Shown here piece by piece: positions 1-64,000 of a DNA stretch of 64,000 bases. The position numbers and the translations under genes were made by a program. The first letter of the stretch is position 1; each line of letters begins with the position of its first letter. The stretch comes from a virus. The notes beneath the pieces were generated by a model. It worked only from the letters and a program-made list of their open reading frames with translations. It made no database searches and was not told the DNA's origin. The stretch lies in the IMG/VR virus record IMGVR_UViG_3300018481_000020, positions 1 through 64,000 of that record; one strand, 5' to 3'.

Positions 1-25
1 TATCTGCGATCTGTTCTGATTCCAT
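1..25 (-). CDS. 5' end of a leftward gene cut by the window edge
   Basis: An ATG on the minus strand at 25-23 is followed by codons for MESEQIAD before the window ends. A good ribosome site (GAGAGGA) lies 6 bases upstream on the minus strand. Only 8 codons are visible, so nothing can be said about function. It sits 11 bases downstream of the next leftward gene, so it is probably part of the same operon. Confidence 0.5.
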
Positions 26-36
26 CTTCGTTCCTC

Positions 37-264
37 TCATTGGTTACTGCCGTAGTAGTGCTTCTCGAACTGCTTCCGTGGGACCAGGTACTCCATGCCC
101 CTGGTCCGCTTCTCGTTCCGGATCACCACGTTGAGGCAGTGGATCCGGTAGGCAGCCTCCAGGTGCTCGGGAGACCCCCACTCGTGGAATGCGAGCTCAG
201 CGAGTAGCTGGCTGTATCGCTTGTCAGCTGGCTTGCTGACCGATCTACGCCATCTGAACTTCAT
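37..264 (-). CDS. small hypothetical protein, 75 aa
   Basis: This is a basic, soluble-looking 75-residue protein that I do not recognise. It is rich in Arg, Lys, His and Tyr and has no Cys pairs, signal peptide or membrane segment. Its ATG overlaps the stop of the upstream gene by 4 bases (ATGA), which supports the start and implies translational coupling. It is one of a run of small accessory genes on the leftward operon. Confidence 0.65.
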   Translation of the reverse strand: MKFRWRRSVSKPADKRYSQLLAELAFHEWGSPEHLEAAYRIHCLNVVIRNEKRTRGMEYLVPRKQFEKHYYGSNQ

Positions 265-659
265 CGAACGATCACCGTGGTCTCGGAGACCACCTCGATC
301 TTGGTGTAGCCGTTCACTGCGAGCAGCAGCATCGCGGCCTCCTTCATTACTGCCGGATGCACCTTCTTCATGACCACCTCTGAGGACTTCTGAGGGGCCT
401 TCTGGCGCTTCCGAGGCATCGGCTGGACCTCACCCTTGGCGATCTTCTGCACGGTCTTCTCGTCCAGGCTGGCGGTCCTCAGAACAGTCGCGCTGCCCTT
501 CTCGCGATGGTTGTGGGTGTCGGTCTGCTCACATTTTGGGCAGCAGGCTTTCAGGCCCTTGTCGAAGATGCGCTTGGTGCAGGCGGCATAGGTCGCATTG
601 CAGTTCGAGCACTTGTCGCCCCTGTGTTCAGTGAGCCATCGCTCCGCAGTGGTGTTCAT
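261..659 (-). CDS. zinc-ribbon-like hypothetical protein, 132 aa
   Basis: The N-terminal third has two Cys pairs: CSNC near residue 17 and CCPKC near residue 39. This spacing suits a structural zinc site. The middle is basic (RKRQKAPQK) and the C-terminus is a hydrophobic alpha/beta-like segment. The pattern suggests nucleic-acid or protein binding, but I do not recognise a family. The gene is coupled to its downstream neighbour by a 4-base overlap and follows the upstream gene by 8 bases. Confidence 0.65.
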   Translation of the reverse strand: MNTTAERWLTEHRGDKCSNCNATYAACTKRIFDKGLKACCPKCEQTDTHNHREKGSATVLRTASLDEKTVQKIAKGEVQPMPRKRQKAPQKSSEVVMKKVHPAVMKEAAMLLLAVNGYTKIEVVSETTVIVR

Positions 660-667
660 CAGTCCTC

Positions 668-895
668 CTAGTGCTTGCGTCGGTTGGACTCGAAGTGGTT
701 GGAGAGGTAGTTGACCTCACCCGCCGGCACGTGGATTGGAATCAGCCCAGATCCCTCGCAGCGGATCTCCACGGTCTGCTGCGGCACGTCAGGGACTCCC
801 GCGAACGGGGTCCAGGTGGTCTTGTGCGGCATCGCCTTGCCTTGCGGGTCAAGCGTTACCTCTTTGCCACAGGTGTCACATGGTGCTGTAGCCAT
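668..895 (-). CDS. small CxxC protein, 75 aa
   Basis: The protein opens with a CDTC pair at residues 6-9 and has one more Cys near residue 46, so a complete four-Cys zinc site is not evident. The rest is neutral to basic with a His-rich end. No family is recognised. A GAGG element lies about 5 bases before the ATG, and a stronger AAGGAG sits farther upstream inside the recurrent CCATGAAGGAG box. It is the first gene after an intercistronic hairpin (974-1010). Confidence 0.6.
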   Translation of the reverse strand: MATAPCDTCGKEVTLDPQGKAMPHKTTWTPFAGVPDVPQQTVEIRCEGSGLIPIHVPAGEVNYLSNHFESNRRKH

Positions 896-910
896 CGATC
901 CTCATCTCAT

Positions 911-969
911 CTCCTTCATGGTTTGGTCTCACCCCGGTTGGGGTGGCATGCTGGAACTTCCTTTCATGG
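911..969 (-). promoter_or_regulatory. translation-initiation region with two CCATGAARGGA boxes and a mini-ORF
   Basis: Read on the minus strand, the box CCATGAAAGGA (969-958) is followed 8 bases later by ATG and a six-codon frame, MPPQPG, ending in TGA (949-929). A second box, CCATGAAGGAG (921-911), then leads into the gene starting at 895. A short hairpin (CACCCC ggtt GGGGTG) overlaps the mini-ORF. The layout resembles a leader peptide, but its function is only a guess. Confidence 0.35.
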
Positions 970-973
970 TTGG

Positions 974-1010
974 ACAGGCCCCCCGGTATCCGCGTCGCCG
1001 GGGGGCCTGT
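974..1010 (-). terminator. GC-rich intercistronic hairpin
   Basis: The arms ACAGGCCCCCCGG (974-986) and CCGGGGGGCCTGT (998-1010) are perfectly complementary over 13 bases with an 11-base loop. It lies 9 bases after the stop of the 1019-1225 gene and before the next ribosome site. There is no U-run on the minus strand. It may be a weak or attenuating terminator or an mRNA-stabilising hairpin. Confidence 0.6.
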
Positions 1011-1018
1011 TCTTGTGA

Positions 1019-1225
1019 TCAGCCCTTCTCCACCTGCTTCTCCTCGGGGGCCATCGTGACCGTCACTCGGTACGGCGTGTGCAGGAACGGGAACCGGACT
1101 ATGAGTGCAGCGGTCTCTTCGCCCTCCACGATGCGTACGACGGTGACCGTGGGCTCGGATCTAGAGAGCACGGCGAACAACGCACCAGCTGCTACCAGCT
1201 CGTTGGCCAGTCGTTCCTCATCCAT
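1019..1225 (-). CDS. small hypothetical protein, 68 aa
   Basis: This 68-residue protein has an acidic N-terminus and alternating hydrophobic stretches (TVTVVRIV, ALIVRF, YRVTVTM) that look like a small beta sheet. No family is recognised. Its ATG lies inside the last codons of the upstream gene (8-base overlap), so it is probably translated by coupling. A strong hairpin follows its stop. Confidence 0.6.
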   Translation of the reverse strand: MDEERLANELVAAGALFAVLSRSEPTVTVVRIVEGEETAALIVRFPFLHTPYRVTVTMAPEEKQVEKG

Positions 1226-1520
1226 CGAGCTCCTCCTGGGGAGCGCGAATCGAGTCCGGCTCGTTGTTGACCCGCTCGATGAGGGCCAGGTCCTCGGTGG
1301 TCAGGCTCTCCTTGTCGATCTTGCTGACCACGATCCGCCACCACAGCGTCTGATCGATCCCACACTTCGGGCAGGTCCGTGGCGACAGGATCTTGAAGTT
1401 CGCCATCATCGGCGGATAGTCCCAGCCCTTGTCGTACGCCTGGTGCGGGGTCAGGATCTCCTGGGCACCACACACCTCACAGATGTGCACCAGGGGTTCT
1501 TCGTCCTCGTTCTCACTCAT
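1218..1520 (-). CDS. two-CxxC hypothetical protein, 100 aa
   Basis: CEVC near residue 15 and CPKC near residue 51 give a four-Cys arrangement likely to bind one zinc. I chose the start at 1520 (MSENEDEE) rather than the in-frame ATG at 1538. It makes the usual 4-base ATGA overlap with the upstream stop and has an AAGGAGAT ribosome site about 5 bases upstream. The start is very acidic and the remainder mixed. No family is recognised. Confidence 0.65.
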   Translation of the reverse strand: MSENEDEEPLVHICEVCGAQEILTPHQAYDKGWDYPPMMANFKILSPRTCPKCGIDQTLWWRIVVSKIDKESLTTEDLALIERVNNEPDSIRAPQEELDG

Positions 1521-1837
1521 CGGGTCATCTCCTTCCATCGGCCCCGGTGGTGCTCGATCAGCCAGGCGACAGCACGTTTTGCCCCTTCTCGGTAGCTTCC
1601 CTTCTCGTCGTGGTCACTGCCTCCGAAGCACAGGCAGCGACGCTCCAGGTGGGGCACGTCCCCGAGCGTGGACCGGAGCAAGCACTCGGTGTGGAAAACG
1701 CCGCCCATCCGCATCGCGTCCTCGTCGTACTCGATCTTCTCCTGACACATCCCGCAGGTCAGTCCGGTGAGATCTGCCAGCACCGCGTCATCGGCCATCG
1801 GGGCGTCCCAGCGCCGGCCTTGATAGAAAGTGGTCAT
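1517..1837 (-). CDS. Cys-rich hypothetical protein, 106 aa
   Basis: Residues around 28-31 carry CGMC, followed by FHTEC and later RCLC, so a zinc-binding fold of treble-clef type is plausible. The C-terminal part is helical and basic (REGAKRAVAWLIEHHRGRWKEM). It is coupled to both neighbours by 4-base ATGA overlaps. The function is unknown. Confidence 0.65.
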   Translation of the reverse strand: MTTFYQGRRWDAPMADDAVLADLTGLTCGMCQEKIEYDEDAMRMGGVFHTECLLRSTLGDVPHLERRCLCFGGSDHDEKGSYREGAKRAVAWLIEHHRGRWKEMTR

Positions 1838-2313
1838 GGCTCTTCCTCCTTGGCTAGTGGTGAGTCCTTCGGGTACATCACGACCATCGCGTCATTTCTG
1901 AACGAGTCCTCATCGGAGGTAGGCCTCCCAGTGTTGGCGTCGTCCAACGCGGTGAGGAGCTGGGTCAGAAAGGAAGGCTCAGCACCCTCTGGAGGTGGAT
2001 CGCCTGGTGTCCAGCCAGTCCACTTCGTGACCATCACCTGGTGGCCGAGCTCCGCCTCTTCCTTGGTGCAGTACCGGACACAGTCGAGGTCGACGGAGCT
2101 CTCGCCGCCGAAGACCATCGTCTCGAAGATGATCGGACGCCCACCTTCTAGGAAGTTGTGGTCGATCCCGAGCAGCACCGTGGACACGAAGCAGCCACCA
2201 GGTAGCTCGGTCTGTTCGACGATCTTCTGTGCAGGATCCTCGAATAGCGCTGCCCACTCCTCCATCGAGATCGGCTGGCCGTCCATGCCGTAGTACATCG
2301 GCTCGCCCCTCAT
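1834..2313 (-). CDS. conserved-type hypothetical protein, 159 aa
   Basis: The protein begins MRGEPMYYGMDGQPISMEEW and contains the segments VSTVLLGIDH and IFETMVFGG. From memory this pattern recurs in uncharacterised actinobacterial and phage proteins, but no activity is known to me. A longer in-frame start exists at 2463. I reject it because the ATG at 2313 overlaps the stop of a newly noticed membrane peptide (TGATG), giving clean coupling. Confidence 0.65.
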   Translation of the reverse strand: MRGEPMYYGMDGQPISMEEWAALFEDPAQKIVEQTELPGGCFVSTVLLGIDHNFLEGGRPIIFETMVFGGESSVDLDCVRYCTKEEAELGHQVMVTKWTGWTPGDPPPEGAEPSFLTQLLTALDDANTGRPTSDEDSFRNDAMVVMYPKDSPLAKEEEP

Positions 2314-2396
2314 CACAGCAGCCACCACAACAGTGGGATGTAGATGAGTGCAGCCATCGTCAGCGCTATCACCAGCAGTCTTGTGCTGATGGTCAC
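2313..2396 (-). CDS. 27-residue membrane peptide
   Basis: This tiny gene starts at GTG (2396-2394) and encodes 27 residues that are almost one continuous hydrophobic helix (LLVIALTMAALIYIPLLWW). A strong AGGAGGAGAGA ribosome site lies just upstream. Its GTG overlaps the upstream stop (GTGA), and its TGA overlaps the next ATG by one base. That fit supports it as real. It may be a small membrane effector, but no function can be assigned. Confidence 0.6.
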   Translation of the reverse strand: MTISTRLLVIALTMAALIYIPLLWWLL

Positions 2397-2626
2397 TTCT
2401 CTCTCCTCCTTGGGTCGTTGAGGGGCACGAACTGTGGGCGCTCGGGGTGTCCGTTGGCCTCACACGAGACGCAGAAGGGCTCGTCGGGTGACGCGACCAT
2501 CGCGTGGCACTTGTCGGTGAGCGTCCTGGTTACTCCCTGGGTCGACGTGTGCTCGTGCATCAGCAGGCACACGCATTGGTGTTCGATGACCTTCTCCCGG
2601 ATCGGGAGTAGTTCTGGTTGTTCCAT
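2393..2626 (-). CDS. small Cys/His-containing protein, 77 aa
   Basis: I start the gene at MEQPELLPIREK (2626), where AAAGGAA lies 6 bases upstream. A longer open frame to 2800 runs back through a hairpin and is rejected. The sequence has several Cys and His residues (CVCLLMHEH, CHAM, CVSC) that could bind zinc. The mix of Cys and His suggests a small regulatory or redox protein, but no family is recognised. Confidence 0.6.
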   Translation of the reverse strand: MEQPELLPIREKVIEHQCVCLLMHEHTSTQGVTRTLTDKCHAMVASPDEPFCVSCEANGHPERPQFVPLNDPRRREK

Positions 2627-2649
2627 CTGATTCCTTTCATGACATGGCA

Positions 2650-2707
2650 GCACGACCCCCGCCCACGCGATCCACCCCTTGGAAAGGTTCGTGGGCAGGG
2701 GCCGTGC
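2650..2707 (-). terminator. intercistronic hairpin
   Basis: The inner arms GCCCACG (2661-2667) and CGTGGGC (2690-2696) extend outward through CCCC/GGGG and GCACG/CGTGC, with two small interruptions. The hairpin sits between the stop of the 2712-3407 gene and the ribosome site of the next gene. No U-tract is present. Confidence 0.55.
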
Positions 2708-2711
2708 GATC

Positions 2712-3407
2712 TCAGTAGCCCCGACGCTTGCGGGACCTCTCTTCCTCGTACAAGCGATCGCTCTCGTACCTGGTGATCGGCTTGCGGAAGTACTCCCCAA
2801 GGGGCACCGGCGGTGGATCAGGAGCCAACCAGCGGTTCTCGGAGGCAGCCTCCAGGCGACGTACCTTGGCTTGCAGCTCCTGACGCTCCATACCAGCGTT
2901 CAACGCATCGTCTGCGGCCTTCTTCTGGGTGTTCTGGAGCTTTTCCTGGAGGTCGTGGCACCTCTCCGCCAGGTCGAGGACATCGGGCTTGTACGGCCCG
3001 ATTTTGAGCGCCTCCTCGTAGTCCGCATTGATCTTCTGGACCTCGTGCAGCTCGAACTCCCGTTGCTGCTTCTCGGTGACCTCCTGCTTGGTGCTCCGAG
3101 TCGTGCCACCCGCGACGTGCAGGACGGCGATACTTGCGAACATCAACGGCCACAGCAGGGCCATCGGGAACGCCGGCACCAGGTGCTTGAGCCGAGGCGT
3201 TGGGTCATCCACCGTTCTCGTCTGCAAGCAGCCCTCCATGTGGTGCTTTCTGCAGAGCTCAGTGTCAGTGCTCCCCGACCGAGAGCAGTGGTGCTCCGTC
3301 TCTGGTCTGGCTGCGACCTTCCGGACAAAGAAAACGGCTGCCGGCGTGATGCCGATCAGCCACACTAACTTCAAGATCATCTCCACGATGTCGAACACCA
3401 GATCCAC
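2712..3407 (-). CDS. two-pass membrane protein with coiled coil, 231 aa
   Basis: Hydrophobic segments at about residues 4-28 and 78-100 flank a Cys/His-containing loop. After the second segment comes a long charged helix (about 108-195) with heptad-like spacing, then a basic tail. The start is GTG at 3407 with AGGAG 7 bases upstream. The layout suggests an inner-membrane protein with a cytoplasmic or periplasmic coiled coil. A spanin-like role is conceivable but unsupported. The function is unknown. Confidence 0.65.
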   Translation of the reverse strand: MDLVFDIVEMILKLVWLIGITPAAVFFVRKVAARPETEHHCSRSGSTDTELCRKHHMEGCLQTRTVDDPTPRLKHLVPAFPMALLWPLMFASIAVLHVAGGTTRSTKQEVTEKQQREFELHEVQKINADYEEALKIGPYKPDVLDLAERCHDLQEKLQNTQKKAADDALNAGMERQELQAKVRRLEAASENRWLAPDPPPVPLGEYFRKPITRYESDRLYEEERSRKRRGY

Positions 3408-3409
3408 CC

Positions 3410-3679
3410 CTATGCTCCTAGTCTCGCTTCACTTTTTTCTGACCATGTGACCCATCGCTTGATGCCACCTCGGGTGACCCACCGACCACCACTCAGACGC
3501 ACCTCGTACTCGGTGACACGACCGCTCCAACGACTAGGTAGACCCTGTCGCTGCGCTTCGCGGCTGACGTTGCTGACGCTGTTGATCTGGTACTTCTCCG
3601 CGAGCTGAGCCAGCGTCATGCCGGCGTCCCAGTCCTCGCAGAACGGCTCGATCTGCTCCGGTTCTAGCCATTTGTTCAT
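3410..3679 (-). CDS. helix-turn-helix protein, 89 aa
   Basis: Residues 20-48 (MTLAQLAEKYQINSVSNVSR) fit a helix-turn-helix of the homeodomain-like type. A basic C-terminal half rich in Arg and Trp follows. It is probably a small DNA-binding protein, either a transcriptional regulator or one assisting recombination. The start has a strong AGGAGGGGG ribosome site. A GC-rich hairpin lies immediately upstream, between it and the vWA gene. Confidence 0.6.
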   Translation of the reverse strand: MNKWLEPEQIEPFCEDWDAGMTLAQLAEKYQINSVSNVSREAQRQGLPSRWSGRVTEYEVRLSGGRWVTRGGIKRWVTWSEKSEARLGA

Positions 3680-3699
3680 CTGTTCCCCCTCCTACATGG

Positions 3700-3731
3700 A
3701 GCAGGGCCCCCGGCGAACCAGGGGCCCCGCT
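3700..3731 (-). terminator. intercistronic hairpin
   Basis: The arms at 3700-3710 and 3721-3731 (AGC-A-GGGCCCC against GGGGCCC-C-GCT) pair with one mismatch around a 10-base loop. It follows the vWA gene on the leftward strand. No U-run follows, so termination may be partial. Confidence 0.55.
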
Positions 3732-3743
3732 ATGTGATCTCAG

Positions 3744-4358
3744 TCAGCTGGTCGGATCGCTCAGGTCTGCGTCCTTGTCTCCCTTGCGGGTGTTGGTCAC
3801 CATTGCGCTGGTGGCGGCGTAGGCCGACTTGGTACCGGCGGAGTCACCTGAGTAGGACATCGTCTGCCCCGCAGCGACCCCGTAGCCACCACCGACGGTG
3901 ACCGCGTCCTGGTCAGCACCCAGATAGGCGAACTTCCAGCCCCACTTGTTGGTCTGCTCGGTGACGGCCTCGAACAGCGCATCACGAGTCCACTCTCGCG
4001 AGGAGTTCTCGTGGCCATCAGTGATCACCACGAAGATCACGTTCTCGGGACGCTCGTCCTCGGGAAGATCAGCCAGCTCCTCCCCGAACTCAGTCATCAG
4101 CCGGCCCCAGGCGTCCAGCAGCGCGGTCGATCCGCGCGGAACCAGATCCGGGTTCTTGACCTCGGCCACTGGGATGGACTCGCAGACCACCTCGTAGTGG
4201 TCATCGAACTGCGAGATCCGTACCGTGCACTTGCCCGGTACCTCACGTTGCTCCTTGAGGAACGTCGCCATGCCTCCGACGGCGTCCTCACGGGTGGTCA
4301 GCATCGATCCGGAGCGGTCGATGAGCATTGCTATTGCGGTGTAGTCCTTGTTGGTCAT
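3744..4358 (-). CDS. von Willebrand factor A (vWA) domain protein, 204 aa
   Basis: Almost the whole protein is a vWA fold. The MIDAS metal site is visible as DRSGSM at residues 14-19, a Thr in RGSTALLDA near residue 77 and Asp in ITDGHE near residue 113. vWA domains bind protein partners through a divalent metal. The partner here is unknown, though the vWA gene lies next to a ParB-like gene. There is no signal peptide, so it probably acts in the cytoplasm. The ribosome site TTGGAGAAAC precedes the ATG. Confidence 0.85.
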   Translation of the reverse strand: MTNKDYTAIAMLIDRSGSMLTTREDAVGGMATFLKEQREVPGKCTVRISQFDDHYEVVCESIPVAEVKNPDLVPRGSTALLDAWGRLMTEFGEELADLPEDERPENVIFVVITDGHENSSREWTRDALFEAVTEQTNKWGWKFAYLGADQDAVTVGGGYGVAAGQTMSYSGDSAGTKSAYAATSAMVTNTRKGDKDADLSDPTS

Positions 4359-4382
4359 GTTTCTCCAATCTTGAATGAGTGT

Positions 4383-4417
4383 GGGGCCCCCGGGATATGA
4401 CCCATCCCGGGGACCCC
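4383..4417 (-). terminator. intercistronic hairpin
   Basis: The arms at 4383-4396 and 4404-4417 pair over 14 bases with one mismatch, around a 7-base loop. It stands between the ParB-like gene and the vWA gene. The stem is very GC-rich but lacks a downstream U-tract. Confidence 0.6.
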
Positions 4418-4424
4418 TTGTGGC

Positions 4425-5300
4425 TCACTTCAGCTTGTTCGCTGGGCTGAGCCGCTTGTTGTACTCCGCGACGATCATCCGTGCCATCGCGGTGGAGCGG
4501 GACACCGAGCCGCCGCCACCCTTCACCCCGAGCATCCCGAGCGCCTGCCACTCGTCGGGGTGCTTGGTTCGCAGCTTGTCCACCAGCCGGTCGTAGTCGA
4601 GCTTCGACCGGTTGTGGTGGATCACCTGGGCGATCGCCTGGAGCAGGTTCCCGTCCCAGACCCACGGGTGTGCCCCGAAGGCGATCTCTGCGTAGGTCAG
4701 GGTGTTCCCCAGCAGGTCCGTGAGCGTCTCACCAGCAGCCAGACTCGCCTCGGACGAGTCCCACCTGGTGATGATCCGTCGACAGGACGCCACGGCCGAG
4801 ATCGACCGGTTGCCCTTGGACTTGCTGAACTCCAACCCACGCATGGTTGCTGCGGTGGCCATCAGAATCTCGATGGGCCGATTCGCCTTCAGCGCGATGC
4901 GGTACTTGTCGTACACATTGATCGGCTTCTGGTGAGTGTTGTAGTCCAGGAACATGTCGGCCTCTTCCTCGACCGACAAGCCCTCGAAGATCTCGCAGTC
5001 CATGATGGCTGCGGGATCCCTGCGTTGTGCGACCACCGTGCGGTGCTGGCCATTGATGATGTAGCAGTCGCCGTTGGTACGACGACTCACCATGATGATC
5101 CCGACCTTCTTGGGATCCCAGGCCGCCTCCAACCGGTCCAGCCAGTTGGGGTCGGTGGCACGCTGGACATCGATGTCGACCTTGAGGTCGGCAGCGAAGA
5201 GCTCCTCGAAGCCCTTGGTGTACTTCCCTGCGTCGAAACTCCGACGAGCAGGGGGCGAAGCCGGCGTCTTGCGCCGGGTGGTGCGGTTGGCCGAAGCCAT
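4425..5300 (-). CDS. ParB-like (DGQHR-type) nuclease-fold protein, 291 aa
   Basis: INGQHRTVVAQ near residue 82 matches the conserved (D/N)GQHR box of ParB/Srx-fold phage proteins. In relatives this box binds nucleotide or DNA. The flanking segments (VGIIMVSRRTNGDCYI before, LSVEEEADMFLDYN after) also fit that family. The C-terminal half is helical. I start at 5300 (MASANRTTR) with AAGGGA upstream, although ATG at 5309 is possible. The role could be in DNA partition, transcription control or host interference. It neighbours the vWA gene. Confidence 0.75.
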   Translation of the reverse strand: MASANRTTRRKTPASPPARRSFDAGKYTKGFEELFAADLKVDIDVQRATDPNWLDRLEAAWDPKKVGIIMVSRRTNGDCYIINGQHRTVVAQRRDPAAIMDCEIFEGLSVEEEADMFLDYNTHQKPINVYDKYRIALKANRPIEILMATAATMRGLEFSKSKGNRSISAVASCRRIITRWDSSEASLAAGETLTDLLGNTLTYAEIAFGAHPWVWDGNLLQAIAQVIHHNRSKLDYDRLVDKLRTKHPDEWQALGMLGVKGGGGSVSRSTAMARMIVAEYNKRLSPANKLK

Positions 5301-5326
5301 AAGCGTCATCCCTTTCATGGATGAGA

Positions 5327-5344
5327 GAGTCCGGTGTTGGACTC
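5327..5344 (-). repeat. small perfect hairpin in the ParB-like gene leader
   Basis: GAGTCC (5327-5332) and GGACTC (5339-5344) form a 6-bp stem with a 6-base loop, 27 bases before the start at 5300. An AT-rich stretch (5351-5382) lies upstream and may contain a promoter (TAATAC or GATACT boxes), but no convincing -35 is visible. Confidence 0.4.
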
Positions 5345-5403
5345 CCATTCATTTACTGTATTACATGTGATACCTCCAGTATCGTTCCGAGATTCCCGAG
5401 TGA

Positions 5404-6060
5404 TCAGATCTGAGCTGGCTCGATCACCTGCTCCTTCTCCACGAAGCTCCACTGCTCGGGGTCGAAGACGTACTTCTCGCGCTCGTCCGCGACCATGTTG
5501 TGGAGCTCACCGAGCGTGAGAGCGGCGTACACCGCGACGTACTCGTAGATCTGGCTCAGGGTGTTCCCACCGTTGAACAGATCTGGAATCGACTCCTCGT
5601 AGTTCCAGTGCGGCTGGTTCAGCTCGCACGAGCAGTCCGTGTCGCGACCGTAGTCCTCGTACTCGTGGTAGCACTCAGGGTCGATCACCGGGATGTGGAC
5701 TCCCAGTGCCTCACAGGCTGCTACCGAGACCGAGCGTCCGTCCATGGCCTCATCCGCGAACAACAGGACATCGCTCTTCGAGTAGCCGAGCAACCGCGCG
5801 AACCCGGGTGCCTCAGTTACGTGGTAGTGCAGCGCGATCCCTTCCAGGTGCATGGTCCAGCCGGCGAAGCAACCGGCAGTGCCACAGGAACCGTAGCCAG
5901 CCAGGGCTCCAGTCTCCTTGTCGAAGACCTTCTCGAAGGTCTTTCGTGGCAACGAGACCGTGCTCCAGAGAGCCTGGTCGTGGCGGTGGTTGGTGTCGTA
6001 CTCGTTCAGGTCCTCGATGTGGGCGAGAACCTTGACTGCCAGAGCAGTGTTGAAGGTCAT
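5404..6060 (-). CDS. hypothetical protein with CGTAGCFAGW motif, 218 aa
   Basis: This acidic protein contains a Cys-rich signature (GSCGTAGCFAGWTMHL) at about residues 57-72 and a second Cys pair (CSCEL) near residue 144. I recall the first motif from uncharacterised phage proteins but know no activity. The start is supported by GGAAGGAA 5 bases upstream and a 4-base overlap with the upstream stop. It could be a metal-binding regulatory protein. Confidence 0.65.
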   Translation of the reverse strand: MTFNTALAVKVLAHIEDLNEYDTNHRHDQALWSTVSLPRKTFEKVFDKETGALAGYGSCGTAGCFAGWTMHLEGIALHYHVTEAPGFARLLGYSKSDVLLFADEAMDGRSVSVAACEALGVHIPVIDPECYHEYEDYGRDTDCSCELNQPHWNYEESIPDLFNGGNTLSQIYEYVAVYAALTLGELHNMVADEREKYVFDPEQWSFVEKEQVIEPAQI

Positions 6061-6323
6061 GCTGGTTCCTTCCAGTTGTGCTTGCAGGGAAAGACGGGCG
6101 AGTTGAAGTGATGAGTGATGTCGCTCGAGTCGTCGAAACCGACCAACGAGACCATCCGTATGTGTCTCGCTTCTGGTTCCTTGTTCGTAGGCTCGATGGC
6201 CTCGAACAGCATTTGTGCGTACTCAGCACACGCTGAGTGCGCGTCTTCGTGATCGTGCACGAAGACCACGTTGTTCATGCAGTAGGTGATGCCCACCTTG
6301 TAGCTGGTGGTGCGTACTGTCAT
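6057..6323 (-). CDS. small hypothetical protein, 88 aa
   Basis: This 88-residue protein with a His/Asp-rich segment (VHDHEDAHSACAEYAQ) in the middle is not recognised. The His and Cys residues might bind a metal. It is coupled to the downstream gene by ATGA and has a GAGAGGAAG ribosome site. A hairpin separates it from the gene upstream. Confidence 0.6.
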   Translation of the reverse strand: MTVRTTSYKVGITYCMNNVVFVHDHEDAHSACAEYAQMLFEAIEPTNKEPEARHIRMVSLVGFDDSSDITHHFNSPVFPCKHNWKEPA

Positions 6324-6347
6324 ACATCTTCCTCTCGGTCGTGCAGA

Positions 6348-6376
6348 AGCCCCCAGATCATCTGTGCCTGGGGGCT
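6348..6376 (-). terminator. intercistronic hairpin
   Basis: AGCCCCCAG (6348-6356) and CTGGGGGCT (6368-6376) are perfectly complementary with an 11-base loop. The hairpin falls between two leftward genes. Confidence 0.6.
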
Positions 6377-6387
6377 GGTGGAACCGA

Positions 6388-6774
6388 TCAGGGTTCCTGG
6401 TGGCTCTCGCCGGCGATGGCGTCGTAGGCGAGCCAGATCTTCATGATGGCCGAGGTCGTGTAGGTCCGGCCACCAGGCTCTTCGATCCGGATGCCGCTGA
6501 CCCCGCGCTTGCGGTCCCGGATCCCGACCACCTCGCCGGTGGCGATCTTCCGTATCCCACCGGGACCACCGTGCTCCACCTTGTGGAGCTCGACCGGCTT
6601 GTTCTGAAAGATGGTGAGACTGTAGAGCGAGCCGGACTCGGTCCGGAACTCGACCGTACGTCCGGGGTAGATCAGGTCCTCCATCTGCTCCGCGATGGTG
6701 GGGACCACTACTGCGTGAGGGTTGACCTTGGCCAGGGTGGCGTTGATCAGGTCCTCGGGGTTGGTGAATACCAT
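6388..6774 (-). CDS. hypothetical protein, 128 aa
   Basis: I start at MVFTNPEDLINATL (6774) because AAGGAGAT lies 4 bases upstream. The longer frame would begin inside the terminator. The sequence has beta-rich segments (TVEFRTESGSLYSLTI, GEVVGIRDRKRG). The function is unknown. It is the first gene after the 6803-6835 terminator, so its expression may depend on read-through of that structure. Confidence 0.65.
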   Translation of the reverse strand: MVFTNPEDLINATLAKVNPHAVVVPTIAEQMEDLIYPGRTVEFRTESGSLYSLTIFQNKPVELHKVEHGGPGGIRKIATGEVVGIRDRKRGVSGIRIEEPGGRTYTTSAIMKIWLAYDAIAGESHQEP

Positions 6775-6802
6775 TTCAATCTCCTTCATGGTTGTGGCAT
6801 GC

Positions 6803-6835
6803 AAAAAGGCCCCCCAGCCGAAGCTGGAGGGCCTT
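6803..6835 (-). terminator. intrinsic terminator with UUCG loop and U5 tract
   Basis: On the minus strand the stem (6835-6823 with 6818-6806, one mismatch) closes a UUCG tetraloop and is followed by five T residues (6807-6803). This is a textbook rho-independent terminator. It lies between the promoter at 6892 and the gene starting at 6774, so it would attenuate that transcript. Confidence 0.85.
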
Positions 6836-6886
6836 CCTGACCGGTGCTTGGATACACCGGGTTTGTGGGCATGCTTACGCCCGTTG
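6803..6886 (-). ncRNA. candidate short structured leader RNA
   Basis: A perfect -10 box (TATAAT, 6897-6892 on the minus strand) would start RNA near 6886. The roughly 84-base product would fold into GGGC...GCCC, then CCGGTG...CACCGG (6860-6841), then the intrinsic terminator with U5. No start codon with a good frame is evident. It could be a stable small RNA or an attenuated leader for the downstream gene. Confidence 0.5.
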
Positions 6887-6891
6887 ACTCT

Positions 6892-6920
6892 ATTATAGCC
6901 TATTTAGGGCACTAAATCCA
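6892..6920 (-). promoter_or_regulatory. leftward promoter candidate
   Basis: The -10 hexamer is TATAAT at 6897-6892. Seventeen bases upstream lies TGGATT, a poor -35. The surrounding 30 bases are clearly more AT-rich than the rest of the arm. The start point would be near 6886. Confidence 0.5.
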
Positions 6921-6929
6921 CTACAAACG

Positions 6930-7034
6930 CTACTTTAGAGCCTCCGTGGAGGGCCTTTTCGGGCAATCCAGGTCGTGACCGAGCTGCTGACCACACTCGT
7001 CACAGTGGTACGGATTCTGCCGTTCTGAGCCCAT
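6930..7034 (-). CDS. 34-residue zinc-ribbon peptide
   Basis: The protein is very short and holds one CDECGQQLGHDLDC motif, whose three Cys and one His could bind zinc. I chose ATG at 7034 because it overlaps the stop of the upstream membrane peptide (TGATG). A longer frame to 7118 exists but runs through that peptide. The function is unknown. Confidence 0.45.
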   Translation of the reverse strand: MGSERQNPYHCDECGQQLGHDLDCPKRPSTEALK

Positions 7035-7114
7035 CATGGGGCCCAGACCAGGAGAACGATCCCGAGCAGGAGCATTCCGGTGAGGAAAGCACTGCAGATT
7101 GCGAACACCTGCAC
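7034..7114 (-). CDS. 26-residue membrane peptide
   Basis: GTG at 7114 (or 7108) opens a frame of 26 residues, mostly one hydrophobic helix (LTGMLLLGIVLLVW). GGAGGT lies 7 bases before the first GTG. The frame starts directly after the upstream stop, and its TGA overlaps the next ATG. This tight packing argues that it is translated. It resembles the peptide at 2313-2396 in size and character but not in sequence. Confidence 0.55.
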   Translation of the reverse strand: MQVFAICSAFLTGMLLLGIVLLVWAP

Positions 7115-7606
7115 TCACTCCACCTCCAGAGGACCCATCCAGGGCCCAGTGAGCACCTGACGGTCCTTGTACCTGGAGTCGAAGCTCACGTGCCAGGGAA
7201 ACCTGTCCTTCTGGTCAGGCCAGATGAGCTGGATTGCTGAGATATCCCCGAACAGGCGCGTAGCCATGTTCAACGGGAAGTCCTCGTGGTGCACATCCAG
7301 CACCTCTACCCAGGCCACGTGGAACCCGTTGGCCAGCACCTCCTCGGAGTAGGTGTTCGGCTGGTAGTTGACTCCGTTCCTGATCTGCTCCACGACCCAG
7401 CTGAGGAGCCCGTGCATCTGCTTGGGATCCATGCCCATCACCAGGATCTCGGGATGGTCCATCTCGCACAGGCCCACCGTGTAGTTGAACGGGAGCCCCG
7501 GCTCATCCTTGGTGGGGAAGATGGCCATGTCTGACCACCCCACCCTGGCCACATCGTCGAGTACCTTGCGATCCACCTGATCCCATTGCTTGTCCTGCTT
7601 ACTCAT
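7115..7606 (-). CDS. DUF4262 family protein, 163 aa
   Basis: The sequence RVGWSDMAIFPTKDE, then FNYTVGLCEMDHPEILVMGM and a Leu-rich helix (MHGLLSWVVEQI) match the layout of the DUF4262 family, found in actinobacteria and their phages. No biochemical role is known to me. ATG at 7606 is preferred over GTG at 7612 because GGGAG is better spaced. It overlaps the upstream gene by 8 bases. Confidence 0.8.
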   Translation of the reverse strand: MSKQDKQWDQVDRKVLDDVARVGWSDMAIFPTKDEPGLPFNYTVGLCEMDHPEILVMGMDPKQMHGLLSWVVEQIRNGVNYQPNTYSEEVLANGFHVAWVEVLDVHHEDFPLNMATRLFGDISAIQLIWPDQKDRFPWHVSFDSRYKDRQVLTGPWMGPLEVE

Positions 7607-8075
7607 ATTCACTCCCAGTGGCTGCTGCGTCCATCTCGGTGGCCAGCTTCTGGACCAGCTCTGGCCAGATGTGCCAGTCGTTCTCGCCGGCGGTCTCGAA
7701 CTCCTCCTTGGTGATCTTCCACAGGGTCACTACGTGAGCCGATCCGTACTCCCCGGTCGGTTCCACCTCCGAGAACCACTTTCCAGTGCGATAGCCCCGA
7801 CCATGTGAGTCGAGGATTTGTTCCAGCTCGTACCTGGTCTCCTCCTCATCCTCACCACCGGCGTCTTCCACCACGTCGACCTGGGTCTCCAGCTCACCCC
7901 AGATCACCAGGTCGTCGATGAACCTGACCACGTAGTCACCCCAGGTGATCGCCCACTGCTCCGATAGTGCTTCGGCAATGGCCTTCTCCTCCTGTTCGGC
8001 CATGTAGCCGAGCATCTCCTCGGTGGAGTCGAAGCCAAGGATGGACTGCCCACGAGTCAGCTTCTGCTCCCTCAT
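7599..8075 (-). CDS. acidic hypothetical protein, 158 aa
   Basis: I start at MREQKLTRGQS (8075), where GAGAAGGAG precedes and an ATGA overlap with the upstream stop is made. The protein is acidic, especially around DAGGEDEEETRYELEQ, with alternating helix and strand character. No family is recognised. Confidence 0.65.
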   Translation of the reverse strand: MREQKLTRGQSILGFDSTEEMLGYMAEQEEKAIAEALSEQWAITWGDYVVRFIDDLVIWGELETQVDVVEDAGGEDEEETRYELEQILDSHGRGYRTGKWFSEVEPTGEYGSAHVVTLWKITKEEFETAGENDWHIWPELVQKLATEMDAAATGSEYE

Positions 8076-8242
8076 GACTCCTTCTCCCACTCGTCCCACG
8101 TCCTGCGCTCATCCATGTTCCACTCGGGGTGCTCGATGGCAGTGGACGCGACCGCCTCGATGGCAGAGAACACGTCCGTCCCAGTGATGATGGTGGCCTT
8201 GATCGTCAGGTAGTTGCGCCGCGTCATCTCCCGCACACTCAT
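8072..8242 (-). CDS. 56-residue hypothetical protein
   Basis: This short frame starts ATG at 8242 and ends TGA at 8072. It begins MSVREMTRRNYLTIKATI and ends in an acidic, Trp-containing helix. Both junctions are 4-base ATGA overlaps and the region has no other leftward frame, so the gene fills an otherwise empty gap exactly. The function is unknown. Confidence 0.6.
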   Translation of the reverse strand: MSVREMTRRNYLTIKATIITGTDVFSAIEAVASTAIEHPEWNMDERRTWDEWEKES

Positions 8243-8538
8243 GACTCCTCCCCGGGAACATCGATCCCGATGAACTCAATGTCCTTGCCCATCGCCCGGA
8301 ACATCTGCTGGAGGTGCATGATCAGGTCCCGAAGAGCATCCTTCTGGTCCTCGTACCCATGGGTGACGATGGCACCGTCGTCGGCATCCTTCAGGAGCAC
8401 GATCCCGAACACATCTTCGTTCTCCTGGTAGGCCAGGGGTTCACACATCTCCTCACACAGCGCCGTGAGTCGATCAGTTGGTACTGGACTCACCGTCGGT
8501 CCTGGCTGGTCCTGGTTCATCTCTTGCTCGTCCTGCAT
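8239..8538 (-). CDS. acidic hypothetical protein, 99 aa; first gene of the leftward operon
   Basis: I start at MQDEQEMNQD (8538) with GGAAGGA about 6 bases upstream. The longer frame to 8730 crosses the promoter and is rejected. The protein is acidic, with two Cys near residue 35 (LCEEMCE) and a helical C-terminal half (KDALRDLIMHLQQMFRAM). It is the first gene downstream of the main leftward promoter. The function is unknown. Confidence 0.65.
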   Translation of the reverse strand: MQDEQEMNQDQPGPTVSPVPTDRLTALCEEMCEPLAYQENEDVFGIVLLKDADDGAIVTHGYEDQKDALRDLIMHLQQMFRAMGKDIEFIGIDVPGEES

Positions 8539-8568
8539 GTTCGTCCTTCCGAGGTTGCTTTGGACATG

Positions 8569-8613
8569 AAAAGACCCCGAGCCGGGGAGAGCGAGCTCCT
8601 CCCGAATCGGGGT
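8569..8613 (-). terminator. leader hairpin with short U-tract (possible attenuator)
   Basis: ACCCCGA (8574-8580) pairs with TCGGGGT (8607-8613), and the inner GGGAG/CTCCC extends the stem. On the minus strand it is followed by CTTTT. It lies 30-75 bases downstream of the promoter at 8648-8676 and upstream of the first gene. This placement suits attenuation of the whole operon. Confidence 0.6.
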
Positions 8614-8647
8614 TATCTGCACGTGACTATCTAAGGCACGTGTAACT

Positions 8648-8676
8648 AGTATATCAAATACTATACACAAGCACAA
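8648..8676 (-). promoter_or_regulatory. main leftward sigma70-type promoter
   Basis: On the minus strand TTGTGC (8676-8671) is followed after exactly 17 bases by TATACT (8653-8648). The AT-rich context is exceptional here. The -10 lies within a palindrome, TAGTAT-N5-ATACTA (8647-8663), a possible operator. Transcription would start near 8642 and feed the leftward operon. Confidence 0.7.
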
Positions 8677-8677
8677 G

Positions 8678-8908
8678 GGCCAGACCCACTGATTGAGTCT
8701 GGCCTGTTCGGGGGTATCGATGCCATCCAAAGATGGTCTTCGGTCATCCTAACGATGACCTTGCTTCGAGTGACCCCGAGAAGATCTGTGTTGACCTTCT
8801 TGTTCACGGTTCGCTAACCCTTTGGGACTACCTGTTGGTAGCTGACTAAGGCCAGGAGGTCATCTCTGACAGCTTTCCCATCGGGATCTTCGCTACTTGC
8901 GCGAACAT
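8678..8908 (-). ncRNA. hairpin-rich noncoding stretch, candidate structured RNA or origin
   Basis: The 231 bases hold no plausible gene but at least seven short stem-loops. Examples are TTCGC/GCGAA (8890-8906), GGTCATC/GATGACC (8741-8759), CCATC/GATGG (8723-8736) and CTACC/GGTAG. An 8-bp GGCCAGAC/GTCTGGCC hairpin closes the left end (8678-8704). A leftward promoter sits at 8915-8943. It could be a transcribed RNA ending at the last hairpin, or a replication origin. Confidence 0.4.
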
Positions 8909-8943
8909 ATATATAGTATCTCATACTATACATACCAAGTCAA
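8889..8943. promoter_or_regulatory. divergent promoters over a 19-bp palindrome
   Basis: Leftward: TTGACT (8943-8938), 17 bases, GATACT (8920-8915). Rightward: TTCGCT (8889-8894), 17 bases, TATAGT (8912-8917), with a weak -35. Both -10 boxes lie in the palindrome TATAGTAT-CTC-ATACTATA (8912-8930). A repressor or activator bound there could switch between the two directions. Confidence 0.55.
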
Positions 8944-8996
8944 TACCTATCCGAGAAGACCACCTCACTACCGTGGAGGTAGAGGAGGTGTCCATC

Positions 8997-9086
8997 ATGA
9001 GTGAAGAGATCTACCACTTGCTGACTCTGATTGGAGTCATCATCATCATCGTTCTCCTATGTGTTCCATTTGTCCGGAGAAGGTAG
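8997..9086 (+). CDS. 29-residue membrane peptide
   Basis: ATG at 8997 opens a 29-residue frame with a single hydrophobic helix (LLTLIGVIIIIVLLCVPFV) and a basic RRR end. AGGAGGTG lies 6 bases upstream, one of the best ribosome sites in the window. It is the first rightward gene after the control region. It could be a small holin or antiholin partner of the next gene, but no family is recognised. Confidence 0.65.
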   Translation: MSEEIYHLLTLIGVIIIIVLLCVPFVRRR

Positions 9087-9092
9087 AACCAG

Positions 9093-9365
9093 ATGAGGAA
9101 CTTCTTCGGGAACAGACCTACCAGTGACATCCTGATCCTGGTCATCGCAATCACTGTTGTTGGTTACATCTTCCTGTCCATGATCATGGTGACCTGCATG
9201 ATCTTCTTCACCGACATCGATCCAACTGCTGCAGCTAGGAACCTGGCTGACATCATCAACACTCTGATCGGGCTGCTAGCTGGTTACCTAGCTGGTAGAG
9301 CTGGTCTGGCCAAGAAGAAGAACGGGAACCTTGACGACCCCCAGAGCCCTTCGGCCTCCGGCTAG
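9093..9365 (+). CDS. two-pass membrane protein, holin-like, 90 aa
   Basis: Hydrophobic segments lie at about residues 11-38 and 52-70, followed by a short Lys-rich and polar tail (AKKKNGN). Size and topology fit a class II holin, and the preceding membrane peptide strengthens that idea. However, the lytic peptidase genes lie 25 kb away. A general membrane protein is equally possible. It starts 6 bases after the upstream stop. Confidence 0.6.
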   Translation: MRNFFGNRPTSDILILVIAITVVGYIFLSMIMVTCMIFFTDIDPTAAARNLADIINTLIGLLAGYLAGRAGLAKKKNGNLDDPQSPSASG

Positions 9366-9762
9366 CGCCTCCGGCCTTCGGACTCTGATGGGGTCCTATG
9401 AGTACTGCTAGCCATGTGGCTCCGAGGGAGCCCAGGAGCTGCGCACGGTTCTTCTCCCCCCTATCCCCCCAAGGGGGTTGCCCGCGCCAATCGGGCTGTG
9501 GCTCGTCAGGCCACGGCTCAGTGGCTCTGCAACGAGGGTTAGAGCACGGGGGTCAGCCGGCCGCTGGCTTCGGTCATCGCGTCCTCATGTTCACCGCATG
9601 GGCGCTCGCAGTGATGATCAGTTACTCATGGGGTACGATCTCCTTACTGCGTAGTCCGATAGCTCGCACGCTAGGCCTGACTCACCTTCAGGTCAAGCAC
9701 AGGTGGCCCCCTTGGTCCGTGGATGTTCCTGAGGGGGCCTCCTTCATGCCCAGGGGGTAGCA
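9366..9762 (+). other. 397-base stretch without a convincing gene
   Basis: It contains several hairpins: CCCCCT/AGGGGG near 9459-9480, a 7-bp stem around GTGGC/GCCAC near 9500-9522, and GGCCCCCT/AGGGGGCC at 9705-9739 followed by TCCTTC. The last could terminate rightward transcripts. A 120-codon frame (9398-9760) spans most of it. Its codon use, with TTA, CTA and ATA codons, is unlike its neighbours, so I do not call it. Confidence 0.4.
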
Positions 9763-9900
9763 GTGCGTTGGCGATGGGGTCGGGATCTCATCCTGGCGAT
9801 CGTCTCCGTGGTCCTCATCCTGGGCCTGATGATGGCCTTCACCTTCGGGGTGGCACACCTGGTCACCTCGGTCCTGAACGACCTCATGGGAGATGTCTAG
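9763..9900 (+). CDS. 45-residue membrane protein
   Basis: GTG at 9763, with AGGGGG 5 bases upstream, opens a 45-residue frame. A basic N-terminus (RWRWGR) precedes one hydrophobic helix (LILAIVSVVLILGLMMAFTF) and a short polar end. The topology predicts a single-pass inner-membrane peptide. No family is recognised. Confidence 0.55.
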   Translation: MRWRWGRDLILAIVSVVLILGLMMAFTFGVAHLVTSVLNDLMGDV

Positions 9901-9942
9901 CCAGCTCTGTCGTATGTCTGTTCGCGGTGCTAGCGTCAAGCG

Positions 9943-10269
9943 ATGCCCACGGTTTGGCTCCGGGATGACCCGGAGCATCGCACTCGGTTCCATCGGGTCC
10001 CAGACTGCAAGCAGCTCAGGAAGAAGCCGGCCAAGGGTGAACCCCACGACCTGATCTCCGCTGACCTCAACGAGGTCTTCGTCCGCCCGTGCAAGACCTG
10101 CTACCCGGACGCCCCTCGAATCAAGATCATCAAGCGGTACTGCTCGATCTGCGATACCAAGGCACCCTGCGAGCACAACGGTGGGGTCCTGGTCATTGAC
10201 CGGATCGGACGACGGCACTGGACCTGGCCGGACAACAACCAGATGCCACTCTATCGAAGATCAGCCTAG
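9943..10269 (+). CDS. Cys-rich zinc-binding-like protein, 108 aa
   Basis: The protein has four to six Cys in pairs (CKTC near residue 50, CSIC near 67, then C near 75), typical of a small zinc fold. It is basic overall with an Arg-rich end. It lies just upstream of the replication genes. No good ribosome site precedes the ATG, so the message may be leaderless or the start may differ. The function is unknown. Confidence 0.6.
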   Translation: MPTVWLRDDPEHRTRFHRVPDCKQLRKKPAKGEPHDLISADLNEVFVRPCKTCYPDAPRIKIIKRYCSICDTKAPCEHNGGVLVIDRIGRRHWTWPDNNQMPLYRRSA

Positions 10270-10277
10270 CCAGGCTA

Positions 10278-10306
10278 TTGCAGTACAGCTCACTAGAGCG
10301 TATACA
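10278..10306 (+). promoter_or_regulatory. rightward promoter for the replication genes
   Basis: TTGCAG (10278-10283), exactly 17 bases, TATACA (10301-10306). The start point would be near 10313. An inverted repeat ACACA-N8-TGTGT (10304-10321) overlaps the -10 and start point and may be an operator. Confidence 0.65.
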
Positions 10307-10371
10307 CAATCATATATGTGTGGCCCAGACCTTGCTACGCATGGACGAGCGCCAGACAAGGGAGCATCCAC

Positions 10372-11670
10372 GTGCCAGCAGTATCCGCCGAGGCATTGTT
10401 GATCTCAGCCCTGATCAACAACTCAGGCGTCGGGGAGGAGACCCAGTACGGGATCTCCATCCACGACTTCGAGGGCTATGCCGATGAGTACAACTGGCTC
10501 GTCAACTACGTCGAGACCTATGCGGCCCAACCCACTCGGGACATCTTCGGGCACAAGTTCTCCTCGTTCCCGTTCTCGGCCCACACCGAGATCCGCTCGG
10601 CAGCGGACATGGTCCACCAGGCAGCCAACCGCCGGCGGATGACCACGGCGATCACCGAGGCGATGGACCTGATCCACCTCGGGGAGACCAGTGCGGCCTA
10701 CGACCTGCTCTGTGAGGCCAGACCCAAACGGGCACTGGCCAAGCCACACAACCTGCTCACCGATGCCCACCACCTGGATGAGTGGGACACCAGGCCGTAC
10801 CGGGTGGAGCTCCCGTACACCACGCTGCAGCGGCACACCGGGGGGATCATGGCTGGCAACCTCTGGTACGTGGCTGCCCGACCTGGTCAGGGAAAGAGCG
10901 CCCACCTGACCTCGTTCGCCAAGCACGCGGTGCTCACCGGAAACCGGGTCCTGTTCTACTCCCTCGAAATGAGCGAGGCAGAGGTCAGGGCCCGGTTTCA
11001 TGCTTCTCTGGCCACTGAGCTGGGGTACGCCACCATCACCCTGGACAACCTCCGTAGCCGGCGCGTGGACCGTGCTGTGTACCGGAAGTTCATCGGGGAG
11101 CTGGGAGAGCGTCTGGAGGCCACTGGAGGCGGTCTGGACGTGCACACACCGGTCGACGGACCGGTATCACCATCAGAGGTAGCAGCCCGCGCTGGGGAGT
11201 ACCAGCTCTCCGTCATCGACTACGTGGGGCTCATGTCCCAGGACGGTGGCGGAGCGGCGATCGACGACTGGCGAGTGATGGCCAGGATCAGCAACTCGCT
11301 GAAGACGATCGCCTTGGCACAGGGCACCGGTTTGCTCTGTGCTGCTCAGATCAACCGTGACGGCGAAACCGGGATGGCACCACCGAAGGTCAAGAACCTG
11401 GCCCAGTCCGATGCCCTCGGGCAGGACGGGGATGTGGTGCTGACGATGCGAGCCAGGCCCAAGAACGTGGCCACCTTCTTCTCACTGGAGAAGAACCGGC
11501 ATGGGCCCAGCGGCATCTACTTCAACACAACCTTCGACCCGAACACCGGCGTCTACACCGAGATCAGTGCTGTCCAGGCTGAGGATCTCGTAGCGAACGC
11601 CGAGGCTCTGGTCGAAGGTGCCTCACCCCCACCCCAACTACGGGTCATCAAGAGCAAGGACAAGCTATGA
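10372..11670 (+). CDS. dnaB-like: DnaB-like replicative DNA helicase, 432 aa
   Basis: The ring helicase unwinds DNA ahead of the phage replisome. A RecA-type ATPase core is clear: Walker A RPGQGKS near residue 172, followed by a helix, a YSLEMS motif near 195, Walker B LSVIDYVGL near 280, and an AQINRDGE sensor-type segment. The N-terminal 150 residues are helical as in DnaB. I start at GTG 10372 with AAGGGAG upstream; an in-frame ATG at 10318 is less likely. Primase follows after one tiny gene, giving a helicase-primase unit. Confidence 0.9.
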   Translation: MPAVSAEALLISALINNSGVGEETQYGISIHDFEGYADEYNWLVNYVETYAAQPTRDIFGHKFSSFPFSAHTEIRSAADMVHQAANRRRMTTAITEAMDLIHLGETSAAYDLLCEARPKRALAKPHNLLTDAHHLDEWDTRPYRVELPYTTLQRHTGGIMAGNLWYVAARPGQGKSAHLTSFAKHAVLTGNRVLFYSLEMSEAEVRARFHASLATELGYATITLDNLRSRRVDRAVYRKFIGELGERLEATGGGLDVHTPVDGPVSPSEVAARAGEYQLSVIDYVGLMSQDGGGAAIDDWRVMARISNSLKTIALAQGTGLLCAAQINRDGETGMAPPKVKNLAQSDALGQDGDVVLTMRARPKNVATFFSLEKNRHGPSGIYFNTTFDPNTGVYTEISAVQAEDLVANAEALVEGASPPPQLRVIKSKDKL

Positions 11671-11798
11671 GTATAGAAGACTGCTCATCCCAGACAGACG
11701 ACCAACATGCACTCTTCCAGGACATAGGAGGGCACACATGGGTGTGCACCCTCGACGAATGCGACGGTGAGCATCACTACCTGCAGACGGTCGCATGA
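11667..11798 (+). CDS. 43-residue hypothetical protein
   Basis: This short frame is locked between helicase and primase by ATGA overlaps at both ends. It is acidic with three Cys and three His (CTLDECDGEHHY), so it may bind a metal ion. Its position suggests a helper of the helicase-primase pair, but that is inference only. Confidence 0.55.
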   Translation: MSIEDCSSQTDDQHALFQDIGGHTWVCTLDECDGEHHYLQTVA

Positions 11799-12622
11799 GG
11801 GCATACACGCTGGCTGAAGCTCTCCGCTTCGGAAGGGGTGTGGAACGAAGTTTCCTGTGCCCCGAACACGGGGACTCGCGACCGAGTGCGTCGGTGAACA
11901 TCATCAAGAAGGTCTGGGTCTGTTACACCTGCCACGCGCACGGTGACCTCACCGGTGAGGCAGCCCTGGCCGAGCCCGACTACCACTCCATGAAGCTCTG
12001 GCTGGACAACAAGCTGTCCGAGGGGACGATCTACCCCGAGGCCTGGCTGAATCGATGGGATGCCGGCGAGGTCCACCCCTACTGGCTGAACCGGGTAGGT
12101 GAGACGGCGGCACGTGCTTTCCGTCTCGGATCGGATGCCAGTACCAACACGCTCACCTACCCGTTGCGGGACCCCACCGGCCAGGTACTGGGAGTGGTAC
12201 GACGGGCGCTGGGAGCGCATGGACCGAAGTACCTGTACCCAACCGGTATCGACGTGGGGAGCCTGCTCTTCAACTACACACCATCTGCTCGCTCAGCGGT
12301 AGTCCTGGTCGAGGGTGCGCTGGATGCGATCGCGCTCTGGAACGTGGGCGTGGATGCCTTCGCGATCTACGGATCCAGGTTGTCACCCGCCCAGGTCAAG
12401 CTGATCGACCGGATCGACCCGGAGTACGTCTACACCTGCTATGACCGCGACGACGCCGGCTGGGCTGCCTATCGAGACACCGAGCGTGCCTTCAAGCACC
12501 GGCTGGTGTCCCGGCTGAGCTGGCCGGCGAGCTGGGGCAAGGACATCGATGACATCGGAGTAGATCGCCGCAGGAATGTCGTCCATGATCTTGTATCTAC
12601 AGGTCTGGCCAGCATAGAGTGA
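11795..12622 (+). CDS. dnaG-like: DnaG-type DNA primase, 275 aa
   Basis: It makes RNA primers for phage DNA synthesis. An N-terminal zinc site is visible as C22, H25, C43 and C46. A TOPRIM catalytic core follows, with VEGALDA near residue 172 supplying the Glu and YDRDDAG near 214 the Asp pair. At 275 residues it is less than half the length of bacterial DnaG and has no helicase-binding domain of the usual kind. It is coupled to the upstream small gene. Confidence 0.88.
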   Translation: MRAYTLAEALRFGRGVERSFLCPEHGDSRPSASVNIIKKVWVCYTCHAHGDLTGEAALAEPDYHSMKLWLDNKLSEGTIYPEAWLNRWDAGEVHPYWLNRVGETAARAFRLGSDASTNTLTYPLRDPTGQVLGVVRRALGAHGPKYLYPTGIDVGSLLFNYTPSARSAVVLVEGALDAIALWNVGVDAFAIYGSRLSPAQVKLIDRIDPEYVYTCYDRDDAGWAAYRDTERAFKHRLVSRLSWPASWGKDIDDIGVDRRRNVVHDLVSTGLASIE

Positions 12623-12626
12623 GTCC

Positions 12627-13034
12627 ATGGAAGACGAACTCGTAGAGAACTACCTGGAAGCGCGTGCACGACTCGATGAGGCACAGGCCAATCTGGACAA
12701 CCACGCTGCCCGGCTGATCAAGCAGATGGAGCGGGATCAGCGCAAGAACTACCGGTGGTCCGAGGGTGGTGCGAACAAGACCCTGACCTATGTACAGGCG
12801 CATACCACCGTGATCGACGAGCCCAGGCTCCGCAAGATGCTCCGGGCCAAGGTCTACGACCGGTACACCAAGCGAGTCCTTGACCGACGCGCCATGGAGC
12901 GGGCGATGGACGCCGGCGAGGTCGACAAGACGGTCGTGAGTCAGTGCGTCACCCTGCGACCGAACAAGCCGCACCTGAAGTACACCGAGACCGATCGAGC
13001 TGAGGAGAGCAATGGGGAAGTCACAGATCGTTGA
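12627..13034 (+). CDS. helical hypothetical protein, 135 aa
   Basis: The N-terminal 45 residues form a charged, heptad-like helix (LVENYLEARARLDEAQANLD), suggesting a coiled coil. The rest is basic. No family is recognised. It sits in the replication operon between primase and a small HTH protein, overlapping the latter by 23 bases. Confidence 0.65.
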   Translation: MEDELVENYLEARARLDEAQANLDNHAARLIKQMERDQRKNYRWSEGGANKTLTYVQAHTTVIDEPRLRKMLRAKVYDRYTKRVLDRRAMERAMDAGEVDKTVVSQCVTLRPNKPHLKYTETDRAEESNGEVTDR

Positions 13035-13335
13035 TGCATCGGAGGTGAACCGGATTCCTCGGAAGGCTCCAGCCACCCGACTGGCGGAGTCTCTTCGTAC
13101 CGAAGGTCTGTTGACCGCTGAGGATCTGGCGGCGCACTTCGACGTGGGCATCGAGACCATTCGCCGGCTGGCGCGCAAGAAGAACGAGGATGGCAGCAAG
13201 CGCTTCAAGGGCCCCAGCAAGGCGGCCCGTTCTGGTGATCTGCACGTGTGGGGCTATACCCCCGAGGATGTGGATGAGTTGGCCACCTACTTCGGTCAGC
13301 CAGTCCCGAGAAAGAGAGGCAAGAAGAAGGCATGA
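13012..13335 (+). CDS. helix-turn-helix DNA-binding protein, 107 aa
   Basis: Residues 34-58 (LTAEDLAAHFDVGIETIRRL) are a clear helix-turn-helix, and the C-terminus is Lys/Arg-rich. It resembles MerR/excisionase-type helix-turn-helix modules used for DNA binding. It is probably a regulator or replication accessory factor. It overlaps both neighbours slightly. Confidence 0.7.
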   Translation: MGKSQIVDASEVNRIPRKAPATRLAESLRTEGLLTAEDLAAHFDVGIETIRRLARKKNEDGSKRFKGPSKAARSGDLHVWGYTPEDVDELATYFGQPVPRKRGKKKA

Positions 13336-13574
13336 ACGAACCAACCATGAGAGCAACAGGGGCCTATGAGCTGTTCCCCGGCGATCAAATCCTGGTGGGT
13401 GTGACCCACGAGATCAGCGTCGGTCGGGACAAGTCATGGGTCAAGTACGAAGCCACGACAAAGCTTCGTCCAGGTGAGGTAGCCGAAGACGCAAGGACCA
13501 GGGCCGTGGGCCACGTCAACAAGAGCGTCATGTACACCGTGAACCAAGTAGTCGACGCAGTAAGGAACGCATGA
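13332..13574 (+). CDS. small hypothetical protein, 80 aa
   Basis: An 80-residue protein with a strand-rich core (DQILVGVTHEISVGRDKSWV) and a C-terminal helix (NKSVMYTVNQVVDAVRN). I do not recognise the family. Lying directly before the candidate single-stranded DNA binding protein and coupled to it by ATGA, it may act in replication or recombination. Confidence 0.6.
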   Translation: MNEPTMRATGAYELFPGDQILVGVTHEISVGRDKSWVKYEATTKLRPGEVAEDARTRAVGHVNKSVMYTVNQVVDAVRNA

Positions 13575-14359
13575 TGAGGTTTGGAAAGAGCGCCAAGGAA
13601 GCAGAGCAAGAGCCGAGCAGGGGAGGAGTCGGCGGGGACTTCATCAAGTACCTCCGCGACGGGGACACCACCTTCCGGATCCTGCAGGACCCCGATGACT
13701 GGACCTACTGGTGGGAGCACTTCAACCCCAGCGGGTTCAGCTTCCCGTGCCCTCGCTCACCACAGGACCCGATCGAGGACTGCCCAGGTTGTCGCAGTGA
13801 CAACGAGCGGATGAGCAAGGTGACTCGGAGGGTCGGGTTCAACGTGCTGAGCTCGTTCAACGGTCAGGAGTACGTCAACGTCTACAAGGTGGCCTCTGCG
13901 GTGGCGGACAAGCTGAAGAACAGGTACTCCCGGTTCGGCACCGTGACCGACCGCGACTACACGATCACCCGGTACAAGACCTCCGGGGACCGCTACGACT
14001 TCGACGTTGATGGTGGCACCCCGACACCGGTGGATCCCTCGAAGTACGACCTGAAGGACATCGAGGCGATGCTGGCCGAGACCTACGAGGAGCAGTGGGG
14101 TGACGGTGCCCAGCAGTCTCCTCCGCCTCAGCCAGCTCGGACGGCTCGTCCCACGATCGCGCCGGCCCCGGCACAGGTGGGGAGTGATGAGCCCCCTTTT
14201 GAGCCAAAGCCCGAGAAGGTCTATCGGGAGGAGGAGCTCCGCAAGATGGAGCACGGGGAGCTCCTGGTGATGATCAAGCAGGACATGAATCTCACCCCGC
14301 CGGCCACGCTCACCACCACCGATGGTGTGGTCAACTGGTTGATGGAGCTCAACTCCTAG
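13571..14359 (+). CDS. candidate single-stranded DNA binding protein, 262 aa
   Basis: The layout resembles gp32-like phage SSBs. A strand-rich N-terminal core contains a Cys cluster (FPCPRSP near 58 and DCPGC near 69) likely to bind zinc. A Pro-rich linker at about 178-210 and a helical C-terminus follow. The gene ends the early replication operon and directly precedes the polymerase. Its TAG stop lies inside a 17-base tandem repeat. Confidence 0.65.
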   Translation: MMRFGKSAKEAEQEPSRGGVGGDFIKYLRDGDTTFRILQDPDDWTYWWEHFNPSGFSFPCPRSPQDPIEDCPGCRSDNERMSKVTRRVGFNVLSSFNGQEYVNVYKVASAVADKLKNRYSRFGTVTDRDYTITRYKTSGDRYDFDVDGGTPTPVDPSKYDLKDIEAMLAETYEEQWGDGAQQSPPPQPARTARPTIAPAPAQVGSDEPPFEPKPEKVYREEELRKMEHGELLVMIKQDMNLTPPATLTTTDGVVNWLMELNS

Positions 14360-14393
14360 TGGGAGTCCACTCCTAGTGGGAGTCCACTCCTAG
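14353..14393 (+). repeat. 17-base tandem repeat, 2.4 copies, overlapping a stop codon
   Basis: The unit CTCCTAGTGGGAGTCCA occurs twice in tandem and then partly again (CTCCTAG). Each unit contains the self-complementary stretch ACTCC-TAGT-GGGAGT. The first copy includes the TAG of the preceding gene. It lies directly before the terminator. Confidence 0.85.
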
Positions 14394-14396
14394 AGC

Positions 14397-14437
14397 GTAG
14401 GTAGGGCCAGGCGTCCCCCCGACCGGGCCCTACCTAC
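14397..14437 (+). terminator. strong hairpin after the replication operon
   Basis: GTAGGTAGGGCC (14397-14408) and GGCCCTACCTAC (14426-14437) are perfectly complementary over 12 bases with a 17-base loop. TTCCTG follows, so the U-tract is short. Being near-symmetric, it could act in both directions. Confidence 0.7.
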
Positions 14438-14474
14438 TTCCTGCGTAACGAGCATCCACAAGAAACGTGATGGC

Positions 14475-17210
14475 ATGAGAATCATCCCCACATTCAGGGT
14501 CATCCCCAGGCCGGCCAGCAACTGGTGGTCACTGCACACGCACTCGCGATACTCGGTGAACGACGCGATGCCCACGGTAGAGGCGATCGTGGCCAAGGTC
14601 TCCCGAATGGGCCAACCGGCCCTCGCGATCACCGACCATGGCAACATGGCTGCCTCGGTGGAGCTGTACCAGGCCTGTAGGAAGGCGGGGATCGCCCCGT
14701 TCCCGGGCTCAGAGCTGTACTTCGTGCCGGACACGGCGCAGTACCGAGCAGACCGGGTGAACAAGGCGGTGAAGGCCACCATGTACCACCTCGGTGTGGT
14801 GGCCTTCACCACCGAGGGCTACGAGAACCTGGTGAACCTGTCCACGCTGAGTCACCGCAACCACCACTACAAGCCACTGGTGGACTACGCGATGCTGGCT
14901 CAGCTGGCCCAGGATGGGCGTACTGAGGGCCTCGCGGTGACCACTGGCTGCTTCTTCGGGTACCTGGCCCAGACACTGATCAGCGCCGGCGAGCAGCCGG
15001 CTCTCCAGTTCCTGCACACGCTCTCGTCGTGGTTCCCGGATAGCGTGTATGTGGAGGTGCAGAATCATCACATCACTCATGAGGACGGGCTTGGTGATGA
15101 GGAACTGGCTGATGCGATGGTGGCGCTGGCCCAGACGGCTGGCTTCCCGGTCGTCCTCACGCAAGACGCACACTACTTGGATCAGGAAGACCGGGCTGAC
15201 CACGAGGGCCTCAAGCGCCTGGTCGCTTTCGGCCCAGACCCAGACGACGCTGTTTTCCCCGGAGATGGGTTCCATGTGGCAGATGCCGGATGGATCGAAG
15301 ACCATCACAGTGAACATCGGCTTGCGCGAGGAATGGAAGGACTGGCAGATCTCCTCGGTCGCCACACACTCTCGATCCCTGTCCTTGACTCTTACTCCTA
15401 CTCGGTACCGGAGGTAGTAGAGAACCCGCAGCGGGCGATGATCCTGCGGGTCCACGAGGCTGCCGCAGAACTGGGTCTGCCGAAGCGCTACTGGTACCAG
15501 CTGGACGAGGAACTGGTGACCATCGAAGCGGCGGGGATGGCCGGCTACATGATGCTGGTGGCCCAGGTGACCGACTGGCTACGCGAGCAAGACATCATGT
15601 TCCAGACCCGTGGCAGTGCTGCTGGATCGCTGGTGTGCTGGCTGCTCGGGATCAGCAATGTGGACCCGATCAAGTGGGACCTACGTTTCGAGCGGTTCTT
15701 GTCCAAGGACCGGACCAAGCCACCTGATGTGGACCTTGATGTGGCCCACGACCGTCGTGATGAGCTCCTCGCGATGCTTGATACACGATTCACTGCCCAT
15801 CAGATCGGCTCGTGGGCCACGTACTCACTGAACGACACCGAGGACGAGTTCGGTGCGACCCAGCGAGGGTCCTTGAGGGTTCGTTACTTCACCGCCTCCG
15901 GGAAGAAGGATGAGGGTGCCACCTCATGGTCTGAGGTACCCACTGAGGACAGGGATATGCTTATGTCTCTATCCAACAGACACCTCTACAAGGGGATGGG
16001 CACCAACGCTGCTGGCATCGTGCTGACCAGTACCTCGGTGGAGTTCGACAAGTTGGTGCCCATGGCCTGGATGGCTCGTGGTGCACACTCCGGTGGCTTC
16101 GTCACCCAGTACTCCAAGGACCAGATCGAGGCACTGGGCCTGGTCAAGCTGGACGCGCTCGGGTCCAAGACGATGACCATCCTGGACCACACCATGCGCC
16201 TGCTGGACATGCCGATCTCTCGCATTGCGGACATTGAGTACCGGGACGGGCCTACCTATCAGCTGATCAGGGGTGGCCAGACCGATGGCTTGTTCCAGCT
16301 GGAGGGCAAGTCCACGAAGTGGGGACTGCGGGACCTGAAGCCAGGCGCGATCAAGGACGTGATCGCAGCGATGGCGCTGTTCCGGCCGGCCACGATGAAC
16401 ACGGGTGCGACCAGAGCATTCATCGCACGCAAGCACAAGGAAGCTGAGATACCCCAACGACACGAGCTGATCAGCAAGGTCACCAAGGACACCCACGGGA
16501 TCATGCTGTACCAGGAGCAGGTCATCGACGTGCTCCGGGGACTAGGGATGGGAGCAGATGACCTGACCACCTTCTTGAAGGCTGTGAAGGCCTCCAACAA
16601 GGACATTGGTGATGCCGGTGCTGTGATCGAGACGTACCAGGCCTGGATCCAGCAGCGGTGCGACGAGATCGGGATGACCTATGAGGATCAGAACTACCTT
16701 CACGATGCCATTGCGGGCTTCGCTGAGTACGGCTTCAACCGTGCTCACGCCACTGTGTACGGCATCACTGCGTACCGCGCGTCCTATCTTGCGGCTCGGC
16801 ATCCGCTTGAGTACCACACCGCTCTCCTGGGCGTTGCGAGCGAGGGAGAGTCGAAGAAGGAGAACAGGTACATACAGACGACTCGACGCAGGGGCATCCG
16901 AGTTCTCAGCCCTGAGATCAATACTTCAACAGCCAGCTATTCCATCGACGACCGCCGTGGTGCGATCCGCAAGGGGCTTCAGAGCATCGACGGTGTGGGA
17001 GCTATCTCAGCAACCAAGCTTGCTGGACTCCAACCTTTTGCCAGTCTCGATGACCTGGTTGAGAGATCTGCCACCGCCTCCATCTCCGGATTCAAGGAGT
17101 ACGACGGAACCCCCGAGTCACTGACCGGCATCCTCGGTCACCTGAACAAGTCAGGGTGTCTGGTCACCCTGATCCACGGAAGGAAGGAAGAGAGAAATGT
17201 CCCACTGTGA
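14475..17210 (+). CDS. dnaE-like: DNA polymerase III alpha subunit (DnaE-type, C family), 911 aa
   Basis: It is the replicative polymerase of the phage. The N-terminal PHP domain shows LHTHSRYS near residue 20 and ITDHGNM near 52. The palm has PDVDLDV near residue 417 and KLDALGSKT near 559, giving the expected catalytic Asp residues. QTRGSAAGSLVCW and FAEYGFNRAHA match other C-family motifs. At 911 residues it is shorter than cellular DnaE (about 1160). No clamp, clamp loader or separate epsilon subunit is seen here, so host factors are likely used. It ends in a 14-base overlap with the HNH gene. Confidence 0.93.
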   Translation: MRIIPTFRVIPRPASNWWSLHTHSRYSVNDAMPTVEAIVAKVSRMGQPALAITDHGNMAASVELYQACRKAGIAPFPGSELYFVPDTAQYRADRVNKAVKATMYHLGVVAFTTEGYENLVNLSTLSHRNHHYKPLVDYAMLAQLAQDGRTEGLAVTTGCFFGYLAQTLISAGEQPALQFLHTLSSWFPDSVYVEVQNHHITHEDGLGDEELADAMVALAQTAGFPVVLTQDAHYLDQEDRADHEGLKRLVAFGPDPDDAVFPGDGFHVADAGWIEDHHSEHRLARGMEGLADLLGRHTLSIPVLDSYSYSVPEVVENPQRAMILRVHEAAAELGLPKRYWYQLDEELVTIEAAGMAGYMMLVAQVTDWLREQDIMFQTRGSAAGSLVCWLLGISNVDPIKWDLRFERFLSKDRTKPPDVDLDVAHDRRDELLAMLDTRFTAHQIGSWATYSLNDTEDEFGATQRGSLRVRYFTASGKKDEGATSWSEVPTEDRDMLMSLSNRHLYKGMGTNAAGIVLTSTSVEFDKLVPMAWMARGAHSGGFVTQYSKDQIEALGLVKLDALGSKTMTILDHTMRLLDMPISRIADIEYRDGPTYQLIRGGQTDGLFQLEGKSTKWGLRDLKPGAIKDVIAAMALFRPATMNTGATRAFIARKHKEAEIPQRHELISKVTKDTHGIMLYQEQVIDVLRGLGMGADDLTTFLKAVKASNKDIGDAGAVIETYQAWIQQRCDEIGMTYEDQNYLHDAIAGFAEYGFNRAHATVYGITAYRASYLAARHPLEYHTALLGVASEGESKKENRYIQTTRRRGIRVLSPEINTSTASYSIDDRRGAIRKGLQSIDGVGAISATKLAGLQPFASLDDLVERSATASISGFKEYDGTPESLTGILGHLNKSGCLVTLIHGRKEERNVPL

Positions 17211-17514
17211 GGCAATGGTGCTGATCAAGAGCGCCAGCAAGCCCGAAGGCCTGTACCACGCCTGCGGGAAGGAGCCGGCCGAGCTGCACCACAAGGTGAC
17301 CAGGGCGCGGGGTGGAAAGATCCTGGACGAGGCTGGGGAGACCTACCACCACCTGTACCTGTGTCGTGAGCACCACAACGTGGCCCACTCCCAGCCGGCG
17401 TTCGACAACGGGTTGTTGACCATGGGCTATGTCACCACGCATCTGGACGGCAAGCCGCTGTACCAGGGCCCTGACTCCTACCTGAGCGAGCACTACGGAC
17501 CGAGGACGCGATGA
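17197..17514 (+). CDS. HNH endonuclease-like protein, 105 aa
   Basis: Two Cys flank an ELHHKVTRARGG segment, then YHHLYLCREHHNVAH completes a zinc-coordinated HNH (beta-beta-alpha metal) fold. Such proteins cut DNA as homing endonucleases or help packaging and recombination. Its place behind the polymerase and away from the terminase genes suggests a free-standing or replication-linked nuclease. It overlaps polymerase by 14 bases. Confidence 0.8.
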   Translation: MSHCEAMVLIKSASKPEGLYHACGKEPAELHHKVTRARGGKILDEAGETYHHLYLCREHHNVAHSQPAFDNGLLTMGYVTTHLDGKPLYQGPDSYLSEHYGPRTR

Positions 17515-17666
17515 GTCCCGGAGAGCACCGAAAGCAGGCTGAGCTGATCCTCAAGGAGGTAGCCCAGGACCTGCCGGTGGCGCAGACCCAGCAGGCCCTG
17601 CAGGTGATGGGGATCCAGGTGCAGATGGCCCAGGCCCATGCCCTGCTCGCGGGGGAGGTGACCTGA
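17511..17666 (+). CDS. 51-residue helical hypothetical protein
   Basis: A short Gln/Ala/Leu-rich helix-forming frame (AQTQQALQVMGIQVQMAQAH). It is joined to the HNH gene by ATGA and to the next gene by TGATG, which supports translation. There is no membrane segment. The function is unknown. Confidence 0.55.
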   Translation: MSPGEHRKQAELILKEVAQDLPVAQTQQALQVMGIQVQMAQAHALLAGEVT

Positions 17667-17860
17667 TGGACTTCCAGCAAGGTATGCGGATGGCCAAGCA
17701 GATGAAGAAGAAGGACGCCTACATCAGGACGGCCATCGACAAGACCGTAGCCGAGAACCATGGCGTGGTCGCGCTGAAGTTTCGCGACAGGGGTCGGCAC
17801 ATGGAGATCGAGATCCTCGATGAGCCCTTCGACACCGAAGTCCGGGTGTATCCGGGATGA
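17666..17860 (+). CDS. small hypothetical protein, 64 aa
   Basis: The N-terminal half is a basic helix (GMRMAKQMKKKDAYIRTA) and the C-terminal half is strand-rich (VVALKFRDRGRHMEIEI). This is a compact, nucleic-acid-binding-like composition. It is coupled to both neighbours, including the Cas4-like nuclease gene downstream (4-base overlap). No family is recognised. Confidence 0.6.
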   Translation: MDFQQGMRMAKQMKKKDAYIRTAIDKTVAENHGVVALKFRDRGRHMEIEILDEPFDTEVRVYPG

Positions 17861-18612
17861 GATTCTCAGAGACCCTGAAGATGAATGACCCCGGGCTGGT
17901 GGTCAGCAGGAGACACGACGCCTGGGTGACCAAGGATGATCATCCGATCTTCAGTGAGGAAGCCCTCAAGTTCGCGCAGAGAGAGCTGACCAAGGGCGAT
18001 CGAGTGCGCAAGGGCACAGTGAGTGCCTCCTCCCTGGGTGAGTGCAAACGCGAGCAGCAGTTCACCTTCGCGGGGATGGAAAAGCTCCCGATGGACGCGA
18101 AGAACGCGATGAAGGTGTCCAACGGCTCGTTCATGCACCTGAGGTGGCAGATGGCCGGCATCACCGAGGGCTGGCTGCCACATGCGGAGGTATCGGTAGG
18201 AACCAACCCATACCAACTCTCCGGGACCATGGATGGAGTGCTCTACGAGGAGTCAGTGCTGGAGCTGAAGTCGACCAACATGAATGGCTTCAGCCGGGTG
18301 CAGACCTTCGGGCCGATGATCCCGCACCTGTACCAGATGGCCACCTACATGCTGTGCACGGGGCGGGAGAAGGGTGTCTTCATCTATGAGTGCAAGGACA
18401 ACCAGGAGTACAAGGAGATCCCGATCAAGCGCGATGAGTTGCCGATCGAGGATGCCATGGGGTCAGCCAACCAGATCTGGGAGGCCATCGAGACCAAGCG
18501 GCTGTACGAACCACTGAACGACTGCCTGGACAAGAAGGGCTGGAGGTACAACTCCTGCCCGTTCCGGGATAGGTGCCTGGGGATCCATGAGTGGAGTGAG
18601 ATCGATGGATGA
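17857..18612 (+). CDS. cas4-like: Cas4/RecB-like PD-(D/E)xK exonuclease, 251 aa
   Basis: The nuclease core is visible as SGTMDGVLYE near residue 122 with the catalytic Asp, then LELKST near 135 with the E-x-K pair. Cys63 (LGECKR) and a C-terminal cluster (NSCPFRDRC near residues 232-240) are placed as in Cas4-type Fe-S exonucleases. It probably trims or resects DNA ends during replication or recombination. There is no CRISPR array or cas1/cas2 nearby. The next gene begins inside its last codons. Confidence 0.82.
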   Translation: MRFSETLKMNDPGLVVSRRHDAWVTKDDHPIFSEEALKFAQRELTKGDRVRKGTVSASSLGECKREQQFTFAGMEKLPMDAKNAMKVSNGSFMHLRWQMAGITEGWLPHAEVSVGTNPYQLSGTMDGVLYEESVLELKSTNMNGFSRVQTFGPMIPHLYQMATYMLCTGREKGVFIYECKDNQEYKEIPIKRDELPIEDAMGSANQIWEAIETKRLYEPLNDCLDKKGWRYNSCPFRDRCLGIHEWSEIDG

Positions 18613-19030
18613 CCTCCCAGTGGAGTACATCGCCGGCGTGCTGGATGCAGTGGGTGTGTTCAAGCTACGCAAGGTTCCGGGGAGTGGAACCAAGCTCGCC
18701 CAGATCAGTGTGCACGGGATGCCACCAGAGGTGTTGCGGGTACTGGCCCAAGCCACTGGAACGAGCGTGGTGAAGACCGAACGCAAGTACCACGGGGTGA
18801 GGTGTGCCGAGCACTGCACCGAGTCTCATGTGGACACCACCAGCGTCTCGCACAAGTGGGTGGTGACCGGAGTGAAGGCCACTGTGCTGCTGAGCACCGT
18901 GCTGCCCTATCTGCGGGCCAAGAGCGAGAAGGCGGCACATGTGCTCGAAGAGGGCATGGCAGCCCCGTATAAGCCAGAGACGATGCGCAAGATGGAGCGC
19001 CTGGGCTGGGATGTGAGTCATGTCGCGTAA
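18605..19030 (+). CDS. LAGLIDADG-like protein with degenerate motif, 141 aa
   Basis: YIAGVLDAVGVFKL at residues 8-21 resembles the first LAGLIDADG helix and strand, and KWVVTGVKATVLLSTVLPYL near 88-107 fits the later core. The usual acidic pair is incomplete: Asp is kept but the following Glu position is Val. It may be a decayed homing endonuclease or one repurposed for DNA binding. I start at ATG 18605, which overlaps the upstream gene by 8 bases. Confidence 0.65.
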   Translation: MDDLPVEYIAGVLDAVGVFKLRKVPGSGTKLAQISVHGMPPEVLRVLAQATGTSVVKTERKYHGVRCAEHCTESHVDTTSVSHKWVVTGVKATVLLSTVLPYLRAKSEKAAHVLEEGMAAPYKPETMRKMERLGWDVSHVA

Positions 19031-19202
19031 AGGAATCTCAGAGGCGAACTCGAAGATGACGCCTTGCCCAGTGTGTGGACGGAACGCAGTGATGGCATCA
19101 GGCAAGGTCCGCCGGCACCCAGGCAAGCGCCGGTTCGGGGATTCGATTCACGAACCCCTGTGCCCAGGAACCAGTGAGGTGGCGGGTGAAGATCATTCCT
19201 GA
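19020..19202 (+). CDS. small zinc-ribbon-like protein, 60 aa
   Basis: CPVCG at residues 16-20 and a single Cys near residue 48, with intervening His, could form a zinc site. The protein is basic (KVRRHPGKRRFG). It overlaps both neighbours, as is common in this block. The function is unknown. Confidence 0.5.
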   Translation: MSRKGISEANSKMTPCPVCGRNAVMASGKVRRHPGKRRFGDSIHEPLCPGTSEVAGEDHS

Positions 19203-19602
19203 AGTACGAGCGCCTGAAGTGAAGAGATTCACTCGGAGGCTCACAGATGTAGAGGTTCTTGAGGGACTACCGAGTGTTGATGATCTCCATGACGAGTTGC
19301 TGAGGTATGCAGATGTGATCTTGGGGAGAGCAGATCCTCCGTTAGAGATCGATGGGTTCTACCTGGACCTGATGGAGGTGGCTGCCGCGTACTACGCGCG
19401 GGCCAAGGAGATCGACATGCTGATCCACTGGGAGGAGCAGAACAGACGAGTTATCCGAGGTAGCGGTTACTACAAGTTTCGTACCGGGCAGCTGAGGTCA
19501 TTCATCGAGATGGCCAAGATGATGGCTGACCTGGGCTCACGCCGGCTCAGTCAGGAGAGATTGCTCTCCGAGCAACGGTATGACGCGGGGAATGGCGAAT
19601 GA
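19174..19602 (+). CDS. helical hypothetical protein, 142 aa
   Basis: After a short basic N-terminus the protein is almost wholly helical and charged, with YYARAKEIDMLIHWEE and LGSRRLSQERLL segments that recall terminase-small-subunit or DNA-packaging helpers. The similarity is too loose to name it. The start is GTG at 19174 or GTG at 19186, both with partial ribosome sites. It is coupled to the next gene by ATGA. Confidence 0.6.
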   Translation: MRWRVKIIPEVRAPEVKRFTRRLTDVEVLEGLPSVDDLHDELLRYADVILGRADPPLEIDGFYLDLMEVAAAYYARAKEIDMLIHWEEQNRRVIRGSGYYKFRTGQLRSFIEMAKMMADLGSRRLSQERLLSEQRYDAGNGE

Positions 19603-19976
19603 GGATCGTCCCAGATCCCTCCTGGGAGGAGCACTACGCCAAGCGGCTACGAGCTGCGGGATGGGTATGCCATCCCCCAGGTCAGAGCTGTGTGGGTGCT
19701 GCGCATGCGTTCAATGGCAAACGGAGCACCTCACATGCTGCGAGTGTCTATGTGCTCCCCAGGACTGGCACACAGCGCTATCAGATCCTGGATGCGCTCA
19801 AGCGTGGGCCGGCCACTGATCCAGAGCTGCAGCAGCTGTTGGGGCTCAGTCCTAACTCAGAACGGCCTCGTCGCCTGGAGCTGGTCGATGGTGGCTTCGT
19901 GCGAGACTCAGGACGTGTACGGCGGCATCACGGCATGGAGCACACCGTCTGGGAGATCTGTGATGACAGCGACTGA
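19599..19976 (+). CDS. winged-helix-like DNA-binding protein, 125 aa
   Basis: Residues about 58-115 (TQRYQILDALKRG, then DPELQQLLGL and RRLELVDGGFVRD) fit a winged helix-turn-helix with its wing. The N-terminal part is less clear. It is probably a small regulator or a DNA-binding accessory protein. The ATG overlaps the upstream stop by 4 bases. Confidence 0.65.
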   Translation: MRIVPDPSWEEHYAKRLRAAGWVCHPPGQSCVGAAHAFNGKRSTSHAASVYVLPRTGTQRYQILDALKRGPATDPELQQLLGLSPNSERPRRLELVDGGFVRDSGRVRRHHGMEHTVWEICDDSD

Positions 19977-20121
19977 GCCAGAGCCCACGAGGCAGCAGAT
20001 CCTCTCTGCCCTCGATGGAGCTCTGATCAGTCTGGAGGAATGGGCTGGTAGCAACGCAGACAGGTACAAGTACGTCGCAGAGGAGATAACCACACTGAAG
20101 TGGCTGAAGACTCAGTACTAG
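19963..20121 (+). CDS. 52-residue helical protein
   Basis: This short, acidic, helical protein (TRQQILSALDGALISLEEW) is not recognised. ATG at 19963 overlaps the end of the winged-helix gene by 14 bases. A longer frame reaching back to 19690 exists but is a shadow of that gene. It ends the run of overlapping genes before a regulatory gap. Confidence 0.55.
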   Translation: MTATEPEPTRQQILSALDGALISLEEWAGSNADRYKYVAEEITTLKWLKTQY

Positions 20122-20145
20122 ACATGACACGTCTCAACACACCTA

Positions 20146-20183
20146 CGTCCATACGACTGGATGTGTTGCGTCCATACGACTGG
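20146..20183 (+). promoter_or_regulatory. direct-repeat operator upstream of the RHH gene
   Basis: CGTCCATACGACTGG occurs twice (20146-20160 and 20169-20183), 23 bases apart. A weak promoter, TTGCGT (20166-20171), 17 bases, TGTACG (20189-20194), would start RNA at or just before the ATG at 20204. The direct repeats are well placed for autoregulation by the RHH protein. Confidence 0.6.
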
Positions 20184-20203
20184 GTTGATGTACGTTGGTG
20201 TAT

Positions 20204-20377
20204 ATGGAATCACAGCCCAATACTGCCCAGGTTCAACTGCGTCTGCCCATCGGGATGCTCACCGAGATCGATGAGGTGAAGGACCCGGAGATGTCCCGCT
20301 CGGCATGGATCAGAGGAGCTGTCCGGCTACGGATACGCAAGACTCGTACTGAACAGGAGAAAGAGGTCGGGACATGA
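20204..20377 (+). CDS. ribbon-helix-helix regulator, 57 aa
   Basis: A strand (AQVQLRLPI) followed by two helices (MLTEIDEV, then SRSAWIRGAVRLRIRK) is the standard RHH DNA-binding layout. Such dimers bind direct or inverted repeats, and a pair of 15-base repeats lies directly upstream. No Shine-Dalgarno sequence is present and the predicted start point is close to the ATG, so the message may be leaderless. An in-frame GTG (20198) is possible. It overlaps the next regulator gene. Confidence 0.8.
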   Translation: MESQPNTAQVQLRLPIGMLTEIDEVKDPEMSRSAWIRGAVRLRIRKTRTEQEKEVGT

Positions 20378-20568
20378 GTGTGATGACCAAGGAGCTCAGA
20401 GCGGCTGGTAGTGCGCGTCAGAAGGCCATGCAGCGATACAAGGATGCGATCCTGGAGGCGAAGAGCAAGGGACTGACCAACGTGGAGATCGCCCATGTAC
20501 TCGGGGTCAGTGAAGGTGCGATCCGGATGTTCGCCAAGAGGCATCATCTGCAGGCTAACCAGAACTGA
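20374..20568 (+). CDS. small helix-turn-helix protein, 64 aa
   Basis: Residues 33-58 (LTNVEIAHVLGVSEGAIRMF) form a sigma-region-4-like helix-turn-helix, preceded by a basic helix. It is probably a DNA-binding regulator co-transcribed with the RHH gene through a 4-base overlap. The pair may act together. Confidence 0.75.
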   Translation: MSVMTKELRAAGSARQKAMQRYKDAILEAKSKGLTNVEIAHVLGVSEGAIRMFAKRHHLQANQN

Positions 20569-20588
20569 CACAGAACACTGAGGATGAC

Positions 20589-21239
20589 ATGGCGCTCACA
20601 GTGCCCAAGGCCCTGATCAATGGCCACGTGTACCACAAGCCCACGGGTGTTCCATACGCGCACGGGTGCAATCGGGAGTCAATCCGGGATGCAGCGCGTA
20701 CGGAGAGATGGGACGGCATCGACCTGGACATCAATCCGAACAAGGAGCTGACCCCGTTCGTGCACCACCAGCTCTACCCCACCAAGAAGGATGCCTGGTA
20801 CGACCCCAAACACCACATCAACGATAGTCACTCATGTCGGAAGCTGAGCGATGAGCAGATGAGCCGGCTACGGGTGCGCTACCAAGGTGTGTCGCGTCCG
20901 ATACTCACTGCCAGGCAAGCAGCGGTCTTCTGTCGGGATGTGAATCATGGACCACTGATCCCCTGTTTCGAGGCCAAGGGCAGGCATCCGTGCTATCTGG
21001 ACCCCCACTGGTGGTATCGAGAGTTCGTGAAGGGCATTCCAGGGAGCTGCCATGTGGTGATCATGACCCTGCCCGGGACCAGGGACTTTGGCCTACAGAA
21101 GCTGGAGGCGGCCCATGAGGCCGGCCTGCCCACGATGTGGCTATGGCGCGGAGAGACCGCTGCTACCAAGTCCAAGGCGTTCAGGGATGCAGTGGATCTG
21201 GTCAAGTCTCGCCCTGGTCGAGGGATCTACCGGATCTAG
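20589..21239 (+). CDS. GDPD-like (TIM-barrel) phosphodiesterase candidate, 216 aa
   Basis: YAHGCNRESIRDA followed by GIDLDINPNKE and FVHHQLY resembles the N-terminal motif set of glycerophosphodiester phosphodiesterases (HR.., ExD, HD), although the usual Glu-x-Asp is Asp-Leu-Asp here. Later segments CHVVIMTLPG and GLPTMWLW look like barrel strands. Possible substrates are phosphodiesters of host lipid or a nucleotide signal. It is paired with the EEP-like gene downstream. Confidence 0.5.
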   Translation: MALTVPKALINGHVYHKPTGVPYAHGCNRESIRDAARTERWDGIDLDINPNKELTPFVHHQLYPTKKDAWYDPKHHINDSHSCRKLSDEQMSRLRVRYQGVSRPILTARQAAVFCRDVNHGPLIPCFEAKGRHPCYLDPHWWYREFVKGIPGSCHVVIMTLPGTRDFGLQKLEAAHEAGLPTMWLWRGETAATKSKAFRDAVDLVKSRPGRGIYRI

Positions 21240-21241
21240 CC

Positions 21242-22228
21242 ATGGCCACGCTGCCTTCGTTCACACACATCCACTGCTCCTCGCGCTATGACCGCACGGT
21301 GGCCTCCCTGGAGCGAGATCTGGACAGCTGGATGAAGCAGTGCTCCTTGATCACCCTGACTGAGGTGGCCACTGATGCTCGGGCCAGGACCATGAGGGAG
21401 GTTGGTTGGGGACTGTGGAACTCGCCCAGCCACACCCTGCGTGCCGATGACTGCGCGATCCTGTGGGATCTGAAGTACTGGCGCGAGCAGATGCACATGA
21501 CCCGGAACCTGTATGGCCCGTTCCGCCAGGAGAAGCGAGTGATCAACGGGATCACTGCGTGTACCAACCTGCTGCGACACCAGAACACCGGGCACAAGCT
21601 GCTCACCAGCGTGACCCACATGCCTCTGCACGCGGGGATCAAGACTCCTGGACACAGGGATGCGCGCTGGGACATGTCTCAACGTGCGCGCGCGAGGAGG
21701 GTGGCCTACCAGGTCTCGGTGAGGGCCTGGAACACACACATCGATGCTCAGGTGCGCAAGCACAAGCCCGATGGGGTGCTGATCGTCTCGGACTGGAACT
21801 TCAACCTGAAGCTCACCTGGGTCAGGCGCTACCTGAACAACAGCTTCGGGGCTGGATATCACCAGGCCTGGACTCGATTCCCCACTCATGGAGGAAGCCT
21901 GCGTGGAGGCCCGGTAGCGCCCCTGGGAGCGCCTGGGCGGGGTAGAGGCGACCGGATCATCGATGGCTCGATGATGGACAGTGGACTGCGAGTGAGCACC
22001 CATCCGAACCTGATGGCCAGGACCATCAGCTCCGATCACCGTCCCTACAAGGAGGGGTTCACCTTCACACGAAGAGCCGGCCACCCTGGCGGTCCGATCC
22101 AGGGCGGCGAGGACGCCTCTGGCGACATCTACGAGGGCGACGCCTGGTGGGGCTTCGGTGACTACATGGATGACGAGCTCTACCCGGTCGATACCGCCAT
22201 AGAGGAAAAATCGGAAGGCGTACCCTGA
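21242..22228 (+). CDS. endonuclease/exonuclease/phosphatase (EEP) fold protein, 328 aa
   Basis: The EEP signature residues appear in order: TLTEV near residue 38 (metal Glu), SVTHMPLH near 122, VSDWNFN near 183 (Asp-x-Asn) and SDHRPY near 264 (Ser-Asp-His). The family hydrolyses phosphodiesters in DNA, RNA or lipids. The target here is unknown. The C-terminal 50 residues are acidic. ATG at 21242 lies 2 bases after the upstream stop. The protein has no export signal. Confidence 0.75.
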   Translation: MATLPSFTHIHCSSRYDRTVASLERDLDSWMKQCSLITLTEVATDARARTMREVGWGLWNSPSHTLRADDCAILWDLKYWREQMHMTRNLYGPFRQEKRVINGITACTNLLRHQNTGHKLLTSVTHMPLHAGIKTPGHRDARWDMSQRARARRVAYQVSVRAWNTHIDAQVRKHKPDGVLIVSDWNFNLKLTWVRRYLNNSFGAGYHQAWTRFPTHGGSLRGGPVAPLGAPGRGRGDRIIDGSMMDSGLRVSTHPNLMARTISSDHRPYKEGFTFTRRAGHPGGPIQGGEDASGDIYEGDAWWGFGDYMDDELYPVDTAIEEKSEGVP

Positions 22229-22231
22229 GTC

Positions 22232-22375
22232 ATGGCCATACTGGGAGTGATACTGCTCGTCATCGGGATCGTGCTCAGCATCTACTGGCTGACGATCATC
22301 GGAGCGATTCTGCTGATCATCGGGCTGGTGCTCTGGTTCGTGCCTGTCGGTGGACACAGAAGGCGCTACTACTAG
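22232..22375 (+). CDS. small membrane protein of DUF6131 type, 47 aa
   Basis: Two short hydrophobic helices (LGVILLVIGIVLSIYWL and IGAILLIIGLVLWF) are followed by VGGHRRRYY. That matches the length and basic, Tyr-ending tail of DUF6131 peptides found in actinobacteria. Its function is not known. It sits 3 bases after the EEP gene, and its TAG overlaps the next GTG by one base. Confidence 0.7.
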   Translation: MAILGVILLVIGIVLSIYWLTIIGAILLIIGLVLWFVPVGGHRRRYY

Positions 22376-22893
22376 TGATCTACATGGGCGTGGACCTCGG
22401 TGTGCACAAGCTCTCCTGTGCTGTCCTGGACGCCAGCGCGCCTGAGCATCCAACGATCCTGGCGGTGGAGAGCGTGGAGGTGAGCAACGAGACATCTCGG
22501 GACCTGCAGCTGTGCGCTCTGGGCAGCTACGTCCATGACATGGCCCTGACCATGGATGTGGGCTCGACCTGGATCGAAGAGGTGATCATCGGCAACAACC
22601 GCAAGTACTCCCTGCAGCTGGCCGAGGTGAAGGGCGCAGTGCTCTCCGACCTGGCTCACCTACGTATGCAGAATGGGACAGATACCCGCACAGTGGACAA
22701 CAAGGTGTGGAAGCGGGAGATCATCGGAGGGGGAAACGCCTCGAAAGAGGAGATCAAGAACTACATCATTGCTACTCACCCAAGTTACGCTCCTTTCTGT
22801 GGAGAACAGGACGAGTTCGATGCCGTGGCCATCGCCCTCTACGGACTCCGCATCTCCGCCAGGGCCAGCAAGCTCCACCTACAGCCTGGATGA
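22375..22893 (+). CDS. ruvC-like: RuvC-like Holliday junction resolvase, 172 aa
   Basis: GVDLGVHKL at residues 5-13 supplies the first Asp, IEEVIIGNNRK near 62 the Glu, and EFDAVAIALYG near 148 the terminal Asp of an RNase H-fold resolvase. It would resolve branched DNA before packaging or during recombination. GTG at 22375 is chosen because it overlaps the previous stop (TAGTG); ATG at 22384 is an alternative. Confidence 0.82.
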   Translation: MIYMGVDLGVHKLSCAVLDASAPEHPTILAVESVEVSNETSRDLQLCALGSYVHDMALTMDVGSTWIEEVIIGNNRKYSLQLAEVKGAVLSDLAHLRMQNGTDTRTVDNKVWKREIIGGGNASKEEIKNYIIATHPSYAPFCGEQDEFDAVAIALYGLRISARASKLHLQPG

Positions 22894-22957
22894 CTGGCTG
22901 ACCAACACCCACCAGCAGGTGCCCGACGAGGACACTCAACGGTGGGTTTCATACTCT

Positions 22958-23413
22958 ATGGCCGATTTGTACCCCGAATGGCAGCGTAGGCCTGAGGGAG
23001 AAGGTCCTCGGTGTACAGATGTGGGCCTGCAGTACTACTTCGGGGAGGACACTGGCTCCCAGCCAACGATGAGCATCTCCCAGGTCAGGCGAGCATCGAA
23101 GCTCTGTGATGCCTGTCCCGTATTCTTCGAGTGCTTGCGACACAGCTTGGAGTTCCGGGAGGCGTACGGGGTCTGGGCGGGGACTTCGGGACGAGTACGC
23201 CGCCGGATCTTCAAGATGATGGACAATGGCCTCACCACGATCGGTGAGGTCATGGAGGTGTTTGAACGTGGCGAAGGTGACCGATATCGAGTCCCCCCGC
23301 AAAGGCAGGGGAGTAGCGCGTTCAAAGAGTTCGCCCCGGAGCCCGTCCCCAGAGCTGATGGACAAGGCCAGGGCGGCCTACGAGCTGATGATCGGGGGGA
23401 AGTCGCGCTCTGA
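22958..23413 (+). CDS. whiB-like: WhiB-like Fe-S transcriptional regulator, 151 aa
   Basis: The WhiB pattern is present: one Cys near residue 19 (RCTD), then LCDACPVFFEC with three Cys near 48-57, then the GVWAG turn near 71 and a basic RVRRR stretch. Four Cys ligate a 4Fe-4S cluster in this family. WhiB proteins in phages can act on host transcription. The last 49 codons overlap the small terminase gene in another frame, which is unusual. The start could also be GTG 22919. Confidence 0.8.
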   Translation: MADLYPEWQRRPEGEGPRCTDVGLQYYFGEDTGSQPTMSISQVRRASKLCDACPVFFECLRHSLEFREAYGVWAGTSGRVRRRIFKMMDNGLTTIGEVMEVFERGEGDRYRVPPQRQGSSAFKEFAPEPVPRADGQGQGGLRADDRGEVAL

Positions 23414-23750
23414 GATCTCCGAGATCCTCGGCTATGAGCACGCTGAGGATGTCTCCCGGTTGATGACCCAGCGCTTCGCGGCTGATTCCTCGCACCTCTC
23501 CGCGCAGGAGACCAAGGACATCCGGGCCCTGGAGACGATGCGCCTGGACGCCCTGCAGGCTGCTGTGTGGCCCGCAGCCATGATGGGTGACCCCAAGAGC
23601 GTGGACTCTGCGGTGAAGATCATCCTGGCCCGGATGCGGGTGAACAACCTGGATCAGGTCGACCCGGTGGTGAACAAGCAGATGATCCTGGTGATGGGCG
23701 ACAAGGAAGAGGACTACATCGCTGCCCTGAAGGCTGCGGCGGACGACTAG
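23268..23750 (+). CDS. terS: probable terminase small subunit, 160 aa
   Basis: A basic N-terminus precedes a helix-turn-helix (KSRSEISEILGYEHAEDVSRL, near residues 43-63). A helical part, ALETMRLDALQAAVWPAAMMGD and AVKIILARMRVNNLDQVDP, then resembles small-terminase central domains. It would bind the packaging site and load the large subunit. GTG 23268 has GGAGGT 8 bases upstream. The large subunit gene is 11.5 kb away, with fibre and lysis genes between. Confidence 0.65.
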   Translation: MAKVTDIESPRKGRGVARSKSSPRSPSPELMDKARAAYELMIGGKSRSEISEILGYEHAEDVSRLMTQRFAADSSHLSAQETKDIRALETMRLDALQAAVWPAAMMGDPKSVDSAVKIILARMRVNNLDQVDPVVNKQMILVMGDKEEDYIAALKAAADD

Positions 23751-23772
23751 CGCTGATCAGGAAGATGGAGAC

Positions 23773-24159
23773 ATGGGAGCTGCCTACGTACCGATGGAGA
23801 TCGACCAGGGCGAGGACTGGACGACCTCGATCGTCTACACCGATGACTACGACGAGCCCTACAACGTGATCGCGCCCTGTCGGATGGACATCAAGTCCAA
23901 CGGTGGTGCTACCCAGCTCAGCCTGAACACTCCTGAGGTCACGCTCCCCGAAGGAGAGATCCCCGAGCTGGGCATCTCATCGGAGATCGGTTTGATCCAG
24001 ATCCACATCGAGGACTCGATCACCGCAGCCCTGATCCCCGGGGTCTACAAGTACGACCTGTTCGTCACCGTCAACGATGGCAACGAGTACGCCGGCAACC
24101 AGGTGCAGCGGCTGGTCTACGGTGAGGTCGTCGTGAACCAGAGAGTGACCCAGCTATGA
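23773..24159 (+). CDS. tail-fibre-associated structural protein, 128 aa
   Basis: The N-terminus (VPMEIDQGEDWTTSIVY) and strand-rich body match small baseplate or fibre-attachment proteins seen in actinophages, with a fold resembling the N-terminal domain of phage BppU. It precedes two collagen-like fibre genes. It probably sits at the fibre base. The function is inferred from context. Confidence 0.6.
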   Translation: MGAAYVPMEIDQGEDWTTSIVYTDDYDEPYNVIAPCRMDIKSNGGATQLSLNTPEVTLPEGEIPELGISSEIGLIQIHIEDSITAALIPGVYKYDLFVTVNDGNEYAGNQVQRLVYGEVVVNQRVTQL

Positions 24160-24172
24160 GAAGGATGACCTG

Positions 24173-24853
24173 ATGGCCAACGTAGTCAGGCTGGTGAACG
24201 GTGGCACCATTCAGGTGCGCACAGGCGTGATCCAGGGGATCGGCCCACAGGGCCCGCGCGGGGTAGCTGGGCCACAGGGCATCGACGGAGCTCAGGGTCC
24301 AGTAGGTGAGGTCGGCCCGATGGGCCAGATCAACCAGCTCCAGGGCAAGACCACGGTGGCCACCAACAACCCGCTGGCTGCGAACACCAACACGGTGATC
24401 GCCTTCGGCTCGGTGGGCTACGACGACATGTCTGCGTTCACCTCCACCACCAACACCACATTCACTGCGGCCGGGGACTACCTGTTGAGCGCCTATCTGC
24501 GGTTCAACGATGCTGCAGCTGGGCTGCGCGAGGTCTGGTTCGCGGTAGGTGCGACGACCTTGATCAGGACCACTCGACAGAGTGTTGCCGGCTTCCCGTT
24601 CTACGTGGACCTGGCGGTGGCCTACCGAGCTGCAGGCGGTGAGGTGGCCAACGTGATCGCGCGTAGCGCTGCAGCGACGGGGATCTCTGAGGGCTCGCTC
24701 ACCGTGACCAGGGTGGGCTCTGGTCCGATCGGTCCAGTGGGTGTGGAGGGGCCAGTCGGCCCAGTGGGAGCCACTGGTGCCCAGGGTCCGCCTGGACCTG
24801 CTGGATCGGCGAACTCGGGTTTCGGTACTTACGCAGAGATCCTTCCGCACTAA
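24173..24853 (+). CDS. collagen-like minor tail protein, 226 aa
   Basis: Two Gly-x-Y stretches (about residues 22-50 and 185-215, for example GPQGPRGVAGPQGIDG) flank a strand-rich middle domain that may be of C1q/TNF type. Collagen-like stretches trimerise in tail fibres. It probably forms part of a fibre, with the large fibre gene starting 9 bases later. Confidence 0.75.
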   Translation: MANVVRLVNGGTIQVRTGVIQGIGPQGPRGVAGPQGIDGAQGPVGEVGPMGQINQLQGKTTVATNNPLAANTNTVIAFGSVGYDDMSAFTSTTNTTFTAAGDYLLSAYLRFNDAAAGLREVWFAVGATTLIRTTRQSVAGFPFYVDLAVAYRAAGGEVANVIARSAAATGISEGSLTVTRVGSGPIGPVGVEGPVGPVGATGAQGPPGPAGSANSGFGTYAEILPH

Positions 24854-24862
24854 CATCTGTCT

Positions 24863-27800
24863 ATGACGTTCGACCAGGCGCAGTCTCCGCGTCTGGGCCA
24901 GCGCACGGCGATCGAGTCCACCTATGTCCGGATGTTCTCCGGGACAGAGATCCCCGAGGCAGCCTGGCCCGGACAGCTGATCTACCGCAACGAATCCCAG
25001 GGCCTACAGATCTTCAACGGGAATGCCTGGGAGGACGTGGTCGGTGGTGTCCCCGGCACCCTGACCTTCGTCGGTACCACGATCCCGGTGGCACAGCATG
25101 CCGGCGACATCTGGTTCGACTCCGGAAACGGCAATCTGATGTACGTCGCGCACAGTCAGGGCGCGGATGCCATCGTGGCCGGCGAGTGGGAGCTGGTCTC
25201 GGCCGAGGTGCCCGCGATCACCGAGAACACCTACATCTACCACCAGGACACTCCACCAGGAGCAGGAGACACCCCACAGCCCAAGGAGAACGACTTCTGG
25301 TACGAGACCCCGGGGAACCACCAGTACTACTACGTCAGCGCCGCTCCTGGGACGCACTGGGTCTCGGTCCGGGACACCGGTATCGAGCAGGCCCAGGAGG
25401 CTGCGGAGGGAGCCCAGGGCACCGCAGATGAGGCCCTGGGCACCGCGAACGAAGCCCTGACCGCAGTGGGTGCGATCCCACCGAGGACCGATGGGCAAGT
25501 GCCTGCGACCTCACCGGCCGTGACGGTGACCCCGTTCGCACTCCGTAGCGTGCGTGCCTCCTGGGGTTCGGTGAGCAATGCGGAACCGGTGCGCTACCAG
25601 GTCTATGTCTCGGATGCTCCGATGCCGGGGACTACCCCGGACCCGACCAAGCTGTTCGATACCACGGCCGCGCTCAGCGTGGTGATCCCGGCCACGGTGC
25701 GGAAGTACGTGCGGGTACGCGCGGTGGACGAGGACGGCGGCGCGGTCAGCTGGGGTGCCGAGGGCAATGCGATGCCGGTGGTGTTCGATCCGGTTGACCT
25801 GGTCAACCTCACCGAGGATGTCACTGACTACATCGACCAGCAGGAGATCGATGCGCTTGCTGGGATGGAGAGCAGCATCGCCCCGACCATCAAGGGCTAC
25901 GTGGTCGAGTACGCGGTGAACTCTTCGGAGACGGTCGCGCCCACCACGGGCTGGTCCACGGCTCAGCCAACTCGTACCCCTGGTCAGTTCATCTGGACCC
26001 GTACCACGGTGACCCGACACGACGACACCACCTCCACCACGGCACCTGCGCTGTTGACTGGGAACACCGGTGCCACTGGTAGCCAGGGAATCCAGGGCTC
26101 GGCTGGGACAGCTGGGACTACCTACTACACCTGGCTGAAGTACGCATCGAGTGCGACCCCAGCTGCGGGCGATATGTCCGACTCGCCGGCGGGGAAGACC
26201 TACATGGGCATCGGGGTGGGCAAGACCTCGGCCATCGAGAGCACTTTCTACACCGATTACACCTGGTCGCTCATCCAAGGACCACAGGGAAACCAGGGCA
26301 TTCCAGGCACACCGGGCGCAGATGGGGTCACTACCTACACCTGGGTCAAGTACGCCCCCAACGGAGCTCCTACCAACCTCCAGATCTCCGATCTGCCAGC
26401 AGGTATGACGCACATTGGTCTGGCCTTCAACAAGACCACGGCCACCGAGTCAACGGTCGCTACTGACTACACATGGTCCTTGATCCAGGGCCCACAGGGT
26501 TCACCAGGGATTCAAGGTAATCCCGGAGCGGACGGGATCACCTACTACACCTGGCTGAAATATGCCTCCAGTGCCACTCCAGCAGCCGGAGACATGGCTG
26601 ATCTCCCAACTGGCAAGACCTATATGGGCATCGCGGTGGGCAAGACCTCTGCGGTTGAGTCGACGGTCTACACCGACTACAACTGGTCACTCATCCAGGG
26701 AGCACAGGGAAACCAAGGGATCCCGGGTACCCCTGGCGCTGATGGCGTGACGACGTACACCTGGGTGAAGTACGCGCCCAACGGCACACCAAGTGATGCC
26801 CAGATCTCTGACCTGCCGGCCGGGATGACCCATATCGGTCTGGCGTTCAACAAGACGACTGCCACGGAATCCACCTCAGCGGCGCAGTACCAATGGTCAC
26901 TGATCCAGGGTCCACAAGGTAGTCCGGGCATCCCTGGCACACCGGGTGCTGATGGGATCACCTATTACACGTGGCTCAAGTACGCATCCAGCTCTACTCC
27001 CCTTGCTGGGGACATGTCCGACTCTCCGGTCGGAAAGACCTATATGGGGATCGCGGTAGGGAAGACCTCGGCTACTGAGACCACCGTGTACGCCGACTAC
27101 ACCTGGTCCTTGATCCAGGGTCCACAGGGCAACCAGGGCATCCAGGGACCTGCTGGGGCAGACGGACAACCCACCTATACCTGGGTGAAGTACGGCACTT
27201 CTGTCGCCGGCGCAGGGATCAACGACTCGCCAGTGGGGATGACCTACATCGGGCTGGCCTTCAACAAGACCACTGCGGTCGAGTCGACCGACCCGTTGCA
27301 GTACCAGTGGTCGCTGATCCAGGGACCTCAGGGCTCACAGGGGATTCAAGGCCCTGCTGGGCCCAACGGCGCATCGCTGTACACCTGGCTGAAGTACGCG
27401 GACACCCCCACCACCGGGATGAACGATCTGCCGGCAGGCAAGACCTACATGGGTGTCGCGTACAACAAGACGAGCTCCACCGAGTCGAGCACCTACACCG
27501 ACTACGAGTGGTCACTCATCCAGGGTCCACAGGGCAACACCGGCATCCAGGGTCCAGCTGGAGCCAATGGTCAGCCCACGTACACCTGGATCAAGTACGC
27601 ACCGAACGGCACCCCCACTGATGTGCAGATCTCGGACCTTCCTGCTGGGATGACGTACATCGGGTTCGCCTTCAACAAGACGGTTGCTGCTGAGTCCACT
27701 GTCGCGACCGACTACACCTGGTCGCTGATCCAAGGGCCGCAGGGTAACGCTGGTACGCCCGCCTCGATGGTCGACTTGGTCGCGACAACGCAGGTGCTGT

Positions 27801-30800
27801 CTGCGACTGCTGTCGCTGGTGCAGCAACCACTCCGACGACTGCGGTCGTGACCGGCACGGCCACCAACACGACGATCAGCACCTGGACGTTCAACCCAGA
27901 CGGAGCTGGGTTCGGAGCTGCCCCCGCGTACGTCTCTGTCGCCGGGAACGTGGTGACCGTCACTGGTGCCACCATGACGGCCAAGTCGCTGGCGATCAGA
28001 GCCACCGGCGCGAGCGGTGTCACCGACACCATGACCATCGCCAAGGTCACCGCTTCTGTCGGCATCTCAGGTGCGCCGGTGATTACCTATCAGGCTGGCT
28101 CTAGCGCCACGACCGCACCGACCGGCTCCTGGGTGACGACTCCGCCGGCCACCACTCCAGGGCAGTTCCTCTGGACTCGCACGATCACGACGTACACCGA
28201 CAACTCGACCGGTACTGCCTATGCGGTGGCCGCGCACGGCACCACTGGTACACCGGGTACCACCGTCACTGGCAACGTCATCGATTATCAGGTCGGCAGT
28301 AGCGGGACCTCGGTTCCGGTGAGCACCTGGGTGACCTCACCAGTGCCCGTCACCACCCCTGGCCAGTTCCTCTGGACCAGGACCACCACCAGCTACTCCG
28401 GTGGCGTGCCCTCGGCGGTCTCCTACTCGGTTGCAGCGCACGGTACGTCAGGAGCAGCTGGTGCCGACGCCATCACGGTGGTGCTGACCAACGAGTCCAT
28501 GAACTTCGCAGGTGGCTTGACCGCTGCGCTCGGTGGCACTGAGGACACCGGGGTGATTGCCTACAAGGGTGCGGTCCAGCAGACCATCGACGTGGGCACC
28601 ATCACCGTGGTCGGTGCTCCTGCCGGCATCAGCGCGGCGATCCTCTCGGGCGATCTCAGCACCGCCCCGATCATCCGAGTTACGACTACCACGGGATTGA
28701 CGGCCACTTCCGGCACCATCGACGTGGCCCTGATCGTTGCTGGCCAGTCGTTCACCAAGGTCATCTCCTGGGCGGTGAACCGCACCGGAGCCCAGGGTGG
28801 CCAAGGAAATCAGGGCAACAGCATCACCGCTGTCACTCCGTACTGGGCTCAGGTGACCACAGGTGCAGCCGCGCCAACGCAACCGACCACCCAAGCGACG
28901 CCACCTGCCCCATGGGTGGCCACCGAACCGGCGTACGCCTCCAACACCGAGATGTACACCACCGAGAAGATCACCTACTCCAACGTCACCTACACCTACA
29001 CCACGGTGGCGAAGTCCTCGACCTACTCCGGGATGCTTCCCAAGATCTCGCTGATCGGGACGAGCGGCAAGGCGTTTCGCGGAGTGGCGACGTACATGGA
29101 GTCCTCCACGAACCTCGTCGGGAACATCGTGATCGACACCCCGATCACGTTCACCGCCCAGATGTGCAAGTTCCGCATCTCGGGTTACAACTACCACAAC
29201 CTCAACGGCACGATTGACCTTGAAGTGGCTGCCTACGCCTACACCACTCCATCGGTGGTGAATGCCTCGGCGGTCAACAGCGGCAACATGCCAGTCACGG
29301 TGCGCATTGGTCGGAAGATCTCCACCGGGACAATGCGCATCATCATCAAGTCAGAGGCTACGAGCAACTACTGGCAGTACCCAAGGATCGCAAATCTCGA
29401 TGCGGAGATTGGTTCCACAACCGCTCCCGACTCGTGGCTGAGCGGCTGGACCATCACCCGTATAGACGAGGCCACCACCCTGTCGAGCAGCGATCTGGTA
29501 GTTGCGCCCACCACCGCGAACCTCCCGGCAGACCTGTCCAGCAAGGTCCAGTGGGGTGCCAGCGCCCCAGTGAACGGGTCCACCATCGGCAAGGTCGGTG
29601 ACCTCTACTACGTAAAGTCCGGTACCACCCCGAATACCCAGATCGACGCGATCTATGAGTGCACCACCGCGAACAACTGGACCATCCGCTATGTCGAGTC
29701 CGCTGCGATCAAGAACCTAGCGGTCGGGAAGATCACCGCGCTGGGCACCGAACTGTCCAAGCTCACCGGGGGTGGGCATCTGATCGACCCCAAACCGACG
29801 CTGGTTGCCAACGATCCGGTTGTCGGGTCCATCTCCTGGCCTCAGTTCAAGGTCAAGTATCAAGAGCACGAACTCACCGTCCCGTTGGGCAACACCGCGA
29901 ACAAGTGGGTGATCTATCGGTGGAGTGGTACGGCTGGGTCCATTGCCTACTCCGACACCAGACCCACACTGGCTGTGGGCGACATGATCCTGTTCTCCAA
30001 CGTGAGCGGCGTCCCGTTCCGGGTGTTCGGCACCGTGCTGGTGGACGGTGACATGGTGATCGACGGCTCGCTGTCCACCAAGTCCCTCATTGCTAACGAG
30101 ATCTACTCAGATGAGGGCTACTTCGGAAAGCTGGACGCAAATCAGATCGAAGCTGGGTCAGGCCTGATCAACGAGTTGGAGCTCATCGGTGGGTTGAAAC
30201 TGAACGTGACGACCGCGTTCCCTGACGGCACGATGCGGCTCAACCCCAGAGAAGGTCTGTTCTTCGATCACCCCGATCCGGTAACCGGCCTTCCTACTGG
30301 CAAGAAGACCTACATCAAGGCAGATGGCACCGGCTCACAGTTCATCGGTAACGCGACTTTGGACAACCTCACCGTGAACGGTGGGATGAACCTGTCCGGT
30401 GCGAACCTGGCGATCTCCGGGACAGTGCGGACACTGAATGGGTATGCAACCCCGACCAACCCAGTTTCGGTGACTGGTTCCCACCCGGTGAACACAGCTC
30501 GCGCCTCCTCTTGGTGGGATGGTACGGGTGGAGCCAGAGGGACCACGAGTGAGTACCACGCCGGACTCTGCGACACCGTGGGTGGGGGCGAGTTCGTCAC
30601 GGCCCGATACGGCATCTATGGAGGCCCTTATGGCGACATAGTGTGGGGCTCGCGCATCGACAGCACCTCGTTCATCGAGGAGAGCCTTCCGACAGGATGG
30701 TCTCCAATAGGCGGAGTCACTCGGATTGGTGGCACCTACTACACCCTTTGCTGCCCCAGAAACGCCACCGGGGTGTACACCTACACCTCGTGGCGGATCT

Positions 30801-32137
30801 ACAAGATCGCTCAAGGCGGCACGGTCACCGGCTCTTTCGACATGACTCATGGTCTCGGCTCGTCGTCGCGCATCCCCTCCATCGGAAACGACGGCACCAA
30901 TCTCCTGTTCGCGATCCCCACCACGAGCGACACCCTCTACATTCGGACCTGCCTGCCCACCTTCACCGGCACGCTCGATTCAACCGGACAAATCTACTGC
31001 GGTGCCTACGCCACTACGACGAAGGGGATCATTCGCACATTCGCGGCGGGGCCGACCGGACTCGATCGGTATTACGTCATCTCGGCGGGTGGGTCTTACT
31101 GCCATACGACAGCCGGAGTTCGGACCAACGCGGAGAACTTCTCGCTTGCGGCCGGAAGTTGCAATGGCGCGTTCATCGACACCGCTGGTGGCGGAACGAT
31201 CAAGACCCTGCACAGTGACGGAAAGGTCTACTCCTACACCTGGCTCAGTGGGACCTGGGCTGTCGGTCACTCCTGGTACGGAACCGCTCGTGCACCGAAT
31301 GCGGCAGCAGAGACATTTGCCAAGGTCATCACAGTCACTCCACCTCGGTTTGCCGACTGGACTGTCTCATTGTCCGAGGCACCACCTGGTACTGATGCCG
31401 ACACCGCCAGTCCCAACGCGGCTCGGATCTATGCAGGGCCAGTTGGTGCCCCGACTTTTCAAGACCTCCTGACGAGCGGTGCACCGTGGTCGAAGACCTA
31501 CACGACTCCCTGGCCGGTCACTACGCCGGGTGTTCCTACCAGCAACGGCTTCTCTACCCGTCCAGGTGGACTGGGTGTACTGGAGTCCTGGGCGAAGCAA
31601 ACTGATCTCGTCACACCTATCTGGCGGGTGCAAGGCTCGGGGGATGGGTTCATTGGATCAGCTCTGTCATGGGACTCGACGGGCACTTCCACGGTGCCCA
31701 CGGCGGGCTTCCGTAGCACCACCACCGACCAGACCCTCGCCACTTCCGGTGCGTGGGCTGCGCTCTTGCTCACCGGTACACCCGATCACAACGTCGGTGG
31801 GATCACGTACTCAGCCGGGGTGATCACGGTTCCCGTTGCAGGGATCTACGTGGTCAACATCCTCGTCAACTGGGTGTCGTCCGCAGCCGGTGGTCGACGG
31901 ATCGTTCAACTCGCACGATGGGCCTCAGCGGCGGGTGTACCCGTACTGGGCTTCAACGGCAACTCGCTCGGGCGGCAGGAGATCAGTCCTAACTCATATG
32001 CCACGAACATGCTCGTCATACAGGCCAGCCTTGCGGCTGGAGACAAGCTGAGAACAGATTGCTATCAGTCCTCGGGTGTGTCTCTTGCTATCGACAACAG
32101 CACTCCCGCCCATTTTGACGTTCGCAAGATTGGATAA
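24863..32137 (+). CDS. giant collagen-like tail fibre protein, 2424 aa
   Basis: This is the largest gene in the window and presumably a host-recognition fibre. In order: an N-terminal attachment region; a fibronectin-III-like domain at about residues 205-305; eight tandem modules of roughly 69 residues (about 419-968), each with a YTW(L/V/I)KYA start and a SLIQGPQG collagen-like end; two related TTPGQFLWTRT modules (about 1080-1190); a long central region; and a C-terminal C1q/TNF-like domain (about 2285-2424). No good Shine-Dalgarno precedes ATG 24863. Gly-x-Y stretches predict trimers. Confidence 0.85.
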   Translation: MTFDQAQSPRLGQRTAIESTYVRMFSGTEIPEAAWPGQLIYRNESQGLQIFNGNAWEDVVGGVPGTLTFVGTTIPVAQHAGDIWFDSGNGNLMYVAHSQGADAIVAGEWELVSAEVPAITENTYIYHQDTPPGAGDTPQPKENDFWYETPGNHQYYYVSAAPGTHWVSVRDTGIEQAQEAAEGAQGTADEALGTANEALTAVGAIPPRTDGQVPATSPAVTVTPFALRSVRASWGSVSNAEPVRYQVYVSDAPMPGTTPDPTKLFDTTAALSVVIPATVRKYVRVRAVDEDGGAVSWGAEGNAMPVVFDPVDLVNLTEDVTDYIDQQEIDALAGMESSIAPTIKGYVVEYAVNSSETVAPTTGWSTAQPTRTPGQFIWTRTTVTRHDDTTSTTAPALLTGNTGATGSQGIQGSAGTAGTTYYTWLKYASSATPAAGDMSDSPAGKTYMGIGVGKTSAIESTFYTDYTWSLIQGPQGNQGIPGTPGADGVTTYTWVKYAPNGAPTNLQISDLPAGMTHIGLAFNKTTATESTVATDYTWSLIQGPQGSPGIQGNPGADGITYYTWLKYASSATPAAGDMADLPTGKTYMGIAVGKTSAVESTVYTDYNWSLIQGAQGNQGIPGTPGADGVTTYTWVKYAPNGTPSDAQISDLPAGMTHIGLAFNKTTATESTSAAQYQWSLIQGPQGSPGIPGTPGADGITYYTWLKYASSSTPLAGDMSDSPVGKTYMGIAVGKTSATETTVYADYTWSLIQGPQGNQGIQGPAGADGQPTYTWVKYGTSVAGAGINDSPVGMTYIGLAFNKTTAVESTDPLQYQWSLIQGPQGSQGIQGPAGPNGASLYTWLKYADTPTTGMNDLPAGKTYMGVAYNKTSSTESSTYTDYEWSLIQGPQGNTGIQGPAGANGQPTYTWIKYAPNGTPTDVQISDLPAGMTYIGFAFNKTVAAESTVATDYTWSLIQGPQGNAGTPASMVDLVATTQVLSATAVAGAATTPTTAVVTGTATNTTISTWTFNPDGAGFGAAPAYVSVAGNVVTVTGATMTAKSLAIRATGASGVTDTMTIAKVTASVGISGAPVITYQAGSSATTAPTGSWVTTPPATTPGQFLWTRTITTYTDNSTGTAYAVAAHGTTGTPGTTVTGNVIDYQVGSSGTSVPVSTWVTSPVPVTTPGQFLWTRTTTSYSGGVPSAVSYSVAAHGTSGAAGADAITVVLTNESMNFAGGLTAALGGTEDTGVIAYKGAVQQTIDVGTITVVGAPAGISAAILSGDLSTAPIIRVTTTTGLTATSGTIDVALIVAGQSFTKVISWAVNRTGAQGGQGNQGNSITAVTPYWAQVTTGAAAPTQPTTQATPPAPWVATEPAYASNTEMYTTEKITYSNVTYTYTTVAKSSTYSGMLPKISLIGTSGKAFRGVATYMESSTNLVGNIVIDTPITFTAQMCKFRISGYNYHNLNGTIDLEVAAYAYTTPSVVNASAVNSGNMPVTVRIGRKISTGTMRIIIKSEATSNYWQYPRIANLDAEIGSTTAPDSWLSGWTITRIDEATTLSSSDLVVAPTTANLPADLSSKVQWGASAPVNGSTIGKVGDLYYVKSGTTPNTQIDAIYECTTANNWTIRYVESAAIKNLAVGKITALGTELSKLTGGGHLIDPKPTLVANDPVVGSISWPQFKVKYQEHELTVPLGNTANKWVIYRWSGTAGSIAYSDTRPTLAVGDMILFSNVSGVPFRVFGTVLVDGDMVIDGSLSTKSLIANEIYSDEGYFGKLDANQIEAGSGLINELELIGGLKLNVTTAFPDGTMRLNPREGLFFDHPDPVTGLPTGKKTYIKADGTGSQFIGNATLDNLTVNGGMNLSGANLAISGTVRTLNGYATPTNPVSVTGSHPVNTARASSWWDGTGGARGTTSEYHAGLCDTVGGGEFVTARYGIYGGPYGDIVWGSRIDSTSFIEESLPTGWSPIGGVTRIGGTYYTLCCPRNATGVYTYTSWRIYKIAQGGTVTGSFDMTHGLGSSSRIPSIGNDGTNLLFAIPTTSDTLYIRTCLPTFTGTLDSTGQIYCGAYATTTKGIIRTFAAGPTGLDRYYVISAGGSYCHTTAGVRTNAENFSLAAGSCNGAFIDTAGGGTIKTLHSDGKVYSYTWLSGTWAVGHSWYGTARAPNAAAETFAKVITVTPPRFADWTVSLSEAPPGTDADTASPNAARIYAGPVGAPTFQDLLTSGAPWSKTYTTPWPVTTPGVPTSNGFSTRPGGLGVLESWAKQTDLVTPIWRVQGSGDGFIGSALSWDSTGTSTVPTAGFRSTTTDQTLATSGAWAALLLTGTPDHNVGGITYSAGVITVPVAGIYVVNILVNWVSSAAGGRRIVQLARWASAAGVPVLGFNGNSLGRQEISPNSYATNMLVIQASLAAGDKLRTDCYQSSGVSLAIDNSTPAHFDVRKIG
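26117..27765 (+). repeat. eight tandem fibre modules, alternating A and B types
   Basis: Eight in-frame units of about 190-215 bases encode YTW(L/V/I)KYA..., an (I/V)xDxP.GxT(Y/H)(M/I)G core, then ESTxxxxYxWSLIQG.QG. Odd units share GKTYMGIAVGKTS and even units share GMTHIGLAFNKTT, so two types alternate. Units differ in DNA, indicating age or selection. Copy number may vary among relatives. Confidence 0.85.
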
Positions 32138-32142
32138 CACGG

Positions 32143-32415
32143 ATGGTTGATCTACCCACGTTCACGAACCTCACTGCCGCACAGGCTGCGACACTCCTGG
32201 ACACGTTCAAGCCGTTCGAGGGAGCCACCCAGGCGCAGACACGGGACGCCTATCTTGCAGACCTGCGGGAGTGGCTGATGGCTAAGGCCAAAATCCACCG
32301 ACAAGAAGTCCGAGCAGCTGCACAGGTTCAAGAGGTGATTGCGGAGAACGAACAGATGGAGACCTCGCTACCGGTGGTGGTCAAGCCGACACCGCCAGAA
32401 CCGCCGCCACCGTGA
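32143..32415 (+). CDS. small hypothetical protein, 90 aa
   Basis: This helical protein with a Pro-rich end (PTPPEPPPP) starts 5 bases after the giant fibre gene. Its helix (REWLMAKAKIHRQEVRAAAQVQEVI) may be coiled-coil. It could be a fibre chaperone or accessory protein, judging only from position. Confidence 0.6.
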   Translation: MVDLPTFTNLTAAQAATLLDTFKPFEGATQAQTRDAYLADLREWLMAKAKIHRQEVRAAAQVQEVIAENEQMETSLPVVVKPTPPEPPPP

Positions 32416-32456
32416 CGACTAGCGTGAACTGAGACCATGAACTAGAGGAGGCAGCC

Positions 32457-32783
32457 ATGCCAGGAACCACCCCAGCTCAAGCCTTCCGGATCCCGATCAC
32501 CACGGATGATCCGGATGTGGTCGACGACATCACCCAGCTGGCCAAGATGATCGAGAAGCGGGTGATGGGGGTCTACGCGACCACTGCCGCGCGCGATACC
32601 GCTACCGCGACAGCCGGGGTGGAGGAGGGTATGTTCGCCTTCACTAAGGACGCTAACAAGGTCTGGTACTACGACGGAGCGGCTTGGGTGGCCTTCCCTC
32701 CGCCCCAGCCCACGATCACCTCGGGGACCTCGGTGCCGGCCAACTCCTCGGGTGTCAACGGCGACATCTTCTTCAAGGTGTGA
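32457..32783 (+). CDS. small minor tail protein, 108 aa
   Basis: The sequence opens with a Thr/Pro-rich stretch, then AFRIPITTDDPDVVDDITQLAKMIE, and later WYYDGAAWV. I recall these elements from actinophage minor tail proteins. An AGAGGAGG ribosome site precedes the ATG. It probably decorates the fibre or the baseplate. Confidence 0.6.
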   Translation: MPGTTPAQAFRIPITTDDPDVVDDITQLAKMIEKRVMGVYATTAARDTATATAGVEEGMFAFTKDANKVWYYDGAAWVAFPPPQPTITSGTSVPANSSGVNGDIFFKV

Positions 32784-32784
32784 C

Positions 32785-33894
32785 GTGCCGATCTACCAGA
32801 AGGTCGACGATGTCTGGACCCAGGCCCAGCGTCCCTACGTCCATCTCAATGATGTCTGGACGGCGGGCAAGAACGCCTATGTGAAGCGCAGCGGGGTCTG
32901 GGTCCAAGCCTACGAGTACGACGTGCTCCCACCGAAGCCACCTGAGGTGTCGCTGAGCATCTACGAGGACCGGAATGGCAACAAGCTGGTCACCAGGTGG
33001 ATCAGGGTAGGAATACGCCTGCCCGGGGCCAGCAACGACGCGGACGCTCGCCTGGTGCGGGTGCTGACCGACTACGCGGGGAAAGCGCCCACCACCCAGT
33101 TCGGGGGCACCTGGACTGCCTATTCGGACTCCAGCTACCCCAGCGAGCCGTGGAGCGAGTGGCGCTACAACACCTACGGTGTGCACAAGGACACCAGTGT
33201 TGATATCGGCAAGCAGTGGCCACGCAACGCCAAGGCTGGCACCATCATTGCCGGGGAGCGGTACTACCACTTCGGAGCCTGGAGCCTGGACAACAACGGG
33301 AACTGGAGCATCGGCACCCAGGCCAGGATCTGGGTGCCCAAGGCCTCGGTGGACGCTCCGAACATCATCATCAAGGAAGCCCACGTCCAGCCGGTCTACT
33401 CGGGCTCCTGGACCTCGTCCGGGTACACCTCCGGTTCCCTGGTCCAGCAGAGCTCCCCACGATCCCAGGGCTTGTGGTTCTACGGCCATCAGTTCACCGA
33501 CATGATCGGGGCGCACACCACCTATGGGGAGAGGATCAGCGTTCGGGCTGCCCAGATCTACATCAAGCGCGAGGATGACAATGGTGCGGCGAACGCAAAT
33601 ATCTACCTGTTCCGGACGGGTTACCCCTATATGAGCTCGCTGCCAGCTGCGGGGCAGTACCTCAGCGTTGCGGAAACCGTCAAGCTGGGCACCCTGGCCA
33701 AGGGTCAGGCCAAGTGGTTCGAGCTGCCGGACTCTTTCAAGAACAACCTGAACAAGGACATCAAGGGCATGGGGTTGCACAACAAGGATCCGGTCAAGGC
33801 CACCGCCTTCCCGGAGGACTACTCCTCCGTCGTCGGCACGGCCGTCAATCTGCGGGTCGGTGAGGTGCATATCGTCTGGCAGGAGGAACTGTAG
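32785..33894 (+). CDS. minor tail protein, 369 aa
   Basis: Three tandem Trp/Tyr-containing short repeats open the protein (DVWTQAQRPYVHLNDVWTAG then KNAYVKRSGVWVQA). Strand-rich domains of unknown fold follow. GTG 32785, one base after the preceding stop, is the best start. It is probably part of the tail tip or a fibre, given its neighbours. Confidence 0.65.
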   Translation: MPIYQKVDDVWTQAQRPYVHLNDVWTAGKNAYVKRSGVWVQAYEYDVLPPKPPEVSLSIYEDRNGNKLVTRWIRVGIRLPGASNDADARLVRVLTDYAGKAPTTQFGGTWTAYSDSSYPSEPWSEWRYNTYGVHKDTSVDIGKQWPRNAKAGTIIAGERYYHFGAWSLDNNGNWSIGTQARIWVPKASVDAPNIIIKEAHVQPVYSGSWTSSGYTSGSLVQQSSPRSQGLWFYGHQFTDMIGAHTTYGERISVRAAQIYIKREDDNGAANANIYLFRTGYPYMSSLPAAGQYLSVAETVKLGTLAKGQAKWFELPDSFKNNLNKDIKGMGLHNKDPVKATAFPEDYSSVVGTAVNLRVGEVHIVWQEEL

Positions 33895-33932
33895 AACCAG
33901 GAATGACTAGCCAACACAGTGAGGATGAAGAC

Positions 33933-34331
33933 ATGAGCGAGAAGAAGACGAACCTGGCCGAAGAGAACGCCGAGCGCACGCGCGAGGGCAACCAAGCCAA
34001 TGTGGAGGGCGATGACAACTCCCAAGTGGTAGATGCCGGGGTTCCTGGCCAGATCCAGTACCCCGACCGTGAGGTGTATGCGGAGCGAGCAGCCGCGTTT
34101 GCTGCTGGCAAGGTGGACACCTTGTATCCCGAGGAGGAGACCGGCGACCGCCAGGTCTACAACACCCTCCCCGAGCGGGAGACTGGTGATGAGACCGGGG
34201 AGGAGACCGAGCCGGCTGCGATGCGTGGCATGGGCACCGACCCCAACGAGGACAATGAGGGTGGCGACACCAAGACCGGTGACAAGGACGACGACACCAA
34301 GTCCAGGAGCCAGAAGAGGAAGCAGTCTTGA
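33933..34331 (+). CDS. very acidic low-complexity protein, 132 aa
   Basis: The sequence is rich in Glu, Asp, Asn and Gly, with little hydrophobic core and a short basic end (KSRSQKRKQS). It is probably disordered. I prefer ATG 33933 (MSEKKTNL), with AGGATGA upstream, over ATG 33903. It could be a chaperone or a DNA mimic, but nothing proves this. Confidence 0.55.
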   Translation: MSEKKTNLAEENAERTREGNQANVEGDDNSQVVDAGVPGQIQYPDREVYAERAAAFAAGKVDTLYPEEETGDRQVYNTLPERETGDETGEETEPAAMRGMGTDPNEDNEGGDTKTGDKDDDTKSRSQKRKQS

Positions 34332-34447
34332 GCAGTGGCCGTGGTCCTGAGCCCGAAGACGAGGTCAGTGACGAAGACGTATTTGACCCGGAGGAAGAGG
34401 CTCAGGAAGACGAACCCGAGGCAGAAGAGGATTCCGAAACCCCCTAG
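34328..34447 (+). CDS. 39-residue acidic peptide
   Basis: TTG at 34328 overlaps the upstream stop (TTGA) with AGAGGAAG 6 bases upstream. It encodes about 39 residues dominated by Glu and Asp (FDPEEEAQEDEPEAEED). Like its neighbour it is probably disordered. The start codon is rare, so confidence is limited. Confidence 0.4.
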   Translation: MSSGRGPEPEDEVSDEDVFDPEEEAQEDEPEAEEDSETP

Positions 34448-34459
34448 AGAGAAGATCTG

Positions 34460-34993
34460 ATGTCCACATCGGTGAACGGTTGGCCGGTACTCCAATCAGG
34501 CTCCAAGATGCTGCACAAATGGGATGTACCGGACTGTGACCGGCACTTGATCCTGCGACGGGGCTCGGCTGGGTTCCTATTGATCCACAACGCCACCTTC
34601 ATCGATCGCTTCGTGGAGAGGCTGGACCGGCATGGCTCGGTCTGGGATGAGTGGGGGCACGCGGTCCGTCCGATCAGGGGACAGACCTCGGGTTATTCCA
34701 ACCATGCTTCTGGGACGGCCACCGATCTGAATGCGACAAGGCACCCCAGAGGGGTACGTACCCGGTCAACATGGACCGATCATCAGCTCAGCCAGATCCA
34801 CCGCCGGCTGAAGATGTACGAGGGCTGTCTGACCTTTGGTGGTGACTGGACCAAGATCCCGGATGCGATGCACTGGGAGATCTCCGATGACCTGGGACAC
34901 TGCGAGCGGGTCGCCCGGAGACTGCTGCGCACCAAGATCGGCAAGGCCGTCCTGGATGACAACCCTGGCCAGCGCCGGGTGATCATGTCATGA
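34460..34993 (+). CDS. M15-family peptidase, probable endolysin component, 177 aa
   Basis: The zinc site of VanY/M15 D,D- or L,D-peptidases is visible: SNHASGTATDLN near residues 80-91 with His and Asp, and MHWEI near 137-141 with the final His. It would cut peptide stems of host peptidoglycan. There is no signal peptide, so release would need a holin or tail delivery. It lies just before terminase, not next to a holin. Confidence 0.85.
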   Translation: MSTSVNGWPVLQSGSKMLHKWDVPDCDRHLILRRGSAGFLLIHNATFIDRFVERLDRHGSVWDEWGHAVRPIRGQTSGYSNHASGTATDLNATRHPRGVRTRSTWTDHQLSQIHRRLKMYEGCLTFGGDWTKIPDAMHWEISDDLGHCERVARRLLRTKIGKAVLDDNPGQRRVIMS

Positions 34994-35292
34994 GACCACC
35001 GCCGACCTGCACCATCACTGGCTCGTTCGAGCAAGGAAAGCGTCCGGTCCAGGGCCTGGTCCGGTTCACGCCGGAGCGGCTCTGGGTGATCCAGGAGGGG
35101 ATCGCCTGGGCCGTTCTGGCACCTGAGGTGGTGCTGGAGGCCGATGGCAGCTTCGTGGTGGCGGTGACTCCCACCAACGTCGACCCGGTGCCCTGGCGTT
35201 ACCTCGTGGAGACCCCCGCTGGCAGCTTCAAGATCGCGGTAGCCATGAACGAGATGGGGCACACACTCAGGGAGCTGCTGCAGCGCGGATGA
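34990..35292 (+). CDS. small beta-rich hypothetical protein, 100 aa
   Basis: This strand-rich protein (LVRFTPERLWVI, EVVLEADGSFVVAV, WRYLVETPAGSFKIAV) resembles one small beta-sandwich or Ig-like domain. It overlaps the lysin and terminase genes by 4 bases each. A virion decoration or fibre-cap role is possible. It is not recognised. Confidence 0.6.
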   Translation: MRPPPTCTITGSFEQGKRPVQGLVRFTPERLWVIQEGIAWAVLAPEVVLEADGSFVVAVTPTNVDPVPWRYLVETPAGSFKIAVAMNEMGHTLRELLQRG

Positions 35293-36794
35293 GCCAGATC
35301 GTACTGGGGCGAGGACCGCGCAGCGATGACGAACTGTACGAGCTGGTCAGGACGCTGTGGGGAAAGACCATCCCACGGCACAAGGTCTGCCCGGAGCACG
35401 ACGCCCCCTTCGACGCCTTCGCCGCTGCCTACTTCCGGCGGGGCTCCTCGATCCTGATCCACGGCTCGCGTGGCCTGTCCGGCAAGAGCGTGCTGATGTC
35501 CATCCTGGGACTCACCGTGGCAGCCGTGCGGGGCAGCGACGTGAACATCGTGGGTGGCTCCCTGAACCAGTCGATCAACATCCACAACACCATCAGGGAC
35601 GCTTGGGACTACGAGAACGCACCGAGCTACATGGTCAAGGAGGAGAGCGCGACCAAGATCCACCTGTACAACAAGGCGAAGATCATGCCGCTGACCGCCT
35701 CCCAGAAGTCCGTGCGTGGCCCGCACCCGCCGACCCTGCTGCTGGATGAGATCGACGAGATGGAGCTGCCGATCCTGGACGCGGCGCTGGGCCAGCCGCT
35801 GCCCCAGGAGAACTGGCAGGGCGAGATCATCCGCCCGCAGACCACGATGAGCTCGACCTGGCAGTACCCGGACAAGACCTTCTACACCGTCTACCAGCGG
35901 TTCCTGGAGAAGGGCGACCCGATCTACACCTGGTGCTACAAGGACACCTCCAACCCGATCGACGGCTGGCTGGACCAGGAGACGATCGATGAGAAGAAGC
36001 GGGACATCCCCGCTGAGATGTGGCGAGTCGAGTACGACCTGGGTGAGCCCTCGATCGGGAACCGTGCGATCGACTCCGAATCGGTGGAGCGGATGTTCTG
36101 CCTGGATCCCGAGCCGATCAAGAAGAAGGAGTCCAAGGACTACCTGGAGTACGAGTTCGAGAAGCCGAAGCAGGACGCCGAGTACGTGATCGGTGCGGAC
36201 TGGGCCCAGTCCCAGGACTTCACCGTGATCACCGTGGCCGATGTGACCCGGATGCCGATCAAGGTCGTCTACTGGCTCCGGGTGCGCCGGCAGCCCTACC
36301 CGGTGATGATCGGTCACTTCAACCGGCTGATGAAGGCCTACAACGCCGAGGGCATCCACGACGCCACCGGGCTGGGAGCGGTGGTCGCGGACTACGTGGA
36401 CCGGCGCGCACGGGGCTTCCAGATGGTCGGAGCCCAGCGGGACAACATGCTCAGCGAGTACATCTCCTCGGTGGAGAACGATCGCTGGAGGGTGCCTCGG
36501 GTGCCGATCTTCTACAAGCAGCACCTGTACGCCAGCGTGGAGATGATCTACGCACGCGGGAAGGAGTTCCACCTCCCCGACGAGATCTGTTCGATGGCAC
36601 TGGTCTGGCGGATGGTCAGCAAGCGGGCCATCGCTGCCCAGCCGGTGGTGATCGCCGGCACCAACGATCCGAGCTGGATCGAGAACGAGATGCAGCACAA
36701 CAAGGACGCCCAGCGGAAGCCCGGCAAGTGGGTCGTCGGCTCGGTGCAGAACAAGAGCCTGGAAGCGCCACCCGAGTTCGACCTGATGGTATGA
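35289..36794 (+). CDS. terL: terminase large subunit, 501 aa
   Basis: The packaging motor cuts and pumps DNA into the prohead. The ATPase shows a Walker A variant SRGLSGKS near residues 60-67, Walker B LLLDEIDEM near 150-158, and the nuclease has IGADWAQSQD near 300-309 with its first Asp. A second acidic cluster lies in DATGLG near 358. The length is normal for TerL. It overlaps the upstream gene by 4 bases. Confidence 0.92.
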   Translation: MSQIVLGRGPRSDDELYELVRTLWGKTIPRHKVCPEHDAPFDAFAAAYFRRGSSILIHGSRGLSGKSVLMSILGLTVAAVRGSDVNIVGGSLNQSINIHNTIRDAWDYENAPSYMVKEESATKIHLYNKAKIMPLTASQKSVRGPHPPTLLLDEIDEMELPILDAALGQPLPQENWQGEIIRPQTTMSSTWQYPDKTFYTVYQRFLEKGDPIYTWCYKDTSNPIDGWLDQETIDEKKRDIPAEMWRVEYDLGEPSIGNRAIDSESVERMFCLDPEPIKKKESKDYLEYEFEKPKQDAEYVIGADWAQSQDFTVITVADVTRMPIKVVYWLRVRRQPYPVMIGHFNRLMKAYNAEGIHDATGLGAVVADYVDRRARGFQMVGAQRDNMLSEYISSVENDRWRVPRVPIFYKQHLYASVEMIYARGKEFHLPDEICSMALVWRMVSKRAIAAQPVVIAGTNDPSWIENEMQHNKDAQRKPGKWVVGSVQNKSLEAPPEFDLMV

Positions 36795-36801
36795 GGTAGT
36801 T

Positions 36802-37380
36802 ATGACCAAAAATCTTAATGTGGGCGATGTGATCTGTACCCGCAGCGACAGTCCACAGAGCGCGTGGATCAGGTTCCAAGCCGCGATCATGGGCCGGCCG
36901 AACACCGTCAACCACGTGGCCATCTTCATGGGCCCTGGCTCAGACAATGTTGATCGGGTGATCGAGGCCCGACCAGGTGGAGTGGGCTGGCGTGATGCCG
37001 CCTCCTACCTGGAGGACTACTGGACCATCGACAACTCCGAGCAGCCGAAGACAGCACGCCATCGGGAGAAGATCGGCAAGGCTGCGCTCGCACTGCTGGG
37101 CACCCCGTACGACTGGGTCGGGATCGGGCAGAACGCGATGGAGGCGATCCATGCCCCGGACATCTACCGGAGCAAGCGTTGGAAGAACGGGAAGTCCCCG
37201 GACCACGTGGTCTGCAGCTCGTTGGCTGACTGGGTCTACGCCGAGGCCGGCCTGGCCAACCCGGGCAAGACCGGACGGGGCGACGCACTCACCACCCCAG
37301 GGGACTGGGCCGAGTTCATCGTGACCAAGGCCTGGGAGCGGTTCGAGCGCCCTCGCGGAGTGACACCGTCCGGAGAATGA
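36802..37380 (+). CDS. permuted NlpC/P60-like cysteine peptidase, 192 aa
   Basis: The order His before Cys is that of the circularly permuted papain-like (YiiX/YaeF) group. NHVAIFMG near residue 37 gives the His, VIEARPGGVGW near 53 follows, and VCSSLADWVY near 137 gives the Cys. Such enzymes cleave peptide or amide bonds in peptidoglycan or lipids. It may help lysis or cell-wall entry. Confidence 0.75.
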   Translation: MTKNLNVGDVICTRSDSPQSAWIRFQAAIMGRPNTVNHVAIFMGPGSDNVDRVIEARPGGVGWRDAASYLEDYWTIDNSEQPKTARHREKIGKAALALLGTPYDWVGIGQNAMEAIHAPDIYRSKRWKNGKSPDHVVCSSLADWVYAEAGLANPGKTGRGDALTTPGDWAEFIVTKAWERFERPRGVTPSGE

Positions 37381-37384
37381 AGTC

Positions 37385-37753
37385 ATGGCAGGGATCTCAT
37401 TAGCACCAGCAGTGCTGGACGTGTCTGGGATCAGAGCCGGCGACCGGAACATGTTCCAGCTCACAATCCGGACCAGCGGTACCGCCTTGAACCTGACTGG
37501 ATACGAGATCACCGCTCAGGCTCGCACCACGGCTTCCGCTCCAGCTCACCTCGATGCCGTGGTGACCATCACCAACGAGACCGGTGGGGTTTGTCTGGTC
37601 CGGTGGCCAGGCGAGGCCGTGCGTACCTGGCTGGGCGGGCAGAACTCCGTCAATGGCGTCTGGGATCTCCAGCTGCTCGATTCGGCTGGGAACGATCCCT
37701 GGACGGTACTGACCGGGAGCTTCAAGGCCGAGATGGATGTCACCCATGAGTGA
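37385..37753 (+). CDS. minor tail or fibre-base protein, 122 aa
   Basis: The strand-rich sequence (ALNLTGYEITAQARTTA, then WPGEAVRTWLGGQNSVNGVW) is like the BppU N-terminal and baseplate-attachment family, as in the gene at 23773-24159. It probably anchors a receptor-binding protein. It overlaps the next gene by 8 bases. Confidence 0.6.
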   Translation: MAGISLAPAVLDVSGIRAGDRNMFQLTIRTSGTALNLTGYEITAQARTTASAPAHLDAVVTITNETGGVCLVRWPGEAVRTWLGGQNSVNGVWDLQLLDSAGNDPWTVLTGSFKAEMDVTHE

Positions 37754-38039
37754 GTACGTAGAGATCACCATAGATCTGAACAACTCCCCGGCGGTCACGA
37801 TCCCCGGCGCTTCCGCCGATATCACCTTCACCGCGCCGACACCATCAGTCACTGTGCAGGCCGAGGCCCCTGCGATCACCGTGGGTGTTCCCGGACCTGC
37901 CGGTCCCGGGATGGCAGTGGTGCATCATGGGACAAATCCCAACGTAGCCCGACCTGCAGCCCCCTGGGTGCTCTGGTTGGGCACCGCCACTCCCGCCAAC
38001 GCCCTCGCCTGGGATGCGTGGGAGACCGAGAACATCTAG
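37746..38039 (+). CDS. short collagen-containing structural protein, 97 aa
   Basis: The first half is strand-rich (ITIDLNNSPAVTIPG). A short collagen-like run (VPGPAGPG) precedes a C-terminal motif with HHGTNPNVARP and PWVLWLG, which I recall from minor tail proteins. It is probably a fibre subunit. I start at ATG 37746 inside the end of the previous gene. Confidence 0.6.
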   Translation: MSEYVEITIDLNNSPAVTIPGASADITFTAPTPSVTVQAEAPAITVGVPGPAGPGMAVVHHGTNPNVARPAAPWVLWLGTATPANALAWDAWETENI

Positions 38040-38047
38040 GAGATCTG

Positions 38048-38269
38048 ATGGAAGCCGAACGACCAGTCCGTGGATGCGACATTTGTGGCATCTCGGATGA
38101 CCACCCTCGTCACGTCATCGGCACGGCCGACGGCGGAACTTCGATGCGGCACATGGACTGCTGCCGCGAGGCGGGATGCCCCGATGGCACCTGCGATGTG
38201 GTCACCAAGGGAGCCTTTGATCTTCGTGGTGACGAGCTGGTGCAGCACCTGACAACGAGGAGTGAATGA
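38048..38269 (+). CDS. Cys/His-rich zinc-binding protein, 73 aa
   Basis: CDICG at residues 10-14, HPRHV near 19, and later MDCCREAGCPDGTC give seven Cys and several His, enough for two zinc sites. I recall similar small proteins in actinophage tail regions but no function. AGGAG precedes ATG 38048. It lies among fibre genes. Confidence 0.65.
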   Translation: MEAERPVRGCDICGISDDHPRHVIGTADGGTSMRHMDCCREAGCPDGTCDVVTKGAFDLRGDELVQHLTTRSE

Positions 38270-38270
38270 G

Positions 38271-38669
38271 ATGGCACTAGACCAGACCCGGGCGAACGAG
38301 ATCCTGACCTGGATGCACGGCGGTGCCGCTCCCACGGCACTGACCGGTCCGATCCGGGTTCGACAGATGACCGCGAACGGCACCGCGACGGCCAACGGAA
38401 CCGAGGTCGCCACTGGTGGTGGCTATACCTCCGGCGTCGGTGCGCCCTCGGTGACCTACGGGGCGGCTGCGACCGGCACCCAGGCCACCAACGCGGCGAT
38501 CAACATCACCAACTACCCCAGGGTAGAGACGGTGAACGGCGTCGAGATCTGGGACTCCGGCGGTACCCCGAAGCGGGTGGAGTGGGGAGCCCTGGCCTCG
38601 CCCAAGACGATGGCCATCGGTGACACCCTGTCCTACGCCTCGGGAGCCATCACCTCCGCGCTGGCCTGA
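38271..38669 (+). CDS. phage tail fibre-type protein, 132 aa
   Basis: The opening (DQTRANEILTWMHG) and later NAAINITNYPRVETVNGVEIWDS match a compact tail-fibre or tail-spike head domain found in phages, judged by eye. It probably caps or connects the fibre. I start at ATG 38271, after the GAGGAG site. Confidence 0.65.
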   Translation: MALDQTRANEILTWMHGGAAPTALTGPIRVRQMTANGTATANGTEVATGGGYTSGVGAPSVTYGAAATGTQATNAAINITNYPRVETVNGVEIWDSGGTPKRVEWGALASPKTMAIGDTLSYASGAITSALA

Positions 38670-38695
38670 TCCGCACCCCGAGAAAGGGGTGAGCG

Positions 38696-41197
38696 ATGGC
38701 TGTCGCGTTCGTCCGTAGCCACGGCAACTCGTTCATCAAGGTCAACGGCGGCACTGTCTACCTCACCACGTCGCTGGTCCCTGCGGGCAGCCTGCTGGTC
38801 ATGGCTATGGTGCACGACAACACAGCGACTGCCAACAGCCCGACCGCCTCGATCATCTCCAAGGGTGCGGGCGAGACCAACTCGTGGGTGCTCCTCGGGC
38901 GGGCCACCTATCCAAATGCCGGTACTGCTGGTGCGTTCGCCAGCGGTGAGTTGTGGGTGATCAAGACCACGGTGGACTGGGCCAGCGGCACCTCGCTGAG
39001 CTGCCAGTACACCCCCACGAACACGATGAAGGCCCAGAACCTCCTGGAGTTCTCCGGGGCCGAGGCGACGGTGCGTGGCACAGTCGGGACGGCTTACTCC
39101 ACCACGACTACAGCGGCCAACGCATCGACCTCCTCCAGCACTGCTGTGATCGGTGATCTAGCCCTTGGACTTCTCTTCGGTTCCAATGTCGCGGCTGCCC
39201 AAGCCGGGAGCACTCACGCTCTCGGCGGTACGTGGAGTACTCCCATTGGGGTCGGGTCCACGGGCGGCAACGTAGCCACCAACAACTTCGGCGTCGCCCA
39301 GTACAAGACGATGAACGCCGCCGCTTTCGCGTCGATGGTCAACTCGGCAGCGATGACGGCGGGCAACGGCTCCATTTGTGCGATCTTGCAACCTGCTCTC
39401 GTTACCCAGCAGGCCACGGCATCGTTGGTCGCCACCTCCACCTTGGAGGCCGCCGGCTTCCAGCAGACACAGGCGACCGCAGCCCTGGTAGCCACCTCGA
39501 CACTGACTGCCACTGCTACGCGCACGGCTGCGGGCGTAACCAGCTACCGCGTGCTGGATGAGTTCACGCCGCCCGACAACAACTTCACTGATACTGCACC
39601 GATCACGGTCAGCATGGAGTTCTACGTCGATGCAGACGGATGCACGGCGACAAAGGCGTACTTCGACCGTTCGACTGCCTTTGCCTCCGACACATGGACG
39701 ATGAAGTTGTGGCAGGTGGATAGCCCCACTACGGGCACAGTGCTCGCCACGAAGGCGCTCACCTATGACGCAGCCACTCCGGCTGGCTGGGTAGCAGTCA
39801 CCTTCGACAGCCCGGTCCCGCTGACGGCCAACCAGCGATACCGGGTTTCCGGGACACCGGCTTCTGAGAACTACGCTGCGACCGGGGGTTGGTGGACGGG
39901 TACTGGACCGGGTGCTGCGGGGATAGACGACGGACCACTGCACGCACCGCCGTCCGGCACTCCGGGGCAGGGCCAGTTCGTCTACTCGACCAATGGCTTC
40001 ACGGTCGAGTCCTTCAACGGCGGCAACTACTGGGTTGATATCGAGGTCAGTGCTCCCGGTGCCGGTGGCCCGGTCACCCAGCAAGCTACTGCTGCCCTGG
40101 TCGCGACCTCGACCCTGACTGCGACGGCTGTTCGTCAGCCGCAAGCCGCTGCCAGTCTGACCGCCACCTCGACCTTGACCACTACGGCTGTTCGGGTGCC
40201 CCAGGCGACCGCTGCCCTGGTTGCGACCTCGACGCTGACCACCACCGGCGTGCGCGTACCACAGGCTGCCGTCAGTCTTATCGCCACTTCCACACTGGCT
40301 GCCACCAGTGTGGTCACTCGGTTCGCAGCTGCCGCTCTGACGGCTGCCTCGACGTTTGGTGCGGCTGGTGTGCGGGAGCCCCAGGCAGCGGTACCGCTGG
40401 TGGCTACCTCCACTCTGACCGTCACAGCACTGCGGACCGTGCCGGCAAGTGCTGCTCTCACCGCTACCTCGACGTTGACCAGCGAAGCGGTCGGAGTCGG
40501 TGTCGTCTCAGCAAGTGCTTCGCTGACTGCGGTCTCCACGCTGACCGCCGGCGCTGTTCGGGAACCACAAGCAGCAGCCTCCCTGGTCAGCACCTCCACG
40601 CTGAGCGTCACCGGTACCCGGACCCAGCTGGCGACCGCCGCCCTGACTGCCTCCTCGACCCTGGCTGCGTCGGCAGTACGGGTACCCCAAGCCGCTGCCA
40701 GCCTTACTGCCACCTCCACCCTCACCGTCACAGCGGTGCGCGTGGTTGTTGCCTCGGCACCCCTGAGCGCTACCTCTACGCTGGCCTCGGCAGCGGTAGG
40801 CATCGGCATCGTCCAGGCCACGGCCACCCTGAGCGCCACCTCGACCCTGAGTGTGACCGGTACTCGGGTTCCTCAAGCAGCAGCCTCACTGGTCGCCACC
40901 TCGACACTGACCACCATCGGCGTGCGGGTATCTGGGGCGACAGTGGTCCTGAGCGCCACCTCCACACTGACCGTCACGGGTGTACGGGTAGCCCAGGCGA
41001 CGGTCGCTCTGAGTGCCACCTCGACACTGAGCATCGCTGGCGTCCGGGTGCCACAGGCCGCCGCATCACTGGTGGCTGCTTCGGTCCTGTCTACTACCGG
41101 GACTGTCTCCGTCATGGGGACTATCCGGAACCTCAGTGGGGCTGCCATCCAGGTCAGACATCCAGATGCGAGCTGGCATGCCCTCACTCCTGTCTGA
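38696..41197 (+). CDS. repeat-rich tail fibre protein with DUF4082-like domain, 833 aa
   Basis: An N-terminal strand-rich domain (about 1-235) is followed by two 20-residue repeats. A DUF4082-like beta domain comes next (about 284-455, beginning DEFTPPDNNFTD and holding TKAYFDRS). Then come about 17 further 20-residue repeats with ATSTLT at their core, and a short C-terminal cap. The repeats predict a long beta-structured shaft. A receptor- or glycan-binding role is inferred from position and architecture. Confidence 0.8.
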   Translation: MAVAFVRSHGNSFIKVNGGTVYLTTSLVPAGSLLVMAMVHDNTATANSPTASIISKGAGETNSWVLLGRATYPNAGTAGAFASGELWVIKTTVDWASGTSLSCQYTPTNTMKAQNLLEFSGAEATVRGTVGTAYSTTTTAANASTSSSTAVIGDLALGLLFGSNVAAAQAGSTHALGGTWSTPIGVGSTGGNVATNNFGVAQYKTMNAAAFASMVNSAAMTAGNGSICAILQPALVTQQATASLVATSTLEAAGFQQTQATAALVATSTLTATATRTAAGVTSYRVLDEFTPPDNNFTDTAPITVSMEFYVDADGCTATKAYFDRSTAFASDTWTMKLWQVDSPTTGTVLATKALTYDAATPAGWVAVTFDSPVPLTANQRYRVSGTPASENYAATGGWWTGTGPGAAGIDDGPLHAPPSGTPGQGQFVYSTNGFTVESFNGGNYWVDIEVSAPGAGGPVTQQATAALVATSTLTATAVRQPQAAASLTATSTLTTTAVRVPQATAALVATSTLTTTGVRVPQAAVSLIATSTLAATSVVTRFAAAALTAASTFGAAGVREPQAAVPLVATSTLTVTALRTVPASAALTATSTLTSEAVGVGVVSASASLTAVSTLTAGAVREPQAAASLVSTSTLSVTGTRTQLATAALTASSTLAASAVRVPQAAASLTATSTLTVTAVRVVVASAPLSATSTLASAAVGIGIVQATATLSATSTLSVTGTRVPQAAASLVATSTLTTIGVRVSGATVVLSATSTLTVTGVRVAQATVALSATSTLSIAGVRVPQAAASLVAASVLSTTGTVSVMGTIRNLSGAAIQVRHPDASWHALTPV
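40078..41112 (+). repeat. about 17 tandem 60-base repeats coding a 20-residue unit
   Basis: The unit reads approximately QA(T/A)A(A/S)L(V/T)ATSTLT(T/V)T(A/G)VRVP. Two units are two residues longer (near 40490 and 40800). Two isolated copies precede the DUF4082-like domain (39403-39525). All are in frame. Because DNA copies diverge, expansion is not very recent. Confidence 0.85.
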
Positions 41198-41230
41198 GTC
41201 GCGGAGTGACATTGCCGGGAGACTGGAGGC

Positions 41231-42115
41231 ATGAGGAGTGCGTTCGGAGTCGAGCATGTGGTGGCTGCGCCAGTCTCGAAGTCGCTCAGTGGCGGAGTCT
41301 TCAAGCCGGCCTCGAAGCTGAGCCAGGCTGAGCGCAAGACGGTGGGTGGCTACCGGAAGGCCAAGGGTGTCACCACCAGTGACGCGGAGTGGGCCAGGAA
41401 CATGGGACAGGTCAAGCGACTCCACGACCAGCCCCATCCGGGAATGAGACACACCAAGACGGTGCACGGCAAGCAAGGAACCACTGAGCACTACAAGCAC
41501 AACAGTCGCTCCACCGTGGTGCCACCGGGAGCTGAGGGGTTCCATGTCCGTACCGGGGGCAAGAAGGGCACCTCCTACATCCACATGAAGGACAGCGCTG
41601 GCAAGAGCGTGACCAGGCACGAGGTGGCCCACTCCACCCCGAAACGCACCAGCTACCGGATGAAGCAGATCGTCGACAACCCGAAGAAGACGATGGCCGA
41701 GGAGGGCCGGGCGGACTACGTCGCCTCGGGGCACTACCTGAAGAAGAAGCCCCAGAGTGGCTATGCCCAATCAGCTCGGTACCGCAACGCCGAGGCACGT
41801 GGGGAGAAGAGCGCGAAGAGTGCCCGGAAGTATGGTGGCAAGCCAGCGCGTGGTCTCATGCGCGCAAGAAACGCACCATCTCGGTTCAAGGTGAAGCAAG
41901 CCAGTGGTTCGATGTCTCGAACGATGAACAAGCCAGTGGGTCGTCAGGAGATCGACGAGTACCGCCGGGTGCAGGACAAGATGCATGGCGGAGCTCCGAA
42001 GACTCCCGGGATGAGCACTCGCAAGAAGGTGGCCATCGGAGCCGGCACTACCGGTGTGGCCGGTGGCGGTACCTACGCTGTTTCGCGGAACAGGAAGAAG
42101 AGGTCGAATGGCTGA
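41231..42115 (+). CDS. SAFG-tagged protein with HExxH zinc-peptidase motif, 294 aa
   Basis: The N-terminus carries the tag MRSAFGVEH. RHEVAHS at residues 129-135 is an HExxH zinc site, and EEGRAD about 25 residues later supplies a likely third ligand, as in gluzincin-type peptidases. The middle is very basic. The C-terminus has a Gly-rich hydrophobic stretch (VAIGAGTTGVAGGGTYAV) and a basic tail. It may be a virion-packaged metallopeptidase. It overlaps the portal gene by 8 bases. Confidence 0.65.
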   Translation: MRSAFGVEHVVAAPVSKSLSGGVFKPASKLSQAERKTVGGYRKAKGVTTSDAEWARNMGQVKRLHDQPHPGMRHTKTVHGKQGTTEHYKHNSRSTVVPPGAEGFHVRTGGKKGTSYIHMKDSAGKSVTRHEVAHSTPKRTSYRMKQIVDNPKKTMAEEGRADYVASGHYLKKKPQSGYAQSARYRNAEARGEKSAKSARKYGGKPARGLMRARNAPSRFKVKQASGSMSRTMNKPVGRQEIDEYRRVQDKMHGGAPKTPGMSTRKKVAIGAGTTGVAGGGTYAVSRNRKKRSNG

Positions 42116-43991
42116 CGTGCGGCTCCCTCAGGGCGACATCTCCACCTGGGACGAGGACAACGCAGGGGACGAGGTTCCACAGCGCACCAAGCCCATGGAC
42201 GAGCTGGGTGTCACCGGGGTCAAGCGTGTCTCTGGCTATGTCGATGAGGAGTTCTTGCCGGCGCTTCGGGGCCGCAAGGCGGTCCGGGTCTACCGGGAGA
42301 TGTCTGCCAACGACTCCATGGTCGGTGCGCTGCTGTTCAGTATCGACAAGCTGCTGCGCGAGGTGGAGTGGAAGGTGCTCCCCGCCGAGCAGTCTGATGA
42401 GGGAGTAGCCGCCCAGGAGTTCCTGGAGTCCTGCATGGACGACATGAACGAGCCGTGGGATGGGTTCATCGGTGAGGTGCTCTCGATGATGACCTATGGC
42501 TGGAGCTGGCACGAGATCGTCTACAAGCGCCGGATCGGTCCCTGGGAGAAGGATCCCCGCAAGCGCAGCAAGTACCAGGACGGGCTGATCGGGTGGCGCA
42601 AGATGCCGATCCGGGCCCAGGAGACATTAATGCGCTGGTCCTTCGACGAGACCGGTGGGGTGAAGGCGATGATCCAGATGGCCCCGCCCCGGTACCAGAC
42701 AACGGTGATCCCGATCGAGAAGTCGATCCTGTTCCGGACCGCGATCGCCAAGGGCAACCCCGAAGGCGTCTCGCTGCTGCGTACCGCCTATCGCGCCTGG
42801 TACTTCAAGAAGCGTCTGGAGGAGTTCGAGGCGATCGGTGTCGAGCGCGACCTGGCCGGGATGCCGGTGGCCAAGGTGCCGGCGGACTACCTGACCGCAG
42901 CCAAGGGCACGCCCCAGGCCAAGACGGTGGATGCCTACCGGAAGATGGTCCGTGGGGTGCGGCGGGACGAGAACGAAGGACTGGTGCTCCCGAACCAGTA
43001 CGACCCGGACACCAAGCAGCCACTGTTCGAGTTCGAGCTGATGAGCTCGGGAGGAACCCGGCAGTTCGACACGAACTCGATCATCCAGCGCTACGAGCAG
43101 CGGATCCTGATGAGCGTGCTGGCCGACTTCATCCTGGTCGGGCACGAGTCAACCGGCTCCTACTCGTTGCACACTGACAAGACCGGGATCTTCCGGGCAG
43201 CCCTGAACTCCCTCGTCAAGTCCATCGCGGACACCTTGAACAGGTATGCAGTGCCTCGGCTATTCGCCCTGAACGGCTGGAAGCTCGACGAGCTGCCCAG
43301 GTTCGAGCCCACCAACGTGGACCCGCCCGATCTGACCCAGCTGGCCTCGTTCATCTCGGCCACCGCTGGTTCGGGGATGCAGTGGTTCCCGGACCCGGAG
43401 CTGGAGAAGTACGTGCGCGAGATCGCGCGCCTGCCGGAGATGACGGATGAGGATGTGGACTACAAGCGTCAGATGCGCCAGCAGGAGCAGGCGATGGAGT
43501 TCGCTGGCTCCCAGATGGAGCTGCTCGGGATGAAGCAGAAGGCCGAGATGACCGCTCAGGGATACACGCCGGAGCAGGCCGAGATGGCCGCTGCCTCACC
43601 GACACCGGAGATGGCTGCCCAGGAGGCTGAGCAGGCTCAGATGATGAACCAGCCGCCCCCGGAGGATCCGGCCGAGGGAGCTCGGCACAGCCGAGACCTG
43701 GAGCGGATGACCACCGAGGAGAAGATCGCGGAGAAGACCCATGCTCGGGAGAAGGAGAAGCTGCGGCTCCAGGACACCATGTCCAACCGAGACCACGGTA
43801 GGACCAAGGAGCAGATGCGCCTGAAGGACCGCTCGGCGGCCCAGAATGCGAAACTGACCTCACAGACCCTGAAGGACAAGGCCAAGTACAGCCGGCCCAG
43901 CCAGGGACCTGCGAAGCCACCTGCAAAGAAGCCTCCTGCGAAGAAGTCCAACGTGGCCGCGAAGAAGCCACCACCGAAGAAGAAGAGGTAG
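42108..43991 (+). CDS. portal protein, 627 aa
   Basis: It forms the dodecameric DNA gate and packaging site of the capsid. Features are a DUF935-like portal core (MGALLFSIDKLLREVEWKV-type segment near residue 75, with FIGEVLSMMTYGWSWHEIVYK near 121), a long helical region, and a Lys/Pro-rich C-terminal tail (about 580-627) with Gln/Glu-rich helices before it. I start at ATG 42108 with AAGAGGTCGA upstream. Confidence 0.85.
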   Translation: MADVRLPQGDISTWDEDNAGDEVPQRTKPMDELGVTGVKRVSGYVDEEFLPALRGRKAVRVYREMSANDSMVGALLFSIDKLLREVEWKVLPAEQSDEGVAAQEFLESCMDDMNEPWDGFIGEVLSMMTYGWSWHEIVYKRRIGPWEKDPRKRSKYQDGLIGWRKMPIRAQETLMRWSFDETGGVKAMIQMAPPRYQTTVIPIEKSILFRTAIAKGNPEGVSLLRTAYRAWYFKKRLEEFEAIGVERDLAGMPVAKVPADYLTAAKGTPQAKTVDAYRKMVRGVRRDENEGLVLPNQYDPDTKQPLFEFELMSSGGTRQFDTNSIIQRYEQRILMSVLADFILVGHESTGSYSLHTDKTGIFRAALNSLVKSIADTLNRYAVPRLFALNGWKLDELPRFEPTNVDPPDLTQLASFISATAGSGMQWFPDPELEKYVREIARLPEMTDEDVDYKRQMRQQEQAMEFAGSQMELLGMKQKAEMTAQGYTPEQAEMAAASPTPEMAAQEAEQAQMMNQPPPEDPAEGARHSRDLERMTTEEKIAEKTHAREKEKLRLQDTMSNRDHGRTKEQMRLKDRSAAQNAKLTSQTLKDKAKYSRPSQGPAKPPAKKPPAKKSNVAAKKPPPKKKR

Positions 43992-43993
43992 TC

Positions 43994-44263
43994 ATGTACA
44001 GCGCATTCGGTGTAGATCATGGAGTGGTATCCACGACGACAGTCTCCAAGGGCCTCAACCCGTTCAAGGCGTTCGTGGGAGCGAAGAAGGCCAAGCCGGC
44101 GGCTCAGTTCAAGCCCGTCAATCCCGGAATCAATCCTGGGTTCGGAACTCGAAAGATCGCTCCCGGTGGACCAGTGCAGCGTGGATCCAGTGGTGGCTCG
44201 AACGCCATGGAGGACCAGCGGAAGACCGCTCTAGCTGCGGTACAGAAGCCACGGAAGGTGTAG
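43994..44263 (+). CDS. SAFG-tagged small basic protein, 89 aa
   Basis: It starts MYSAFGVDHGVVSTTTVSK, then is Lys/Pro/Gly-rich and basic, with no membrane segment. The tag and the STTTVSK that follows are shared with the gene at 55632, including 21 identical bases. It is probably disordered, and packaged or scaffold-bound if the tag is a capsid-loading signal. It is placed 2 bases after the portal gene. Confidence 0.65.
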   Translation: MYSAFGVDHGVVSTTTVSKGLNPFKAFVGAKKAKPAAQFKPVNPGINPGFGTRKIAPGGPVQRGSSGGSNAMEDQRKTALAAVQKPRKV

Positions 44264-44265
44264 CC

Positions 44266-47200
44266 ATGCCGTACACGTCAGATGCTCAGCGCAAGTTCAT
44301 GCACGCGAAGCATCCTGAGATCGCGGCGAAGTGGGATGCCGAGATCCGTGGGAAGAAGAAGAAGATCGCGAAGGGCTGGGCCAAGCCGATCGGCATCGGC
44401 GTGGGAGCCAGCGTGCTCGGTGGTGCTGCGGCCAACCAGATTCCTCCAGTGCAGAAGACTGAGTGGTACCAGGAGCGCCGGCGCAAGAAGAAGAAGAAGG
44501 GTCAGATCAAGAAGATGCTGGCCCCGGTCAGCGATGACCCCTTCTTCAACCAGGAGGCGGCCCAGAAGACCTTCGACCTGATCATGAAGATGGACGACGA
44601 CACCGCTGCGGTGTTCTGCTACATCGTCGCCTCGGACCTCCTGGAGCGGGAGGTGGAGGAGAACCGGGTCACCCTGCAGAAGCACCTGGACGAGGTGGTG
44701 GCCAAGCGACTGACTGATCTGAAGAAGGCCACCCTGCGGGCGGTCAGCAAGGGCATGGAGAATCCTCAGCCGTACGCCCAGGCGCTGGCCATGATCGACT
44801 CGATGATCAGCAAGGCTGATGACGACATCCCGGACTGGGAGTTCGAGCGCAAGATCAAGCGCGACCCCTCCTCGGGTCGGTTCCGGACCAAGTTCAGGTC
44901 CACGCCGCTGAAGAAGCCGATGCCAGACAAGACTGCGAAGACGCTGGGGATCGCAGGTATCACCGGTGATAGGTACAAGAACAAAATGAGTCCCAAGGAG
45001 AAGGCCCGCTACCAGCACCAGTACCTGCAGATAGCCGACTTCCTGGGCGCGGTGAATGCTGCCACCGATGGCGACAACGAGACCTTGGTCCACTTCCGGA
45101 ACGAGGCGACCGGAGAGACCTGGGCAGAGAAGGCCACCAGCACCAAGCCCATGACCACCATGCTGGAAGAGAACGTCTGGGCGGTAGCTGCCGAGGCGAA
45201 GCCAACCACCCTGTCCGTGGGCGGGGCGGCGTTCAGCCTGGCTGGAGCAGCCGGCAAGACCATGTCTGCTGATCAGGTGAAGGCCTTCAACACCGCTGGG
45301 GAGAAGAGTGACGAGTGGAAGGCCTCCTGGCTCACCGACGATAACGGGCAGAACCAGAATGCTCGGCTCTACCAGCGCACGCACACTTTGGGGACGGTGG
45401 CCCAGGAGCTGGGGCCTGATGGCAGCAAGGTTCAACTGGCCGGCAAGATGGCCTCGATCGTCGGACAGTACGGACCTCAGGCCGAAGAGGTGCTCGGGCC
45501 CAGTGCCAGGAAGACCGCCTACCGGTACCGGGGCACGGAGCGGACTCCCGACGAGCGGCTGATCGGTATGTACTCCCGGGCTATCGATCAGAACAAGCGC
45601 CAGGGCGGGCTCAACCCCTTCGAGGAACAGGCTGAGAACCGGATCAGGACTGCGCGCGGAGCCAAGAAGCAGCCGTTCGGGTCTGAGACCGGAGTACGTG
45701 GCAAGGGATCTTCGCGGCCTATGGCTCAGCCCGGAGTCACGCCGGCGATCACCCAGATGGTCCGGGAGCGAGAGGCTGCTGCCGGTCGTGCACCGGATTG
45801 GCGTGAGCGGGAGTTGGGCCGGGTGGCAGTACAGCGCTACCTGATGGACGAGCTGCCCTCCAAGAAGTACTACAAGCTCCAGCTGGCATCAGGGAACACG
45901 CCGCCTTCCGAGGGTGTGATCATCAACTCCGAGGGCCAGATCGTCACCCAGGCCGTGGGCTATGGCGATGACCACTACCTGCCGTTCAACCTGAAGAACC
46001 TCAAGGGACTCAAGGGCGGGGAGTACATCCGGAACCGCTCGGTGGGTGGGCTGACCGCCGAGGATGTGTACACCGGGCTGATCAGCGGAGCCCGCCGGGT
46101 GACCGTGGTATCCCGCTCGGGAACGTTCACGATGGAGTTCAAGCCGGACTTCCGGGGTGGTCGGCGGCACAACGACAAGGCTCGGCGGATGACCAGGCGC
46201 TACGAGCAGGTCCTGGATGCGGTGCAGTCTGAGCAGGTAGAGCGGGCCCCCGTGCCGATGCGTTGGCGCAAGATGATCGAGGAAGAGGTCAAGGCCGAGT
46301 ACGGGCCCACTGCTTCACCGCGTCTGGTTCGGGCCGAGATCGATGCTCGGGAGAGGGAGTTCAAGGCCAACCCTCAGGTCAACGGTCGGGACATGGATCG
46401 GGCCGAGGCCAGCATCAGCCAGTTCGAGGAGCAGCAGAAGCGAGGCCTGGTCAGTGCACAGGACGTGGCCGACTACCGCAAGCAAATCCATAGTGAGCTG
46501 CGCGATCTCAAGGAGATCCACTTCCGGCTGAACGGGGTCGGCTACGAGGCTGCCCTGGACTCCTTGCGCGAGCAGTTCCCCTACTACATCGACGCCCAGT
46601 CGCACCCGACCGCAGAGAACCTGGAGGGTGAGATCCAGGAGCACGAGATGGACATGGGCTACGTGGAGCCCGGCCGGAATCGACCCACCTCGGCCCAGGC
46701 TGGCTGGTTCGGCACTCGCAAGGAGGAGAGCGGCAAGTTCTCTGCGGCCTACTCCGATTACCAGCGTGGTCTGCCGGGTACGCCGGAGCCGCACGGGCAC
46801 CCGCGTGAGAAGGGGAAGTTCAAGCCCACCAACGTCACTTCTTCCACCGGCTCTTCTGGCGGCGGTGCGAGTGTAGGCCTGCGTTCGGATCGTGAGCGGA
46901 CTCGGGACGCTGCGATTGAGGCCCTCCAGGCGAACCAGGCCAAGGAAGGTGTGATCAGCTCCGCAGTGGCCCTGCAGCAGGCAGTCAAGGTGCACAAGCC
47001 GCCCACGGGTATCTCCACCCCGGAATGGTGGTATCACTCCGAGGATCAGATGCGGGAGTACCTGGGCAACGATGCGAACCGGAAGAAGTTCGACACCACC
47101 GTCAGCCAGATCGGAGCGGCCGACTTCGATGAGGCCGGAGCCTCACGGCCGTGGCAGGCCTACCAGACCGCCCGCAAGCGCACCGGTGGTGGTAAGCCCT

Positions 47201-47970
47201 ACTCCCCTGAGCACGCAAACACCTGGCCGACGGAGGGCCCGTACAAGTTCACTGGTGACAACGAGCGGGATGCCTACCGGGCCAGCCCGTTGCCCGGTGC
47301 GGTTGATATTGAGGTCAAGCGACTGGATGGTGAGGACACCTCACTGAAGTTCGGTCGACCACTGTCCGCGCTCAACGGCCGTGAACTCCGCGAGGAGTTC
47401 GAGCTGTCCAAGAACGTGCGCGAGGCGATGAAGACTGCGAAGCTGCAGGGCACGGCAGCCCAGGACGCACTGGGCTCGCAGTTCCAGAACTCTGGATCTG
47501 CCTTCGCCAGCAACTTCTTCCGCGACGACGCTGGTGCCGCCAAGCACTTGGAGAACATCCACCGGATGCACCACCTGAAGTCAAAGAGTGGTGGTGGAAC
47601 CACGGGTGGCGGACCTGTCGGTGGAGTCGGTGGCTTCGGACGGCCCACTCCTCCCCGACCTGGTGGACAAGCTCCTAGTGGAGCCAGGGTCCAACCTCCG
47701 CAAGGTGGTGGTGACAGTAGTGGTCGGTTCGTGGAGCTCGACCCAGACGACGAGAGGTTGGTCGAGGACGCTCGTCGGAAGTACCTGAAGGCTGCCGAGC
47801 AACTCATCTTGAATCCGGAGAGTCAAGAAGAACATGATGCGCTGTACATGTTCAAGGAAGGGATGAAGGGGTCTCATCCGGCGAAGGGATTCAATGAGCA
47901 CACCAAGTGGCTCGAAGAGCTGCCTGACAAGACTCGGACGAAGCTATATGCGCAAGCGGGCTACTCGTGA
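44266..47970 (+). CDS. very large unrecognised capsid-region protein, 1234 aa
   Basis: It starts with MPYTSDAQRKFMHAKHPEIA, a motif common in phage head-region proteins. Visible parts are a Gly/Ala-rich hydrophobic stretch near residues 43-60, a Lys-rich stretch, RDPSSGRFRTK near 205 (a motif echoed in the MuF protein), a large central region with long helices near 650-800, and a low-complexity Gly/Pro-rich linker near 1115-1155. I recognise no enzyme. It could be an internal head or ejection protein. Confidence 0.7.
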   Translation: MPYTSDAQRKFMHAKHPEIAAKWDAEIRGKKKKIAKGWAKPIGIGVGASVLGGAAANQIPPVQKTEWYQERRRKKKKKGQIKKMLAPVSDDPFFNQEAAQKTFDLIMKMDDDTAAVFCYIVASDLLEREVEENRVTLQKHLDEVVAKRLTDLKKATLRAVSKGMENPQPYAQALAMIDSMISKADDDIPDWEFERKIKRDPSSGRFRTKFRSTPLKKPMPDKTAKTLGIAGITGDRYKNKMSPKEKARYQHQYLQIADFLGAVNAATDGDNETLVHFRNEATGETWAEKATSTKPMTTMLEENVWAVAAEAKPTTLSVGGAAFSLAGAAGKTMSADQVKAFNTAGEKSDEWKASWLTDDNGQNQNARLYQRTHTLGTVAQELGPDGSKVQLAGKMASIVGQYGPQAEEVLGPSARKTAYRYRGTERTPDERLIGMYSRAIDQNKRQGGLNPFEEQAENRIRTARGAKKQPFGSETGVRGKGSSRPMAQPGVTPAITQMVREREAAAGRAPDWRERELGRVAVQRYLMDELPSKKYYKLQLASGNTPPSEGVIINSEGQIVTQAVGYGDDHYLPFNLKNLKGLKGGEYIRNRSVGGLTAEDVYTGLISGARRVTVVSRSGTFTMEFKPDFRGGRRHNDKARRMTRRYEQVLDAVQSEQVERAPVPMRWRKMIEEEVKAEYGPTASPRLVRAEIDAREREFKANPQVNGRDMDRAEASISQFEEQQKRGLVSAQDVADYRKQIHSELRDLKEIHFRLNGVGYEAALDSLREQFPYYIDAQSHPTAENLEGEIQEHEMDMGYVEPGRNRPTSAQAGWFGTRKEESGKFSAAYSDYQRGLPGTPEPHGHPREKGKFKPTNVTSSTGSSGGGASVGLRSDRERTRDAAIEALQANQAKEGVISSAVALQQAVKVHKPPTGISTPEWWYHSEDQMREYLGNDANRKKFDTTVSQIGAADFDEAGASRPWQAYQTARKRTGGGKPYSPEHANTWPTEGPYKFTGDNERDAYRASPLPGAVDIEVKRLDGEDTSLKFGRPLSALNGRELREEFELSKNVREAMKTAKLQGTAAQDALGSQFQNSGSAFASNFFRDDAGAAKHLENIHRMHHLKSKSGGGTTGGGPVGGVGGFGRPTPPRPGGQAPSGARVQPPQGGGDSSGRFVELDPDDERLVEDARRKYLKAAEQLILNPESQEEHDALYMFKEGMKGSHPAKGFNEHTKWLEELPDKTRTKLYAQAGYS

Positions 47971-49985
47971 CCATTGCGCCGTTCGTCGAGCTCGGGTTCC
48001 ACCCGACTGATCTGCGGCCTGGGGATCTGCCCAAGACCGGGGCATTCCTCGGATCCCCGGCCGAGGCGATGGAGGCCGCGCTGGCCATCGTCCGGGCTCG
48101 GATGGTCGACCAGATGCACGCCGAGATCAAGGGGATCGCACAACCCACTCAAGCCCAGCTGCTGACCATCATGGACCTGGCCTGGCAGGGCATCTTCCCG
48201 GCGTTCCGGAAGGTGTCCGCCCCGATGATGGCCGATGCCTATATCCGGGCATACCGCTCAGCTGATGCCGGTGACGTACCGCTGAGTGTGATCTACGCAC
48301 TGGCTGACAAGCATGCGGAGAAGGTGGGGCTGTACTTCTACGGATCCTCCCGCGAGGCTATGGCCGAGGGGTTCAACACCCTGGTCAACCGGCGATTGCC
48401 GGCCAAGGCTGCTGCTGGGAAGTTGATGGATGCCTGGGGTCTGACTCCACGGCAGGTGCAGGCGTTCATTGCTTCCCAGCAGCTCGATACTCCAGTGAAG
48501 TCGGCGTCCCCATTCGCACTGAAGGCCAGGGCCCGGGCCTACATCGACCGAGCCTTCACCTCCAGGGCCAAGAAGCTGAGTGCTCAGGAGGAGCACAACA
48601 TCGAGGAGCAGGCGAAGCAGTACGCCTGGATGTGGCTCCAGGACAAGGGCCGGCTGTCGAAGAAGGCCCAAAAGATCTGGATCACCGCCAAGGACGAGAA
48701 GGTGTGCAAGGTCTGCGGTCCGCTGAACGGGAAGAAGGTCGGAGTCAATGAGCAGTTCCGCACCCCCAAGGGAGAGTTCTGGACTCCCGGTGTGCACCCG
48801 AACTGCCGCTGCTATATCCGGCTGATCGAGAACCGGTTCTCCAAGTCCGCCTTCGGGATAGTCAGGAAGGACCTGGCCGGCACTGCCCTGGCGGAGTTCA
48901 ACGAGCTGCACCCACGCACGGAGTCAGGTCGGTTCGGTACCAAGGCCCGGACCAAGACCATCGATGTGGATGAGGAGTTCAAGCGGCTGGTGTCCCAGCC
49001 GAGCTTGATCAAGCCGGTACGACACCTCACCTACGCCGATGCCGAGCCTGATCCCGAGATCGACGAGCAGTTCTTCCAGCTGATCTCAGCCCAGCCGAAG
49101 CGGCGGGGGTTCACCTCGGTCTGGGGCAGCCCACTGGAGGTGAAGACCTTCCGGGAGGAGGCAAAAGCACAGATCGCTGATGTCGAGCCGATGATCAACT
49201 TCGCCGCTGACGTGGCGGTAGAACTAAGAGCCAAGTCCAGGCTGGAGACCAAGCCGAAGCAGCGGATGAAGACTCCGACCATCCCTGTCGGGCAGCCGGC
49301 GTTCGCCGTGATCCAGAACGAACTACTTGGAGACGGAGAGATCGACCGGATCCGTTTCAACCACGGCGTCACCTTCCATACCGACGCGATCGGCGCGGCC
49401 CAGGAGGCTGGCGAGCTGAAGAAGGAAATCGTCGATCGCAAGGTGGACGACATGATCGACCAGCTCGCTAAGGATCGTGGGCGGACGGTCAAGATGGAGG
49501 ACCCGAAGACCGGGGAGATGCTCTACGCCAAGATGAGGCCCAAGGACATCGAGGCGATTGCTGACTGGTACGGGCGGAGCGCTACCTCGCATCACCACGA
49601 TGACTTCGATCCTGAAGACCTGGAAGATGAAGGTGCTCAGCTCGACTGGGGGGACCGGGAGGGGACTGTGGTCACTTGGTACAACGAGAAGGGCGAGGCC
49701 TGGGGAACAGACCAGATGTCCTATCGCCATCTAGGTCACACTTACTTTGCGCAACGATCCTCGGACTACGAGGTCTATGTGGCCGGGATTGACCAGATTG
49801 CGACTGATAGTGAAGTGAACGACATCAGCGGTAGCGCGAACAGCAGGCACCGGGAGTTCAGTGTCGATGGCGACTACGTGCTCCGCCCGGAGACAGTGAA
49901 GCGGACCAAGGCTGATCACTTCTACGACGCCACCAGCTTCATGATGGACCCGGAGGGATCCGTGGAACTGCCCAAGGACGAGTAG
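47967..49985 (+). CDS. MuF-like minor capsid protein, 672 aa
   Basis: The SPP1 gp7/Mu F fold is shown by WITAKDEKVCKVCGPLNGK near residues 238-256 and HPNCRCYIR near 277-285, a Cys-His set typical of the family. It contains SAFGIVRKD near 292 and LHPRTESGRFGTK near 311. The remaining 350 residues are unrecognised and acidic toward the end. It probably assists portal assembly or is ejected. GTG start, 4-base overlap. Confidence 0.78.
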   Translation: MTIAPFVELGFHPTDLRPGDLPKTGAFLGSPAEAMEAALAIVRARMVDQMHAEIKGIAQPTQAQLLTIMDLAWQGIFPAFRKVSAPMMADAYIRAYRSADAGDVPLSVIYALADKHAEKVGLYFYGSSREAMAEGFNTLVNRRLPAKAAAGKLMDAWGLTPRQVQAFIASQQLDTPVKSASPFALKARARAYIDRAFTSRAKKLSAQEEHNIEEQAKQYAWMWLQDKGRLSKKAQKIWITAKDEKVCKVCGPLNGKKVGVNEQFRTPKGEFWTPGVHPNCRCYIRLIENRFSKSAFGIVRKDLAGTALAEFNELHPRTESGRFGTKARTKTIDVDEEFKRLVSQPSLIKPVRHLTYADAEPDPEIDEQFFQLISAQPKRRGFTSVWGSPLEVKTFREEAKAQIADVEPMINFAADVAVELRAKSRLETKPKQRMKTPTIPVGQPAFAVIQNELLGDGEIDRIRFNHGVTFHTDAIGAAQEAGELKKEIVDRKVDDMIDQLAKDRGRTVKMEDPKTGEMLYAKMRPKDIEAIADWYGRSATSHHHDDFDPEDLEDEGAQLDWGDREGTVVTWYNEKGEAWGTDQMSYRHLGHTYFAQRSSDYEVYVAGIDQIATDSEVNDISGSANSRHREFSVDGDYVLRPETVKRTKADHFYDATSFMMDPEGSVELPKDE

Positions 49986-50007
49986 CGCAGATGAGGACGA
50001 TGGAGCT

Positions 50008-51048
50008 ATGAGCACAGTGCATGAGCTGCTGGCCACCGACGACACGTTCCGTGAGGTGGCTGATCTGCTGTTCGGTGGGGGCGGGGACCAGCTGATCAGC
50101 AAGATGAACCCGGCCCAGTCCGATGTGGGTTCCCATGGCGGGATGTCGGATCAGAAGAAGCGGAAGATCACCGCCGGCCTGAGCGCAGTAGGTGCGGCTG
50201 CTGGTGGTGCTGGTCTGGCGCTCGGGGGACACAACGTCAGGCGTGGCTACAAGACCGCTCGTGGCCTGCAGAAGGCCGGCCAACTCGCTGGTGGGAAGAA
50301 GAAGGCACTCAAGACTGCCGTCAGTCACGAGAAGCTGGCCACTGGACTGGTTCCACTGGAGATAGCTGGTCTGACCGGTGAGATCGCGGCCACCAAGATC
50401 CTGCACGGGGACACCAAGAAGAAGCAAGGCTCATTGGTCAAGAAGAACCTGGGTGAACTGCTCAACAACGCTTCAGACAAGGCACCGAGCAAGCGGAACG
50501 CTACCAAGGCTGTACTGGACCCGAACAAGCGGCGCAAGGGTCTGGAGTACACCAAGAAGACCGGAGGCGCGCTGCGCCGACTGCCGGACAAGGTGAAGAC
50601 CACCAACGAGGTGAAGAAGTCAGAATCGCCCACAGACCAGGTCGAGGTGGTCTGGGAGGGCGAGATCGCCAAGGCGGACTCCGACAAGCAGCAACTCTTC
50701 GGCTGGGCCTCGGTGATCGAGGTCAACGGCGAGCCGGTGGTGGACCTGCAGGGTGACTACATCTCCGCCGATGAGATGGAGAAGGCCGCCTACTCCTATG
50801 TGCAGAAGTCTCGCAAGGGCGGGGACATGCACCTGCGTGATGAGTGGGAGCCGATCCAGAAGTCGGAGATGATCGAGAGCTTCATCGTCACACCCGAGAA
50901 GCGTGAGGCCATGGGTCTGCCGGAATCGGTGCCCACCGGCTGGTGGGTGGGGTTCAAGGTCAACGACCCCGATGTCTGGTCCAAGGTGAAGTCGGGCGAG
51001 CGGACCGGGTTCTCGATCCACGGGCAGGGTCGGCGCACGCCGGCGTGA
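50008..51048 (+). CDS. XkdF-like capsid maturation protease with N-terminal membrane-like domain, 346 aa
   Basis: Residues about 227-346 match XkdF-type (S78-like) prohead proteases: GWASVIEVNGEPVVDLQGDY, then MHLRDEW with a candidate His, then MIESFIVTP and TGFSIHGQG with candidate Ser. The first 225 residues carry a Gly/Ala hydrophobic stretch (AGLSAVGAAAGGAGLALGG, near 54-72) and many Lys. The family cleaves scaffold and shell during maturation. Confidence 0.72.
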   Translation: MSTVHELLATDDTFREVADLLFGGGGDQLISKMNPAQSDVGSHGGMSDQKKRKITAGLSAVGAAAGGAGLALGGHNVRRGYKTARGLQKAGQLAGGKKKALKTAVSHEKLATGLVPLEIAGLTGEIAATKILHGDTKKKQGSLVKKNLGELLNNASDKAPSKRNATKAVLDPNKRRKGLEYTKKTGGALRRLPDKVKTTNEVKKSESPTDQVEVVWEGEIAKADSDKQQLFGWASVIEVNGEPVVDLQGDYISADEMEKAAYSYVQKSRKGGDMHLRDEWEPIQKSEMIESFIVTPEKREAMGLPESVPTGWWVGFKVNDPDVWSKVKSGERTGFSIHGQGRRTPA

Positions 51049-51052
51049 TCCG

Positions 51053-52369
51053 ATGATCAGCGCATTCGGCGTGGACCACGGGGGCGAGGTCTCGAAACTG
51101 GACGACCAGCAGAAGAAGCAAGCCGCTGCCGGTACCGCCGTAGGAGTCGGTGGGGCTGCGGCTGCCTCCCAGGTCCGGGTGCCCGAGCACTCGCACTACA
51201 ACAAGAAGACCCGGGCCTACCTGCACACACTGCCAGCTGGGGTGCACGAGGTGGACACCGCGATGCTGGGCAAGCGCCCCCGCAAGCTCGGAGCCAGGAA
51301 GCAGCAGACTCCGTACGTGGCCGCGATGGCTCAGGAACGTCCCGCGCCTTACTCGCCGGTGCCGATCACTCGATACAAAGGTGACAAGGGCGTCATCCAG
51401 CGTGACAACGCCCACTCGGTGATGGCAAACGCGATGAAGGGCAGGAAGACCACCATCAAGATCGAGGACTCTCCGCATCACCGTCCGGTTCGTCCCGCTG
51501 GTGAGGAAGCGGTCCGTCGACTCCAGGGCAGGTACCAGCAGCGCCGGCTGAGGCAGAACACGAATCTGTCTGAGAAGAAGATCAACCAGCACGTGAAGGC
51601 ATACAAGCCAAGCTCGCGGAAGGCCAACACCACTAAGCGCCCGCACGGTGTGATCGAGGATCAGATCAAGTCCAGTCGGCACAAGTACGGGGCCAAGGTG
51701 GCCTTGGGTCTGATTCGCAAGGATCAGCGACGCCGAGACACGGCCGCTGGAGCTGCCGGGGTGGCGGGCGGAGGCGTACTGGCCACCACCCCGGTTCGGC
51801 GCTCGGGAGCCAAGGTGAAGATCCACGAGACCAAGTCGGGACCAAGGATCAGGTCAGCCGAGGCCAAGAAGATCGTCAGTCCCGGCTACCGGCCAGGCAA
51901 CCGACGGGCCATCCAGGGGATGGCACACAAGCTGCCGAAGAACGCTCAGGGCCCAACCAAGGTGATCAGATACAAGGGCGGCCAGGTGATCCCCTGGGAC
52001 GGCAACCACCGTGCCACCGCACGGATCGCGCGCGGGGACAAGTCCATCCCGGTCAAGGTGATCGAGGGTGGTGAGCGGCCAGCAGTCAGCGTCACCCGAA
52101 ATGCCATCCATGTGGGACAACAGCGGGTGCACCAGCGTCGGATGAACCGTGGGGACTTCACATCTCTGGGCAAGCCGAGCAAGCCAGGCAAGGCCTACCA
52201 CGCCATCGCCAACGCCTCTCCGACTCGATCCGGCCGCAAGGAGCTGACCACCGTCCGAGCTGCCTCCGGTCCGACCAAGGCAGCGCTGCGTACCAAGCAA
52301 GGTGCGACAGTTACCGCAGGAGCAGCTCTCCTGGGAACTGCTCACCACCTGAACCGGAAGAAGGACTGA
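51053..52369 (+). CDS. SAFG-tagged protein with ParB/sulfiredoxin-like motif, 438 aa
   Basis: MISAFGVDHGGEVSK opens the protein. WDGNHRATARIARGDKSIPV near residue 315 matches the ParB/Srx (D/N)G(N/Q)HR box. ITRYKGDKGVIQRDNAHS near 102 may be a decayed copy. Gly/Ala stretches lie near 27-40, 225-240 and 418-430, the last followed by HHLNRKKD. Its basic character suggests DNA binding. Its place between protease and scaffold suggests a packaged role. Confidence 0.65.
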   Translation: MISAFGVDHGGEVSKLDDQQKKQAAAGTAVGVGGAAAASQVRVPEHSHYNKKTRAYLHTLPAGVHEVDTAMLGKRPRKLGARKQQTPYVAAMAQERPAPYSPVPITRYKGDKGVIQRDNAHSVMANAMKGRKTTIKIEDSPHHRPVRPAGEEAVRRLQGRYQQRRLRQNTNLSEKKINQHVKAYKPSSRKANTTKRPHGVIEDQIKSSRHKYGAKVALGLIRKDQRRRDTAAGAAGVAGGGVLATTPVRRSGAKVKIHETKSGPRIRSAEAKKIVSPGYRPGNRRAIQGMAHKLPKNAQGPTKVIRYKGGQVIPWDGNHRATARIARGDKSIPVKVIEGGERPAVSVTRNAIHVGQQRVHQRRMNRGDFTSLGKPSKPGKAYHAIANASPTRSGRKELTTVRAASGPTKAALRTKQGATVTAGAALLGTAHHLNRKKD

Positions 52370-52370
52370 G

Positions 52371-53261
52371 ATGGCGCGAGCAATGAGCGACACCGAGATC
52401 AGGCATCGCAAGAAGCTCCAGGCCGGGGCCTCCCAGGCTGGCGGCGTGCTCGGACTGACTGCGCTCGGCGGCACCATGGTGGCCAGCAGGGGCGGTCGGA
52501 ACACCCTGCGCAAGATCCCACAGCTGAAGTCGCGACTGGCTGCCCCGCCGCCCAAGGACCCGAACCGGGACCGGATCAAGGGCGCGGTCACCCCAGTGCT
52601 GGCCACCGGGGCTGGTATCGGTGGAGCCTCGGCGTTCAACTTCGCCTCCTATACCCGCGCGGAGTCCAAGAAGCGACAGAAGCCAGCGGTGGTCGGCCAA
52701 CCACCGTCACGGATCAAGAAGAGAGAGGACGAGCCGATGGAGATGGGCTACTACGGTGAGGTCGGCCGTCCCGTCCGACTCACCGAGATCGAGGTGCCAG
52801 TCAGCAAGGCCTGGCAGCCATCGGCCGGGAACTTCGACTCCGAGACCGCTCGGAAGAAGCGGACCAAGGGATACCAGGGCGCTGCCCTGGTCGGGGCGGG
52901 TGCCGGTGGTGCCTATGCCGGACATCACGGGATGAAGGCCGCACACGCGGCTGGCAAGATCAAGCCAGTCTCGATGGGCCTCATGGAGACCAGGACGGTT
53001 GACGCCCATGGGACCACCCGCCGGGTGCCGAAGGTGGCCGGCAGAAGGGGTTCCAAGAAGGCGCACGTGATCGAGGAGAAGGCGATCCCGACGAAGGCGC
53101 TGAAGGCTGCTGGCAAGCATGGTGGTCGAACTGCCCTTGGAGTGGGTGCGGTGGCCGCTGCTGCCGGCACTCATCGGGCGCTGAAGCGCAAGGAGAAGGG
53201 CTCCTGGCAGCCATATGCGAAGCGTGACTCGGCCAGCGCGTTCGGAATCAACCACGCATGA
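52371..53261 (+). CDS. basic protein with several Gly/Ala membrane-like segments and C-terminal SAFG tag, 296 aa
   Basis: Hydrophobic Gly/Ala segments occur near residues 18-40, 72-95, 165-180 and 250-268, separated by Lys/Arg-rich loops. The last residues are SASAFGINHA, a C-terminal form of the tag. No enzyme motif is visible. It could be a multi-pass membrane-inserting virion protein. ATG 52371 follows the upstream stop by one base. Confidence 0.6.
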   Translation: MARAMSDTEIRHRKKLQAGASQAGGVLGLTALGGTMVASRGGRNTLRKIPQLKSRLAAPPPKDPNRDRIKGAVTPVLATGAGIGGASAFNFASYTRAESKKRQKPAVVGQPPSRIKKREDEPMEMGYYGEVGRPVRLTEIEVPVSKAWQPSAGNFDSETARKKRTKGYQGAALVGAGAGGAYAGHHGMKAAHAAGKIKPVSMGLMETRTVDAHGTTRRVPKVAGRRGSKKAHVIEEKAIPTKALKAAGKHGGRTALGVGAVAAAAGTHRALKRKEKGSWQPYAKRDSASAFGINHA

Positions 53262-53301
53262 GTGGACAGCACCGTGAGACTGAGAACTAGAGGTAGATGA
53301 A

Positions 53302-54132
53302 ATGCCACGTCCAAGGATGAACTTGACCGACATGGATATCGATGAGATCTCCACGGTCGACAAGGCAGCGAACCAGCTCTCGCGGTTCGTCATCGCGAAG
53401 AGGGCTCCCGAGGAGGATGAGATGCCCAAGCTTTTCAACCAGGAGGGACAGCCCCTCGATGAGCAGGACCTTGAGTTCGGTGATGTTGTGTTCGACGACC
53501 AGGGCAATGCCTATGAGTACGTCGAAGACGGCGACACCGAAGAGTACGAAGTGCACGAAGAAGAGTCTCAGCCAGAGCTTGCCGGAGTCGGCAAGCGGGC
53601 ACCGGAACAGTCCGCCTTCTTCGAGAACAAGCCTCAGCAGGGCTCGTTCACTGCATCGGTGATGGAGGAGCTCTCCAAGGCGTTCTCCGATGAGGATCGC
53701 GACCAGGTGATCGCCAAGGCGCTGGGTCGGGTCGAGCAGATCGAGTCCCAGTTCAGTGAGGTCGCCAAGGCGGCCCAGGCTGAGCGCGACCTTCGGCTCA
53801 CTCGGGAGTACATCTCCAAGGCCGCCGAGTACAACCTCCCGGTCGACGCAGCTGAGCTTGGTCCGGTGCTCTACCGGATGGCCGAGCAGATGAGCTATGA
53901 CGACTGCTCGGTGATCGCCAAGTGCCTGGAGACGGCCGGCGAGATCATCTACGAAGAGGTCGGCTACCAGGGTGGCGGCGACAACGCCGATGTCTACTCC
54001 CAGGTCGCGCAGCACGCCTACGACACATTCGGCAAGGCCGAGGACTTCACTGAGGTCACGGCCATCAACAAGGTGTTCGACGACAACCCGGATGCCTACG
54101 ACGAGTACCTGGCCGCGCAGCGGAACCAGTAG
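53302..54132 (+). CDS. scaffolding protein, 276 aa
   Basis: The N-terminus (DIDEISTVDKAANQ) is the terminal motif of XkdF-type proteases, suggesting that this gene was once continuous with a protease. Most of the rest is acidic and helical (VMEELSKAFSDEDRDQVIAKAL, then VEQIESQFSEVAKAAQAE), as expected for a capsid scaffold. It lies before decoration and capsid genes, the standard order. AGAGGTAGATG lies just upstream of the ATG. Confidence 0.8.
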   Translation: MPRPRMNLTDMDIDEISTVDKAANQLSRFVIAKRAPEEDEMPKLFNQEGQPLDEQDLEFGDVVFDDQGNAYEYVEDGDTEEYEVHEEESQPELAGVGKRAPEQSAFFENKPQQGSFTASVMEELSKAFSDEDRDQVIAKALGRVEQIESQFSEVAKAAQAERDLRLTREYISKAAEYNLPVDAAELGPVLYRMAEQMSYDDCSVIAKCLETAGEIIYEEVGYQGGGDNADVYSQVAQHAYDTFGKAEDFTEVTAINKVFDDNPDAYDEYLAAQRNQ

Positions 54133-54150
54133 GAAAGGTAGGGAAGCTCG

Positions 54151-54555
54151 ATGGCATACGAAGAGAGCCTCAGATCCATCACGCTGAACGCGGATGCGTC
54201 TCTGGGCATCTACACGGGCGTGCCGGGCCAGCCGGGCTCCCCCGATCCTCACGGAGCGAAGCAGTATCACTTCGTGAAGGTGACTGGGGTCCACCAGGTA
54301 GGTCTCGCCGACGCTGCCGCCACTACGGTGGTCGGGGTGCTGCAGAACAAGCCTCAAGGTCCAGGCCAGGCTGCCACGGTCGGCTACCACGGAGTGACCA
54401 AGGTCGTCTCCGACGTGGCGCTCACCGCTGGTGACCCGATCAAGGTCAGTGCCGATGGCCAAGCCGCGAAGACCGGAGCTGGTCCCACTGTCGGGATCGC
54501 GCTCAACACCACTGCTACCGCTGGAGAACTCGCCGTTGTTCTCCTGACGATCTGA
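54151..54555 (+). CDS. capsid decoration protein (DUF2190-like), 134 aa
   Basis: The compact, strand-rich and neutral sequence (VVGVLQNKPQGPGQAATVGY, then GDPIKVSADGQA) matches small head-stabilising proteins of DUF2190 type. It sits between scaffold and major capsid genes, as usual. It probably trimerises on the shell. Confidence 0.75.
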   Translation: MAYEESLRSITLNADASLGIYTGVPGQPGSPDPHGAKQYHFVKVTGVHQVGLADAAATTVVGVLQNKPQGPGQAATVGYHGVTKVVSDVALTAGDPIKVSADGQAAKTGAGPTVGIALNTTATAGELAVVLLTI

Positions 54556-54568
54556 GAGGAGTCAAGAC

Positions 54569-55567
54569 ATGCCGAACCCCACTCAGAGCGATCTCCACGT
54601 CAACGTTCCGCTGACCAACGTCAGCGTCGCGTACATGCAGGACAAGGCGACGTTCATCGCGGACAAGGTGTTCCCGAGAGTTCCGGTCAACAAGCAGAGC
54701 GACCTGTACTGGAAGTACTCGAAGTCCGATTGGCGTCGTACCGACGCGCAGAAGCGTGCGCCCGGTACCGAGACTGCTGGTGTTGGCTGGAAGGTCGACA
54801 CGGGGCAGTACTTCGCCGAGGTCTGGGGTGTCCACAAGGACATCGACGACCAGGTGCGGGCCAACGCCGACAGCAACTGGCGGCTGGACTCGGACGCCAC
54901 CACCTTCGTCACGAACCAGCTCCTGCTGCGCCGTGACCTGGACTGGAACGACAAGTTCTTCAAGACCGGCCAGTGGGGTACCGACCTCGCCGGAGTCACC
55001 GGGACTGTAGGTGCTGGTCAGTTCCTGCAGTGGAGCGACCCGAACTCAGACCCGATCGTGCAGTTCTCGGACTTGCAGACCAACTTCGTGGAGCAGTCTG
55101 GTCGCAAGGCCAACACGATGGTCCTCGGAGCGCGAGCGATCACCCAGCTGAAGAACCACCCGGACATCATTGACCGGATCAAGTACACCCAGCGTGGTGT
55201 GGTGACCACCGATCTGCTCGCCAGCCTGTTCGATGTCGAGCGGATCCTGGTCAGCTACGCGACGGTGACCGACGTGGCCGAGATCAACGACGCCAAGGCT
55301 CAGGACGCTGCGGCGACGTACCGGTTCATGTCCAACTCCAAGTCGGCGCTGCTCTGCTACACCCCGAGCTCGCCGTCGCTGATGACGCCGGCCGCTGGCT
55401 ATTGCTTCACCTGGAACGGATACCTGGCTGGCAACAAGTTCGGGATCCGGATCAAGAACTTCCGGATGGAGCCGATCGCTGCGGACCGCATCGAGGGAGA
55501 AATGACCTACGACATGCGCGTCGTGGCGCGGGACATGGGCATCTTCCTGTCCAACGCTGTGGCCTGA
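54569..55567 (+). CDS. major capsid protein, 332 aa
   Basis: Length, position and features such as DKVFPRVPVNKQSDLYWKY near residue 34, GWKVDTGQYFAEVWGVHKDI near 71 and DVERILVSYATVTDVAEIND near 221 fit HK97-fold shell proteins of actinophages. It lies 13 bases after the decoration gene. A terminator follows, as is common after the most abundant virion protein. Confidence 0.88.
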   Translation: MPNPTQSDLHVNVPLTNVSVAYMQDKATFIADKVFPRVPVNKQSDLYWKYSKSDWRRTDAQKRAPGTETAGVGWKVDTGQYFAEVWGVHKDIDDQVRANADSNWRLDSDATTFVTNQLLLRRDLDWNDKFFKTGQWGTDLAGVTGTVGAGQFLQWSDPNSDPIVQFSDLQTNFVEQSGRKANTMVLGARAITQLKNHPDIIDRIKYTQRGVVTTDLLASLFDVERILVSYATVTDVAEINDAKAQDAAATYRFMSNSKSALLCYTPSSPSLMTPAAGYCFTWNGYLAGNKFGIRIKNFRMEPIAADRIEGEMTYDMRVVARDMGIFLSNAVA

Positions 55568-55582
55568 TCACACGATCTGAGG

Positions 55583-55616
55583 TGGGCTGTGGGTTAACCT
55601 CCTGCAGCCCATCTTT
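55583..55616 (+). terminator. terminator after the major capsid gene
   Basis: TGGGCTG (55583-55589) and CAGCCCA (55605-55611) form a stem with GTTAAC in the loop, followed by TCTTTC. It would reduce transcription into the connector genes while leaving capsid mRNA abundant. Confidence 0.7.
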
Positions 55617-55631
55617 CAATAGGAGCCAAGG

Positions 55632-55964
55632 ATGGAATCAGCGTTCGGTGTAGACCACGGAGAGATCTCCACGACGACAGTCTCCAAGTTCGCATCCACT
55701 CTCGTTGCTGGTGGCGCTGGTGGTGTTGCTGGATCCAAGCGAGCCAAGAAGAAGTACAAGAGTCAGGCGGCAACTTCGGGAATGCTGCGTACTGCAGGTG
55801 GCGAGCTCGCTGGCCAGACGGTTGGCGGTCTAGCTGGATTGGCTGCTGCTCGGGGTCGGCCAACTGGGATCCTGGCTGGCGGCGCAGCTGGCAGTGTCGG
55901 GGGCGGCGTCCTCGGCAACGCATCAGCACGCGGGAAGGCCAAGCGCGAGGGGTGGACGAAGTAG
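55632..55964 (+). CDS. SAFG-tagged Gly/Ala-rich membrane-like protein, 110 aa
   Basis: It begins MESAFGVDHGEISTTTVSK. Two Gly/Ala-rich hydrophobic parts (near residues 22-35 and 60-98) surround a Lys-rich segment (KRAKKKYK). The tail is basic. The composition fits a glycine-zipper membrane hairpin. AGGAG precedes the ATG. Confidence 0.65.
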   Translation: MESAFGVDHGEISTTTVSKFASTLVAGGAGGVAGSKRAKKKYKSQAATSGMLRTAGGELAGQTVGGLAGLAAARGRPTGILAGGAAGSVGGGVLGNASARGKAKREGWTK

Positions 55965-56489
55965 ATGCCCAGTCAACTGCTCGCCAACGACAAGATCTCC
56001 TTCGTGGTCTGCAAGCCGTTCACCTCGCGCGGCAAGGACTACCAGACAGGTGACGACTTCCCGCAGGAGGAAGCCCGAGACATCGAGGTGTTCGTCCGAG
56101 CCCGGTTCGTGATCCCGGTGGTCGACGACATCGAGGACAAGAAGTTCATCCGGCACTGGCACAAGGAGATCCGCCCCAAGGACGAGGTGCTGGCCCGGCT
56201 GTTCCATGACCGGGTCCAGCTGCGGATGCACCACGAGCCGGACTCCGAAGAGGTGGTCAGCATCGAGAAGCTGGTCCGTCCGAACTCTCCGGACGTGCCA
56301 GACGACGATGGTCAGCCCGAGCTGCCCTTCGATGAGCCCGCCGTGGCGGCCCACAAGGACCAGTACGACCCCAGCTACCACACGGTGGTCGAGGTCAACG
56401 AGTACCTGGCTGTCCATCCAGAGGAGCGAGAGCGCATTCTCGAAGATGAGCGCGGCGGCAAGAACCGCAAGGGAATCTTGGAGGTGTGA
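55965..56489 (+). CDS. head-tail connector-region protein, 174 aa
   Basis: The C-terminal segment (TVVEVNEYLAVHPEERERIL) is a motif I recall after major capsid genes in actinophages (TVxEVxxYxxxxPxRxxxxL). The central part is acidic. It may be a connector or minor head protein. Its ATG directly follows the preceding stop. Confidence 0.65.
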   Translation: MPSQLLANDKISFVVCKPFTSRGKDYQTGDDFPQEEARDIEVFVRARFVIPVVDDIEDKKFIRHWHKEIRPKDEVLARLFHDRVQLRMHHEPDSEEVVSIEKLVRPNSPDVPDDDGQPELPFDEPAVAAHKDQYDPSYHTVVEVNEYLAVHPEERERILEDERGGKNRKGILEV

Positions 56490-56842
56490 TGACGACCAGT
56501 GCATTCGGAGTCGACCACGGCTTCGAGGATGTTGAGAAGGCTTTCGGCATGGGCGGCGGTGGCGCGTTGGGCGGTGGCCTGCGCAAGCTCGGTCAGAACA
56601 TCGGGATGGGCGCGCGCAAGGGTGCGGCCGGAGCCGGCAAGATGGCCCGGCCCAACGTCGGTGCGGGCGGGGCTCGTGGAGTTCTGGGTAGGGGCCAGGT
56701 TCAGGCCGGTCGTGGTCTGAAGCAGGCTAGTAACTTCGCCATGAAGCGGCCCGGACTCACTGGCGGGCTCGCCGCCGGCGGTACAGCTGGTGCCGTCGGT
56801 GGCGGTGGGTACGCCATGGGGAACCGCCGTAGGCAGTACTGA
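56489..56842 (+). CDS. SAFG-tagged Gly-rich small protein, 117 aa
   Basis: After MTTSAFGVDHG come VEKAFGMGGGGALGGG, a Gly/Arg-rich middle, and a final Gly/Ala hydrophobic stretch (GLAAGGTAGAVGGGGYAM) with a basic NRRRQY end. ATG 56489 overlaps the upstream stop (TGATG) and is preferred over GTG 56486. It is likely membrane-inserting. Confidence 0.65.
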   Translation: MTTSAFGVDHGFEDVEKAFGMGGGGALGGGLRKLGQNIGMGARKGAAGAGKMARPNVGAGGARGVLGRGQVQAGRGLKQASNFAMKRPGLTGGLAAGGTAGAVGGGGYAMGNRRRQY

Positions 56843-57183
56843 TGTACAGCGCGTTCGGGGTCGACCATGGAGACATCTCCAAGGGCCTCAAGCTGAGCTG
56901 GGCCAAGCGACCCAGGAAGCTGACCCGTGCCCAGATACGCACTCAGGGCCAGGGCACTGGCAAGGGCACCCGGACCGAAGCCGTCACCAGGAAGCTGAAG
57001 AACGCCACCGAGACTCCCGTCTCGATCGCCGGCACGGGTCGCGCTGCTGGTCGAGGTATCACTGGAACTGGCGCGTTCATGCAGAACCACCCTGGGGTCA
57101 CCGGCTCCGCTCTGGTGGGAGGGGGCGGAGCAGCCGCGTATCACCACCTGAAGCAGAAGGAACCGAAGCGGAGGTCATCCTGA
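56842..57183 (+). CDS. SAFG-tagged small basic protein, 113 aa
   Basis: The protein starts MYSAFGVDHGDISKG and is Lys/Arg-rich, ending in a Gly/Ala stretch (GVTGSALVGGGGAAAY) and a basic KEPKRRSS tail. It uses TGATG overlaps at both ends. It is clearly a relative of the neighbouring tagged genes in design, though the middle is different. Confidence 0.65.
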   Translation: MYSAFGVDHGDISKGLKLSWAKRPRKLTRAQIRTQGQGTGKGTRTEAVTRKLKNATETPVSIAGTGRAAGRGITGTGAFMQNHPGVTGSALVGGGGAAAYHHLKQKEPKRRSS

Positions 57184-57695
57184 TGGCCATGACGTACGTC
57201 TACGACGGACCCGGTGTCACCCGGAAGGACACCATCCGCTACCTGCTTCAGGACACCGACCCGGATGGGGCCGGGGAATGGCTGCTCTCGGACGAGGAGA
57301 TCAGCTGGCACATCACTGAGTGGGGTGACATCTGGCACTCCGACCAGATGATCGCCTCCTTCGCTGCGGAGACCATCGCCGCTCGGTACGCGCGTGAGGC
57401 GTCCTACAGTGCCGATGGAGTGTCCATCAGCCTTGGTCCGGTGGGAGACCAGTACCGGGCGCTGGCGGCGTCCCTGCGGGAACGGCACAAGATGCACAAC
57501 GTCGGCGGCTTCCCGGACATGGGTGGCCTCTCCCCGAACGAGCCGCTGGAGCCGAACACCAAGCCGTTCGCCTTCGGCAAGGGCATCCATGACTTCGTGG
57601 AGGCTGGTCAGCAGGAGTTCGGTGGCATCTACCCGCCCGACCAGGAGGTTGGGAACTGGAAGGTCCCGGACTACGAGAGGGTGGTCGAGCCATGA
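57183..57695 (+). CDS. head-tail adaptor protein, 170 aa
   Basis: The sequence TRKDTIRYLLQDTDPDGAGEW followed by LLSDEEISWHITEW is typical of head-completion adaptors (gp6/gp15 group), and the helical content matches. It would sit under the portal. ATG 57183 is preferred because it overlaps the previous stop (TGATG). Confidence 0.75.
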   Translation: MAMTYVYDGPGVTRKDTIRYLLQDTDPDGAGEWLLSDEEISWHITEWGDIWHSDQMIASFAAETIAARYAREASYSADGVSISLGPVGDQYRALAASLRERHKMHNVGGFPDMGGLSPNEPLEPNTKPFAFGKGIHDFVEAGQQEFGGIYPPDQEVGNWKVPDYERVVEP

Positions 57696-57922
57696 CCTAC
57701 AGCCGAGAGAAGTACAACGCGCTGCGTTCGGCCAGGGTGCCGCACAAGCTGGCCCTGTCACTGTCCCAGGACAGCATCCCCAACATCGGGTCGGATCCGG
57801 TCTACGTCGAGGGTGACCCGATCGAGCATCTCGCTGACAACGCGAACCCCACGGCGAACACGAACAAGATCAACGAGATCGTCGACCGGCTGAACGAGGT
57901 CATCCACGCGAGGAACGAGTAG
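57692..57922 (+). CDS. small connector-region protein, 76 aa
   Basis: A short helical, polar protein (NKINEIVDRLNEVIHARNE) coupled by ATGA to the adaptor gene. I recall small genes here in many phages, but its family is not clear. It may be a connector accessory. Confidence 0.6.
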   Translation: MTYSREKYNALRSARVPHKLALSLSQDSIPNIGSDPVYVEGDPIEHLADNANPTANTNKINEIVDRLNEVIHARNE

Positions 57923-57924
57923 CC

Positions 57925-58350
57925 GTGAGCACCCAGGTGCACAGTCCGATCACGGGGTACGCCCGGCGTTACGTGCGCAGCCGCGCGACGGCGGTGATGG
58001 AGTACACCTGTCAGATCTATCGGGGAGCCAAGCCCGATGCCTATGACGAGGACACCCTGATCTACACCGTGGGCGGTGTGAAGGAGCTGATCTACGACGG
58101 GATCTGCCGGATCTGGGAGCTCTCCAGCGCCAGCTCGATCGTGGTCGGGGACACCGATGTGTACCAACAGGCGACCAACCTGTCCATCCCTTGGGACGAA
58201 CCAGCGATCATCAGGCGATACGACGAGGTGGTGATCACCTCTGCTCCCCAGGACTCCCAGATGGTCGGAGAGCGCTTCGAGATCCAGACCGTGGCCAAGG
58301 CCGGTGAGCTCCGGGCCACTCGGCGCTTCGAGGTCACCGGGGTGATGTGA
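57925..58350 (+). CDS. head-tail stopper-like protein, 141 aa
   Basis: The beta-rich sequence (CQIYRGAKPDAYDEDTLIY, later DEVVITSAPQDSQMVGERFE) resembles DUF6093-type head-closure proteins in actinophages. It would seal the connector after packaging. GTG 57925 is the first start after the preceding stop. Confidence 0.7.
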   Translation: MSTQVHSPITGYARRYVRSRATAVMEYTCQIYRGAKPDAYDEDTLIYTVGGVKELIYDGICRIWELSSASSIVVGDTDVYQQATNLSIPWDEPAIIRRYDEVVITSAPQDSQMVGERFEIQTVAKAGELRATRRFEVTGVM

Positions 58351-58808
58351 TGCCGGTCCTCGGAACGGCCAACATCAGCAAGCTGGCGGACGCGCTGCGC
58401 GAGACTGCGAATCAGTCTGAACTGACCACTCAGCAGGTGCTGGTGCAGAGTGCCAACCACATCCTGGCCGAGATGGAAGCCCGAGTCCCAGTGCGGTCCG
58501 GCAACCTGCGCCAGTCCCTGGGTGTGCAGGTCCATTCCAACAAAGTGATCATCGGACCGAACGAGAAGCAGGCTCCCTATGCCGGCTACGTGGAGTTCGG
58601 GACCAGGCCGCACGAGATCCGTCCGAGGAAGCAAGGCGGGGTGCTGGTCTTCAACATCGGGGGTCGCAAGGTGTTCACCAGGAAGGTGAGCCACCCCGGC
58701 ACCAAGCCGCAGCCCTACGTGGCTCCGGCCTTCAAGGCGTGGGTGGACAGTCTGGGGACGATGGCTGCAGAAGCGAATGTGAAGGTGATCAAGAACAATG
58801 CCGCCTAG
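58350..58808 (+). CDS. HK97 gp10-like neck protein, 152 aa
   Basis: ARVPVRSGNLRQSLGV near residue 46, AGYVEFGTRPHEIRP near 75 and a helical C-terminus match the HK97-gp10 (tail completion) family. It joins head to tail. ATG 58350 (TGATG overlap) is preferred over GTG 58347. Confidence 0.8.
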   Translation: MPVLGTANISKLADALRETANQSELTTQQVLVQSANHILAEMEARVPVRSGNLRQSLGVQVHSNKVIIGPNEKQAPYAGYVEFGTRPHEIRPRKQGGVLVFNIGGRKVFTRKVSHPGTKPQPYVAPAFKAWVDSLGTMAAEANVKVIKNNAA

Positions 58809-59268
58809 TTCCATCTCCCGAGGACCGATCACCAACCGGCTGCTGGCCGAGTTGGAGACCGAGGGGTTCCCGGTGGGCGCCAAAGCATCACCAAATGTGG
58901 CCTACGGCTGGTCTGGAGAGCCGAACACACCTGGGGTCACCTTCACCCCTTGGGTCACACTGACGCCCGGGGCATCGACGCTACAGACCCCCTCAGGAGC
59001 ACTGGGGGACACCCAGACGGAGTGGCGACTGAGCTACAACGTCTTCTACGCCGGCCTGTCTCGCAAGCAGACCGAGGCGCTGGCTGACCGGATGCGAATG
59101 AACCTGACGAACATCAACCGGGAGTCCGTCGATACTCCGACCGGCAAGTGGCGGATCCAGAAGACCACCTGCACCGCCATCGGCAACACCACCCGGATCG
59201 GATCCGCCTATCCGGACTATTTCACTCAAGCAGACTCATTCGAGATCTGGATCACGAAGGGAAACTGA
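58798..59268 (+). CDS. tail terminator protein, 156 aa
   Basis: Gene order (after the gp10-like gene, before the major tail protein), length and mixed alpha/beta character (PITNRLLAELETEGF, WRLSYNVFYAGLSRKQTEAL) suit a tail terminator that caps tube polymerisation. It is called on position more than on sequence. Confidence 0.7.
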   Translation: MPPSSISRGPITNRLLAELETEGFPVGAKASPNVAYGWSGEPNTPGVTFTPWVTLTPGASTLQTPSGALGDTQTEWRLSYNVFYAGLSRKQTEALADRMRMNLTNINRESVDTPTGKWRIQKTTCTAIGNTTRIGSAYPDYFTQADSFEIWITKGN

Positions 59269-59269
59269 C

Positions 59270-59464
59270 ATGCCACGAAGCAGGGAAGTCAAGATCACCA
59301 AGGACGACCAGGAGGGTTACGTGCTGCCATCGTCGGTCAAGGCGTGGGAGCGCCACGGCTGGACGGCTGAAGATGATGGAAGTAACGAACCAAGCTCCAC
59401 CGGACCTGAACCGGCTGCCGGAAACCAGCAGGCACCGGCCGAGGGCAAGACCAAGGAAGGCTGA
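59270..59464 (+). CDS. small Pro/Glu-rich protein, 64 aa
   Basis: The N-terminal half (YVLPSSVKAWERHGWTAED) may fold. The C-terminal half is low complexity (SSTGPEPAAGNQQAPAEGK). It is a common small gene before the major tail protein in actinophages. The function is unknown. Confidence 0.6.
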   Translation: MPRSREVKITKDDQEGYVLPSSVKAWERHGWTAEDDGSNEPSSTGPEPAAGNQQAPAEGKTKEG

Positions 59465-59467
59465 CCA

Positions 59468-59947
59468 ATGGCCCGGATCATCCCGAACGAGAACACCTGG
59501 ATTGGTTTCACCACGGCTTCGATCACCAACCTGGCTGCGCCGACGGCGGCCCAGATTGCTGCCTGCATCGACCTGACCGGGTTCTGCATCAGCCTCAACG
59601 CTTCGGCACGAGGCAACACGGTGCCCACCCCGTCCTTCGACTCGCTGTTCGAGACCAGCACCGCTGGTACCTCGGCCGCGACCTTCGATGCCGACTTCTA
59701 CCGTGACGACGAGGATGACGAGGCCTGGGAGACGCTGCCACGCGGTACTCGCGGGACGTTCATCATCGCTCGGTACGGCGGCAGTGGTGCTGACAACCTT
59801 CCGATCGCCGGCGACGACGTGGAGGCCTGGGAGGTGATGGTCACCTCGCGGACGATGGCCAACATGACCTCGAACACGGTGCTCACCTTCACCGCCTCCT
59901 GTGCGGTGAACGTCGAACCCGCTGAAGACGCGGTGATTGCTGCCTGA
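59468..59947 (+). CDS. major tail (tube) protein, 159 aa
   Basis: The beta-rich protein (LTGFCISLNASARGNTVPTP, ATFDADFYRDDED, WEVMVTSRTMANMTSNTVL) is as expected for siphovirus tube proteins. It lies directly before the tail assembly chaperones, the normal order. AAGGAAGG precedes the ATG. Confidence 0.82.
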   Translation: MARIIPNENTWIGFTTASITNLAAPTAAQIAACIDLTGFCISLNASARGNTVPTPSFDSLFETSTAGTSAATFDADFYRDDEDDEAWETLPRGTRGTFIIARYGGSGADNLPIAGDDVEAWEVMVTSRTMANMTSNTVLTFTASCAVNVEPAEDAVIAA

Positions 59948-60004
59948 GGCGTCGCTGCGGGGATAGCATCTGATACATCCCATCCTCCCTCCAGGAAGTG
60001 ACAG

Positions 60005-60436
60005 ATGCCCTCCGCAGCGAAGACCGTAGAAGCACGGCAGAAGCAGTCTGAGACCACCAAGCGGGCCACGCTCGACGAACTGGTCAACAAGCCTCGCAGC
60101 ACTACCGAGTTCTCCCTGTTCCTCTCCGATGGGAACGGCGGGACCAACGAGGTCACCTTGAAGTATCAGGCGATCGGCATGCGTGCCTACGACAAGATGG
60201 TGGCCAAGCACCCGCCCAAGCCCGACCAGCGCGCCGAGGGTGCCTCCTTCGACATGGATAGCTTCGCGCCGGCGCTCATTTCAGCCTGCTCCATCGAGCC
60301 GGAGATCAGTGTTGAGGAGGCCAAGAAGATCTGGAACTCCGAGGACTGGTCGCGCGGGGATGTGATGGTCCTGTTCCGGGAGGCGGTCGAGCTGAACAAC
60401 CGAGGCCTGGACATCCCTTTCAACGGCAGAGACTGA
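60005..60436 (+). CDS. tail assembly chaperone, short form (G), 143 aa
   Basis: The helical protein (FDMDSFAPALISACSIEPEISV, VEEAKKIWNSEDWSRGDV) is a chaperone for tape measure and tube assembly. It ends at TGA 60434-60436, shortly after a slippery site. It is made without frameshifting and should be the more abundant product. Confidence 0.85.
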   Translation: MPSAAKTVEARQKQSETTKRATLDELVNKPRSTTEFSLFLSDGNGGTNEVTLKYQAIGMRAYDKMVAKHPPKPDQRAEGASFDMDSFAPALISACSIEPEISVEEAKKIWNSEDWSRGDVMVLFREAVELNNRGLDIPFNGRD

Positions 60437-60789
60437 GGAGGGACACCAACTTCTACCTGGAGATGTCCTACTGCCACGAGAAGGGCATCCCACACTCGGA
60501 GTTCTTGGAATGGGATGCCGAGGACCGGTCGAAGACCTTGGCCTTCTCACTGGAGTCCGCTGCTCGCTGCCAGATGTGCGGAACAGCCGACTGGGAGTGG
60601 GAGGACAACAAGTTCGCCTTCACCGCAGTCGAGGAGTTCTGCAGGGGTTGCTACCAGAAGTCTGTGTTCTCTGACCAGCAGGGCTCGTCACTTCCGGGTA
60701 CCAATGTCAAACTGATCCCGACAACCCCACAACTCACAGCCCAGATGGCGAGCAAGGCGCGCAAGCGGGCCAAGATGAGAATGGAATAG
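60005..60789 (+). CDS. tail assembly chaperone, long form (G-T) by -1 frameshift
   Basis: At CCCTTTC (60415-60421) ribosomes slip back one base and continue in the downstream frame, which reads QRQRLRRDTNFYLEMSYC and then GIPHSEFLEWDAEDRSKT, a typical T-part, to TAG 60787-60789. The T frame has no ribosome site of its own. A CxxC (CQMC) near its middle may bind zinc. Confidence 0.85.
60415..60421 (+). promoter_or_regulatory. -1 programmed frameshift heptamer
   Basis: CCCTTTC reads C CCT TTC in the G frame, the X XXY YYZ pattern. The tRNAs on CCT and TTC can re-pair with CCC and TTT. It lies 15 bases before the zero-frame stop. Confidence 0.88.
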
Positions 60790-60796
60790 GACGAGC

Positions 60797-63700
60797 ATGA
60801 CTTCCCAGCCGGTGGAAGCCAACGTCGTACTGACCACTGACAACGCTCAGTATGACCAGGCGATGATGGGTTCGGCCCAGTCCACCGACGCGCTTGGGAA
60901 GTCCATCGACTCACTCGGTCAGAAGATCAACCAGCTCTCGAAGTCTGCCGGCAAGAAGCTGCTGACCTTTACTGCTGCCGACGTGGCCCTGATCGGTGGA
61001 GCCACCGCAGCCTTGTCCAGCTACGAGAAGCAGATGTCCCGGCTGCAGTCCCAGTCGGCCATCTTGTCCCGGACCAGTGACCAGCAGAACCGCACCATGA
61101 AGGACTACACCGGTGCGGTGAAAGGGTTGCGCAGCGAGTTTGGTACGACCACTGCTGAGGCAGCCAAGCTGGTGGGGACCCTGTCCAAGGTCACTGGCCT
61201 ACGCCAGTCCCGGGACCTGGGTGAGCTCTCCAAGGTCTTCGTGGAGATGTCGCATGCCACCGGGGAGAGCAGCGAGGGCCTGGCCAACTCGCTGACCAAC
61301 CTGCAGAAGATCATGGGCACGGAGATCAACTCCAAGAACACCCGCCAGTACGCCGATACCTTCACCTACCTGTCCTCTCAGACCAACATGAGTGCGACTG
61401 GACTGGCTGACTTCACCGCCCAGCTGGCTCCGATGGGTCGCTCCATCGGTATGAACGAGAAGCAGGTAGCCGGGTTCGCTACCGCCTTCACCCGAGCCGG
61501 ATCAGAGGGCATGGGCGCTGCCACGGTCTTCACCAAGGTCACCGGTGACATCTCCAAGTCCCTGGCCAGTGGCTCCCCGGAGATCGCGCACTACGCGAAC
61601 CTGATCGGGGTCACCAACAAGCAGTTCAAGTCGATGGATGGCGGTGAGCAGCTGCTTCGGATCATGGAGTCCATCTCCGCGATGGGTCCCCAGGCTGCTA
61701 CCGAGCTGGAACGACTGGGCCTGGACGGCACCCGGTCGATGCGCGCAATCCAGGCTGTGATCAACGAGAAGGGCGGTATCCGAGAGGCCCTCGGCATGGC
61801 CGATGATCCCCGGGCCAGTGGTTCCTCACAGCGAGGCTCAGAGGCTTCCATGAAGTCGCTGAACGACGAGTACGACCATCTGCGGGAGAACCTGAAGCAG
61901 ACCGCAGAGGCGATGGGCAGCTACTTCATGCCGGCGATGAACGCCTTCGTCAGCGGGATGGTCGTGGCCACTCAGGCTGTCGAGAATCTCGCCGAAGGAC
62001 CGCTGGGCGAGTTCACCGGAATGGTGATGCGGGTCATCGCTCCCCTTGCCGGCGGAGCTGGAGCGATGCTGCTCTTCGCCGGGGCCCTGCTCAAGATCGC
62101 TGGTGCCTTCACGCTGCTGCGGAACTCTGGTTCACGCGGAATCATGGAGGGCCTTCGTGGTGGGTCACGGATCGTCCAAGGGGCTGATGGTCGTTTCGCG
62201 GCTGCGGGTGGGGGCACCCTGGGTGTTCGCGGTGCCCAGATCGCTGAGCAAGGCACCTGGTTCCAGCGGGGCCTGTACAACACTGGTCAGGCCATCGGAG
62301 CTCCTCTCGCCGGCATCGGTAGTGGCTCACGCGAGGGCTGGATACGGGCCCGGCAAGCGGTCGACCCGAACTGGTCTCCTTCGGAGAGACGACGTGGTCC
62401 GCTCTCCTACCTGGCCGGCGGGCTGGGCCGGGGGATCGAGACCTTCGCCACCCCGTTGTGGGACCAGATGCGCTACGACGATCCGACGAAGCGCTCGACC
62501 TGGTTGGGCCGGCAGGCACCGTGGGCCAGCCTGAAGGACACGCAGAACCTGAGTAAGGCGATGGGCCAGACCGGGTTGGCTCAGGCGCAGTATCAGCTTC
62601 AGAAGTCTCAGGTGGGCCGGATCGAAGCGGACCCGATGCTCACCAATGCTCAGCGCAAGCAGCAGCTGGACAACGTCCGCCAGATCCAGGAAGAGACGAA
62701 GCAGCGGATCGACGCCGGCAAGGCGGCCGAGATAGCTGCACGCGACGAGATCGCCGCCAAGCGGACCAACACCGCAGAGACGGACAAGAACTCCAAGGGC
62801 TTCGGTCGTCTTACCCGAGCTGTCGGCGGCTTCACAGCAGGTATGGGTGGCGGTCTCTACGGCGCAGGAAAAGCCGGCGTCCAGGGAATCATGGCCTCCG
62901 GGATGGCCGGCCAGGCAGGCGGGATGGCTGCCACGGTCGCGGGCGGCGCGACAGGCTCACAGGCGCTGATGCTGGGCGGCACCGGCGCGATGATCGGCTC
63001 GATGGTCGCCCCCGGTATAGGGACTGCGGTCGGGGCCGGGATCGGCACTATTGCCGGACTGGCCATGGACGCATCCGGGGCCAACGACAGCCTCACCGAC
63101 TCGCTGAAGAACCTGGACGACCAGGCTGCTGAGGTCGCGAAGAGTGGCTCCGGGCTCAGCGATTTTCGCGAGGCCACCGCGAAGCACCGGGAGGAACTGG
63201 ACAAGTTCGAGGCGAGTGTCGGATCCACCGCAGAAGGAAGGCGCGTTGACGAGTTCTGGAACGCCGCGCCGTCACTAGAGAAGTTCAAGCAGGCTCCCTC
63301 CACGGTGAAGAACTGGCTGGAGGGTGCGGTCGGCTCCTCTGATGTGGAAGAGGGAGAGAGGGAGGCACGCAAGCGAGAGGACAAGGCCCAGAGGTATGAG
63401 GTAACCGCGCGGGAGCTGGCCAAGACTGGCGGCGTCGACATCACAGGCACCCCGCAGCAGCAGCTCAAGCAGCTGGACGAGTTCATGTCCACCGAGGGCG
63501 CACAGATGCTGGATGACGCCAAGGTCGACTTCAAGGATCTAGCCGAAGCTAGCAAGACCACAGGCTTCGTGTTCAACAACCCACTCCTGCCTGGTGCCCA
63601 GAAGGACAAGGGCAAGTCTCAGTACGACCTCTTCATGGAGAAGATCGAGGACCGACCGCTGGGCGAGACCGTGGAGGACCGGGTCGCGACCACACAGGGT

Positions 63701-64000
63701 GGCCGAGCGCTGATGGGCTCCGATGAGGTCAAGAAGTCGGTGCGGCTGCAGGGTGATGTCGGAGCCTTCTACGACGCGACCAACCACCTCTTCACCACGC
63801 TGAAGGAATCCGGGTTGTCCAACCTGGAGATCCTGCGGCAGATGAAGCAGGCCACCCAGGACATCCGGGACGACAACAACCGTTACTCCGAGATCGCGGG
63901 ACAGGTCGCGCTGAAGGCACAGCAGTCGCTGACCGCACAGGCTCCCGGTATGGGTCGAGCAGGTGCCTTCCAGCAACAGATCGACATCGGCAAGTCGATG
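60797..64000 (+). CDS. tape measure protein (5' part; cut by window end)
   Basis: It sets tail length and is a tail-core protein. At least 1068 codons are present. The first 430 residues are helical and match a phage tape-measure N-terminus (GLANSLTNLQKIMGTEINSK, TGLADFTAQLAPMGRSIG). Hydrophobic segments occur near 415-440, and a Gly/Ala-rich membrane stretch lies near 685-760 (GTAVGAGIGTIAGLAMD). The rest is helical. It starts 7 bases after the chaperone stop. Confidence 0.9.
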   Translation, partial: MTSQPVEANVVLTTDNAQYDQAMMGSAQSTDALGKSIDSLGQKINQLSKSAGKKLLTFTAADVALIGGATAALSSYEKQMSRLQSQSAILSRTSDQQNRTMKDYTGAVKGLRSEFGTTTAEAAKLVGTLSKVTGLRQSRDLGELSKVFVEMSHATGESSEGLANSLTNLQKIMGTEINSKNTRQYADTFTYLSSQTNMSATGLADFTAQLAPMGRSIGMNEKQVAGFATAFTRAGSEGMGAATVFTKVTGDISKSLASGSPEIAHYANLIGVTNKQFKSMDGGEQLLRIMESISAMGPQAATELERLGLDGTRSMRAIQAVINEKGGIREALGMADDPRASGSSQRGSEASMKSLNDEYDHLRENLKQTAEAMGSYFMPAMNAFVSGMVVATQAVENLAEGPLGEFTGMVMRVIAPLAGGAGAMLLFAGALLKIAGAFTLLRNSGSRGIMEGLRGGSRIVQGADGRFAAAGGGTLGVRGAQIAEQGTWFQRGLYNTGQAIGAPLAGIGSGSREGWIRARQAVDPNWSPSERRRGPLSYLAGGLGRGIETFATPLWDQMRYDDPTKRSTWLGRQAPWASLKDTQNLSKAMGQTGLAQAQYQLQKSQVGRIEADPMLTNAQRKQQLDNVRQIQEETKQRIDAGKAAEIAARDEIAAKRTNTAETDKNSKGFGRLTRAVGGFTAGMGGGLYGAGKAGVQGIMASGMAGQAGGMAATVAGGATGSQALMLGGTGAMIGSMVAPGIGTAVGAGIGTIAGLAMDASGANDSLTDSLKNLDDQAAEVAKSGSGLSDFREATAKHREELDKFEASVGSTAEGRRVDEFWNAAPSLEKFKQAPSTVKNWLEGAVGSSDVEEGEREARKREDKAQRYEVTARELAKTGGVDITGTPQQQLKQLDEFMSTEGAQMLDDAKVDFKDLAEASKTTGFVFNNPLLPGAQKDKGKSQYDLFMEKIEDRPLGETVEDRVATTQGGRALMGSDEVKKSVRLQGDVGAFYDATNHLFTTLKESGLSNLEILRQMKQATQDIRDDNNRYSEIAGQVALKAQQSLTAQAPGMGRAGAFQQQIDIGKSM

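What the first reader, a model, noticed from the sequence alone, without database searches (positions are those of the whole stretch)
8678..8908. A 231-base hairpin array between divergent promoters
At least seven perfect short stem-loops, spaced roughly 15-35 bases, fill this stretch with no plausible gene. A leftward promoter stands at one end (8915-8943) and an 8-bp hairpin at the other. It could be a new structured RNA, or an origin whose single strand folds to load primase.
Basis: partly seen in the sequence, partly recalled or inferred. Interest (0 to 1): 0.7.

Follow-up and report, generated by a model that had tools for sequence, protein, structure and literature searches.

The report
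Conserved structured RNA of uncultivated phages
The hairpin-rich stretch encodes a small structured RNA, apparently made leftward from its own promoter, that ten related phages keep by compensating mutations while the neighbouring genes are swapped; what the RNA does is not yet known.

Summary
The hairpin-rich region is real. It is one leftward RNA gene of about 238 nt (predicted start 8908, end about 8671), flanked by two leftward promoters, not divergent ones. The leftward RNA folds far better than shuffles (z -5.3; opposite strand -3.3). There are ten distinct versions, the window's included, in uncultivated relatives (helicase 68-76% identical). Their core (three stacked helices, then a GC hairpin) shows 42 both-sided pair changes against 11.4±3.0 in shuffles, and at least 31 independent replacements on a tree, in 16 of 24 pairs. 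It is single-copy and has no Rfam match.

A cassette is conserved: promoter P1, RNA, hairpin T1 whose tail overlaps the -35 of promoter P2, a P2 leader, strong terminator T2, then the first gene of the leftward operon. That gene belongs to seven unrelated families across the ten phages, so the cassette is not tied to one gene.

Most likely it is an autonomous early phage noncoding RNA, comparable to the Pleft RNAs of mycobacteriophages L5/D29. The main rival is a put-like cis antitermination RNA acting on T1/T2. An origin is not supported. Structure is shown by covariation; transcription and function are inferred.

The parts
8915..8943 (-). Promoter P1 of the RNA: TTGACT-17-GATACT
   Evidence: consensus scan; homologous in ten phages, 7 of 10 with TTGAC at -35, shared spacer motif TGTNGTGTATG
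8671..8908 (-). The structured RNA (predicted 5' end 8908, about 238 nt)
   Evidence: z -5.35 for the leftward strand; nine homologues elsewhere; CM R1 match 67.8 bits
8801..8907 (-). 5' domain closed by an 8-bp helix (8907-8900 with 8808-8801); this part varies in size among relatives
   Evidence: minimum-energy and centroid fold; relatives can form a 5'-terminal stem of other sequence (not tested statistically)
8780..8799 (-). Accessory hairpin GAAGGUCAACACAGAUCUUC; a similar one is seen in L047
   Evidence: fold and sequence comparison
8711..8777 (-). Core module: three stacked helices (GGGGU/ACCCC, UCGA/UCGA, apical stem) with conserved GUCA
   Evidence: covariation in A2
8678..8704 (-). 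Hairpin T1 (11-pair stem), candidate 3' end of the RNA; its tail CTTGTGC overlaps the -35 of P2
   Evidence: terminator-like scan; 7 of 10 pairs with both-sided changes
8648..8676 (-). Promoter P2: TTGTGC-17-TATACT, leftward
   Evidence: conserved in relatives, strongest hit of the promoter motif in the window, alignment
8620..8642 (-). P2 leader hairpin
   Evidence: inverted repeat, fold of the window's own leader not dominated by it
8574..8613 (-). Terminator-like hairpin T2 followed by UCUUUUC
   Evidence: inverted repeat; corresponding strong hairpin, mostly with a U run, before the first gene in all ten phages
8239..8538 (-). First gene of the leftward operon, 99 aa, unknown function
   Evidence: ORF with RBS-like GGAAGGA; no Pfam match

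Best explanation
The stretch is the gene of a small structured noncoding RNA of a phage, probably infecting an actinobacterium. SHOWN: the leftward RNA structure is maintained by compensatory changes, it is single-copy, and it sits in a conserved cassette P1 - RNA - T1/P2 - leader - T2 - operon whose downstream genes are interchangeable. INFERRED: P1 fires early on host sigma-70-type RNA polymerase; the transcript starts at about 8908, forms a 5'-terminal stem, variable accessory hairpins and the conserved core, and ends at or is processed near T1, giving a stable 98-238-nt RNA. P2 restarts transcription within the T1 tail for the operon, and T2 damps it. Because the conserved unpaired positions are only short patches (GUCA, GARCA), the RNA more likely acts by binding a protein (host RNA polymerase, a nuclease or a defence component) than by base-pairing to a target RNA. 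It works like the abundant Pleft noncoding RNAs of L5/D29, without being a demonstrated member of that family.
For: Leftward fold z -5.3. Covariation: 92.9% of cells paired, 16 of 24 pairs with both-sided change, 42 such cells against 11.4±3.0, no shuffle reaching it, and sliding partners destroys it; at least 31 independent replacements. Every relative's contig that covers the locus has it, once per record among those searched whole. P1 and predicted 5' ends lie at the same spacing. T1 element lengths of 36, 37, 39 and 40 nt break any common reading frame. Seven unrelated kinds of first gene behind the same cassette. L5/D29 precedent of an abundant stable RNA between Pleft and the first gene, with over 90% fall-off downstream: PMC5712189.
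Against: No RNA-seq or 5'/3' end mapping. The T1 tail is a weak U tract (CUUGUGCU), so T1 may not terminate. The presence of P2 and T2 right behind it also fits a cis leader. Leftward z-scores vary among relatives (-1.3 to -6.7) and in three of ten the opposite strand has the lower z. The host group is inferred only from distant helicase relatives. The trans action and the protein partner are not tested at all.
Confidence: 0.5

Rival explanations
1. A cis-acting processive antitermination RNA, like HK022 put: the nascent P1 transcript folds and binds the elongating polymerase so that it reads through T1, T2 and later promoter-proximal terminators of the leftward operon.
For: T2, a strong intrinsic terminator-like hairpin, stands between P2 and the first gene in all ten phages; a second leftward promoter in W, L030 and L053 is also followed by a hairpin and terminator; independence from downstream gene identity; put is a two-stem-loop RNA near an early promoter (PMC9378689).
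Against: The RNA ends in its own terminator-like hairpin and is followed at once by a new promoter whose transcripts would lack it; the second promoter-terminator unit lacks the RNA; RNA size varies from 98 to 238 nt.
Confidence: 0.3
2. A ligand- or protein-responsive attenuator (riboswitch-like leader) whose expression platform is T1 or T2.
For: Conserved aptamer-like core directly upstream of a GC-rich hairpin.
Against: No conserved anti-terminator pairing was seen when the sequences were inspected (not tested statistically); P2 lies inside the T1 tail and would bypass control at T1; downstream genes are of seven unrelated kinds; no Rfam riboswitch matches.
Confidence: 0.1
3. A replication origin, either a DNA hairpin region for primase loading or a primer RNA, beside the helicase-primase genes.
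For: Lies upstream of the helicase and primase genes; AT-rich flanks; cumulative GC-skew minimum nearby.
Against: Pairs fit RNA of the leftward strand better (12 G-U against 6 A-C); distance to the neighbouring rightward gene shifts by kilobases; the skew minimum coincides with the strand switch of genes; promoter and terminator-like signals at the ends.
Confidence: 0.06
4. Chance hairpins or a conserved protein-coding segment.
For: Hairpin count alone is within reach of shuffles; an open frame (8239-8730) runs through the 3' part.
Against: Strong covariation and indels of 1, 3 and 4 nt in T1; stops in several relatives seen by reading the sequences.
Confidence: 0.02

Closest known systems
Pleft noncoding RNA of mycobacteriophages L5, D29 and StarStuff (PMC5712189)
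   Same: Noncoding transcript between an early leftward promoter and the first gene of the leftward operon in an actinobacterial phage; high expression and fall-off before the genes would be expected here by analogy.
   Different: About 500 nt with no evident stem-loop terminator at its 3' end; D29's locus has no match to model R1 (best 12 bits, E about 1). Ours is 98-238 nt with tandem promoters and a T1/P2 overlap.
HK022 put RNA (PMC9378689)
   Same: Small multi-stem RNA just downstream of an early phage promoter, followed by terminators.
   Different: put is about 70 nt with two stem-loops; here a promoter is embedded in the tail of the 3' hairpin; antitermination by the present RNA is untested and no homology to put was tested.
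GOLLD / ROOL large ornate RNAs (PMC12286853)
   Same: Structured noncoding RNAs, often associated with phage or prophage genomes (own knowledge).
   Different: Far larger (own knowledge); no Rfam match to our loci.

Membership tests
Any Rfam 15 family | match at the curated gathering score | tested here: not met
   window and relatives: only a tRNA in L016; permissive search gives only chance-level matches
L5/D29 Pleft noncoding RNA | position between an early-type leftward promoter and the first leftward gene, no conserved ORF | tested here: met
L5/D29 Pleft noncoding RNA | sequence/structure homology with the D29 right-end locus | tested here: not met
   R1 with filters off on D29 45500-49127: best 12.0 bits, E about 1
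L5/D29 Pleft noncoding RNA | abundant, stable transcript early in infection, toxic to host | not testable with these tools
   needs RNA-seq, Northern blot and expression assay
HK022 put antitermination RNA | structured element close downstream of an early promoter, with terminators beyond | tested here: met
HK022 put antitermination RNA | sequence or structure homology to put (two stem-loops, about 70 nt) | not tested
   no put sequence was compared
HK022 put antitermination RNA | factor-independent read-through of terminators through the beta' zinc-binding domain | not testable with these tools
   needs in vitro transcription and reporter assays
Riboswitch/attenuator | conserved alternative pairing between core and terminator | tested here: inconclusive
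   none seen on inspection of the ten sequences; no systematic test run
Replication origin | DNA-level structure at a fixed place beside replication genes; replication starts there | tested here: inconclusive
   strand bias towards the leftward RNA, variable position, skew minimum nearby; start mapping not possible

The most novel reading that the evidence does not exclude
A new family of phage regulatory RNA that programs the leftward early operon: its nascent transcript modifies host RNA polymerase to read through terminators placed right behind early promoters, a put-like system in phages of actinobacteria without sequence relation to put.
Probability: 0.22. Interest if true: 0.8.

Novelty: new variant of a known kind. 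Interest (0 to 1): 0.55.

Why it matters
It is a covariation-supported phage RNA family absent from Rfam, in a conserved promoter-RNA-terminator cassette kept while the attached genes are exchanged. Such early RNAs are known in L5/D29 but unexplained; a family with a defined core and at least 31 compensatory replacements makes the question of what early phage RNAs do directly testable, and the covariance model gives a means to find more.

Tried and rejected
DNA similarity of the region to 50,697 phage records: no match. Pattern scan of genome contigs for the T1 element: 22 places, none convincing with model R1 (best 27.9 bits in a Clostridia MAG that the same pattern had picked; not followed). 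Model R1 on cultured Gordonia and Brevibacterium phages with a related helicase, and on D29: no member. Leaderless short peptide: ATG stands at the predicted start in 9 of 10 phages, but the frames read differ in length and sequence, so a conserved peptide is not supported. An origin: position varies and strand bias favours RNA. Integrase (PF00589): none in six records, so lysogeny is not indicated, though records may be incomplete. A first parsimony count with a too lenient cost gave 8 events; I replaced it, which treats non-standard pairs as unknown and G-U as intermediate, and gives at least 31. L5 itself (NC_001335, Z18946) is not in the collection.

Full report
OBSERVATION. The stretch 8678-8908 contains many short stem-loops. 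Counting perfect hairpins alone is not decisive: 7 with at least 4 bp against 4.2±1.6 in dinucleotide shuffles, and 9% of window stretches have as many hairpins of at least 5 bp. The whole fold is decisive: the leftward RNA reaches -95.0 kcal/mol, z -5.3, no shuffle of 200 as good; the rightward strand z -3.3. P1 at 8943-8915 is confirmed, but the second flanking promoter, at 8676-8648, is also leftward: the arrangement is tandem.

SETTING. The window is part of an 81,457-base uncultivated virus record. Its neighbours are a leftward block (ParB-like/DUF6551, DUF4262 and unknown genes) and a rightward block with DnaB helicase (10432-11670), primase (11795-12622) and DNA polymerase III alpha (14475-17210). 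No close DNA relative is in the annotated phage collection; the best helicase matches are Gordonia and Brevibacterium phages at 27-29%, so an actinobacterial host is inferred.

RELATIVES. Two helicase searches and pattern scans of viral contigs gave ten distinct sequences of the element, the window's included: W, L041, L043 (L042 and L044 give the same model score at the same place), L046, L047, L048, L050, L051, L053, L030. Model R1 finds it at 67.8-95.2 bits, once per record among those searched whole; other matches are at chance level. Close relatives without it have contigs that end before the locus could be reached (L045, L049, L052: inferred from the position of the helicase gene near the contig end), and a 39% relative (L054) gives no match.

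STRUCTURE. On the MAFFT alignment A2 (not fitted to the structure) the named 24 pairs give 92.9% paired cells, 16 pairs with both-sided change, 42 such cells against 11.4±3.0, none of 500 shuffles reaching it; sliding the partner by one to three columns drops pairing to 34-58%. RNAalifold finds nearly the same structure from the alignment. On a tree of the helicase plus a neighbouring protein (several branches weakly supported), at least 31 independent both-sided replacements are needed: 2 in helix P1, 6 in P2, 8 in P3, 15 in T1. G-U cells outnumber A-C cells 12 to 6, favouring the leftward RNA strand. Caveat: the structure was partly read from these same sequences, and z-scores of single relatives vary, three of ten favouring the other strand.

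ANATOMY. Every homologue has a P1-like promoter (mostly TTGAC at -35, spacer motif TGTNGTGTATG, -10), a predicted start 6-7 nt further on, a variable 5' part, the core, and T1. Predicted lengths are 98 to 238 nt. In all, the tail of T1 is CTTGTGC, which supplies the -35 of a second leftward promoter P2 (in L041 and L043 the rest of P2 fits less well). After P2 comes a short hairpin leader, then T2, a long GC hairpin with a U run in most, then a ribosome-binding site and a gene. The first genes fall into seven unrelated kinds across ten phages. A second leftward promoter in W (6909), L030 and L053 is likewise followed by a hairpin and a terminator.

INTERPRETATION. That the locus encodes a maintained RNA structure is shown. 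That it is transcribed from P1 is inferred from promoter conservation and spacing. The best reading is an autonomous early noncoding RNA, compared with the Pleft RNAs of L5/D29, which are abundant and stable, whose locus is toxic, and whose downstream genes fall by over 90% (PMC5712189). The main rival is a put-like antitermination element (PMC9378689). The data do not separate them; I give 0.5 and 0.3. Attenuator and origin are less likely. The conserved unpaired positions in A2 are short, which I take to favour protein binding over base-pairing; this is inference.

KNOWN OR NEW. No Rfam family matches. Model R1 does not match D29, GMA6 or ChisanaKitsune, so membership in the L5/D29 RNA is not shown. 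I found no paper describing it, within an open-access library only. It is a new RNA family within the known kind 'early phage noncoding RNA'.

Noticed in passing
L016 3024-3089 (-), within the P2-T2 leader of IMGVR_UViG_3300047408_000062 (same contig as L053): A tRNA-like sequence (Rfam tRNA 48.1 bits) whose anticodon arm has only about a 3-nt loop, so it appears to lack an anticodon; possible decoy or degenerate tRNA.
   Followed up: partly
L115 17887-18940 (Gordonia phage GMA6) and L116 17722-18883 (ChisanaKitsune; matches in 11 Gordonia phage records): Gaps of about 1 kb between the leftward operon and the helicase operon, with a strong leftward promoter and about 570 nt without annotated ORF in most records; GMA6 folds with z -3.1, ChisanaKitsune -0.6. 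Possibly another early noncoding RNA.
   Followed up: partly
window 6909 to about 6803 (-), L030 about 6805 (-), L053 about 695 (-): A second conserved leftward promoter (CCCTAAATAGGCTATAAT) followed by a short hairpin and a strong terminator with a U run before the next gene.
   Followed up: partly
L046 about 9930, L053 about 9902-9935, L048 about 9900, just upstream of the helicase gene: Palindromic sites resembling the P1/P2 spacer motif (such as GTGTAGTGCATAC), perhaps operators of a shared regulator.
   Followed up: no
window 8908 and the corresponding positions in relatives: ATG stands at the predicted transcription start in 9 of 10 phages, often as ATGAGRTC; it could be a leaderless start codon or a start-site preference.
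   Followed up: partly

Follow-up and report, generated by a model that had tools for sequence, protein, structure and literature searches.

The window, by which we mean the whole 64,000-nucleotide stretch of viral DNA that was analyzed, contains six forward-strand open reading frames (ORFs) that open with SAFGV[DE]H at residues 3 to 10. They start at 41231 (MRSAFGVEH), 43994 (MYSAFGVDHG), 51053 (MISAFGVDHG), 55632 (MESAFGVDHG), 56489 (MTTSAFGVDHG; alternative open GTG start at 56486), and 56842 (MYSAFGVDHG). A seventh copy, SAFGINHA followed by the stop codon, forms the C-terminal end of the 52371 ORF. All seven lie where a preliminary description of this DNA had placed them. The genes of the head block are the following (aa, amino acids):

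41231..42115, + strand: tagged protein 1, 294 aa; tag core 41237-41257, trailing VSK at residues 15-17
42108..43991, + strand: portal protein (Portal_Mu), untagged in the window
43994..44263, + strand: tagged protein 2, 89 aa; MYSAFGVDHG...TVSK, tag core 44000-44020
47967..49985, + strand: MuF-like protein; weak or degenerate internal SAFGIVRKD at 48846, preceded by an FSK(A) site
50008..51048, + strand: prohead protease, XkdF-like (Peptidase_S78_2), untagged
51053..52369, + strand: tagged protein 3, 438 aa; MISAFGVDHGGEVSK
52371..53261, + strand: C-terminally tagged protein, 296 aa; ends with YAKRDSASAFGINHA and the stop codon, tag core 53235-53255
53302..54132, + strand: presumed scaffold, pI 4.1
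54151..54555, + strand: presumed head decoration protein (from position and homologues), untagged
54569..55567, + strand: major capsid protein (lambda gpE-like), no tag; the tag variants follow its tree
55632..55964, + strand: tagged protein 4, 110 aa; MESAFGVDHGEISTTTVSK
56489..56842, + strand: tagged protein 5, 117 aa; MTTSAFGVDHGFEDVEK; Gly/Ala-rich body
56842..57183, + strand: tagged protein 6, 113 aa; MYSAFGVDHGDISK

Positions 44266 to 47970 encode a 1234-aa protein that starts with MPYTSDAQRKFMHAKHPEIAAKWDAE; the same N-terminal motif stands on other proteins of two relatives (L166 and L177) and is possibly a second shared head signal. Upstream of the block lie a 2424-aa fibre-like protein (24863 to 32137), in which many collagen-like GPQGxxG repeats alternate with TYTWxKY repeats, and an 833-aa protein (38696 to 41197) that contains a DUF4082 domain along with a QAxASLxATSTL repeat in many copies.

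The chance expectation for SAFG[VI][DEN]H over all six-frame ORFs was 5e-4 copies, and 300 ORF shuffles yielded no copy. In the whole 81,457-bp IMG/VR record containing the window, a degenerate DNA pattern gave seven forward and zero reverse matches, and the reversed-pattern control gave none. The codons of the tag differed synonymously among the copies, with 114 different 21-mers in 128 N-terminal copies. This free variation indicates that conservation of the tag acts at the protein level. It also bears on the idea that the repeat is a translated DNA or RNA element serving translation control or recombination. Although the usual position at gene starts would suit such an element, the synonymous variation at all codons, the C-terminal and internal copies, and the lack of opposite-strand matches largely refute it, and we consider its probability negligible.

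An internal copy in MuF (SAFGIVRKD), also listed in the preliminary description, was not convincing. The [DE]H is missing from it, 10 MuF homologues do not keep it, and MuF was not supported as a genuine tagged protein. At the same place, the homologues mostly have an [F/V/L]xK(A) site, which is ENRFSK(A) in the closest ones.

Proteins behind the tag

As previously proposed, the bodies behind the tag differ. Peptidase-like, ParB/sulfiredoxin-like, GNAT acetyltransferase, and Gly-zipper bodies were recognized; most others were not, and Pfam, PHROGs, and NCBIfam recognized almost none. The body of tagged protein 1 has an HExxH...EExRAD signature suggestive of a zinc metallopeptidase. Residues H130, E131, H134, E157, E158, R160, A161, and D162 were invariant across 7 homologues, as was the tag; the AlphaFold model of this protein was poor (mean pLDDT, 45). 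The body of tagged protein 3 was modeled as two tandem ParB/sulfiredoxin-like domains, the second of which has a DGNHRA motif; the model is a fold hint only (best E, 6e-3, sulfiredoxin/ParB). Residues 1 to 46 of this model had low confidence, and the tag region was low in both AlphaFold models. The cluster of tagged protein 6 comprises 16 homologues with a C-terminal hydrophobic stretch rich in glycine. Many other cargo bodies also have Gly-rich, sometimes Gly-zipper-like stretches.

After duplicate removal, 155 tagged proteins fell into approximately 81 body clusters, 62 of them with a single member, some of which may be remote kin. Alignment of 126 complete N-terminal cases gave the consensus MxSAFGVDHGExSK, with no conserved body beyond it. 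In the three best-sampled slots, the 8-residue tag was 90 to 95% identical between matching proteins, whereas the bodies were 32 to 41% identical, against a shuffled-body baseline of 28%. The capsid proteins of most of the phages compared were 92 to 96% identical to that of the window. A functionless relic of neighbor-gene duplication or recombination would account for tagged genes being adjacent and sometimes fused together. However, such a relic is very improbable, since the tag stayed nearly identical in slots where the bodies approach shuffled similarity, and C-terminal copies persist.

Furthermore, the tagged proteins were basic. A pI above 9.5 was calculated for 62 of 63 tagged genes but for only 9% of 765 other genes (11 records), the sole tagged exception being the doubtful MuF. 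This contrast is conservative, because the peptidase gene of the window was called with a wrong start and placed among the untagged genes.

Distribution and lineage variants of the tag

An exact scan of IMG/VR returned 68 stretches matching AGYGCNTTYGGNGTNGAYCAYGG. The matches were tags, often several per contig, except for one nongenic sequence in three contigs. Nearly all were terminal tags and mostly adjoined head genes. In 16 of the matching IMG/VR records, searched whole, each record had 1 to 9 matches on one strand, and the control pattern gave no matches; relatives in IMG/VR carried up to nine tag copies, all on the coding strand. Among genomes of bacteria and archaea totaling 257 Gb, the same pattern matched 16 times, and none of these matches was tag-like. 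This ruled out a widespread chance motif and removed the concern, raised at the outset, that the motif might be common in unrelated non-head proteins. The positions S-A-F-G-x-x-H were built into the search expressions, and their invariance is thus partly by construction; a second, looser expression, with other letters permitted at most positions, found almost only SAFG. No occurrence of SAFGVDHG was found in the literature searched.

In syntenic records, the gene order was terminase, a tagged gene, portal, a tagged gene, the 1234-aa protein, MuF, XkdF protease, a tagged gene, the C-terminally tagged gene, scaffold, decoration, capsid, a tagged gene, g55965, two tagged genes, connector, a tagged gene, and tail genes. 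Among the relatives of the window, no tag was found on terminase, protease, scaffold, decoration, capsid, connector, or tail-tube proteins. One portal among some 25 was tagged: the divergent protein at L050:1500-3290 (+), which has the C-terminal end KVGKSAFGIEHQ / KRKVGKSAFGIEHQ. In known portals, the C terminus points to the lumen. An 829-aa protein (G006) with a tag at both ends is a fusion of two neighbors, and in cargo-tag-cargo fusions of other phages the tags sit at the fusion points. Tags at N termini, C termini, both ends, and fusion points fit what would be expected of a docking peptide.

We then compared the tags with the capsid tree. Most relatives with at least 75% capsid identity carried SAFG tags, the exception being L175, a fragment. 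A clade at 67 to 71% identity carried SVWGVDH, SPWGVDH, or SYWGIDH, and a clade at 57% identity carried mostly NAFG (NAFGVEH). The SVWG/SPWG/SYWG phages formed one clade and the NAFG phages another, each monophyletic in the capsid tree. An [IV][SA]K triplet was kept in 12 of 12 variant tags examined. The SVWG clade is separated from the SAFG phages by 14 capsid, 9 scaffold, 5 decoration, and 2 protease positions. Choosing a receptor by covariation was abandoned, because these positions are spread over several head proteins and are too confounded by ancestry.

No tags were found in L172 (74% capsid identity) or in a further clade (L186 and L191 to L196), of which the members inspected also lacked most of the basic accessory genes. 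In another tagless relative (L190:4773-6499), untagged basic Gly/Ala-rich proteins occupy the same slots, showing that basic cargo need not always carry the tag. The tagged phages are uncultured tailed phages whose hosts are probably actinobacterial. The nearest cultured relatives have capsid proteins of at most 47% identity and are tagless; no tag was found in the head regions of Kovu, Ottawa, and ValentiniPuff or in MT835491.

The expected location of the tagged genes in the head block was confirmed for most of them but failed for some tagged genes of relatives, which lie well outside the block. These few distant genes, together with the Gly-rich and sometimes Gly-zipper-like bodies, would agree with a tag that joins cargo proteins to each other or to a noncapsid partner, such as an assembly site, the membrane, or the tail machinery. 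We regard this as rather improbable, given that most tagged genes keep a fixed order, interleaved among the head genes, that the variants track capsid lineages, and that the tail-tube protein has no tag. In summary, the tag is a peptide under selection at the protein level, tolerant of position and matched to lineage, that stands on basic accessory proteins with hypervariable bodies.

The trailing triplet, the scaffold, and proposed head loading

Of 126 N-terminal tags, 117 have an [IV][SAE]K triplet no more than 14 residues after the core, compared to 4% for random stretches taken from these proteins (the test pattern as run was [IVLFYM][SAGET]K). In C-terminal and internal tags, the triplet lies upstream, within 12 residues, in 20 of 26 cases versus 9% in the control; the other six are without a clear upstream site. 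The spacing between core and triplet is variable, and the two parts are thus separable.

The same lysine context was enriched in the scaffold, where 8 of 12 lysines lie inside [IVLF][SAGE]K against an expectation of 0.85; no other gene of the record reaches this fraction. The residue after these triplets is usually Ala or Ser. Divergent scaffolds showed the same enrichment, which we counted as one lineage-wide fact, since the scaffolds are homologous. The capsid protein had no lysine in this context. Pooled homologues are not independent of one another, and a broad count of [IVLF][SE]K across families was therefore dropped in favor of testing lysine contexts. Many protease homologues have an N-terminal [LIV]xK[MA] site, which is LISKM in the window protease. 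In most main-clade SAFG phages, scaffold residues ~104 to 108 form a conserved tag-like (G)KSAFF stretch (SAFGK in L166); it is absent from the scaffolds of the SVWG and NAFG lineages.

The HK97 prohead protease cleaves at K103/S104 (PMC10275583). Together with this cut, the presence of the triplet behind the tags and its abundance in the acidic scaffold led us to read it as a candidate maturation-protease cleavage site. The recurring scaffold site could also be a structural repeat rather than a site of cleavage.

Alternatively, the whole motif might be only a recognition and cleavage signal for the prohead protease, the tag being a propeptide and the cargo entering by charge. The processing-site-like triplet common to tags and scaffold is compatible with this, as is the opposite charge of the basic cargo and the acidic scaffold. 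Nevertheless, we consider it unlikely: the triplet is much less conserved than the SAFGVDH core, which lies at a variable distance from it, and this core is absent from the scaffold, the would-be main substrate, which in the main clade has only the SAFF stretch.

With a probability of roughly 0.7, we favor reading the tag as an address for capsid loading, one that would later be removed. A T4-like loading signal had been suggested by analogy in the preliminary description, and the basic cargo, the untagged assembly machinery, and the capsid-following variants support it, as do the C-terminal tag of the portal and the trailing site in common with the scaffold. From these patterns we infer docking, loading, cleavage, and ejection. 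The core SAFG[VI][DE]H(G) would dock cargo on some conserved protein surface inside the prohead during head assembly, candidates being the scaffold, the inner face of the capsid protein, and the protease. After shell closure, the XkdF-type protease would cleave the nearby [IV][SAE]K site; since this site recurs in the scaffold, cutting would release the cargo and clear the scaffold at once. The strongly basic cargo would remain with the DNA and probably enter the host alongside it. If a short tag suffices, the cargo bodies would be freely exchangeable.

We give even odds to a more detailed version of the loading address. Here, a position-independent, removable packaging tag would serve up to nine interchangeable and possibly ejected effectors (peptidase-like, ParB/Srx-like, acetyltransferase, and Gly-zipper proteins), tag and receptor would co-evolve within each lineage, and an XkdF-type protease cutting at lysine would both remove the tags and dismantle the scaffold.

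The bodies of internal phage proteins change so rapidly that such proteins are hard to spot from sequence. A tag that can be read from DNA makes approximately 155 unannotated genes predicted internal proteins, and its triplet offers a testable guess at the specificity of XkdF-type head proteases. If the loading role is correct, the compact peptide could also help to load reporters into heads in the laboratory.

Comparison with known targeting systems

Encapsulin cargo-loading peptides are short terminal peptides that dock unrelated cargo inside an HK97-fold shell. They are mainly C-terminal and are retained, and no genome is packaged.

The T4 capsid-targeting sequence (CTS) is an N-terminal peptide of ~10 residues on the internal proteins IPI, IPII, IPIII, and Alt (PMC9026906, PMC9958956). 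Its residues 4 and 7 act in targeting and its residues 8 and 10 in processing (PMC9026906). As judged from sequence, the tag resembles it as a short N-terminal peptide on basic, variable, otherwise different proteins of the head block. By analogy, a targeting part would again be followed by a separate processing part, with cleavage here being a candidate step. However, the CTS sequence is unrelated to SAFGVDH, and T4 gp21 cuts after Glu, while the candidate site of the tagged phages ends in Lys. CTS proteins are few in T4, whereas the tagged phages have up to nine tag copies per genome, at C termini as well. Moreover, the tagged phages are siphovirus-like, with an XkdF-type protease and a lambda-type capsid. 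Since the protease family (Peptidase_S78_2), the candidate cleavage residue, and the gpE-like capsid all differ, the tag does not belong to the T4 CTS family. Protease, candidate site, and capsid relatives alike speak against common ancestry with the CTS/gp21 system, and the tag is best read as having arisen independently.

In P1, an N-terminal signal directs the ejected defense protein DarB into the head, and DarA is processed by the prohead protease (PMC9024508, PMC12810830). These signals are known for individual proteins, in contrast to one short motif on many. The ejected inner-head proteins of SPN3US and phiKZ have N-terminal propeptides that the prohead protease removes and for which a loading role was proposed (PMC5694885); these are mostly ~80 to 130 residues long and are cut after Glu, unlike the tag of ~14 residues. 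If the loading role is true, capsid targeting is not peculiar to T4 and P1 but is a strategy with independent origins. While capsid targeting in T4 and P1 was known, the basic pI of the tagged proteins, the two-part tag, the sharing of its triplet with the scaffold, and the capsid-following variants are new.
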